The position numbers and the translations under genes were made by a program. Source: Sulfuricurvum sp. (GTDB lineage: Bacteria; Campylobacterota; Campylobacteria; Campylobacterales; Sulfurimonadaceae). From it: a stretch of 32,250 nucleotides of DNA. The stretch lies in the NCBI GenBank assembly GCA_030696285.1, contig JAUYSQ010000080.1, positions 1 through 32,250 on the forward strand, in the 5' to 3' direction. The notes beneath the pieces were generated by a model that saw nothing but the letters and a program-made list of their open reading frames with translations, did no database searches and was not told the origin of the DNA. This document shows, one piece after another, positions 1 to 32,250 of the stretch (position 1 is the stretch's first letter; each line of letters starts with the position of its first letter).

Positions 1-812
1 GACTGGATGAACTGGTTCGCCGTCGCACCAAAGAGCTTGAAGGGTTTAATCAACGTCTCCAAGAGGAGATTGATAAGGCTGTTGAAAAAAATCGTACCCA
101 AGAAAAAATCTTGATGCAGCAGGCCAAAATGGCGGAAATAGGCTCGATGGTGGAATCTATTGCCCACCAATGGAGGCAACCCCTCAATATTTTAGGGATA
201 TCGATGACCAAGCTGAGCCTGAGTTGCGGTTTAGGTAAGCCGGAAGATACCGAAAAAACGATTGAAATTGTGGAACAGCAAATCCAGTATATGTCCCAAA
301 CCATTGATGATTTTAGAAATTTTTTCAAACAAGACAGAATACAAAAACGTGTCAATATCAATATTATCATTAATGAAGTAGAGACGCTGCTCGGTCCCTT
401 GTTGATACGAAAAAATATTACCCTTCTTCGTAAAATTGATCCTTTAGTCAGTGTTTTGGTCTATCCTAATGAGCTCAAACAAGTGCTGATCAATATCGTC
501 AATAATGCGCGTGAAGCGATCGAACAAAGCAAACACAATGAGGGTCAGATTATCATATCGTGTGAAAATAATAGCCGTTTTTGTACGATTTCCATCGAAG
601 ATACCGGAGGAGGGGTTCCATTGCACATTATCGATAAAATTTTTGATCCCTATTTCACGACAAAATTTGAATCTCAAGGGACAGGAATTGGATTGTATAT
701 GGCGAAGATGATTATCGAGAAGCACTTTTTTGGAAAACTCAGTGTCCATAACACTGTGAAGGGGGCGTGTTTTGAGATACGACTTAATCACTCAAATGAT
801 AAGACGGTTTAA
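1..812 (+). CDS. Sensor histidine kinase, C-terminal part (5' end outside window)
   Basis: The reading frame is open from base 3, so the gene enters from upstream and only the transmitter half is visible. A charged, coiled-coil-like stretch leads into the H box (SIAHQWRQPLN, phospho-accepting His). An N box (NELKQVLINIVNNAREAI), a G1 box (DTGGGVP), an F box (FDPYFTTK) and a G2 box (GTGIGLYMAK) follow, so the HisKA-like dimerisation region and the HATPase domain are complete. The family autophosphorylates on His and passes phosphate to a response regulator. The HQWRQPLN form of the H box is common in Campylobacterota kinases that carry PAS, Cache or similar sensor domains. The sensor part and the partner regulator are not in the window, so the signal cannot be named. 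The TTG/ATG codons at 111-116 lie inside the coiled coil and are not the start. Confidence 0.93.
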   Translation, partial: LDELVRRRTKELEGFNQRLQEEIDKAVEKNRTQEKILMQQAKMAEIGSMVESIAHQWRQPLNILGISMTKLSLSCGLGKPEDTEKTIEIVEQQIQYMSQTIDDFRNFFKQDRIQKRVNINIIINEVETLLGPLLIRKNITLLRKIDPLVSVLVYPNELKQVLINIVNNAREAIEQSKHNEGQIIISCENNSRFCTISIEDTGGGVPLHIIDKIFDPYFTTKFESQGTGIGLYMAKMIIEKHFFGKLSVHNTVKGACFEIRLNHSNDKTV

Positions 813-886
813 ACCATCCAAGATGCACGTTTTGAACGACGCAGTTTTTTAAGCATTGTTTTTTCCAATGAACTTATTTTTTCCAT
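809..886 (-). CDS. Possible 25-residue basic small protein
   Basis: A 25-codon ORF starts with ATG at 886 and ends with TAA at 809-811, overlapping the histidine kinase stop codon on the other strand. Seen directly: a near-perfect Shine-Dalgarno (AAGGAGGA, about 891-898) at ideal spacing, and a TATACT -10-like hexamer at 914-919 on the same strand. The peptide begins MEKISSLEK, has a strongly basic middle (KKLRRSKR) and ends in SWMV. It has no membrane segment or signal peptide. I do not recognise a family. Alternatives are a leader of an RNA antisense to the kinase 3' end, or chance. The ribosome binding site is the main reason to list it. Confidence 0.4.
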   Translation of the reverse strand: MEKISSLEKTMLKKLRRSKRASWMV

Positions 887-962
887 AACTATCCTCCTTG
901 TCTGATTTTTGAAAGTATAGGTTGGAATGATTACTGTATCGTTACGGGAAAAAAGGGGAACT

Positions 963-1493
963 ATGGGAACGTTAGAAAAAGCCCTATTAGGCGGTGGGTG
1001 TTTTTGGTGTATTGAAGCGGTCTATAACCGTGTGAAAGGGGTTCACAATGCCCTCAGCGGGTATGCAGGCGGAGCACGGCCTAACCCTAGCTACGAACAA
1101 GTCTGTACGGGTGTGAGTGGACACGCCGAAGTGGTAGAGGTCACCTTTGACCCTGAGGTCATTGCGTATGAAGAAATTTTGGCCATTTTTTGGACCATTC
1201 ATAATCCGACTACGCTCAATGCCCAAGGAGCAGACCGTGGGACGCAGTATCGTTCTGTTATCTATTATTATGACGAAGAACAAAAAGCCAAAGCCCTCGT
1301 CTCAATTGCCCAAGCGCAGAGCTCTTTCAGTGATCCTATTGTGACGGAGCTTTCCCAGGTACCCGAGTTTTTTGTAGGTGAAGGGTATCATCAGAATTAC
1401 TATAACGAACATCCGACGCAAGGGTACTGTTATGCCGTTATTGCACCAAAAATAGAGAAGTTTATGACAAAATTTGGGGATAAAGCGAAGTAA
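963..1493 (+). CDS. msrA: Peptide methionine sulfoxide reductase MsrA
   Basis: Reduces the S-epimer of methionine sulfoxide, free or in proteins, and so repairs oxidised proteins in the cytoplasm with thioredoxin. The N-terminus carries the catalytic motif GGCFWC. The family blocks GYAGG, HAEVVEV, FWTIHNPTT and GTQYRS are present, and a C-terminal cysteine in TQGYCYAVI is a candidate resolving Cys. I chose the ATG at 963 (176 residues) because AAAAGGGGAACT lies just before it and MsrA proteins usually begin a few residues before the GCFWC motif. The in-frame ATG at 927 would add 12 atypical residues. A weak promoter (TTGAAA at 909-914, 17-base spacer, TACTGT) would put transcription start after 927, which also favours 963. 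The gene stands alone, with no msrB beside it. Confidence 0.95.
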   Translation: MGTLEKALLGGGCFWCIEAVYNRVKGVHNALSGYAGGARPNPSYEQVCTGVSGHAEVVEVTFDPEVIAYEEILAIFWTIHNPTTLNAQGADRGTQYRSVIYYYDEEQKAKALVSIAQAQSSFSDPIVTELSQVPEFFVGEGYHQNYYNEHPTQGYCYAVIAPKIEKFMTKFGDKAK

Positions 1494-1507
1494 TTAGAAG
1501 GTATATC

Positions 1508-1561
1508 GCCATTACGGAGAAGATCCGTAATGTTGGGATCCTGAAACAGATTCAGGATGAC
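1508..1561. repeat. Palindromic intergenic element, divergent copy
   Basis: Two perfect 8-bp hairpins lie side by side: ATTACGGA/TCCGTAAT at 1511-1531 and ATCCTGAA/TTCAGGAT at 1538-1558. Read on the minus strand, the unit begins with GTCAT, then a palindrome, then ATCC, then a second palindrome. This is the same architecture as the elements at 4919-4994, 5533-5629 and 27884-27956. It sits between the convergent msrA and ompA-type genes and could also act as a two-way terminator, although no clear T-run follows. Confidence 0.6.
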
Positions 1562-1571
1562 AGCGTAATTT

Positions 1572-2621
1572 TTAGCGACAGAGCTCTAACTCAATACGGC
1601 GATTTTCAAGACGCCCTTCTTTGGTGTCGTTGGTGGCAACAGGCAACTTTTCTCCTTCACCTACTGCACTCAAACGATCGGCAGTAACTCCTTGTGAAAT
1701 AAGGGTTGATTTTACCATCTCTGCACGTCTTTCTGAGAGTTTTTGGTTATGGCCGTCTGAACCGGTACTGTCGGTATACCCGATAATAGTGACTTTATAC
1801 GCTGGATTTTCTTTTAAAAACTGTGCATAGCCATTTATTTCTGATCTCCCAGTAGAATCGATTTGGTTTGAATCGGTTGCAAAATGCAAATGCAATGTCG
1901 CTTTTACCGGACATCCTTCACTGTCTACTTTGAAGCCTGCTGGAGTGTTGGGGCATTTATCTTGCGGATCAAAAACACCGTCTTTATCACTGTCGATGGG
2001 CGCAGCGATAACAGGCGCTGCTATAACTGCCGGTACAATGACAACCGGCTTAGGCTCTGGTGCAACAACGACAGGGGCTGGTGCAGCTACAATAGGGGCA
2101 ACAGGCTGGGCTTTTTCACCGAATGCGAAATTGAGTCCAGCCATCAGAAGTATATTATTGTCCCAGTTAAAGTCGTTAAATTTAACCATATCGATTGCTT
2201 CGAGCTTGAGCGAAATTTGCTCTATCAACGCAATTTTTACCCCTGCTCCTGCATCGACGAAGGCACTGTTGTGATTATCATACTGATGATTGCTCATGGT
2301 TTCATACCCAAGCCCCATTTTTACAAAAGGGGTAATCAAATTGCTTTTTTGAAACTCATAAACACCATTAAGGGCAGTTCTGAAAATATTGGTGTCCCCT
2401 CGGTTATTATTATAGTCGGCATTGCTGTAGAGGATGGATAGCTCCGGTTTTAACGCGGTACCGAAGTCATTAAACTGAATTTCTCCTCCATAAACACCAT
2501 GATCTTGAAGCTCTTGTCGGTTATTAGAAGAAGCCTCTCCTCCCATTGCGCTAACTTCGTAATTGTATTCGTTTGCTCCTAGCGCTGCAGCTAAAAAGGC
2601 AGAAAGTAGAATTTTTTTCAT
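1572..2621 (-). CDS. OmpA-family outer membrane protein (one TSP3 repeat)
   Basis: 349 residues. A signal peptide (MKKILLSAFLAAALGA) is followed by an eight-strand-type beta-barrel region to about residue 170. Next come an Ala/Pro/Val-rich linker and one thrombospondin type 3 calcium-binding repeat (DSDKDGVFDPQDKCPNTPAG). A C-terminal OmpA/MotB peptidoglycan-binding domain has GYTDSTGSD, LSERRAEMV and ENRRIEL. The protein would anchor the outer membrane to peptidoglycan. It is a tandem paralogue of the gene at 2832-3956, nearly identical in plan but lacking that protein's second TSP3 repeat. The start has a good ribosome site (GGAGG, 6 bases before ATG) and a TATAAT at 2647-2652. It follows the upstream paralogue's strong terminator, so it is probably transcribed from its own promoter. 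Confidence 0.92.
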   Translation of the reverse strand: MKKILLSAFLAAALGANEYNYEVSAMGGEASSNNRQELQDHGVYGGEIQFNDFGTALKPELSILYSNADYNNNRGDTNIFRTALNGVYEFQKSNLITPFVKMGLGYETMSNHQYDNHNSAFVDAGAGVKIALIEQISLKLEAIDMVKFNDFNWDNNILLMAGLNFAFGEKAQPVAPIVAAPAPVVVAPEPKPVVIVPAVIAAPVIAAPIDSDKDGVFDPQDKCPNTPAGFKVDSEGCPVKATLHLHFATDSNQIDSTGRSEINGYAQFLKENPAYKVTIIGYTDSTGSDGHNQKLSERRAEMVKSTLISQGVTADRLSAVGEGEKLPVATNDTKEGRLENRRIELELCR

Positions 2622-2646
2622 GATATACCTCCATTTTGGTTCATCT

Positions 2647-2652
2647 ATTATA
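2647..2652 (-). promoter_or_regulatory. -10 element of the downstream ompA-type gene
   Basis: A perfect TATAAT on the minus strand lies 26 bases before the start codon at 2621. Its upstream side is T-rich and has no clear -35 box, the usual sigma-70 promoter form in Campylobacterota. Confidence 0.6.
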
Positions 2653-2765
2653 GAACATTGTACATGAAAAAAATAATTTTTTTATAAAGTATATTGATGA
2701 AAAATAGTTAAAAATAAGAGTGTCGACGTACAATCTAGGAGATCTAATGATAAAGAGGAAGAAAT

Positions 2766-2794
2766 AAAAAAAAAAGAGTCCCTTTTAAGGGGAC
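2766..2794 (-). terminator. Rho-independent terminator of the upstream ompA-type gene
   Basis: On the minus strand a GTCCC/GGGAC stem (2778-2794) is followed by TCT and ten T residues. It lies about 40 bases after the stop codon of the OmpA gene at 2832-3956. A second perfect 8-bp stem (ATTTCCCG/CGGGAAAT, 2795-2816) lies between the stop and the terminator and may stabilise the 3' end. Confidence 0.85.
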
Positions 2795-2831
2795 ATTTCC
2801 CGCAATTACGGGAAATCAATAGAAGCTTGAC

Positions 2832-3956
2832 TTAGTGTGTCAATTCTACTTCGATACGGCGGTTTTCTGCACGACCTTCTTTTGTTTTGTTAGAAGCAAC
2901 AGGAGTACTTTCACCTTTACCGCTTGCACTTAAACGATCCGCTGCAACACCTTGCTCAACGAGCATAGCTTTAACCATATCTGCACGTTTCTCAGAAAGT
3001 TGTTGGTTGTATTTGTCTGAAGCTGTACTATCGGTATGACCTACGATACTTGCTTTGTACGCCGTGCTGTCTTTCATGAAGTTAGCGAATGCGGACACTT
3101 TTGCATTCCCTTCTGCATCAATTTTGTTCGAATTGGTTGCAAAGTTCAAGTGAAGAGTCGCTTTAATCGGGCAGCCATCAGCATCGACTTTGAAGCCCGC
3201 CGGAGTATTAGGACATTTGTCAGCAGGATCAAGAACGATGTCTTTATCGCTATCGATGTTGCATCCTTTTGCATCTACTGCAAAACCGGCAGGGCTGCTT
3301 GGGCATTGATCTTTTTCATCAAAAATACCGTCTTTATCACTGTCTTTTGGAGCGGCAACAGGAACGGGTTTAACTGCAGGAGCAACGACAGCGGCAACCA
3401 CTGGGGCAGCTACAGCAGCAACAATAGGAGCTGCCGGCTGAGCTTTTTCGCCGAATGCAAAATTAAGACCGGCAAGGAGAAGAACATTGTTGTCCCAGTT
3501 AAAATGGTTAAATTTAACCATATCGATTGCTTCAAGTTTAAGTGCGATTTGCTCAGCAAGAGCAATCTTGACACCTACTCCAGCGTCAGCAAAAAGGCTG
3601 TTGTGATTGTCATATTGATGATCACTCATCGTCTCATATCCAAGACCCATTTTTACAAACGGAGTAATATTGTTGCTTTTTTGCAAATTGTAGACACCAT
3701 TGAGGGCTGAGCGGAAAATATCGGTATCCCCTGGGCCATTTTTAAAATCAGGGTTGCTGTAAAGAAGAGACAATTCAGGTTTGATAGCGGATTCAAAACC
3801 GTTGTACTGCATTTCTGCCCCATAAACGCCATGATCTTTAAGCTCTTGTCCATCGCTTGGGAATGCGTATCCAACCATTGGACTAATTTCATAATTGTAG
3901 TCACTTGCGCTGACCAATGTAGCTGCAAGTAGTGCAGAAAGAGCGAGTTTTTTCAT
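2832..3956 (-). CDS. OmpA-family outer membrane protein (two TSP3 repeats)
   Basis: 374 residues. A signal peptide (MKKLALSALLAATLVSA) is followed by a beta-barrel region to about residue 175 and an Ala/Val/Pro-rich hinge. Two thrombospondin type 3 repeats follow (DSDKDGIFDEKDQCP and DSDKDIVLDPADKCP, both Cys-paired). The C-terminal OmpA-like domain has VGHTDSTASD, LSEKRADMV and ENRRIEVEL. It is predicted to sit in the outer membrane and bind peptidoglycan. I chose the ATG at 3956, not an in-frame codon 48 bases upstream, because AAGGAGATATACA precedes it and the signal peptide starts there. A tandem duplicate follows downstream at 1572-2621. The TAAAAT -10 candidate at 3985-3990 lies inside an 8-bp inverted repeat, which hints at repressor control. 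Confidence 0.93.
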   Translation of the reverse strand: MKKLALSALLAATLVSASDYNYEISPMVGYAFPSDGQELKDHGVYGAEMQYNGFESAIKPELSLLYSNPDFKNGPGDTDIFRSALNGVYNLQKSNNITPFVKMGLGYETMSDHQYDNHNSLFADAGVGVKIALAEQIALKLEAIDMVKFNHFNWDNNVLLLAGLNFAFGEKAQPAAPIVAAVAAPVVAAVVAPAVKPVPVAAPKDSDKDGIFDEKDQCPSSPAGFAVDAKGCNIDSDKDIVLDPADKCPNTPAGFKVDADGCPIKATLHLNFATNSNKIDAEGNAKVSAFANFMKDSTAYKASIVGHTDSTASDKYNQQLSEKRADMVKAMLVEQGVAADRLSASGKGESTPVASNKTKEGRAENRRIEVELTH

Positions 3957-3981
3957 TGTATATCTCCTTGATAATGATTGG

Positions 3982-4002
3982 GGTATTTTACTACAAAATA
4001 CC
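3982..4002 (-). promoter_or_regulatory. Promoter with overlapping inverted repeat (ompA-type gene)
   Basis: GGTATTTT and AAAATACC form a perfect 8-bp inverted repeat around a 5-base centre. The minus-strand -10 candidate TAAAAT (3985-3990) lies within it, 29 bases before the start codon at 3956. The position suits an operator, but no regulator is identified. Confidence 0.45.
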
Positions 4003-4051
4003 AAAGTTTCTATTGTGTATCATTTTAATTTGTTTTTATCAACTAAGATTT

Positions 4052-4900
4052 TTATTGATCTTCAGGAGTGAGGGCAATTTTAAGTCCGAGTTTTTTGAGC
4101 ATTTCGAGATCGGTATGGGCTTCACGCCCTGCTGTCGTGAGGTAGTTGCCTAAAACGATACTGTTCGCTCCTGCTTCAAAAATTTCATTTTGTCGCTCAC
4201 GGAAGGTAATCTCACGTCCCCCAGCGATCATAATGCGATCGGCCTGATCTAAAATCGTGCGTGAAAGCCGGATGAGAGCCAGTGCTTCATCGATAGAAAG
4301 CGGGCTTGGATTGAGAGGTAATGCGGGGTTATGATGGTAAAAGTTGAGGGGTACGGATACGGGATTAAGAGATTTGAGAGAGTGGAGCATACTGAGACGA
4401 TCATCCTGGGTCTCTCCCATTCCGAAAATCCCTCCGCTGATGAGTTTTAGTCCCACTTCATTGACATTTTCACACGTCTCATACCGCTCATCCCACGGAT
4501 GGGTGGTACAGATTTCAGGGTAAAACTCTCGGCTTGTTTCGAGGTTGTGATTGTAGGCACTAATCCCCGATTTCTTGAGCTCATGCAGTTGTTCGATACT
4601 CGCTGTCCCGTTACAGGCGATGAGACGAAGGCGCGGCACTTCACGTTTTAACGTCCTTGCAATGGTACAGACAAAATCGAGGGTTTTATCGTCGAGCCCT
4701 TTTTGTGCCGTGACAAGACAAAAACCTAATGCTCCAAGTCCTTCGAGACGACGTGCTTCTTCGAGGATTTGATCCATCGGTTTTTGTTTGTAGCGTTCGA
4801 TGTCCGCTTTGTATTTGACGCTCTGGCTGCAAAACTTGCAATCTTCGTTGCATGTACCGCTGTTGATGTTACAGATGGAGCAGAGGAATATTTTTTTCAT
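4052..4900 (-). CDS. bioB: Biotin synthase (radical SAM), short form with altered cluster ligands
   Basis: Converts dethiobiotin to biotin by radical sulfur insertion. 282 residues, shorter than the 346 of E. coli because the N-terminal extension is absent. The radical SAM motif is CNEDCKFC (C17, C21, C24). Other BioB blocks are GFCLVTA, YNHNLET, SGGIFGMGE, AGGRE and GANSIVLGNYLTT. By hand alignment to E. coli, C61 and C96 match the [2Fe-2S] ligands C97 and C128. The position of C188 is Ile154 (ATC codon at 4439-4441) and that of R260 is Met224. Two extra cysteines, C7 and C10 (FLCSIC), precede the radical SAM motif. The auxiliary cluster may therefore differ from the classical one. AGGA stands 8 bases before the ATG. 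The palindromic element at 4919-4994 separates it from the upstream gene. No other biotin genes are in view. Confidence 0.93.
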   Translation of the reverse strand: MKKIFLCSICNINSGTCNEDCKFCSQSVKYKADIERYKQKPMDQILEEARRLEGLGALGFCLVTAQKGLDDKTLDFVCTIARTLKREVPRLRLIACNGTASIEQLHELKKSGISAYNHNLETSREFYPEICTTHPWDERYETCENVNEVGLKLISGGIFGMGETQDDRLSMLHSLKSLNPVSVPLNFYHHNPALPLNPSPLSIDEALALIRLSRTILDQADRIMIAGGREITFRERQNEIFEAGANSIVLGNYLTTAGREAHTDLEMLKKLGLKIALTPEDQ

Positions 4901-4918
4901 AATTATGATCCTAATTTT

Positions 4919-4994
4919 GTCATTATCGGGCTTGACCCGATAATCCAGCTGGATTCACCCTAAAGGGCACTTCGCCCGCTTTCGCGGGAATGAC
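4919..4994. repeat. GTCAT...ATGAC palindromic element, copy A
   Basis: A 76-base intergenic element between the phosphoesterase and bioB. It starts with GTCAT, followed by the palindrome TATCGGGCTTGACCCGATA. Next come the self-complementary ATCCAGCTGGAT and a second region ending in CCCGCTTTCGCGGG, and it closes with AATGAC. It begins 18 bases before the bioB start, so it would lie in the mRNA leader or between the two cistrons. Confidence 0.75.
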
Positions 4995-5002
4995 GGGAGG
5001 GT

Positions 5003-5524
5003 TTATTTTTTCGATCTTTCAAAAGTATAGTGCGTTTCTTCGAACAGCTCACCGCCGATAGGACGAACGTATTGTGTGACGTTAAAAGCGGTGTCAGTAA
5101 TTTCGAGCATTGCACAGGAGGAAAACGGTTCATCGCGGGCACATGCTTCTCCCGGATTGAGAAAAAGGGTACGGTGTTTAAAATCGCACTCAAACACATG
5201 GGTATGCCCGAAAAGGATCACTTCCGCATCGGCATTCATGTAAAACGGTAGATGCATCAGCTTGCATTTGGTTCCCGCAAGGGTGAAATAGTGAGGCTCT
5301 TGGACGAGATTATATTTACCGTGAAATTCAACCAACTTGGCATCATTATTTCCATAGACGGCAATGTATTTTAAACCGCTCTCTTTGAGCTGATCGAGAA
5401 TTTCGGGTTTAACGATGTCACCCCCATGAATGAGGAACTCAGCACCCTTGGCTTTGAGATGGTTAATGGCCCTCTGTGAACGCCCCACTTTAGAGTGCGT
5501 ATCAGACAATAGCCCGATTTTCAT
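5003..5524 (-). CDS. YfcE/MJ0936-type metallophosphoesterase
   Basis: 173 residues of the calcineurin-like phosphoesterase fold. Metal-binding motifs appear in order: DTH (residues 8-10), GGD, GNND (usually GNHD or GNCD), a lone His in KLMHLPF, and GHTH. LNPGE follows, as in the YfcE family. Relatives hydrolyse phosphodiesters in vitro and depend on Mn or similar metals; the physiological substrate is unknown. The segment between the MHLP motif and GHTH is shorter than in typical members. The ATG at 5524 is fixed by MKIGLLSDTH, but no Shine-Dalgarno is visible; the palindromic element at 5533-5629 occupies nearly all the space up to the topA stop codon. Confidence 0.88.
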   Translation of the reverse strand: MKIGLLSDTHSKVGRSQRAINHLKAKGAEFLIHGGDIVKPEILDQLKESGLKYIAVYGNNDAKLVEFHGKYNLVQEPHYFTLAGTKCKLMHLPFYMNADAEVILFGHTHVFECDFKHRTLFLNPGEACARDEPFSSCAMLEITDTAFNVTQYVRPIGGELFEETHYTFERSKK

Positions 5525-5532
5525 AGCACAAT

Positions 5533-5629
5533 GTCATTCCCGCGAAGGCGGGAATCCAGCTTTTTGGGGATGGATCCCCGGGTCAAGCCCGAGGACCTCG
5601 AAGAGGTTCTTGTGCCCTTTGGGTATGAC
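5533..5629. repeat. GTCAT...ATGAC palindromic element, copy B
   Basis: A 97-base element filling the gap between topA and the phosphoesterase. It begins GTCATTCCCGCGAAGGCGGG and then AATCCAGC. A second palindromic part includes GATCCCCGGGTCAAGCCCGA, and it ends in ATGAC. The first hairpin fits the pattern ATTCCC-N8-GGGAAT, like neisserial dRS3. Read in reverse complement, copy C (27884-27956) shares both halves. Confidence 0.8.
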
Positions 5630-5638
5630 GAGAGAATA

Positions 5639-7873
5639 TTACTCATTACTACTCTCACTTGCTGTTTCATTTGGCGTTCTATTCTTACATTTCGTACACT
5701 CAAAAACTTCTTTGTTTCGGTACGTTCTTGGTGCGAGTGCCCCACCGCATCCTTCGACTTCACATTTATGCTCACTTGGCTCAAATTTGGAGATAAATTT
5801 ACACTTCGGATAGTGTTCACATCCCCAAAATGCTCCACGACGGGATTGTCTCCACATCAGCTTTCCGCCACAATCGGGACAAGGGATTTCGGAAAATTTG
5901 GTCTCCTGATTGAGCGTTTTGGTATTTTTACACTCAGGGTAGGAGCTGCATGCCAAAAATTGACCGTTGCGGCCGTTTTTGATTACCATAGCGCTGCCGC
6001 ATTTTTCACACACCTCACTGCTTGCTTCATCGGGAGTAGTCGGATTGGCTTTTTGAGCCTCTTCGGTTTGCTCGGTGTATTTGCATTTTGGAAATCCGCT
6101 GCACGCGATAAACTCACCGAAACGCCCTGAACGAAGGAGTAGCTCGCTTCCGCACTGAGGACAGTTCCGTCCGAGTGGAGTAGCGATTTTTAGGCTTACA
6201 ATATCGGTTTTACCGGCGTCTACTTTTGCCATAAATGGGTGGTAGAAATCGAGAATTATTTTATGCCACGATTTTCCTTCTTCGCCTATCTCATCGAGAG
6301 TCTCTTCCATCGTTGCCGTAAAACTGGCATCGACGATCTCTTCAAAATGTTTTTCCAGCAGTTCGGTTACCGTAAAGGCGATTTCGGTCGGGGTGATCGC
6401 ACGCTTTTCGATTTCGATGTAGTTACGCGCTTGGAGAGTGGAGACAGTCGGTGCATACGTCGATGGCCGCCCGATCCCCTCGCTTTCTAATTTTTTGATG
6501 AGACTGGCTTCCGAGTAGCGTGAAGGGGGCTCGGTAAAGTGTTGCTCGGTTGAGATACTTTGGATGTCGATACTATCGCCCGTAGTGAGAACAGGGAGAA
6601 GTTTGTCTTTGTCATCGCTTCCCGTAACACGGTAAAATCCATCAAACAACAGTTTGCGTCCCGTCGCACGAAATTCTGCTTTTGGGCTCTCAAAAGTAAT
6701 GCTTTGCTGCTCGAAACGGGCGTCGTTCATTTGACACGCGATAAAGCGATTGTAAATAAGTTTATAGAGTTTGATCTCATCGGGCTTCAGGTACGTTGCT
6801 GCCACTTCAGGAGTAAAGCTAAGCATGGTCGGACGAATTGCTTCGTGCGCCTCTTGCGCCCCTTTGGATTTTTTTGTGTAGACTTTTGGTTTTTCAGGGA
6901 GATACGCTTTGCCGTAACGGCTCTCGATCAGCTCGCGTGCCGCTTCAACTGCTTCGGTCGCAAGGTTGAGTGAGTCGGTACGCATGTAGGTGATAACCCC
7001 TGATGTTCCCTCCGGTGTTTTTACCCCTTCATAAAGGGCTTGAGCAACCATCATCGTCTTTTTTGGAGAGAAGCCGAGCTGAGAGGATGCTGTTTGTTGA
7101 ATTGTTGAGGTCATAAATGGAGGCGGGGTAGAGGATTTACGCTCTTTTGTCTCGATAGCGCCCACTTTAAACGCTTCATTTTTCAAGATAGAAACAATAC
7201 GTGACGCTTCATCTCCTGTTTTAATGGAAAGCTTATCAATTTTTTCGTTTTCAAACTGTACTAATGTCGCATCAATATCCGGTTTGAACAGGGTATCGAT
7301 CGTCCAATACTCTTCGGGGATAAAGGCACGAATCTCTCGTTCACGATCGATGACGATTTTAAGCGTTGAGGATTGAACACGTCCTGCAGAAAGCCCTTTT
7401 TGGATTTTGGAAGCAAGGAGAGGAGAGAGTTTATACCCTACAATACGATCCAGCAAACGGCGAGCTTGTTGGGCATTGACACGGTCCATATCGATTTTGC
7501 GCGGCGTTTCGAGGGCGTGGATGATTGCATTTTTCGTGATCTCATGAAACACAATACGCGGCAGTGATTCAGGGTCTTTGCCGATGGCGTGAGCGATGTG
7601 CCAGCCGATCGCTTCTCCTTCACGGTCTTCGTCGGTCGCGAGATACACGGTATCGGCTTTTTTGGCCAACTCTTGAATCTGTTTGACAATGGCGGTGCTG
7701 TCTTCGCTGATCTTATAATCAGGGATGATGGTTTCGTTGTCAATTTTTATTCCGAAACGTGCTTTTGGCAAGTCTCGAATATGCCCTTTGGAGGCAATTA
7801 CCTCATAATCGTTGGAGAGGAAGTTTTTGATGGTCTTGGCTTTTGCCGGTGACTCTACGATAATTAATTTCAA
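5639..7873 (-). CDS. topA: DNA topoisomerase I (type IA), TTG start
   Basis: Relaxes negative supercoils by transient single-strand cleavage. 744 residues. The N-terminal Toprim domain has ESPAKAKTI and ATDEDREGEAIGWH. The core contains LSAGRVQS, and the catalytic Tyr is about residue 296 in GVITYMRTDS. GIGRPSTYAP is conserved. The C-terminus carries four Cys-rich zinc-ribbon modules: CPQC...CKY, CEKC...CKN, CPDC...CKF and CEVEGCGG...CTKC. The only start that keeps the invariant KLIIVESPAKAKTI is TTG at 7873, with AGGA about 8 bases upstream. A rare start suggests limited translation. The gene is divergent from the flagellin gene. Its leader contains a strong hairpin at 7967-7992. Confidence 0.97.
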   Translation of the reverse strand: MKLIIVESPAKAKTIKNFLSNDYEVIASKGHIRDLPKARFGIKIDNETIIPDYKISEDSTAIVKQIQELAKKADTVYLATDEDREGEAIGWHIAHAIGKDPESLPRIVFHEITKNAIIHALETPRKIDMDRVNAQQARRLLDRIVGYKLSPLLASKIQKGLSAGRVQSSTLKIVIDREREIRAFIPEEYWTIDTLFKPDIDATLVQFENEKIDKLSIKTGDEASRIVSILKNEAFKVGAIETKERKSSTPPPFMTSTIQQTASSQLGFSPKKTMMVAQALYEGVKTPEGTSGVITYMRTDSLNLATEAVEAARELIESRYGKAYLPEKPKVYTKKSKGAQEAHEAIRPTMLSFTPEVAATYLKPDEIKLYKLIYNRFIACQMNDARFEQQSITFESPKAEFRATGRKLLFDGFYRVTGSDDKDKLLPVLTTGDSIDIQSISTEQHFTEPPSRYSEASLIKKLESEGIGRPSTYAPTVSTLQARNYIEIEKRAITPTEIAFTVTELLEKHFEEIVDASFTATMEETLDEIGEEGKSWHKIILDFYHPFMAKVDAGKTDIVSLKIATPLGRNCPQCGSELLLRSGRFGEFIACSGFPKCKYTEQTEEAQKANPTTPDEASSEVCEKCGSAMVIKNGRNGQFLACSSYPECKNTKTLNQETKFSEIPCPDCGGKLMWRQSRRGAFWGCEHYPKCKFISKFEPSEHKCEVEGCGGALAPRTYRNKEVFECTKCKNRTPNETASESSNE

Positions 7874-7966
7874 AGTGCTGAATCCTGTACATTATTTTAA
7901 CGCCATCGGAATTTATCCCGATATAGCCTTCGGCGGGGCAAGCCCTTCGCCTTTGGTTCTGAATCT

Positions 7967-7992
7967 ATCAAAGTGAGGTTTCTCACTTCGAT
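7967..7992. other. Long hairpin upstream of topA
   Basis: AAGTGAG/CTCACTT form a perfect 7-bp stem around the loop GTTT. The stem extends past one mismatch by ATC/GAT, giving 10 of 11 pairs. It lies about 95 bases before the topA start and has no T-run on either strand, so it is not a standard terminator. An operator or mRNA-leader structure is possible. Confidence 0.5.
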
Positions 7993-8095
7993 TACGATTC
8001 TCATGTTAACACTGGGTTTCTTTCGGCAAGAAGCCCAAATTCCATATATGATGGATGAATATTGAAAGTGTAACAAAAAAAGTTGCAAAACTGTT

Positions 8096-8122
8096 AAAGT
8101 TTCTTTTTTATTCTCCGATATA
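8096..8122 (+). promoter_or_regulatory. Sigma-28 (FliA) promoter of flagellin
   Basis: TAAAGTTT (8096-8103), an 11-base spacer and TCCGATAT (8115-8122) match the FliA consensus TAAAGTTT-N11-GCCGATAA almost perfectly. Transcription would start near 8130, about 55 bases before the flagellin ATG. Confidence 0.9.
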
Positions 8123-8185
8123 GCTAGTAACAGCAAGGATGCTGAAAAACTTCAGAGCGAATGCTCTACCATAAAAGGATTTATC

Positions 8186-9025
8186 ATGGGTTTCAGAATT
8201 AACACAAATATCGGTGCGATGAACGCACATATGTATTCGACAGGTAATAACGTTGGGCTTGACAAAAGTCTTGCGAGTTTGAGCTCAGGGCTTCGTATCA
8301 ACAAAGCGGCTGATGATGCGGCAGGTCTTTCTATTGCCAATAAGCTTTCTGCTCAATCCCAAGGTCTTGGTCAAGCGATCCGTAACTCGAATGACGGTAT
8401 CGGTTTGATTCAAACGGCTGATGGTGCTCTCCAAGAGTACGGCGATATTTTGAAACGTGTTCGTACGCTTGCAACACAAGCAGCGAATGATACACAAGAT
8501 ACTGCATCACGCGGATATATTGCACAAGAGATTACGGCGTTGATGGCGGAAGCAGATGATATTGCAACTAAGACAAAGTTTAATGGTGTAGCAATTTTGA
8601 ATGGAGCCGGCGGGGGTGCAGCAGACGGTACATTTACATTCCATACGGGTGCTTATTCTGGTGATACTCAATCCGTAGCTATCGGATCTGCACAAACGGC
8701 TGTGCTGGTTGGTACTGCCGCTACTTATGGGGTAACAACTCAAGCAAGTGCTGAAAATGCTATTACAACAATGGACGCAGGTATTGCGGCAGTTGATGCT
8801 AAGCGTGCTACTTTGGGTGCTGCTCAAAACAAACTTGAATCAAACGTTCGTAATATTTCCGTTACTCAAGTAAATATTGCAGCGGCAGAGTCACAAATTC
8901 GTGATGTCGATTTCGCAGCAGAATCTGCAAACTTTGCAAAACATAACATCCTAGCTCAATCAGGCTCTTATGCTATGTCTCAAGCAAATGCGGTTCAGCA
9001 GAACGTTCTTCGCTTGCTACAATAG
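8186..9025 (+). CDS. flaA: Flagellin, compact form
   Basis: 279 residues, the filament subunit, exported unfolded by the flagellar type III system. The N-terminal D0/D1 helices (GFRINTNIGAMNAH, LASLSSGLRINKAADDAAGL) and C-terminal D1/D0 helices (ESQIRDVDFAAESANFAK, ending QQNVLRLLQ) are well conserved. Only about 55 residues, roughly 140-195, rich in Thr, Ser, Ala and Gly, lie between them. There is no D2/D3 domain, unlike the 570-plus residue Campylobacter jejuni flagellins. The Ser/Thr-rich centre is the likely acceptor for the sugar made by the neighbouring operon. The sigma-28 promoter and a good ribosome site (AAAGGATTTATC) are upstream, and a strong terminator follows. No cysteines. Whether other flagellin genes exist elsewhere cannot be told from here. 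Confidence 0.96.
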   Translation: MGFRINTNIGAMNAHMYSTGNNVGLDKSLASLSSGLRINKAADDAAGLSIANKLSAQSQGLGQAIRNSNDGIGLIQTADGALQEYGDILKRVRTLATQAANDTQDTASRGYIAQEITALMAEADDIATKTKFNGVAILNGAGGGAADGTFTFHTGAYSGDTQSVAIGSAQTAVLVGTAATYGVTTQASAENAITTMDAGIAAVDAKRATLGAAQNKLESNVRNISVTQVNIAAAESQIRDVDFAAESANFAKHNILAQSGSYAMSQANAVQQNVLRLLQ

Positions 9026-9037
9026 TAACAACTCATA

Positions 9038-9075
9038 CAAGTAACCCTTTTTTGGGTTGCTTGATCTTCTTTTTT
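9038..9075 (+). terminator. Rho-independent terminator after flagellin
   Basis: A 10-bp stem with one G-T wobble (CAAGTAACCC/GGGTTGCTTG, 9038-9063) is followed by ATCTTCTTTTTTC. It lies 13 bases after the flagellin stop. The hairpin may also slow transcription arriving from the convergent Maf operon, but that side lacks a T-run. Confidence 0.9.
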
Positions 9076-9095
9076 CTTCAACTCGCTTCTAGTCT

Positions 9096-12000
9096 TTAAA
9101 TGTTTTGAACTTTTTGTAGCCCTGTCATATACAAATATAAAATATCGAGTAGATGAGTACAGAGCATGGTTTTGATGTTTTTTGCGTATGTGTCTTTGTT
9201 GTTTAAAATTTTAGTATTAGTATTAAAGAAGTTGAAAATAAACGGCGATATGAATTTAAGATACTCTTGATAGACAAGGGCTATATCATAACCTGAGTTT
9301 GTTTGTTGAACGCAAAGTTGCTTGATAATGAGAATAAATGATTCTAAAAACTCTTTATGCGTTGTAACCAAACTGCTTTGCCATATTTTTAGAGTATTTT
9401 CAATACTTTTTGCATTTTTAATTCTTTCTTGAATCTCGTCAATTTCATTAGGAGAGAGGTTAGAAGAACTATTGGTGTTGAATTCCATAAACAATTTTTT
9501 ATAGAGCATTTGTTTATTGATAGTTTCAAAATCATTTGTACAAACAGTGGTTATATTGGTTGGTGTTGTGTTTTTAAACATTGCTCCATCATTTAGATTA
9601 TAGACTTGTTGATTGTTTTGTTTAAACCCGGTTGAGACAGTATTTATAACATCAATAGATATGGCAAAGTCCGGAGTGGTATAGACTGTTTTTTCAAAAT
9701 TTCCATCAGTGGTAATAGCGGTATCTTTAAAGGTGATCGTATCTATCTCTTTTGCGTTTTCTGAGATATTTAATTTTCGTGAATCGATATGTTCATCCGA
9801 ATGGGTTTTACCTGTTTTAGGATCAAGAGCCAAATCGAGTCCTAATAAATAAAGTTCCGATACTCCTAGGGCTATTAATAAAAGATAGCTGGTAGAACCG
9901 ACACAAAAGGCAGAAAGATTGCCAAAATCTTTTTTATAACTGGTTCCATTTTCAAAAAAGAAAACATTTTCTTTTTTCAAAGTATTTACTATTAATTGGG
10001 GTGTTCTTGCGGAAATCAAAAAGAGGCTCTCTTTGAAAAAGGAAATATCATTGAGTTTGTCAAAAAGTAGTGTACTTTCCGTAAACCCATCAATATGAGT
10101 GACTATATCAGGCTTTATCGCTTCTTTTTCTAAAATCCCCAAAACAGCAGAGACAGCAACGATAATAAACTTCTGATGATTCTTTTTCAACCACTGTATA
10201 TTTTTTTGTAAAGACGGTCCCGCGGCTAATAAGAGAACAGGGCTTTTCCCAAGAGAGTCTTGCCTATAATTTTTGAGTATATTTAGAAACTTAAATTCTT
10301 GCTGCAGGTACTCTAATGGTCTTAAGTATTGTTCTAAAATAGAATTGTAAAAAAATAGATTGTGGGATTGTGATGCGATTTGTACATGAAAATCATGAAT
10401 TTTTTCTTCGCTATGACTGAGCATTTGAAAATATTTCAGGTAATGATTGCGGTAAAAATCACGATCTAAAAAATAGGCAGCTTTATTTGAAAATTGAGAT
10501 TTTGTATCAAAAACCGAGAAAACAAGTTTACTCTTTTCGGATAGTTTGTGATAAGGAGTTATAAATAAAGAGAGTCTAAAAAGTTCTAAATCATCTTCTA
10601 TAATCAAGTACACTTTGGCAGATATTTTTGCATCGATTTGTACGATATGGGTTCCTAGTCCGACACCAAAAAATATAAATTTTTCTATATTTTGCATAAG
10701 GCTTGGATGCTCTTGATTGTTTTGTATGTAGTTTAAAATATCGGCATATCCGCTAAGGTTGTTTTCATAAAGGGTTTCTTTTTGGTATTTAACTACATCT
10801 TCATCTGAAATGATAATTTTTCTAAAGGTTTCAAATACGCTCGAGTCCTGTGAAAAATCAACACTTCGTGCAGCTAATGTTGCATAATCATCGCTATTTG
10901 AACCGTATAACTGATGATTCGAGGAGAGCTCAACCACATCAAAATAGCCATTTTGGTAAGTCAAATCATACTTATTCTCGTAAAGACCTTGTTCAAGAGC
11001 TGAATCTAAGCTAACGAGTTTTTCATAAATATCGGGATGATTTTTTTTGAAGTAGGCAAGGTTTTGTAAAAATGTTTCTCTGGCAATTTCTTCTACGGAT
11101 ACGCTCTTCTCTACAGATTCTGTTTTCCCACAAAACACAGTGTTATTGAATTCAAAAGTGTAGCTCAATGTATCGCAATTGTAAGAGATTTTTTCAATGA
11201 TTTTTCTTTTACTTGGTCTTAGTGTATCTATCGTGGAAAGTTCTCGTTTGATAAGCTCTTTTATCGACATATTCATGCCATGATTCAGATTCTTGATAAA
11301 CTTCCCATCTATAGAACTCTCATCGTCTATGATGTGTAAGGTTGCATCAAAGCCAAGATAGTTGAGTGTTTCATACAATAGTTGTTTGTCTTTTAGGGGG
11401 GCAAGAGTATCAAAGGCTGAATGATACGATATATATTTCGTTTTTTGAATAGAGGTTTGAGATAATTTTACCAAATGCTCGCTGTCCGCAATATCTCTTA
11501 TCCGGAATCTGTCATTGGAAAAAAAACAAGGGGACGTTTTATCTAAATTCCAATATGTTTTTGTATAGCCATAGGTTTTCATATGCTTTTTATAGCTTAC
11601 GATGTATTCAGGAATACCATCTCCGCACTCTCTGCCGACGATGTAGTGAGAGGGCGGTTTTATATACGATGAGTTGTCTATGACCAAATCAATGCTGTTT
11701 GGTGCAAATTTAGCACATAAATGAGCAATATAGCCACCATGACTGCTTCCGACCAAGGTAATAGAGTAATTTTTTTTGAAGTCTAAAGAGCTTTTCTGAA
11801 GAAATTCCAAAACATTTAGATGGTCAAGTGCCTGAAGAACCCCAAAATTTTGATACTCATCGTTTGCGGGAATGATTGTCATGGGAATCATAATTTTTGC
11901 ATCTGGTGTGATGTGATTGTCATTTTTTAGTTCTTGAATTTTATCATCCAGTTTTTCGAGGGTATTATCAAAACTATCGTCACTCATGACAATATTGTAG

Positions 12001-12320
12001 TGTTGGAAATATTTTTCTATAAAAGCTTTATCGGCTGTATCCGGATAAAAAACAGCACCATTATTGGGTCTTGCGTAAAAGCAATGATAAAAAACGCTGA
12101 CGCATACAACATCAAAGGTATTCGCTGTATAAATCTGTAAATTGTTAATATAATCGTTAGAGGAATCTTCTCCAAAACCAGTGATAAGAAATACAATTCC
12201 TTTGAGTTTTGTTGATTTTTTGTAGGAATATCTAAAATTTAGCAGATTTTTTCGTTCTATTTGCAGTTCGAAGTCATAGCAAGATTGTATAGCACTGTCG
12301 ACGGTAATTATTTTATTCAT
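9096..12320 (-). CDS. DUF2920 domain fused to a full Maf flagellin-glycosylation protein
   Basis: 1074 residues. The N-terminal part (about 1-400) is a DUF2920 alpha/beta-hydrolase-like domain, the family called 617 in Campylobacter jejuni flagellin modification loci. It shows ITGFGED near residue 50, the nucleophile elbow GSSHGG (Ser193), Asp304 in SAFDTLAP and His347 in LNHGMN, a plausible catalytic triad. From about residue 408 a complete Maf protein follows (MAF_flag10/DUF115), with ALEQGLYENKY, LLLAAGPSLQKN (about 697-707), PDIVTHIDG (738-745) and LYLLGLDLALD. Its 666 residues align end to end with the 673-residue Maf encoded just upstream. Maf proteins are established or strongly implicated as transferases of nonulosonic acids to flagellin. 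The DUF2920 role is unknown; an esterase, deacylase or acyl-transfer role on the sugar is inference. The start overlaps the upstream gene's stop by 8 bases, which suggests coupled translation. Confidence 0.85.
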   Translation of the reverse strand: MNKIITVDSAIQSCYDFELQIERKNLLNFRYSYKKSTKLKGIVFLITGFGEDSSNDYINNLQIYTANTFDVVCVSVFYHCFYARPNNGAVFYPDTADKAFIEKYFQHYNIVMSDDSFDNTLEKLDDKIQELKNDNHITPDAKIMIPMTIIPANDEYQNFGVLQALDHLNVLEFLQKSSLDFKKNYSITLVGSSHGGYIAHLCAKFAPNSIDLVIDNSSYIKPPSHYIVGRECGDGIPEYIVSYKKHMKTYGYTKTYWNLDKTSPCFFSNDRFRIRDIADSEHLVKLSQTSIQKTKYISYHSAFDTLAPLKDKQLLYETLNYLGFDATLHIIDDESSIDGKFIKNLNHGMNMSIKELIKRELSTIDTLRPSKRKIIEKISYNCDTLSYTFEFNNTVFCGKTESVEKSVSVEEIARETFLQNLAYFKKNHPDIYEKLVSLDSALEQGLYENKYDLTYQNGYFDVVELSSNHQLYGSNSDDYATLAARSVDFSQDSSVFETFRKIIISDEDVVKYQKETLYENNLSGYADILNYIQNNQEHPSLMQNIEKFIFFGVGLGTHIVQIDAKISAKVYLIIEDDLELFRLSLFITPYHKLSEKSKLVFSVFDTKSQFSNKAAYFLDRDFYRNHYLKYFQMLSHSEEKIHDFHVQIASQSHNLFFYNSILEQYLRPLEYLQQEFKFLNILKNYRQDSLGKSPVLLLAAGPSLQKNIQWLKKNHQKFIIVAVSAVLGILEKEAIKPDIVTHIDGFTESTLLFDKLNDISFFKESLFLISARTPQLIVNTLKKENVFFFENGTSYKKDFGNLSAFCVGSTSYLLLIALGVSELYLLGLDLALDPKTGKTHSDEHIDSRKLNISENAKEIDTITFKDTAITTDGNFEKTVYTTPDFAISIDVINTVSTGFKQNNQQVYNLNDGAMFKNTTPTNITTVCTNDFETINKQMLYKKLFMEFNTNSSSNLSPNEIDEIQERIKNAKSIENTLKIWQSSLVTTHKEFLESFILIIKQLCVQQTNSGYDIALVYQEYLKFISPFIFNFFNTNTKILNNKDTYAKNIKTMLCTHLLDILYLYMTGLQKVQNI

Positions 12321-14334
12321 TAACGGCTATCGCCTTTTCGTTTACAGAGGATAGCTCTAAAAACCTTTGTAATTCTTCCTCGTAATAGTTGACTATGTTA
12401 GAAAGTTCAGATATTAAGATTTTATCTATTTGCTTGATATGTTTTTTAGGATTAATAAGCTCTTTTGTGTTAAACATATCAAAAATTAAAGGGGTCACGT
12501 ACTGAAAATACGAATACAGTATGGCAGATACATTAACTGATTCCCGTTCTTTGTGTTTTATCAGATCTGAAATAAGACCCAAGAGGTGATAGTAATAGCT
12601 ATTAACATTCTGGTGGATAATTTTTTTATGTTCAGCCAGACGATTTTTAATCCAGCTAATATGGTCTAAGCGTTTATACATAGACTGAATATCTGACTTT
12701 GATAGCGCAAGGGCGGAGTGTTGTGAAAGTGATTGATAAAGTAAAGAGTAAAGAGAAGCTCGGTCTATGGTTTTTAGAGACTGTGTATTAATGTCTTGGA
12801 TAATCGTTGGTTTACTTTCTTGCAGCATTGCCCCATCACTGAGATTGTATATATTTTGGGATGCAGATTTGAGGTGAGGTATCAAACCATAGAGTGCTTG
12901 AATAGAAGCATCCAAGAGTGATGTGGTATGTACGTTGTGGCGTAGATTTCCTTTCACTAAAAAGGTTGTGGTTTCAACATTCATGGTTTGAGAAAGAACA
13001 GTGGTATTGATGTCGATGGTTTGAATAAAATCATGATGATCGGCGTGAGTTTTTCCAGTAATTTGATCGAGAGCCAAATCCAATCCCAATAAATAAAGCT
13101 CAGCTACGTTAAAGATAAGCATTAACGCCAATGTTGTTGTTCCGACGCAAGGGGTGGAGAGTGAGCCAAAGTTTTCAAAATAGTGAGTAGCATCTTCAAA
13201 ATAAAAAATTCGTTCTTTATCAATCATCTCTCTTAGTGATTTGGGAGCGTATGGACCCAGAATAAATAAAGTATCTTTGAGATATTTATCTAGAGGGATG
13301 CCCTCAAAATGAAGCATACTCATCTCAGTTCCATCAATGTGAGTGACAATATCAGGGACAATATCTTCGGCGTACAGCTTTTTTAAGGTTGCCGAAAGAG
13401 CGACAATGATGAATTTGTCTTGGTTATTCTTGACCCACGCAATATTTTTTTGTAGAGAAGGCCCTGCCGCTAAAAGCAATACGGGTTTATTTATAAAAGG
13501 AGAATCTTCCCACTCTGAAGCAATATTCAGAACGTTAAATCCATGATTAATATATTCCAGAGGGCGGAGAAATTTATCCATCGTAAAATCATAGGTAAAG
13601 ATTAAAAAGGACTGAATAGAAAGTGCACTTTGAATAAGTTTTATTTTATCAATATCATGACTTGGCAGGTGATAGTATTTCAAATAACGGTTATTCATGA
13701 AGGTGCCATGAAGAAAATTGTTGACGATTAGAGCAAATTTATCCGCACGATCTGCTACAGAAAAATGTAAAGTACTGTTTTTGCCAAGCAGCCTATAATC
13801 TGTTGTAAAAAGCGATAGTCTAAACAGTTCAAGATTATCTTCGATAATGAGATATTCTTCGGAGTGTATTGCATTATTAATTTGCGTTAAATGCAAGCCT
13901 AATCCAGTGCCTATGAAAATAAATTTTTCTATTTTTATCATATTCATCGTGCTATTAACGTGAGCGTTAACATAGCGCATCAGGGGCACAAGTTCTTTTA
14001 GTACATCTGTTTGTGTAAAATCCACCACTCTTTTATCGGTATTGTAAATCCGAATGCCTTCGAAAAGATGATTGTCTTTTTTAGTGTTAATCGTATTGGC
14101 TATTTTAATTGCGTGCTCTTGAGAGTTTTCATTGTAAAAAAAGTTATTAGATGTTTTTTCAAGAACATCAAAGTAGCCATCTTTGTATTCAAGAATATAT
14201 TTTGATTCGTATACACCTTGTTCCAGAGCAGTATTGAGAAGTGAAAGCCGCTTAAAAAGGTCGGGATGATTATCGGATAGATACGTCAGATTGCTACTGT
14301 ATGTTTCAATAGCTTTTCGCTCGATGGCTTCCAT
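12313..14334 (-). CDS. Maf-type flagellin glycosyltransferase (DUF115)
   Basis: 673 residues, cytoplasmic. The N-terminal region resembles the Maf half of the downstream fusion (ALEQGVYESKY, EYKDGYFDVLE). FIFIGTGLGLHLTQ and YLIIEDNLELFRLSLF follow. The central DUF115/MAF_flag10 domain has LLLAAGPSLQKN (about 287-297), PDIVTHIDG and CVGTT, then LYLLGLDLALD and NLSDGAML. The C-terminus is helical and probably binds flagellin. Maf proteins transfer pseudaminic or legionaminic acid from CMP donors to Ser/Thr of flagellin before export. The location after legF and near flaA fits this role. CGGAGC precedes the ATG. An 81-base gap from legF contains a possible internal promoter, so the two Maf genes may be transcribed separately as well. 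It is a tandem duplicate of the Maf part of the downstream gene. Confidence 0.9.
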   Translation of the reverse strand: MEAIERKAIETYSSNLTYLSDNHPDLFKRLSLLNTALEQGVYESKYILEYKDGYFDVLEKTSNNFFYNENSQEHAIKIANTINTKKDNHLFEGIRIYNTDKRVVDFTQTDVLKELVPLMRYVNAHVNSTMNMIKIEKFIFIGTGLGLHLTQINNAIHSEEYLIIEDNLELFRLSLFTTDYRLLGKNSTLHFSVADRADKFALIVNNFLHGTFMNNRYLKYYHLPSHDIDKIKLIQSALSIQSFLIFTYDFTMDKFLRPLEYINHGFNVLNIASEWEDSPFINKPVLLLAAGPSLQKNIAWVKNNQDKFIIVALSATLKKLYAEDIVPDIVTHIDGTEMSMLHFEGIPLDKYLKDTLFILGPYAPKSLREMIDKERIFYFEDATHYFENFGSLSTPCVGTTTLALMLIFNVAELYLLGLDLALDQITGKTHADHHDFIQTIDINTTVLSQTMNVETTTFLVKGNLRHNVHTTSLLDASIQALYGLIPHLKSASQNIYNLSDGAMLQESKPTIIQDINTQSLKTIDRASLYSLLYQSLSQHSALALSKSDIQSMYKRLDHISWIKNRLAEHKKIIHQNVNSYYYHLLGLISDLIKHKERESVNVSAILYSYFQYVTPLIFDMFNTKELINPKKHIKQIDKILISELSNIVNYYEEELQRFLELSSVNEKAIAVNE

Positions 14335-14367
14335 AATGCTCCGTATTTGACGTTTTTTGTATATTTC

Positions 14368-14395
14368 ATTGTAGCAAAAATCATTCCTCGGGAAT
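14368..14395 (-). promoter_or_regulatory. Possible attenuator and internal promoter before the Maf genes
   Basis: In the 81-base gap between legF and the first Maf gene, the minus strand has a small hairpin (ATTCC/GGAAT, 14383-14395) followed by GATTTTTG. A TACAAT -10-like box follows at 14368-14373. This could partly end the leg transcript and restart transcription for the Maf pair. Both signals are weak. Confidence 0.3.
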
Positions 14396-14415
14396 AAACC
14401 TGTGGTACTTTTGAG

Positions 14416-15105
14416 TTATTTTTCCTCTGTTAATAGCAAATTAGCCAACTTAAAATCAATCTCTTCATCAATGTCCACGGAGCTTCTTTTGTCCATCTTA
14501 TAAGCAAAAATACTATCATTGATAAAAAATGTTTTCTCTTCTAAAAGTGTGGCTGTGTTACAAATATAAATAGCACCATTCACCCTATAATATTTTTCAA
14601 GATCTTGACTGCGTTGATTTTTGATTTCATCTCTTAGAAACCCGTCCATATTCCCATCTTTTGATAGGGTATTGCTCCAGAGTGGACTATGATCCATTTC
14701 ACACACAGAGACAATGGCCTCTGCATCTTTTGCCATTAACAGTTCAATGGCGTCATCAATGTGATTGTTATCTCTTAATGGGCTTGTAGGCTGAAGTAAA
14801 ATAATATAGTCGTATTGTGAAAATTTTTCTATGGCGTGTTTGATAGCATCAAATGTTGTGGCACTATCACTGGCTAACTCCATTGGTCTGTGTATTGTAT
14901 CTGCCTTATAATGTTTAGAGATAGTTAATATGTCGTCATCATCACTTGAAACCACTGTTTTGTCTATATATTTACTTTTTAGTCCTGCTTCTATGCTCCA
15001 AGCTATTAAAGGCTTTCCCGCTAAATCGAGTACATTTTTTCTGGGCAGTCTTTTACTCCCTCCTCGAGCGGGTATGATGGCGAGGAATGTTTTATTTTTA
15101 AACAT
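14416..15105 (-). CDS. legF: CMP-legionaminic acid synthetase (cytidylyltransferase), LegF/PtmB type
   Basis: 229 residues. It activates the nonulosonic acid with CTP to give the CMP-sugar donor. The nucleotide-binding signature is PARGGSKRLPRKN (12-24), followed by LAGKPLIAWSIE, LQPTSPLRDN and RVNGAIYI. SSVDIDEEIDF near the end is typical of the NeuA/LegF/PtmB family. Its position next to LegX/PtmE and after LegI points to legionaminic rather than sialic acid, because the operon has LegB and LegC and no simple ManNAc route. PseF was considered, but no pseB, pseC, pseG or pseI homologue is present. The ATG shares one base with the stop codon of the upstream gene (TAATG), so translation is probably coupled. 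Confidence 0.88.
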   Translation of the reverse strand: MFKNKTFLAIIPARGGSKRLPRKNVLDLAGKPLIAWSIEAGLKSKYIDKTVVSSDDDDILTISKHYKADTIHRPMELASDSATTFDAIKHAIEKFSQYDYIILLQPTSPLRDNNHIDDAIELLMAKDAEAIVSVCEMDHSPLWSNTLSKDGNMDGFLRDEIKNQRSQDLEKYYRVNGAIYICNTATLLEEKTFFINDSIFAYKMDKRSSVDIDEEIDFKLANLLLTEEK

Positions 15106-16151
15106 TAAAATATCTTATCATATTCGTTATTGGCTTGCTCGTAATCATTGATTCGACCAATATCAAGCCAGTATTCATGTAAAGCAAAAGAAAGGACAGG
15201 TTCTCTCTGGCTAATCAGATGTTCAAATAGTGCTGGCATATCATAAAACTTCCCTGTAGGGATGTTTTGGATTACTTTTGGATCAAACATATAGATTCCG
15301 GCACTAACAAAAAATTTATGTAAAGGCTTCTCTACGATCGATAAAATTTTGTTCTCTTCAATGTTTACGACACCGTAAGGAACTTGAAAATCATATTCAC
15401 GAACACACATTGTAGCTTGCGCATGATTCGCGAGGTGATAGTCATGTAAATGTTCAAAATTAACATTGGTAAGCAAGTCTCCGTTCATTACAAAGAAGGG
15501 TTCAGACGGAATTTCGGGAAGTAAGCTCAACGCTCCAGCCGTGCCCATCCTCTGTTCTTCCAGTATATAGCTGATATTGACTCCAAACATACTTCCATCG
15601 CCAAAATAATTTTGAATTATTTGTGATTTATAGTTAACACACATGATGATATTGCAATAGCCATATTCGGCGAATTTTTCAACAATAGTTTGCAAAATTG
15701 GCTTATTTCCCACGTGAAGCATCGGCTTTGGAGTATCATCCGTTAATGGCCGTAATCGTGTTCCAAGTCCTCCAACCATTAAAATAACTTTATTGGATTT
15801 ATTTTTCCGATTCACAAGTTCATCTAAATTTTTTAGACCAACCAATACGCCATTGTTATCTACGAGTGGAATTTGAAGAATTTTTTTACTAGTCATGGTT
15901 CTGAGAATGGCTTCTCGTGAATCATTAATATTTGCAATAGTGGGATTCTTAAAATAGATTTTTTCAATAGAATCGGAAAGATTACATCCTTTTATCAATC
16001 CTCGTCGAATATCGCCATCATTTAATGTCCCGATAAGCTTGTCAGATTCATCAACAATGAGCGCAATTTGCTTAGATCCTTTATCAATAACCAGTAATGC
16101 TTCTCGTATTGTTATTGTTGACTTTACGGTAATGTCTTTTAAGTTTGTCAT
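15105..16151 (-). CDS. ptmE: CBS-domain nucleotidyltransferase, LegX/PtmE type
   Basis: 348 residues from the ATG at 16151; a TTG two codons earlier is less likely. Residues 1-115 are a pair of CBS domains, probably ligand-sensing. From about residue 122 a sugar-phosphate nucleotidyltransferase follows, with GGLGTRLRPLT (127-137), KPMLHVGNKPIL and VMNGDLL. Campylobacter jejuni PtmE/LegX makes the GDP-linked glucosamine precursor that distinguishes its legionaminic acid route from UDP-based ones. The presence of this gene suggests that the downstream steps use GDP-sugars. That is inference from the family, since base specificity cannot be read from the sequence. The start shares one base with the ptmG stop (TAATG), and GGAAAG provides the ribosome site. 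The companion genes ptmF and ptmA are not in this cluster. Confidence 0.87.
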   Translation of the reverse strand: MTNLKDITVKSTITIREALLVIDKGSKQIALIVDESDKLIGTLNDGDIRRGLIKGCNLSDSIEKIYFKNPTIANINDSREAILRTMTSKKILQIPLVDNNGVLVGLKNLDELVNRKNKSNKVILMVGGLGTRLRPLTDDTPKPMLHVGNKPILQTIVEKFAEYGYCNIIMCVNYKSQIIQNYFGDGSMFGVNISYILEEQRMGTAGALSLLPEIPSEPFFVMNGDLLTNVNFEHLHDYHLANHAQATMCVREYDFQVPYGVVNIEENKILSIVEKPLHKFFVSAGIYMFDPKVIQNIPTGKFYDMPALFEHLISQREPVLSFALHEYWLDIGRINDYEQANNEYDKIF

Positions 16152-17323
16152 TAGCAAGTTTCTTTCCAGATAGGATATTTAAGCTCCCACTTACCATACT
16201 TCTGTTCCCATAGATGTGGAGATCTCCAGCTATCAATAACTTCATAGCAATGTTCTTCTGTGATATTACAATATTTTAAAAATGTTTTAAAATGAAGCGC
16301 TGGAAATTCTCCATCAAATCTTTTTACTAATCTAATTCCTTCATCTCTAGTAATATGCCCATCTCTTATTTCATGGGCAGTATCGGATGTTGTTCTTCCA
16401 AGTCCAAATTTTATATAAGCCAAATAATAATGAAATCCATCAATTTGATCATCAAAAGATGCATATTTTGAATAAGTACCTTCATTTCTAGAAAATCTAG
16501 GTGTAAATCCGGTGTGTTCAACCGCATGATAATAGAGTTCTTGAGGTACCCATTGTTTATAATATCCAAAAAAATGAATCTCTAATCCAAGCTTATCAAG
16601 CAAATCATCCTTTGGTGCCATATATGGAATAATATCTTTTGATTGAATCCCGTATTGAAGAAGATCTTCCGGGGCTAAACCAGAAAAGTAATGTTCCTTG
16701 TGATCCGTTTTAAAGTCTCTATTTGGTTTGAAAGCATTTTTCATATTGCCGCCATATTCAACCTCACCATTTTCGCCATACATGATTAAAGAAACGTTGT
16801 GTTTTAGTGCCATCTGCATTGGATAATTTGTTTGCCCATATATAAAAGGCTGAAATGGATCACCTAAAACTTCAAACGATATTTTCGTCAATCGTCGATG
16901 GATGTTTCCGTTTGGTGTTCCCAAAATATTGTCAAATCCACCTACATGAATGTGTTCTTGAAAATTATTAAATCCGTCTTGTGTCCAAAGATGAGGAGAC
17001 CATGTTACTGTCAAAGGATTCATATTGTATTTATACTTCAATTGATATGCGACAAATGCGCTGTCTTTTCCTCCGCTTGACGGTACTATAACATCATATG
17101 AACCATCATTTTTTCTATATCTATCACATAAGTCTTGCAACTCTTTATCTCTTAACTCCCAATCTATTTTTGTTTTTTTGAATTCAGCGTATTGACAGGC
17201 TGCGCAAACTCCATGTTCATCAAACTCGATTCTGGGTCTTTGATTTGATATTGTACATTTTGAACAATATTTGATATTACTAGGAAGTTTATATCTATTT
17301 TGAGTATCTTTATAAGGTATCAT
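16151..17323 (-). CDS. ptmG: N-acetyl sugar amidotransferase, PtmG/PseA/WbpG family
   Basis: 390 residues. Four cysteines, C20/C23 and C40/C43 (YCSKC, CAAC), form a probable zinc knuckle. The PP-loop ATP-pyrophosphatase motif SGGKDS is at residues 83-88. YGENGEVEYGG and GRTTSDTAHEIRDG are typical of the family. Relatives turn an N-acetyl group of a nucleotide-activated or free sugar into an acetimidoyl (acetamidino) group: PseA acts on pseudaminic acid, PtmG on legionaminic acid, and WbpG on the Pseudomonas O-antigen uronate. WbpG takes ammonia from partner HisH and HisF paralogues, and here those genes stand immediately upstream. The gene is noticeably AT-rich compared with the upstream leg genes, and the 9-base gap to hisH breaks the run of overlapping junctions, so it may have a separate origin. 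Confidence 0.9.
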   Translation of the reverse strand: MIPYKDTQNRYKLPSNIKYCSKCTISNQRPRIEFDEHGVCAACQYAEFKKTKIDWELRDKELQDLCDRYRKNDGSYDVIVPSSGGKDSAFVAYQLKYKYNMNPLTVTWSPHLWTQDGFNNFQEHIHVGGFDNILGTPNGNIHRRLTKISFEVLGDPFQPFIYGQTNYPMQMALKHNVSLIMYGENGEVEYGGNMKNAFKPNRDFKTDHKEHYFSGLAPEDLLQYGIQSKDIIPYMAPKDDLLDKLGLEIHFFGYYKQWVPQELYYHAVEHTGFTPRFSRNEGTYSKYASFDDQIDGFHYYLAYIKFGLGRTTSDTAHEIRDGHITRDEGIRLVKRFDGEFPALHFKTFLKYCNITEEHCYEVIDSWRSPHLWEQKYGKWELKYPIWKETC

Positions 17324-17332
17324 GATCGCGTC

Positions 17333-17935
17333 CTATAAATTTATGAAATTTTTAAATAGATTAATACCAGCCATTCGGCTTTTTTCAGGATGAAACTGTA
17401 CTCCATAAATATTTTCTTTTTGAATGGCCGAAACAAATAAATGTCCTGCATACTCTGTTGTTGATAATATATCATGAAAATTTACAACTTCATACGAGTG
17501 CATAAAGTAAAACTCTTCCTTTTCCAAACCGCGCAAAAGGGCATTTTGTTTTATGATCTCTATCGTGTTAAAGCCCATATGGGGGATTTTTGCATCCACT
17601 AGCATCGGTTTTACTTCGGCATTGATAAGACCTAACCCTTTGGTTTTTCCATACTCAAATCCAAGAGAGGAGAGGAGTTGCATACCCAAGCATATTCCCA
17701 GTGTCGGTTTTGTGGCGGCGGCAATTTTGAGGGCTTCAAGCAAACCGCTATTTTGCAGCTCTTGCATGGCATCTTTAAAACTTCCGACTCCCGGAATGAC
17801 AATTTTTGTGACACTCTCCAGTTCGCTTGCTTCGTTGATGATTTTAACACTGCCTCCGGCTTTTTCAATCGCTTTTTTGATACTATGAATATTTCCGGCG
17901 ATTCCATAGTTGATCAGTCCGATAACCGTGCTCAT
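17333..17935 (-). CDS. hisH: HisH-like glutamine amidotransferase subunit
   Basis: 200 residues, class I glutaminase. Nucleophile C82 is in GICLGMQ, and H182 and E184 are in VQFHPEKS. The oxyanion-region PGVGSF and the HisH signature IPHMGFN are also present. The glutaminase triad is therefore complete. Its start overlaps the hisF-like stop by 4 bases. Beside the PP-loop amidotransferase and inside a nonulosonic acid operon, it most likely feeds ammonia through the HisF-like partner for acetimidoyl formation, as in the Pseudomonas WbpG/HisH2/HisF2 system. It could instead be the only HisH of the organism; no other his genes are nearby, which makes that less likely. The last 60 or so codons are more AT-rich than the first part. 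Confidence 0.88.
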   Translation of the reverse strand: MSTVIGLINYGIAGNIHSIKKAIEKAGGSVKIINEASELESVTKIVIPGVGSFKDAMQELQNSGLLEALKIAAATKPTLGICLGMQLLSSLGFEYGKTKGLGLINAEVKPMLVDAKIPHMGFNTIEIIKQNALLRGLEKEEFYFMHSYEVVNFHDILSTTEYAGHLFVSAIQKENIYGVQFHPEKSRMAGINLFKNFINL

Positions 17936-18687
17936 TTTGACACCTCAATCTCATTGTTTCTCAAATATTCTTTTATATCGCTAATTGTGTATTTGTTATA
18001 GTGCAGAAGAGAAGCTATCGCAACACCGCTAGGAGCAGCATACTCTATAAGCTCTTTTATATCTTCGAGTTTTCCGGCACCGCTTGCTACAACGACGGGA
18101 ATATCGACACACTCCACCACCGCTTTTGCCAGTTCCAAATCAAACCCTCTTTGTCTGCCATCGGTATCGACACATTGAAGCAGTATTTCTCCCGCACCTC
18201 TTTGCTCTATCTCTTTCGCCCATTTCAAAACATTTTTGCCGGATTGAATACGACCGCAGTCAGTGTAGCATTCATACCAGTTGTCCCACTTTTTGGCTTC
18301 TATATTGACAACAACGGCTTGATTTCCAAAAATTTGTGCGGCTTGGTTGATGATATCGGGATTCTCTTGCAACGCATGTGTGTTGATGATAACCTTATCG
18401 GCTCCGGCGTGGAAAAGTTTGGAAAAATCCTCAATGGTTTTCACACCGCCACCAACTCCAAACGGGATAAATAGCTCATTTGCTGTTGACTCTATTTCGC
18501 TAAAAAGAATTTCTCTTTGGTAAAGTGAAGCAACGATATCGATATACATCACTTCATCGGCACCTTGCTCATAGTATTTTTTAGCAAGTTCTGCCGGCAA
18601 TCCCATTGTCCGCAAACCTTCAAAATGGACAGGTTTGACTACATAAGGGGGTTTTACATCAAGCTTTGCAATTATTCTTGTTTTCAC
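17932..18687 (-). CDS. hisF: HisF-like subunit with altered cyclase site
   Basis: 251 residues with the HisF (beta-alpha)8 barrel. The general base D10 (AKLDVK) and D176 (VDTDG) match Thermotoga D11 and D176. The catalytic acid D130 of true cyclases (AIDAK) is Glu here (NIEAK, residue 130). The loop after D10 reads KPPYVV in place of KDGRVV, and the phosphate loop SGGAG is shortened to SGAG. These changes argue that it no longer makes imidazole glycerol phosphate and serves as an ammonia conduit or docking subunit for the neighbouring amidotransferase. It overlaps legG and hisH by 4 bases on each side. Retention of full histidine-pathway activity cannot be ruled out from sequence alone. Confidence 0.87.
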   Translation of the reverse strand: MKTRIIAKLDVKPPYVVKPVHFEGLRTMGLPAELAKKYYEQGADEVMYIDIVASLYQREILFSEIESTANELFIPFGVGGGVKTIEDFSKLFHAGADKVIINTHALQENPDIINQAAQIFGNQAVVVNIEAKKWDNWYECYTDCGRIQSGKNVLKWAKEIEQRGAGEILLQCVDTDGRQRGFDLELAKAVVECVDIPVVVASGAGKLEDIKELIEYAAPSGVAIASLLHYNKYTISDIKEYLRNNEIEVSK

Positions 18688-19853
18688 ACATTTCCTTTAC
18701 CGTGAATGTCATAAAATGATTTCTTGAGGAGAGAGTCAAGATTTGTTTGTTTTAAAACGTCAATGATTTTTTGACTTGCCATCCCATCCCCGTAAGGATT
18801 TTGAACCTCTTTCAAACTATTTTGAAAATCGGATGAATAAAGCTGAGAAAAAGCGAGAGACAAACTCGCGTGATTTGGTTCGCAATCGATCACGCTGGGG
18901 GCTTTTAGTCTCCCTTTTTGACGATCTCCGATATTGACAGTCCCGATGTGAAAGCTTGGGGCTTCGAGCAAACCACTCGAACTGTTTCCCACAATTGCAT
19001 CCATAAATTGTAAACCGCTTAAATAACGTAACGAGCCCAATGAGGCAAACTGAACCGATTTAACGGCGTTTTGTGTGACATAGTCATCGATCATTTTGTT
19101 GATAATACGGCCGTTTGTATCGCTGTTGGCTTTGGTAAAAATAATATGGGTGTTTTCCAGAGAATCGAGAGACGCTAACAGCTCGCCAAACTGTTTTTCC
19201 GCCGTGGCATGTTCAAGCGTTACAGGATGAAAGGTTACTAATAGATTCCTCATTCCCAATGTAAAATGGATACTCTCCTCAAAAGCCTCTTGACTCATAA
19301 GTTCTAAGCGTTTAATGTTTTCGATTCCCATTCCGCCGACCGTGTAAACGCGCGAAGGATGTTCCCCGAGCTGAATGACACGATTGCGGTACACTGTAGC
19401 AGCCGTAAAATGCAAATGGCTCATTTTGGTAATGCAATGGCGCATAGCCTCATCGTAGGCGCCCTCCGTCGTTTCACCTCCATGCAAATGGGCGATGGGG
19501 ATACGGGCAATCATCGCAGCACTTACGGCACTGAATATTTCGTATCGATCCCCTAAAACGACGACAATATCGGGTTTTAGTTCTTCAAAACTCTCCGCAA
19601 ACGAGATTTGTGCCAATCCCATTGATTTGGAAATGCCGATTTCTGTGTCGCTGGAGAGGAGCATTTCAATTTTTTTAGTAATGACGAACTCTTTTTCGAT
19701 CTCTTTGTAGGTTAATCCAAACTCGGGTGAAAGGTGCATCCCCGTCAGCACGAGCTGAAGTTCCAAATCGGGATCTTTTTGTATCCCTTTCATTAGCCAA
19801 TACAGTAGCCCATACTCCGCGCGTGTTCCGCTGATCACACAGATTTTTCTCAT
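18684..19853 (-). CDS. legG: Hydrolysing NDP-sugar 2-epimerase, LegG/NeuC family
   Basis: 389 residues of the UDP-GlcNAc 2-epimerase fold. Motifs include GTRAEYG (9-15), GDRYE, HLHGGE with GAYDE after it, TFHPVT and VGNSSSG near residue 300. In the legionaminic acid pathway it removes the nucleotide and inverts C2 of the diacetamido sugar to give 2,4-diacetamido-2,4,6-trideoxymannose. NeuC of sialic acid synthesis is the close alternative, but LegB and LegC in the same operon favour LegG. It overlaps legI upstream and the hisF-like gene downstream by 4 bases each, so the genes are translationally coupled. Confidence 0.92.
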   Translation of the reverse strand: MRKICVISGTRAEYGLLYWLMKGIQKDPDLELQLVLTGMHLSPEFGLTYKEIEKEFVITKKIEMLLSSDTEIGISKSMGLAQISFAESFEELKPDIVVVLGDRYEIFSAVSAAMIARIPIAHLHGGETTEGAYDEAMRHCITKMSHLHFTAATVYRNRVIQLGEHPSRVYTVGGMGIENIKRLELMSQEAFEESIHFTLGMRNLLVTFHPVTLEHATAEKQFGELLASLDSLENTHIIFTKANSDTNGRIINKMIDDYVTQNAVKSVQFASLGSLRYLSGLQFMDAIVGNSSSGLLEAPSFHIGTVNIGDRQKGRLKAPSVIDCEPNHASLSLAFSQLYSSDFQNSLKEVQNPYGDGMASQKIIDVLKQTNLDSLLKKSFYDIHGKGNV

Positions 19854-20845
19854 ATCAACTCATCCTCTTGATATTCTTTAAGGGCAATCGTACCCATTAT
19901 CTCATCAAATCGCATCGGATTGATCCCATTTCCTGGACGTTTAACGGTGATATTGTCTTCGGTGAATATTTCCCCTTTGGCAATGGTGCACGCGGCAACG
20001 ATACTTTTACGGGCGACAGCCATATTTTTACGTTCGCTTGGAGTCGGTTTTTTGACCCCGTCTCCCAATGCTTTTTCGATGGTGCGTATCGCGTTAACCA
20101 TAGCGATAAGTTCATCCGGCTCTAAGCTCGCTTTGTGATCAGGCCCTTCCATGCTGCAATCGAGAGTAAAATGTTTTTCGATCACGCAAGCCCCCATCGC
20201 CACAGCCGCAATCGGCACATAGATACCTTTGGTATGGTCAGAATAGCCTACGCGTACTCCAAACGTCTTCTTGATGGTTTCCATCGCGCGTAGATTAACC
20301 TCGTCTATCGGACATGGATATTCAGTGGTTGCATGCAAAATTGTGATATTCTCTTTGGGGGTGCCTGATGAGACTAAAACAGTGAGAGCATCTTTTATTT
20401 CGGCTAAATTAGCCATTCCAGTCGAGAGAATAATCTCTTTTTGTAGCCTTCCGATATGACGCAAATAGGGGAGATTCGTGATCTCTCCACTGGGAATTTT
20501 AAAAATAGTCATTCCCAAATCCTTCAGCAGTTCAATGCTGTCATGATCAAAAGGGGTGGAGAGAAAAAGGATGTTTTTGCCATTGCAGTAGGAGAGAAGT
20601 TCATGATGCGCACTCTCATCCAGTTCCAGTTTTTTAATCATCTCATACTGAGATTCGCCCGCCTCCGTTGTCTCTTTTTGGTATTGGGCTTTTTGGGCAT
20701 TTTTAGAGACCAGCTTGTCCGCTCTAAAGGTTTGAAATTTGACCGCATCAGCACCCGCTTCTGACGCCGCATCGATCAGTTTTTTAGCCAACTGCAGCGA
20801 ACCGTTGTGATTGACACCTGCTTCAGCGATGACAAAAACGCTCAT
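19850..20845 (-). CDS. legI: Legionaminic acid synthase, LegI/NeuB family
   Basis: 331 residues from the ATG at 20845. An in-frame extension 46 codons upstream only covers the end of legH and has no family similarity. The enzyme condenses the 6-deoxy mannose derivative with phosphoenolpyruvate to form the nine-carbon acid. The N-terminal NeuB barrel has IAEAGVNHNG, AVKFQTF, KIPSGEITNLP, GYSDHT and EKHFTLD. The C-terminal antifreeze-like SAF domain spans about residues 270-331 (IVAACTIAKGEIFTEDNITVKRP). Metal- and substrate-binding His residues in EKHFTL and SDHT are present. It overlaps legH and legG by 4 bases. Confidence 0.94.
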   Translation of the reverse strand: MSVFVIAEAGVNHNGSLQLAKKLIDAASEAGADAVKFQTFRADKLVSKNAQKAQYQKETTEAGESQYEMIKKLELDESAHHELLSYCNGKNILFLSTPFDHDSIELLKDLGMTIFKIPSGEITNLPYLRHIGRLQKEIILSTGMANLAEIKDALTVLVSSGTPKENITILHATTEYPCPIDEVNLRAMETIKKTFGVRVGYSDHTKGIYVPIAAVAMGACVIEKHFTLDCSMEGPDHKASLEPDELIAMVNAIRTIEKALGDGVKKPTPSERKNMAVARKSIVAACTIAKGEIFTEDNITVKRPGNGINPMRFDEIMGTIALKEYQEDELI

Positions 20846-21423
20846 GTAACGACACTCCCCGCTTTGATAAACGATTTTTCGGCAATAACCGCGTACTCTT
20901 TGGAGACGGCGTTGCTTCCAAAAAAGGTATTTGCCCTTACGACAGTGCCGCCATTTAGTATAGCTCCGGTGCTTATATGACAATTATCTTCAATAGTTAC
21001 ATCATGTTCGACGAGCGCTTTGGTATTGATGATACAGTTTTTGCCTATGGTCGCATTGGCATTGATCAGGACATCGTGCAAGATCACCGTCCCTTCTCCT
21101 ATGGAAGCATATTTCGAGAGGTAGGCTCGCGGAGAGATAATAGGGGGGAGAATAAATCCAATGGTTTGGAGCTGATTAAAAAGCTTTATTCGGACGTCGG
21201 GAGATTTTAGTTGACCTACAGAAATAACCGCGTATTTGTATCGTTGAAAAAGATCCTCCAGCTCATCATCACACCCCATGATTTCATAGCCTAGCACTTT
21301 TTGCCCTATACGCTCTTTTTGGTCAATAATCCCCGCTATCGAGTATTTTCCTTCCTGCTCAATGACATCGATTACCGATTTACAATGCCCTCCGCCGCCG
21401 ATTAAGAGAATTTTCGATCTCAT
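20842..21423 (-). CDS. legH: NeuD/PglD-type sugar acetyltransferase (LegH role)
   Basis: 193 residues. The N-terminal Rossmann-like segment has IGGGGHCKSVID (8-19). A left-handed beta helix of hexapeptide repeats starts near residue 95 (ISPRAYLSKYASIGEG, ATIGKNCIINTKALVEHDVTIE split across the helix). His140 in VEHD matches the catalytic base of PglD-type enzymes. In the pathway it would transfer acetyl from acetyl-CoA to the 4-amino group made by LegC. NeuD-like O-acetyltransferases have the same fold, so side-chain O-acetylation is the alternative. It overlaps its neighbours on both sides by 4 bases. Confidence 0.88.
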   Translation of the reverse strand: MRSKILLIGGGGHCKSVIDVIEQEGKYSIAGIIDQKERIGQKVLGYEIMGCDDELEDLFQRYKYAVISVGQLKSPDVRIKLFNQLQTIGFILPPIISPRAYLSKYASIGEGTVILHDVLINANATIGKNCIINTKALVEHDVTIEDNCHISTGAILNGGTVVRANTFFGSNAVSKEYAVIAEKSFIKAGSVVT

Positions 21424-22559
21424 AATCTGACTCCGCTGGGGAGATTAACGACTCTCTCCTCGAGCCAAAGGGCATTGGTTAAATCTTCGCATTGGCAATC
21501 TTTAAAGAGTTCAAGTTTGTTCATGAGTGCCCAAACGGGTCGTGTCATAACGCTATTATCATTCGTACATTGTAAAAATTCATCTCTTTGGTTTTTGTCT
21601 TTCAAAATAACGGCATTGAGCCAATAATTCGATTGAGAATTTTTTGGCTCTTCTACAAACGCAATATCGTGAGAAGCAAAAAATTCTTGATACTCACCGC
21701 TCAGTTCTCTTTTATTTTTTAAAAAAACCTCGAGTTGCTCGAATTGAGCACACAGCAGTGCGGCATTGAGATTGGGAAGTCGGTAGTTATACGCGATCTC
21801 GTCATGGATATATTCCCATTTATGAGGAACTTTGGCCGTAGTCGTGAGATGTTTTGCTCGTAGAGCCAGCGTTTCATCGTCCGTAATAATGACTCCGCCT
21901 CCGCCTGAAGTGATAATCTTGTTACCGTTAAAACTGAATGTACCCAGTTTGCCAAACGTGCCGGTATGCTTGTTTTTATAGGTACTTCCGAGTGACTCTG
22001 CCGCATCTTCGACTAACGCGATATGCCATTTGTCGCACAGTTCTTTGATCTCATCGATACGGCAGGGATGACCGAACGTGTGCATCGGTACGCACGCTTT
22101 GATCGTTTTTAGGGTTGTCCGGTTGATGCATCTTCCCTCGGTGATAACACATTTTTGTTCTAAAAAGTGTTTAAGGGCATCAGGACTTAAACCCATCGTC
22201 TCCAAATCGACATCCAAAAAAATCGGTTTTGCCCCGATATAGCTGATGGCATTTGCCGTCGCGATAAACGTAAGGGGCTGCGTGATCACTTCATCATCAC
22301 GTGCTACTCCCGCCAAAATCAGAGAGATATGCAGGGCTGCTGTACCGTTGACCGTGGCTATGGCGTAGCGGCTTCCCGTGTATTCGGCAAATTCTTTTTC
22401 AAAGCGGTCGACATAGTGCCCAACGCTCGATACAAAACTACTGTCAATACACTCATTTACATAGATTTTTTCGTTACCGATAAAGAGTGGCTCATGCAAA
22501 CTTATCGTAGATTTATGAGGATAGAGGTTTTGTATGAAAGAGACAATATCGTTATACAT
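21420..22559 (-). CDS. legC: LegC-family PLP-dependent sugar aminotransferase
   Basis: 379 residues of the DegT/DnrJ/EryC1 family. The pyridoxal phosphate lysine is K214 in SFNGNKIITSGGGG. NGTAALHISL, TFIATANAI and VEDAAESLGS are diagnostic. It would aminate C4 of the 4-keto-6-deoxy GlcNAc nucleotide, with glutamate as donor. The N-terminus (SFIQNLYPHKSTISLHEP) is typical of the LegC branch and distinguishes it from PseC and PglE. It overlaps the end of legB by 8 bases and legH by 4. Confidence 0.93.
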   Translation of the reverse strand: MYNDIVSFIQNLYPHKSTISLHEPLFIGNEKIYVNECIDSSFVSSVGHYVDRFEKEFAEYTGSRYAIATVNGTAALHISLILAGVARDDEVITQPLTFIATANAISYIGAKPIFLDVDLETMGLSPDALKHFLEQKCVITEGRCINRTTLKTIKACVPMHTFGHPCRIDEIKELCDKWHIALVEDAAESLGSTYKNKHTGTFGKLGTFSFNGNKIITSGGGGVIITDDETLALRAKHLTTTAKVPHKWEYIHDEIAYNYRLPNLNAALLCAQFEQLEVFLKNKRELSGEYQEFFASHDIAFVEEPKNSQSNYWLNAVILKDKNQRDEFLQCTNDNSVMTRPVWALMNKLELFKDCQCEDLTNALWLEERVVNLPSGVRL

Positions 22560-23541
22560 TGTAAATATCAGCTTTATACTTTGTTAAATTTTCAGGGAGC
22601 ATGAACCATTCTATGGTTTGTCTTAATCCCTGCTCTATTGAGGTGGCGGATTTGAATCCTGTCAGTTTGTTAATAAGAGAATTGTCGCACCACAGTCTGA
22701 ATACCTCTGATTTATCAGGCCGAATCCGCTGTTCTTCGGTAATGAAGGTGACGTCGCTTTGCATGATTTTTTTGATTAAATTGAGAGTGTCTCCGATACT
22801 GATTTCGGTATTCGAACCGATATTGATGGTTTTACCGATGCTATCGTTGCATTGAGCGAGGGCAATAAAACCACGGCACGTATCTTCGACATAATTAAAA
22901 TCTCGTGTCGGTGAGACATCGCCTAGTTTGATCTCCTTTTTTCCGGCGGCAATTTGAGTAATGATGGTGGGTATAACCGCTCGGGCAGATTGTCGTGGAC
23001 CGTACGTGTTGAACGGGCGTGCAATGGTTACGGGAAGGTTAAACGCATTAAAATAACTCATAGCGATTGCATCGGCACCGATTTTGCTCGCACTGTAAGG
23101 ACTTTGAGCTTGGAGAGGATGATTCTCATCAATGGGTACATATTGCGCTGTTCCATAGACTTCTGAGGTGGACGTGTGTATAACTCTTTCGCAACCGTTT
23201 TCAAGAGCTCCCTGACAAATATTGAGAGTCCCTTTAATATTGGTGTCAACATAACTGTCGGGGGCAATGTAGGAATAAGGGATCGCAATTAATGCAGCCA
23301 AATGAAAAACAATATCAATGTCTTTGGTAATATGTTTGCAAAAATGGGGATCGCGGACATCCCCGCTTATAACTTCGATATTTTTTAGAGATTTAATATC
23401 CTCAATCCATCCCCATGAGTTAAAAGAGTTATACTGGGACAATGCTTTGACATAAGCACCTTCTTTGGCGAGCATTTCAGTTAAATGAGAACCGATAAAA
23501 CCGTCAGCTCCGGTAACTAGAATTTTTTTCCCATTAAACAT
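22552..23541 (-). CDS. legB: NAD-dependent 4,6-dehydratase LegB
   Basis: 329 residues, extended SDR family. The NAD-binding motif TGADGFIG is at 10-17, the Ser/Thr region TSTSEVYG at 123-130, and the YxxxK pair at Y149/K153 (PYSASK). RPFNTYGPRQ and DFNYVEDTCRGF are typical. It would convert NDP-GlcNAc to the 4-keto-6-deoxy sugar, the first committed step of legionaminic acid synthesis. I chose the ATG at 23541 because AGGA lies 6 bases upstream; an ATG six codons earlier lacks such a site. It is the first gene of the 12-gene cluster and diverges from fliD across a 135-base AT-rich gap. Confidence 0.93.
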   Translation of the reverse strand: MFNGKKILVTGADGFIGSHLTEMLAKEGAYVKALSQYNSFNSWGWIEDIKSLKNIEVISGDVRDPHFCKHITKDIDIVFHLAALIAIPYSYIAPDSYVDTNIKGTLNICQGALENGCERVIHTSTSEVYGTAQYVPIDENHPLQAQSPYSASKIGADAIAMSYFNAFNLPVTIARPFNTYGPRQSARAVIPTIITQIAAGKKEIKLGDVSPTRDFNYVEDTCRGFIALAQCNDSIGKTINIGSNTEISIGDTLNLIKKIMQSDVTFITEEQRIRPDKSEVFRLWCDNSLINKLTGFKSATSIEQGLRQTIEWFMLPENLTKYKADIYNV

Positions 23542-23609
23542 CGTATATCCTGTACCCATTAATTAAATAGATCAAAGCAAAAAAGATACCAAGATATTTA
23601 GAGATATCC

Positions 23610-23636
23610 TTTAGAAAAAAAGCTTTTGGACGATAT
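23610..23636 (+). promoter_or_regulatory. Possible sigma-28 promoter of fliD
   Basis: GACGATAT (23629-23636) shares CGATAT with the flagellin promoter. TTTAGAAA lies at the right distance upstream (11-base spacer) but is a poor -35. The palindromic TAATATATTA just downstream (23637-23646) could supply sigma-70 -10 elements in either direction for fliD or legB. The whole 23542-23676 gap has no other feature I can support. Confidence 0.35.
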
Positions 23637-23676
23637 TAATATATTATGATCTCGCAGAGAGAAAAAAGGAGAGACA

Positions 23677-25062
23677 ATGGCAGGTGCTGTAAGTTCACTG
23701 GGTGTTGGTTCTAGTATTTTGACGCAAAGTGTTTTAGATCAATTGCGTAAAGCAGATGAAGCGTCACGCATTACGCCTCTAGATCTAAAAATCGCCGATA
23801 TGAAAGACAGAACCACTGCCATAGGTAAAATTGATGGCTGGATGAGTGATCTTAGTAGCGCAGCGAGTGCGATGGCATCTAAAACTCTCTATACTGAGCG
23901 CTCTGCTGCGGTCACTGGCACTGCGGTGAGTGTTACAGCGGATGCGAATACGGATATTCAGTCATTCTCGCTTCAAGTAATTTCTTTGGCAACCAAAGAG
24001 GTGAATGAATCTGGGCTATATACTACAAAAACAGATCCGATTGCTACGGCTGCAGGGACAATGAACCTCAATATCGGCGGGACTGATTTTACAATCAATT
24101 ATGACGGAACTACCACACTCGATGATTTGAAAAATGAGATCAACAAGGTAGCCGGGACAAAAGTAAATGCCACTGTAATACAGCTTGCAACGGGTGATTA
24201 TCGTCTTTTTATGAGTGCTGTGGACAGTGGTGATGCCCAAACAATGACGTTGAGCGATACAAGCGGATTTATGAGTGGAACGCAACTAGCGAGTGGAGTT
24301 GGTGGCATGACTACCATCCAAGAGGGGGCAAACGCCTCTTTTAAGTTCAACAATCAGCTCATTTCGCGCGCCAGTAACAAAATCTCTGATTTGGTGAGCG
24401 GATTAACGATCACTCTGGAGAAAGCGGGAGAAACATCGACGGTTGAGGTTACCCAAAATCGTGACAATATTGTGAGTAAACTTGAAGATTTTGTGACGAA
24501 GTATAATACAGCGTACAGTGAAATAGCTAAAATGACCCATTCGAGTCAAGACAGCAAGACCATGGGAATCTTTAGCTCTGATAGTACCATCAAGGGTATG
24601 CAGCGTGAGATTCAAGATATGCTAACCACCTTGGGTGGTACACATTCACTCTTTAGTTACGGGTTTGATCTGGACAAAACGGGGAAGCTTTCGTTTGATA
24701 AAACTGTCTTTACTACCAAAATGGATGAGAGTTCATCGAATGTCGAAGCGGTTTTCGCGGGAGGTACTTTTACCAATACGGATACTACGACCGAGACGCT
24801 GACCGGGTTTTTTACAGACTATAAAACAGGGATGGATTCCTATACTAAAACGAGCGGTTATTTGGATATGTTTTCTACAAATATGGGGGATCAGTTAAGC
24901 ATTTTGGAAGAACAAAAAACAAAAGCGACAGAACGTCTTGATAGTAAATATGAATTAATGTCTAAACAGTTTGCTGCCTATGATTCTATTATTAGTAAAA
25001 TCAACCAGCAGTCTTCATTTCTTACACAGATGATTAGTTCAGCGAATTCTACCGGGAATTGA
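23677..25062 (+). CDS. fliD: Flagellar filament cap protein FliD (HAP2)
   Basis: 461 residues. FliD forms the pentameric or similar cap that folds and inserts flagellin at the filament tip, and it is exported by the flagellar apparatus. The N-terminus (SSLGVGSSILTQSVLDQLRKADEA) and coiled-coil C-terminus (LDSKYELMSKQFAAYDSIISKINQQSSFLTQMI) are typical FliD_N and FliD_C ends, with heptads needed for capping. The middle is Thr/Ser/Gly-rich and lacks Cys. Length is moderate, shorter than the Campylobacter jejuni protein. AAAAAAGGAGAGACA precedes the ATG. Unusually, the flaG and fliS genes that often flank fliD in this phylum are absent: legB lies upstream and the SRP RNA gene downstream. Confidence 0.94.
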   Translation: MAGAVSSLGVGSSILTQSVLDQLRKADEASRITPLDLKIADMKDRTTAIGKIDGWMSDLSSAASAMASKTLYTERSAAVTGTAVSVTADANTDIQSFSLQVISLATKEVNESGLYTTKTDPIATAAGTMNLNIGGTDFTINYDGTTTLDDLKNEINKVAGTKVNATVIQLATGDYRLFMSAVDSGDAQTMTLSDTSGFMSGTQLASGVGGMTTIQEGANASFKFNNQLISRASNKISDLVSGLTITLEKAGETSTVEVTQNRDNIVSKLEDFVTKYNTAYSEIAKMTHSSQDSKTMGIFSSDSTIKGMQREIQDMLTTLGGTHSLFSYGFDLDKTGKLSFDKTVFTTKMDESSSNVEAVFAGGTFTNTDTTTETLTGFFTDYKTGMDSYTKTSGYLDMFSTNMGDQLSILEEQKTKATERLDSKYELMSKQFAAYDSIISKINQQSSFLTQMISSANSTGN

Positions 25063-25102
25063 TGATCTAAAGAAATAGTATATTGCCGAATGTATACTCT
25101 AA

Positions 25103-25131
25103 TTGTTGCATAAGCTAAATGTAGGCATAAT
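25103..25131 (+). promoter_or_regulatory. Sigma-70 promoter of the 4.5S RNA gene
   Basis: TTGTTG (25103-25108), a 17-base spacer and CATAAT (25126-25131). The predicted start, near 25138, coincides with the 5' end of the long SRP RNA stem. Confidence 0.6.
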
Positions 25132-25137
25132 GCGGTT

Positions 25138-25247
25138 TCTCTTCATTAGACCTGTGCAAGGGTGCGTCAAGACATTGTGTCAGGGCAGGAATGCAGCAGC
25201 ACACCTAGGCGTACTTTGTGCCGCAGGTATCTGATGGGGAGTCTTTT
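25138..25247 (+). ncRNA. ffs: Signal recognition particle 4.5S RNA
   Basis: The apical SRP motif GTCAGG-GC-AGGAA-TGC-AGCAGC (about 25179-25200) is the Ffh-binding helix 8 with its asymmetric and symmetric loops. The outer arms pair along their length: CTCTTCATTAGA (25139-25150) with TCTGATGGGGAG (25230-25241), then ACCTGTG with CGCAGGT, then the region around GTGCGTC with GGCGTAC. This gives one long rod of about 110 bases, the short bacterial form without an Alu domain. It scaffolds Ffh for co-translational membrane targeting. Ends are estimated from the pairing and from the TCTTTTT run. Confidence 0.92.
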
Positions 25248-25258
25248 TACCCCCTTTT
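25236..25258 (+). terminator. Possible terminator after the 4.5S RNA
   Basis: GGGG (25236-25239) and CCCC (25250-25253) enclose ten bases and are followed by CTTTT. The hairpin would compete with the last pairs of the SRP stem. Termination at the earlier TCTTTTT is the alternative. Confidence 0.4.
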
Positions 25259-25324
25259 CACACACTTCTATCACAATCCTGTCAAATCGTAAAAATTAAA
25301 GAATAAATTTAATCTACAATACTC

Positions 25325-25477
25325 TATAATCTTTTCAGATAGAATCTTTGAAAATCTTCGGCATTTATGCTGGAAACTTTAGGGGATTGCAAAGGACGCT
25401 CGTGTCCTTGCCGCTAAAATGGGCTTTGCTCATTTTCGTGCGTAACATCAGTATAGTAAATATTTTTGGAGAAATCA
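25325..25477 (+). promoter_or_regulatory. Promoter and structured leader of the HDOD gene
   Basis: No protein gene is supported between fliD and 25478. After the SRP RNA there is a perfect TATAAT (25325-25330), then about 140 bases of leader. The leader holds two hairpins: CAAAGGAC/GTCCTTG (25390-25410) and an 8-bp AAAATGGG/CTCATTTT (25416-25436). The ribosome site (TTTTGGAG) lies 30 bases further on. I recognise no known riboswitch class. The stretch 25086-25262, containing ffs, is described separately; the bases just after fliD hold nothing else. Confidence 0.45.
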
Positions 25478-26287
25478 ATGAGACCTGAATTAATGGAACA
25501 AATTGAGCATGTTCCGATGCTCCCCGAAACAGTTCAGAAAGTGGAAGCCGTGTATAACAATCCAAACAGCGGTGTTGCAGAAATGGCGAATGCAATCAAA
25601 GATGACCCAATTATTACTGCCTATATTCTTAAAACAGCCAATTCTCCTATGTACGGACTTAGTCGTACGGTTACCGATGTAGCACAAGCTATTTCACTGT
25701 TGGGTAAAGATACCGTACGGACGTTTACCATTGCTTCAGCGGCAAATACGTGTATGGATATTGACCTCTCTCCGTATGGAATGACGCAGCACGATTATTT
25801 GGCGCGTGCACAGTTGCAAAATGCATTGGTCAGCCGATGGGTTTCCAAGGTAGACCGATCACTTTTAGGGCATCTTTCCCTTGCATCGTTTTTACTCGAA
25901 CTGGGAAAAATCGTTATCAGCCGCTATTTGATCGAATCAGGTCAGGGGTCATTGCTAAGCGATGCATTAGTAAAGGGCGGAACGACCAAACAAGCGGAGA
26001 TTGCAGCATGCGGCTCTAAATCCGAAGACGTTACGGCGACCCTTTTCTATCGCTGGAATTTTGATCCCGATTTGGTACACTTGATCCGTTTCGCAAATGA
26101 ACCGGAAGATGCGTCAGATCCTGAAACACAAGAGATGGCAAAATTTTTAAAAGTGGCGAAAGAGACGATTACCTTAGAGGGGACGATAACCGATGCTACC
26201 CTCAAAAATGCCCGTGAATTGATTGAAGAGTATGGAATGAATCAAAATCTCTTTGATGAGACGATCGAAAAAATTCTTGCGGCTTAA
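25478..26287 (+). CDS. HDOD-domain signalling protein
   Basis: 269 residues. The HDOD domain (metal-dependent hydrolase-related output domain) spans about 10-205: MLPETVQKVEAVYNN, IIKDDPIIT-like DDPIITAYILKTANS, and AISLLGKDTVRTF. The HD-pair position reads LLELGK, not HDIGK, so the phosphohydrolase site is degenerate, as usual in HDOD proteins. Function is therefore likely protein interaction or scaffolding. A related Campylobacter jejuni HDOD protein (Cj0248) is linked to motility, which fits the flagellar neighbours but does not prove the same role. I chose the ATG at 25478 since GGAGAAATCA precedes it; a TTG four codons earlier overlaps that site. Confidence 0.87.
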   Translation: MRPELMEQIEHVPMLPETVQKVEAVYNNPNSGVAEMANAIKDDPIITAYILKTANSPMYGLSRTVTDVAQAISLLGKDTVRTFTIASAANTCMDIDLSPYGMTQHDYLARAQLQNALVSRWVSKVDRSLLGHLSLASFLLELGKIVISRYLIESGQGSLLSDALVKGGTTKQAEIAACGSKSEDVTATLFYRWNFDPDLVHLIRFANEPEDASDPETQEMAKFLKVAKETITLEGTITDATLKNARELIEEYGMNQNLFDETIEKILAA

Positions 26288-26294
26288 GAGAGGA

Positions 26295-26522
26295 TCAATC
26301 CTCTCGGTAGCTTCCTGCTTTACATCCTGTCGGTGAACTTGGCGGATTATCTCTCAAATAACATAAATCTTCATGTGCCTGCTTAAGCACTTTACTCTCC
26401 CGTAATAACGGCAACATTCGAGCATCTTTTTCGCTGAGCGAGAGCGATTGATCGTACAACAACGCCTTGACTTCGGCATCAACGGCCGCGAGCGCTGCTT
26501 CGAGATGGGTGAGAGAAACCAT
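26295..26522 (-). CDS. Small hypothetical protein downstream of rnhB
   Basis: 75 residues, mostly helical and charged (LTHLEAALAAVDAEVKALL, then SEKDARMLPLLRESKVLKQAHEDL), with a C-terminal tail rich in Pro, Ser and Gly. No signal peptide or membrane segment. AAAGGATACGT gives a good ribosome site, and the gene lies 36 bases after rnhB on the same strand, so an operon is likely. It is convergent with the HDOD gene; its TGA stop lies within the GAGAGGAT/ATCCTCTC inverted repeat at 26288-26305. I do not recognise a family. The helical content could suit a small coiled-coil interaction protein. Confidence 0.65.
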   Translation of the reverse strand: MVSLTHLEAALAAVDAEVKALLYDQSLSLSEKDARMLPLLRESKVLKQAHEDLCYLRDNPPSSPTGCKAGSYRED

Positions 26523-26558
26523 ACGTATCCTTTTTTTAGAGATTATAGCAATGGGGTT

Positions 26559-27107
26559 CTAAAATAAAGTAGCTTGTAGTGATTTAAGTTTGAAACTTTT
26601 GCGATGAATGTCACAGTATCCATATTTTCGAATGGCTTCGATGTGAGCACTTGAGCCGTAGCCTTTGTGCCCTTCAAAACCGTATTGCGGATAGAGGGAA
26701 CTGAGTTCTACCATCTCACGATCACGGCTCACTTTTGCCAGTATCGATGCAGCACTTACTTCTGGGACGGTAGCATCGGCTTTTACGAGAGTCTTGAGTC
26801 CAGGTATACCAAAAGAGCAGTTTCCGTCGTACAAATAATCCGCTTCACCAATGACATTCATAATCTCACGAAGTCCAGATGTCAGACACGCTGAGAGTCC
26901 CAGTTCATCAATCTGGTGGGAATCAAAGCGAACAATGTGATAGGTTGAATTTTCGATGATTATCTCAAAAAGAGATTCCCGTTTTTTTTCAGTGAGTTTT
27001 TTGGAATCATTTAATCCAGTAATCGGTCGATGAAGAATGACCCCTGCTAGAGTGAGTGAACCTGCCAGCGGTCCACGTCCTGCTTCATCGATACCGCAAA
27101 ATTTCAT
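26559..27107 (-). CDS. rnhB: Ribonuclease HII
   Basis: 182 residues. Cleaves RNA in RNA-DNA hybrids and removes misincorporated ribonucleotides from DNA. The conserved start MKFCGIDEAGRGPLAG holds the first two catalytic acids (D7, E8). The later Asp in YDGN and the block KADATVPEVSAASILAKVSRD (third and fourth acids) are present, as is the family GHKGYGS. The ATG at 27107 is chosen for this conserved start and the GGGTGGA before it; upstream in-frame codons add unrelated residues. It diverges from the outer membrane protein gene across a 67-base gap. Confidence 0.95.
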   Translation of the reverse strand: MKFCGIDEAGRGPLAGSLTLAGVILHRPITGLNDSKKLTEKKRESLFEIIIENSTYHIVRFDSHQIDELGLSACLTSGLREIMNVIGEADYLYDGNCSFGIPGLKTLVKADATVPEVSAASILAKVSRDREMVELSSLYPQYGFEGHKGYGSSAHIEAIRKYGYCDIHRKSFKLKSLQATLF

Positions 27108-27174
27108 AGTTCCACCCTTTTGTTTGCGGTATTTTATCCTGAAATTCGGTATCATACACAAAAAAGGAGTGTTC

Positions 27175-27852
27175 ATGATGAAATCAGCTGTATTGGCTCT
27201 ATGTATGGGTGTTTCGGTTGCTTCGGCTGCTACAATTTTGGGGTTGGGTGTTGAAGCCGATTATTATGCTCCGGTTGCAAGCGGTGATTTTAGCTATACG
27301 AATAATGGCGTGACTACGCAAACTCATTTTAATGAAGATGCTGAATCGACCTATCAAGTGGGGGTATATTTTGAACATCCCGCTCCGTTGATTCCTAATT
27401 TTCGTTTGGATCTTACCCCGGAAGCATCATTCACGGGTACAGATGGGGCTTTAATCAACAAAGTATCGATAAATCAGACGGACATAACCCCTTATTATGA
27501 AATTTTGGACAATGTCATTGATTTGGATATCGGGGTAACATTTAAAGTGTTGGATATCAAAGTAGAGGGAGCGGTTAATCAAAAGCTGACCCAAACGATC
27601 CCTATGGGATATCTCGGTGCTGGTGTGGATATTCCGGGGACAGGATTGCGTATCGCAGGGGATGTTAAATACATCGGTTACAATGGCGACTCATTCACCG
27701 ATGCACGGATCAAAGCAGTGCTTGATATGCCAGCCGGATTGCAAGCTCAGGCAGGATACCGTTATGAATCATTGAAAATCAGCGATCATTATGATGTGAA
27801 TGCCGATGTGAAATTTGAAGGACCATTTGTCGGTCTCGGATATACGTTTTGA
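27175..27852 (+). CDS. Outer membrane beta-barrel protein, TIGR04219-like
   Basis: 225 residues from the first of two adjacent ATG codons, with AAAAAGGAG at the right distance. A signal peptide (MMKSAVLALCMGVSVASA) is followed by alternating strands and Gly/Asp turns, and the last residues (FVGLGYTF) end in Phe, as expected for Bam-assembled barrels. The opening ILGLGVEADYYAPVASGDF and the dome GAGVDIPGTGLRIAGDVKYIGYNG resemble the TIGR04219 barrels common in Campylobacterota. Their function is not known. An upstream TATCAT (about 27150) may be the -10. A palindromic element follows the gene. Confidence 0.82.
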   Translation: MMKSAVLALCMGVSVASAATILGLGVEADYYAPVASGDFSYTNNGVTTQTHFNEDAESTYQVGVYFEHPAPLIPNFRLDLTPEASFTGTDGALINKVSINQTDITPYYEILDNVIDLDIGVTFKVLDIKVEGAVNQKLTQTIPMGYLGAGVDIPGTGLRIAGDVKYIGYNGDSFTDARIKAVLDMPAGLQAQAGYRYESLKISDHYDVNADVKFEGPFVGLGYTF

Positions 27853-27883
27853 TTACTGATGTTACGCAGTTAATTGATTTCTC

Positions 27884-27956
27884 GTCATCCTCGGGCTTGA
27901 CCCGGGGATCCATCTCTTTCAAAGCACAGCTGGATTCCCGCCTTCGCGGGAATGAC
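27884..27956. repeat. GTCAT...ATGAC palindromic element, copy C
   Basis: A 73-base element between convergent genes, with ends CGTCAT and ATGACG in perfect inverted orientation. It contains CTCGGGCTTGACCCGGGGATCC, written here as the palindrome CTCGGG/CCCGGG region, then CAGCTGGATTCCCG and the hairpin around CGCCTTCGCG. In reverse complement it matches copy B in both halves. It may end both transcripts. Confidence 0.8.
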
Positions 27957-28015
27957 GAAGAGAAAAAGCTACTTTTAGAACTGTAAAACAAAAAGTGCGT
28001 AAGGTCAGTTAATTA

Positions 28016-29077
28016 CTACTCTCCTAGTGCCCACTGTGAAAAGGGGACCAGCTCTATCCGTGCTATCGGATGGGCGAGGGTATTTTCTAAATTCATCGTT
28101 ACCACGATAATCTCTTCGACTTGATGGGTAATAATAAATCCCTCTAAAGCTTCTACTTTTTTAAAAAGAGCATGTTCATTGGCAAATGCCGATGCTAAGA
28201 TGATTTGATTTCTTGCAGGAAGATAAAAGTCGATCCCTTCATCATAGTAGCACTCAATATCGTGCTTAATGAGTTCTAAAAAAATCAGGTTTTCAAATAC
28301 TTTTCCGAAATGTTTTTGGATAGTCAGTGCATGTTTGATCGCGATGTCAGATAGATAGAGCTTTTTAATCGCGCTGGGATGGTTGAATTTTTCACATCCA
28401 TACAGATACCGTTTATCCAGCATCATTTGCAGATGGGTGTAGAGTTTGTCTTTAGAGATTTTACGATCCTCTTTGAGCCGTTCATAGAGATTATAGGCAG
28501 AGACTTTCTGAGTAAGCATTTTAGAGGCTTGGAGGAGGAGGGAGAGCTCGATGTCACCCAGAGCGTAGGTGAGAGTTTTTTGAAGATAGAGCGATCGCTC
28601 TTCACTGGCGATTTTATGCATCGCAGGAAAACCGCCGAGTTGAAAAAAGTGGTTGAGGGCCGTGGAATCATATTTGGGCTCAAAAGCGAGAAACTCTTCG
28701 AAATCGAGGAGATTGAGGGTTAACGTCTCAAAGAGGGTTTTGTTGGGATGTTCGGAGGAGAGGATGATCTGTTCCATCTCAAAAAGCGTAATTTCCTCCC
28801 GATAATTGTCAAGGGCTAGAATCCTGATTTTATTGTCACGACAAAAAGGTTCAAGAATCTCATTGAGTTCATCAAACTCCAGTCGAATATCACGACAATC
28901 AAGATAAAGATAGGTCGATTTTTTGTGTGAAAGCAAATAATACTTGATAAGTGACGTTTTACCCGACTGGGAAATCCCGGTAATCCATACACTTTCTTCA
29001 TTTAATGATGCTTTACGTTCAATAAAACCACCGTGGTGCAAATCGTTGCGATAATACTCATCTAATAATGTTTTCAT
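28016..29077 (-). CDS. AAA ATPase of the AAA_14/DUF4143 type, degenerate
   Basis: 353 residues. Walker A is intact (GISQSGKTS, 34-42). The Walker B region reads ILALDNYRE (D90 N91), where Asp-Glu is usual. The C-terminal region has FENLIFLELIKH and GIDFYLPARN, which match the DUF4143 layout, but the E-x-K of a PD-(D/E)XK-like site is not visible. Members of this broad family are often found alone; proposed roles include toxin-antitoxin-like and genome-defence functions, none established. The gene stands alone, facing away from the S10 operon, with a TATAAA candidate near 29100-29105. ATP binding is likely; hydrolysis and nuclease activity are doubtful. Confidence 0.75.
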   Translation of the reverse strand: MKTLLDEYYRNDLHHGGFIERKASLNEESVWITGISQSGKTSLIKYYLLSHKKSTYLYLDCRDIRLEFDELNEILEPFCRDNKIRILALDNYREEITLFEMEQIILSSEHPNKTLFETLTLNLLDFEEFLAFEPKYDSTALNHFFQLGGFPAMHKIASEERSLYLQKTLTYALGDIELSLLLQASKMLTQKVSAYNLYERLKEDRKISKDKLYTHLQMMLDKRYLYGCEKFNHPSAIKKLYLSDIAIKHALTIQKHFGKVFENLIFLELIKHDIECYYDEGIDFYLPARNQIILASAFANEHALFKKVEALEGFIITHQVEEIIVVTMNLENTLAHPIARIELVPFSQWALGE

Positions 29078-29163
29078 ACCTAAAATAATAACCTAAATTT
29101 TATAGCTTCCTTATTAAAAGGAAACAAATTTGCCTTCCAATACCATTTTAGCCCCCAAAATCA

Positions 29164-29192
29164 TTGACCCAACGCGGGTATGTCGCTATAAT
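29164..29192 (+). promoter_or_regulatory. Sigma-70 promoter of the S10 operon
   Basis: TTGACC (29164-29169), a 17-base spacer and a perfect TATAAT (29187-29192): an unusually complete promoter for this phylum, suited to high expression. The leader of about 50 bases holds a small GTCAG/CTGAC hairpin at 29211-29226, which could be a control site. Confidence 0.88.
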
Positions 29193-29250
29193 TCTCCTTG
29201 CCTTATTATAGTCAGCATAGACTGACGAGTTCTTTATAGAGGAAAACATT

Positions 29251-29562
29251 ATGGAAAAGATTCGTTTGAAACTTAGAGCATACGATCATCGTGTACTCGA
29301 TCGTTCAGTAGCTTCTATCGTTGAAGCCGTAAAGCGTACAGGTGCGGAAATCCGTGGCCCAATACCTTTGCCAACAAAGATTCGTAAGTATACGGTTCTT
29401 AAGTCACCTCACGTTAACAAAAGTTCACGTGAGCAATTTGAGATTCGTATGCACGCACGTTTGATTGATATCGTATCAGCTACGCCTGACACGGTTGATT
29501 CATTAATGAAGCTTGACTTGGCTCCGGAAGTGGACGTAGAAGTTCGCTCTATGGACAAGTAA
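29251..29562 (+). CDS. rpsJ: Ribosomal protein S10
   Basis: 103 residues, full length for S10 (also NusE, in antitermination). The opening [19 protein letters not shown], the loop GPIPLPT (usually 30S head contact) and [12 protein letters not shown] are highly conserved. First gene of the S10 operon; AGAGGAAAACATT precedes the ATG. Confidence 0.98.
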
Positions 29563-29571
29563 GGAGTGGGT

Positions 29572-30150
29572 ATGGAATATATAGTAGAAAAGATCGGCAT
29601 GAGCCGAACGATTGGCGTACCAAGTAAAGCAGTAACTCTTTTAAAAGTAAAAGAAGTGAAAGTTTGCGAAGTAGTAGATGGCACAGCTCTCGTAGCATAC
29701 AGCCAAGGAAAAGCACACAATAAGCCAATTGAGGGTCAGCAAAAGAAATATAACCTTTCTGCTGAATTCAACAAATTCGCTACATTGGAAGTTGCTAACA
29801 CCGAAGCCGGTGATTTGGATATGACACCTTTAGCGGATGCTAAAAAAGTTAAAAGTGCATTCAATACCAAAGGTCGCGGTTTTACCGGCGTTATGAAACG
29901 TTGGAATTTTGCCGGCGGACCAGGCGCACACGGTCACCGTTTTCACCGTACTGGTGGATCTATCGGTAACCGCGAATGGCCAGGTAAAGTCCAAAAAGGA
30001 CGCAAAATGTCTGGTCAATACGGTAACGAGCTCGTTACTGTAAAAAATGAAGTGATGTCTTTTGACGCACAAAACGGTGTATTGGTTGTCGTGGGCGCTG
30101 TCCCAGGTGCAAACGGTGCGCTAGGTCGAGTAAAGGTTGTTAAACAATGA
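29572..30150 (+). CDS. rplC: Ribosomal protein L3
   Basis: 192 residues. Early 50S assembly protein. [13 protein letters not shown] at the start, [25 protein letters not shown] (cited by its ends RGFTGVMK and GAHGHRFHR) and [12 protein letters not shown] are diagnostic. I chose the ATG at 29572, 5 bases after AAGGAG, not the GTG two codons earlier, which would crowd that site. The stop overlaps rplD by 4 bases. Confidence 0.97.
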
Positions 30151-30758
30151 GTGCTATTGTCTTAAACGAAAAATTCGAAAAAGCTTCTGAACTGGCATTG
30201 CCTGAGAGCTTTAGCGGTATTAATACCCATAATCTCTATTTGTATGTTAAGTCGTACCAAGCAAGTATCCGTTCAAACACTGCATCTGCTAAGACTCGTT
30301 CTGAGATGCGTGGTGGTGGTAAAAAACCATGGGCTCAAAAAGGTAAAGGGGGCGCTCGTGCTGGTTCACGTCGTTCACCTATTTTTGTTGGTGGTGCGGT
30401 AGCTCACGGTCCAAACACGGGCCGTAACTACGATCAAAAAATCAACAAAAAGCAAAAGAAATTGGCGCTTAAATGTGCGTTGGATGCTTTGGCAACAGCT
30501 GGAAAACTTTTCATCGTTGATTCGATTGAAGTTCCGACAGGTAAAACAAAAGACGCATTGGCGCTGTTCAATACATTGAACGTACGTGATGCATTGTTGG
30601 TTAAACAGATTCTCGATGAGAATACCTATCTTGCATTCCGCAACATTGCTTCTACGTACGTCATAGAAGAGAATGAACTCAACGCCTTTTTGGCTGCGAC
30701 ATACCGTTCGGTGGTTATCGAAAAAGCGGTATGGGAAAATCTGACTAAAGAGAGCTGA
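30147..30758 (+). CDS. rplD: Ribosomal protein L4
   Basis: 203 residues. 50S protein lining the exit tunnel. The conserved loop [18 protein letters not shown] and [20 protein letters not shown] are present. In E. coli L4 represses its own S10 operon through the leader; whether this holds here is unknown. It overlaps rplC by 4 bases, and rplW follows after one base. Confidence 0.97.
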
Positions 30759-30759
30759 G

Positions 30760-31041
30760 ATGGCAGATATTACTGATATCAAATCGATCCTATATACAGA
30801 GAAGACTTTGGGTCTTCAAGAAGAGGGCGTAATCGTAGTTCAGACGTCAACACGTATGACTAAGAACGGTCTCAAAGAGGTGTTTAGAGAGTATTTCGGA
30901 ATTGTTCCTTCGAGAGTTAACTCACTAAACCAAGACGGAAAAGTAAAACGTTTCCGTGGTCTTACTGGTAAGCAAAATGACTTTAAAAAGTTTTATGTGA
31001 AATTGCCAGAAGGCGCACAAATCGATAGTTTGGCGGTGTAA
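30760..31041 (+). CDS. rplW: Ribosomal protein L23
   Basis: 93 residues. 50S protein at the tunnel exit, docking site for trigger factor and [32 protein letters not shown] and [20 protein letters not shown] are typical. One base after rplD and two before rplB, within the S10 operon. Confidence 0.97.
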
Positions 31042-31043
31042 TT

Positions 31044-31883
31044 ATGGCAATCAAAACATATAAACCAACCACTCCTAGCCGACGTTTTATGACGAATGTT
31101 GATAACTCGGATATTACAGCAAAAGCGTCTGTAAGATCATTGTTGACTAAACTTCCAGCACACGCAGGTCGTAATAGCAATGGACGTATCACATCACGTC
31201 ATAAAGAAGCGGGAGCTAAAAAGCTTTACCGAATCATCGATTTCAAACGTAACAAACTTGGTGTTCCAGGTACAGTAGCCGCGATCGAATACGATCCATA
31301 CCGTAACTGTCGTATCGCTCTTATCAACTATGCTGATGGTGAAAAACGTTATGTTCTTCAACCAAAAGGGTTGAACGTAGGTGATGTAATCACTTCAGCG
31401 GAGAGCGGTTTGGATATCAAAGTGGGTAACGCTATGAAATTGATGAACATCCCTGTGGGTACTACCATTCATAACGTTGAGCTAAAACCGGGCAAAGGCG
31501 GACAAATCGTTCGTTCAGCAGGAACATCGGCTCAAATCATGGGTCGTGAGGGAAAATACGTATCACTACGTCTTCCGTCAAGCGAAATGCGTTATGTTTT
31601 GGGTGAATGTATGGCAACCGTTGGGACAGTAGGTAACGAAGAGTATATCAATATCGTTATCGGTAAAGCTGGTCGTTCACGTCATATGGGTATCCGTCCT
31701 CAGACTCGTGGTTCTGCGATGAACCCTATCGACCACCCGCATGGTGGTGGTGAAGGTAAAACGAATTCAGGACGTCACCCGGTTACTCCATGGGGTAAAC
31801 CGACTAAAGGTGCTAAAACACGTAAGAAGAAAGCAAGTGATAGACTTATTATTACTCGCCGTAAATCAAATCCGAAGAGGTAG
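31044..31883 (+). CDS. rplB: Ribosomal protein L2
   Basis: 279 residues, essential for subunit joining and near the peptidyl transferase centre. [14 protein letters not shown] start, [16 protein letters not shown], and the C-terminal [15 protein letters not shown] with its functionally important His are present, as is the basic tail ([16 protein letters not shown]). Length matches the family. Confidence 0.98.
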
Positions 31884-31886
31884 AGT

Positions 31887-32168
31887 ATGGCTAGATCAGT
31901 AAAAAAAGGACCATTCGTTGATGGACACCTTATGAAAAAAGTGATTGCTGCCAAAGAGACGAAAAGCAACAAGCCTATCAAAACATGGTCACGCCGTAGC
32001 ATGATCTTGCCAGATATGATCGGCTTGACGTTTACCGTCCATAATGGCCGTCAGTTTATACCTGTTTTCGTCACTGAAAACCACGTTGGGTATAAGCTTG
32101 GTGAATTTGCACCAACACGTACGTTTAAGGGCCATAAAGGTTCTGTACAAAAGAAAATCGGGAAATAA
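31887..32168 (+). CDS. rpsS: Ribosomal protein S19
   Basis: 93 residues. 30S head protein near the A-site finger. [32 protein letters not shown] and [13 protein letters not shown] are typical. Three bases after rplB with AGAGGTAGAGT as the ribosome site; rplV follows after nine bases. Confidence 0.98.
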
Positions 32169-32177
32169 GGAAGAGAT

Positions 32178-32250
32178 ATGGCAAGAGCATTATTAAAATT
32201 CGTTCGCGTATCTCCGACTAAATCTCGTTTGATCGCTCGCGAAGTTCAAG
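32178..32250 (+). CDS. rplV: Ribosomal protein L22, 5' end (cut by window)
   Basis: The first 24 residues are visible: MARALLKFVRVSPTKSRLIA and then REVQ. This matches L22, the expected gene after rpsS. AAGGAAGAGAT precedes the ATG at 32178. The rest lies beyond the window. Confidence 0.92.
   Translation, partial: MARALLKFVRVSPTKSRLIAREVQ

Follow-up and report, generated by a model that had tools for sequence, protein, structure and literature searches.

In the flagellar modification locus of Campylobacter, the DUF2920 genes rank with those that vary most, phase variation included, and we know of no member of the family with a known activity. What such a protein does, and on which substrate, is the question raised by a 32,250-nucleotide stretch of a Sulfuricurvum sp. 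genome (hereafter, the window), in which one gene joins a DUF2920 domain to a Maf flagellin glycosylation protein. The fusion gives a handle on DUF2920 function, since the system, from Sulfurimonas-type bacteria, is simple (two Mafs and one DUF2920, not many paralogues) and has a defined nucleophile, Ser193.

The fusion gene (9096..12320) encodes 1074 residues. The original prediction of a single frame here, with its length and residue numbers, stands when the DNA is read from 12320 downwards; the strand had to be corrected to minus, with the ATG at 12318-12320 and the stop at 9096-9098, and the plus strand across 9096-12320 is full of stops. Residues 11-393 (11142..12290, minus strand) match the DUF2920 family (Pfam PF11144) over positions 5-393 of the 400-position model, with an E-value of 4.5e-103 and 345.9 bits against a curated cut-off of 24.7, and a genome scan gave the same coordinates; the assignment of residues 1-400 to this family was thus borne out.

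Residues ~406-1074 (9099..11105, minus strand) form the Maf part, as delimited by Pfam, AlphaFold2 and Foldseek. They contain a Maf_flag10_N domain (residues 417-596; E 4.3e-12, 46.4 bits versus a cut-off of 23.5), an MptE-like glycosyltransferase domain (669-832; E 4.6e-28, 98.6 bits versus 34.6) and, in the AlphaFold2 model, a helical C-terminal domain (936-1073). In addition, 58 of the 59 positions that are invariant among the unfused Mafs compared are kept, the sole change being L to I at 816. By these features the C-terminal part belongs to the Maf family and is complete, as had been proposed; judged from its locus and family, it would transfer nonulosonic acid to flagellin. Its best Foldseek match is 5mu5, the Maf of Magnetospirillum (E 4e-22), and it shares with the Maf flagellin glycosyltransferases (PseD/Maf, Cj1318 family; 5MU5) a three-domain build and the AAGPS and HIDG motifs. 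It differs from them by the added N-terminal hydrolase domain, and its relation to PseD is distant: against the PseD model (NCBIfam NF050051) it scores 45.3 bits, far below the cut-off of 670, which places it outside that family.

Modeled on its own with AlphaFold2, the DUF2920 domain adopts a canonical alpha/beta-hydrolase fold (pLDDT 90.2, pTM 0.90); for the whole chain the values were 88.9 and 0.62, and the arrangement of the domains is uncertain. Ser193, in the motif GSSHGG, sits after strand 5 at the elbow between strand 181-192 and helix 194-205, while Asp304 follows strand 295-301 (strand 7) and His347 follows strand 325-331 (strand 8). Nucleophile, acid and histidine thus occupy the places expected in the alpha/beta-hydrolase superfamily, and these three residues and the elbow are invariant in 61 of 61 full-length relatives; the triad is still invariant in a 31-sequence set that includes relatives outside the Campylobacterota. 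Model and conservation therefore both uphold the triad that had been picked out as plausible, and DUF2920 can be described as a predicted serine hydrolase. Further invariant positions include Y156, N158, K204, W257 and R275, which may be candidate substrate-binding residues.

In structural comparison with VIA-align, an acylaminoacyl peptidase, prolyl peptidases and esterases reached Z scores of ~20 across ~235 residues (for 2hu8, Z 20.4 and rmsd 3.4 with 234 residues aligned), and Foldseek agreed on these neighbors. Serine esterases and acylaminoacyl peptidases such as 2hu8, 7v8w and 3pf8 have the same fold, triad order and nucleophile elbow, but identity is only 10-18% and a common substrate is not implied; the neighbors found in the PDB and among viral proteins share the common fold only and indicate no substrate. 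Peculiar to DUF2920 are two large insertions, one after strand 4 and one after strand 6, which form an extra subdomain in our model and also appear in the family description in section 2.5.10 of PMC11878206.

The surroundings of the gene point to flagellar sugar. Directly upstream lies a second, plain Maf of 673 residues (12313..14334, minus strand) that overlaps the start of the fusion by 8 bases, and the two are likely co-translated. Behind it is a nonulosonic (legionaminic) acid operon (14416..23559, minus strand), assigned with NCBIfam and Pfam except for HisH and HisF, which were recognized by reading translations. Toward the fusion the gene order is LegB-LegC-LegH-LegI-LegG-HisF-HisH-WbuX-PtmE-LegF-Maf-fusion, in which LegI is NeuB, LegH is NeuD, LegG is NeuC, LegF is a CMP-synthase and WbuX is an N-acetyl sugar amidotransferase of the WbuX/PtmG type. 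NCBIfam scores exceed their cut-offs for LegB (514 versus 475 bits), LegC (559 versus 420), NeuB (530 versus 400), NeuC (470 versus 236) and NeuD (181 versus 161); the PtmE-like protein combines NTP_transferase and CBS domains and the CMP-synthase is a CTP_transf_3 protein (Pfam). The genes of the PtmE/GDP route to legionaminic acid (LegB, LegC, LegH, LegI, LegG, PtmE and LegF) are thus all present together and predict this sugar. Convergent with the fusion is a flagellin gene (8186..9025, plus strand), the presumed acceptor, identified from its translation and from the same neighbor in relatives, and beyond the operon lies the gene for the filament cap FliD (23677..25062, plus strand), recognized from translation and synteny.

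Two minor features of the window concern annotation and neighboring genes. As listed, with a TTG start at 20983, the NeuB/LegI frame shares 142 bases (20842-20983) with NeuD; its true start is probably an internal ATG near residue 47, because the NCBIfam match starts at residue 49. Two adjoining OmpA-like outer-membrane paralogues, read from their translations, occupy 1572-2621 and 2832-4004 on the minus strand, one of them with extra calcium-binding-type repeats.

A draft of 295 contigs, such as the window genome, might be suspected of having merged two genes by sequencing error, which the original prediction had named as a condition that would overturn it. We therefore consider the survey of the window's family, order and phylum, in which relatives were recovered from genome contigs with an alignment query (a single-sequence query with the window DUF2920 gave no match). 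It found the same full fusion in three other assemblies: a 1073-residue protein in the Sulfurimonas-type MAG G273 (JAHJEG010000037), one of 1068 residues counted from the start codon in G300, a MAG titled Sulfurimonas sp. (DAIDMU010000120), and one in G107, from another family, that is spread over two contig ends, the first stopping within DUF2920 and the other starting shortly after and continuing into Maf. Compared with the window, their DUF2920 halves are 49-74% identical and their Maf halves 53-68%, and across all four fusions pairwise values are 48-74% and 52-68%; given this divergence they are independent records. Together with two related shorter fusions, they rule out an artefact of sequencing or assembly with near certainty. 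DUF2920-Maf combines two known families, each with its defining features kept, in what appears to be a new domain architecture, and shows that Maf can form part of multi-domain proteins. The passages that we found in the literature on DUF2920 describe no Maf fusion.

The loci of the four full fusions are alike in several respects. A second, plain Maf adjoins the fusion in all four, and in the window, G273 and G300 a flagellin gene lies beside the two (in G107 the contig ends). The sugar genes beside the fusions are either Leg-type or Pse-type, so the fusion is not tied to one sugar stereochemistry.

Does the fusion tie the two domains to one step, as had been predicted? Two further proteins consist of DUF2920 followed by the Maf N-domain alone, with the transferase domain absent: one of 601 residues in G247 and one of 598 residues in L091, from an Aliarcobacter-titled MAG. 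Both lie between LegI and LegG of a legionaminic operon; in G247 the same contig also encodes one complete Maf at another place. One branch of the DUF2920 tree (90/92; 88% of bootstrap trees) has all six fused domains, four from full fusions and two from N-domain fusions, on the same side, consistent with a single fusion from which the transferase part was later lost in two. The Maf tree groups the four fused Mafs (100/98) with three unfused ones, from G183, G202 and G221, in whose genomes the DUF2920 search found no member; DUF2920 was therefore lost from these sisters or never joined to them, and the idea that the Maf half strictly requires DUF2920 is rejected. In G151, G182, G175 and G165 an unfused DUF2920 gene adjoins Maf at a site flanked by flagellin and FliD, and in G318 and G153 it lies near Maf. 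The unfused sister Mafs, the two short fusions and the genomes with DUF2920 and NeuB in which Maf was not detected (see below) all speak against the one-step tie. The broader part of the prediction, a role at nonulosonic acid or flagellin, retains the support of the locus, of the hydrolase fold and triad, of the recurrent fusion and DUF2920-Maf neighbors, and of gene co-occurrence.

Within the window's family, NeuB was present in 13/13 genomes with DUF2920 versus 143/187 others (P 0.035, kinship ignored), and an MptE-like/Maf match in 13/13 versus 126/187 (P 0.007, kinship likewise ignored). This is weak evidence, because NeuB (156/200 genomes) and Maf (139/200) are common in the family anyway. 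A cross-lineage sample held 17 DUF2920 genome entries, one genome being entered twice (G056 = G605), and all but one of these entries have NeuB. The exception, Citrobacter sp. MGH106, had neither NeuB nor Maf by our searches, and its DUF2920 is split into two frames; it is probably a transferred, decaying gene. The split frames (L122:5887-7061) overlap; they are flanked by a sodium:solute symporter gene on one side and by iron-uptake genes (FTR1, M75, Dyp peroxidase) on the other. No Maf match was found in G056 or in a Phenylobacterium MAG, both of which have DUF2920 and NeuB. The steadier partner of DUF2920 is therefore the sugar, not Maf, and a strict dependence of DUF2920 on Maf is rejected as well.

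The acetamidino synthase WbuX scored above its cut-off in all four full-fusion genomes versus 8 of the 37 genomes compared (P 0.005, a post hoc test that ignores kinship). It was absent from the 11 non-fusion DUF2920 genomes of the same comparison set, so that an association was seen for the full fusion only, not for DUF2920 as a family. The pattern weakly hints that the fused form may act on an amidinated sugar.

The Campylobacter jejuni 617 family agrees with the fusion in Pfam family, fold, invariant triad and maf/nonulosonic-acid neighborhood. PMC3068675 lists as its members Cj0617 (617), Cj1305, Cj1306, Cj1310 and Cj1342. In Campylobacter these genes stand alone, and several of them carry a poly-G tract, whereas the fused gene is joined to Maf and has no such tract. 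PMC11878206 terms the family Campylobacter-specific; Sulfurimonas-type genomes, a Methylococcaceae MAG, Citrobacter and a Phenylobacterium MAG also contain relatives. Published data on C. jejuni are only suggestive of a link between DUF2920 and flagellar sugar: flagellin variants of different mobility differ in the on/off state of Cj1305/Cj1306, with Cj1295 as a confounder (PMC3068675); in a set of 16,130 genomes, cj1305/cj1306 occur together with pse genes (PMC13130089); and DUF2920/maf content varies between strains with unknown glycan masses (PMC7099621).

The position of the tract deserves a remark of its own. In the Campylobacter DUF2920 genes of L111, L002 and L043, a G9 tract within the elbow (codons ~192-197) is exactly the three Gly codons before the catalytic Ser (GGGGGGGGG TCA/TCT, Gly-Gly-Gly-Ser), so that a frameshift by slippage would fall at the nucleophile itself. 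No G9 tract is present in the Sulfurimonas-type genes checked, whose elbow is encoded by other codons.

We take the fusion to be a bifunctional flagellin-modification protein in which a Maf transferase is combined with a DUF2920 enzyme acting on an acyl-type sugar substituent, a reading to which we give a probability of about one half. The C-terminal two thirds would transfer CMP-activated nonulosonic acid to Ser/Thr of cytoplasmic flagellin; Maf is known to modify flagellin before it leaves the cytoplasm (PMC4065374). The sugar would be a legionaminic-acid derivative, probably amidinated because WbuX, HisH and HisF are in the operon. DUF2920 would change an acyl-type substituent on this sugar through a Ser193 acyl-enzyme, by hydrolysis or by acyl transfer, its target being the CMP-sugar or, more likely, freshly glycosylated flagellin. 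The Maf module would hold it at flagellin, in particular through the N-domain, whose function is stated as unclear in PMC11339370; since G247 and L091 keep this domain without the transferase, the N-domain may itself be a useful tether. Most likely, the target of DUF2920 is nonulosonic acid or the conjugate of this sugar with flagellin, and the Maf module brings the domain to flagellin. More tentatively, a single chain might serve as a 'transfer-and-edit' glycosyltransferase that places nonulosonic acid on flagellin and also remodels the acyl or acetamidino group of the sugar. If true, this would supply a function for the whole 617/DUF2920 family, and the phase-variable Campylobacter members would switch acylation of the flagellar sugar on and off.

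Other readings share much of this evidence. DUF2920 might work on nonulosonic acid independently of Maf, on the CMP-sugar or on sugar destined for other glycans, with the fusion merely co-expressing or co-localizing neighbors. The unfused sister Mafs fit this, as do NeuB without detectable Maf in G056 and the Phenylobacterium MAG and the positions of DUF2920 directly after PseI in G056 and between LegI and LegG in G247 and L091; we nevertheless hold it to be unlikely, if the strongest of the rivals, given that both fusion architectures keep the Maf N-domain, which suggests that proximity to flagellin matters, and that several genomes place DUF2920 beside Maf at a flagellin/FliD locus. That the domain is optional to Maf, and that its insertions build an extra subdomain (in our model and in PMC11878206), would also suit a catalytically idle accessory or binding domain, a reused hydrolase fold that helps Maf to recognize flagellin or sugar. 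The invariance of triad and elbow, within and beyond the Campylobacterota, makes this improbable.

Several DUF2920 genes are far from sugar loci: in G059 the gene follows pta-ackA, in C. concisus it is beside an ABC transporter, and in G148 and G229 it is an orphan. These genes, like the closest Maf sisters that lack DUF2920, count against our preferred reading. They, and the acylaminoacyl and prolyl peptidases among the best structural neighbors, could be read as signs of a peptidase- or esterase-like action on the flagellin polypeptide or another non-sugar substrate. Esterases score nearly as high, however, the likeness is one of common fold at low identity, and DUF2920 is associated with nonulosonic-acid genes, so we regard such a substrate as more doubtful still.

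Our preferred reading, a Maf transferase joined to a sugar-modifying DUF2920, has a modular parallel in flagellin glycosylation. The extra module of FlmG of Caulobacter is a flagellin-binding TPR without an enzyme fold, and its transferase is of a different family from Maf. FlmG is a precedent for a flagellin glycosyltransferase made of separate modules (PMC7591256). Judging by the frames themselves, Maf has been extended repeatedly within the window's family. Mafs of 870-1210 residues with long C-terminal extensions occur in L166, L167, L168 and L170-L174 (G173, G187, G158, G238, G235, G223, G209 and G321) and also in L159 and L160; the extensions have no match to other Pfam families above cut-off. 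A single 1247-residue frame in G265 (L175:2248-5988), open at the contig end, holds two tandem Maf modules. Finally, at the end of a legionaminic operon, a frame of 5513 residues starts with a Maf comprising N-domain and transferase domain (L158:14510-19001; G049:C81 from about 231509).
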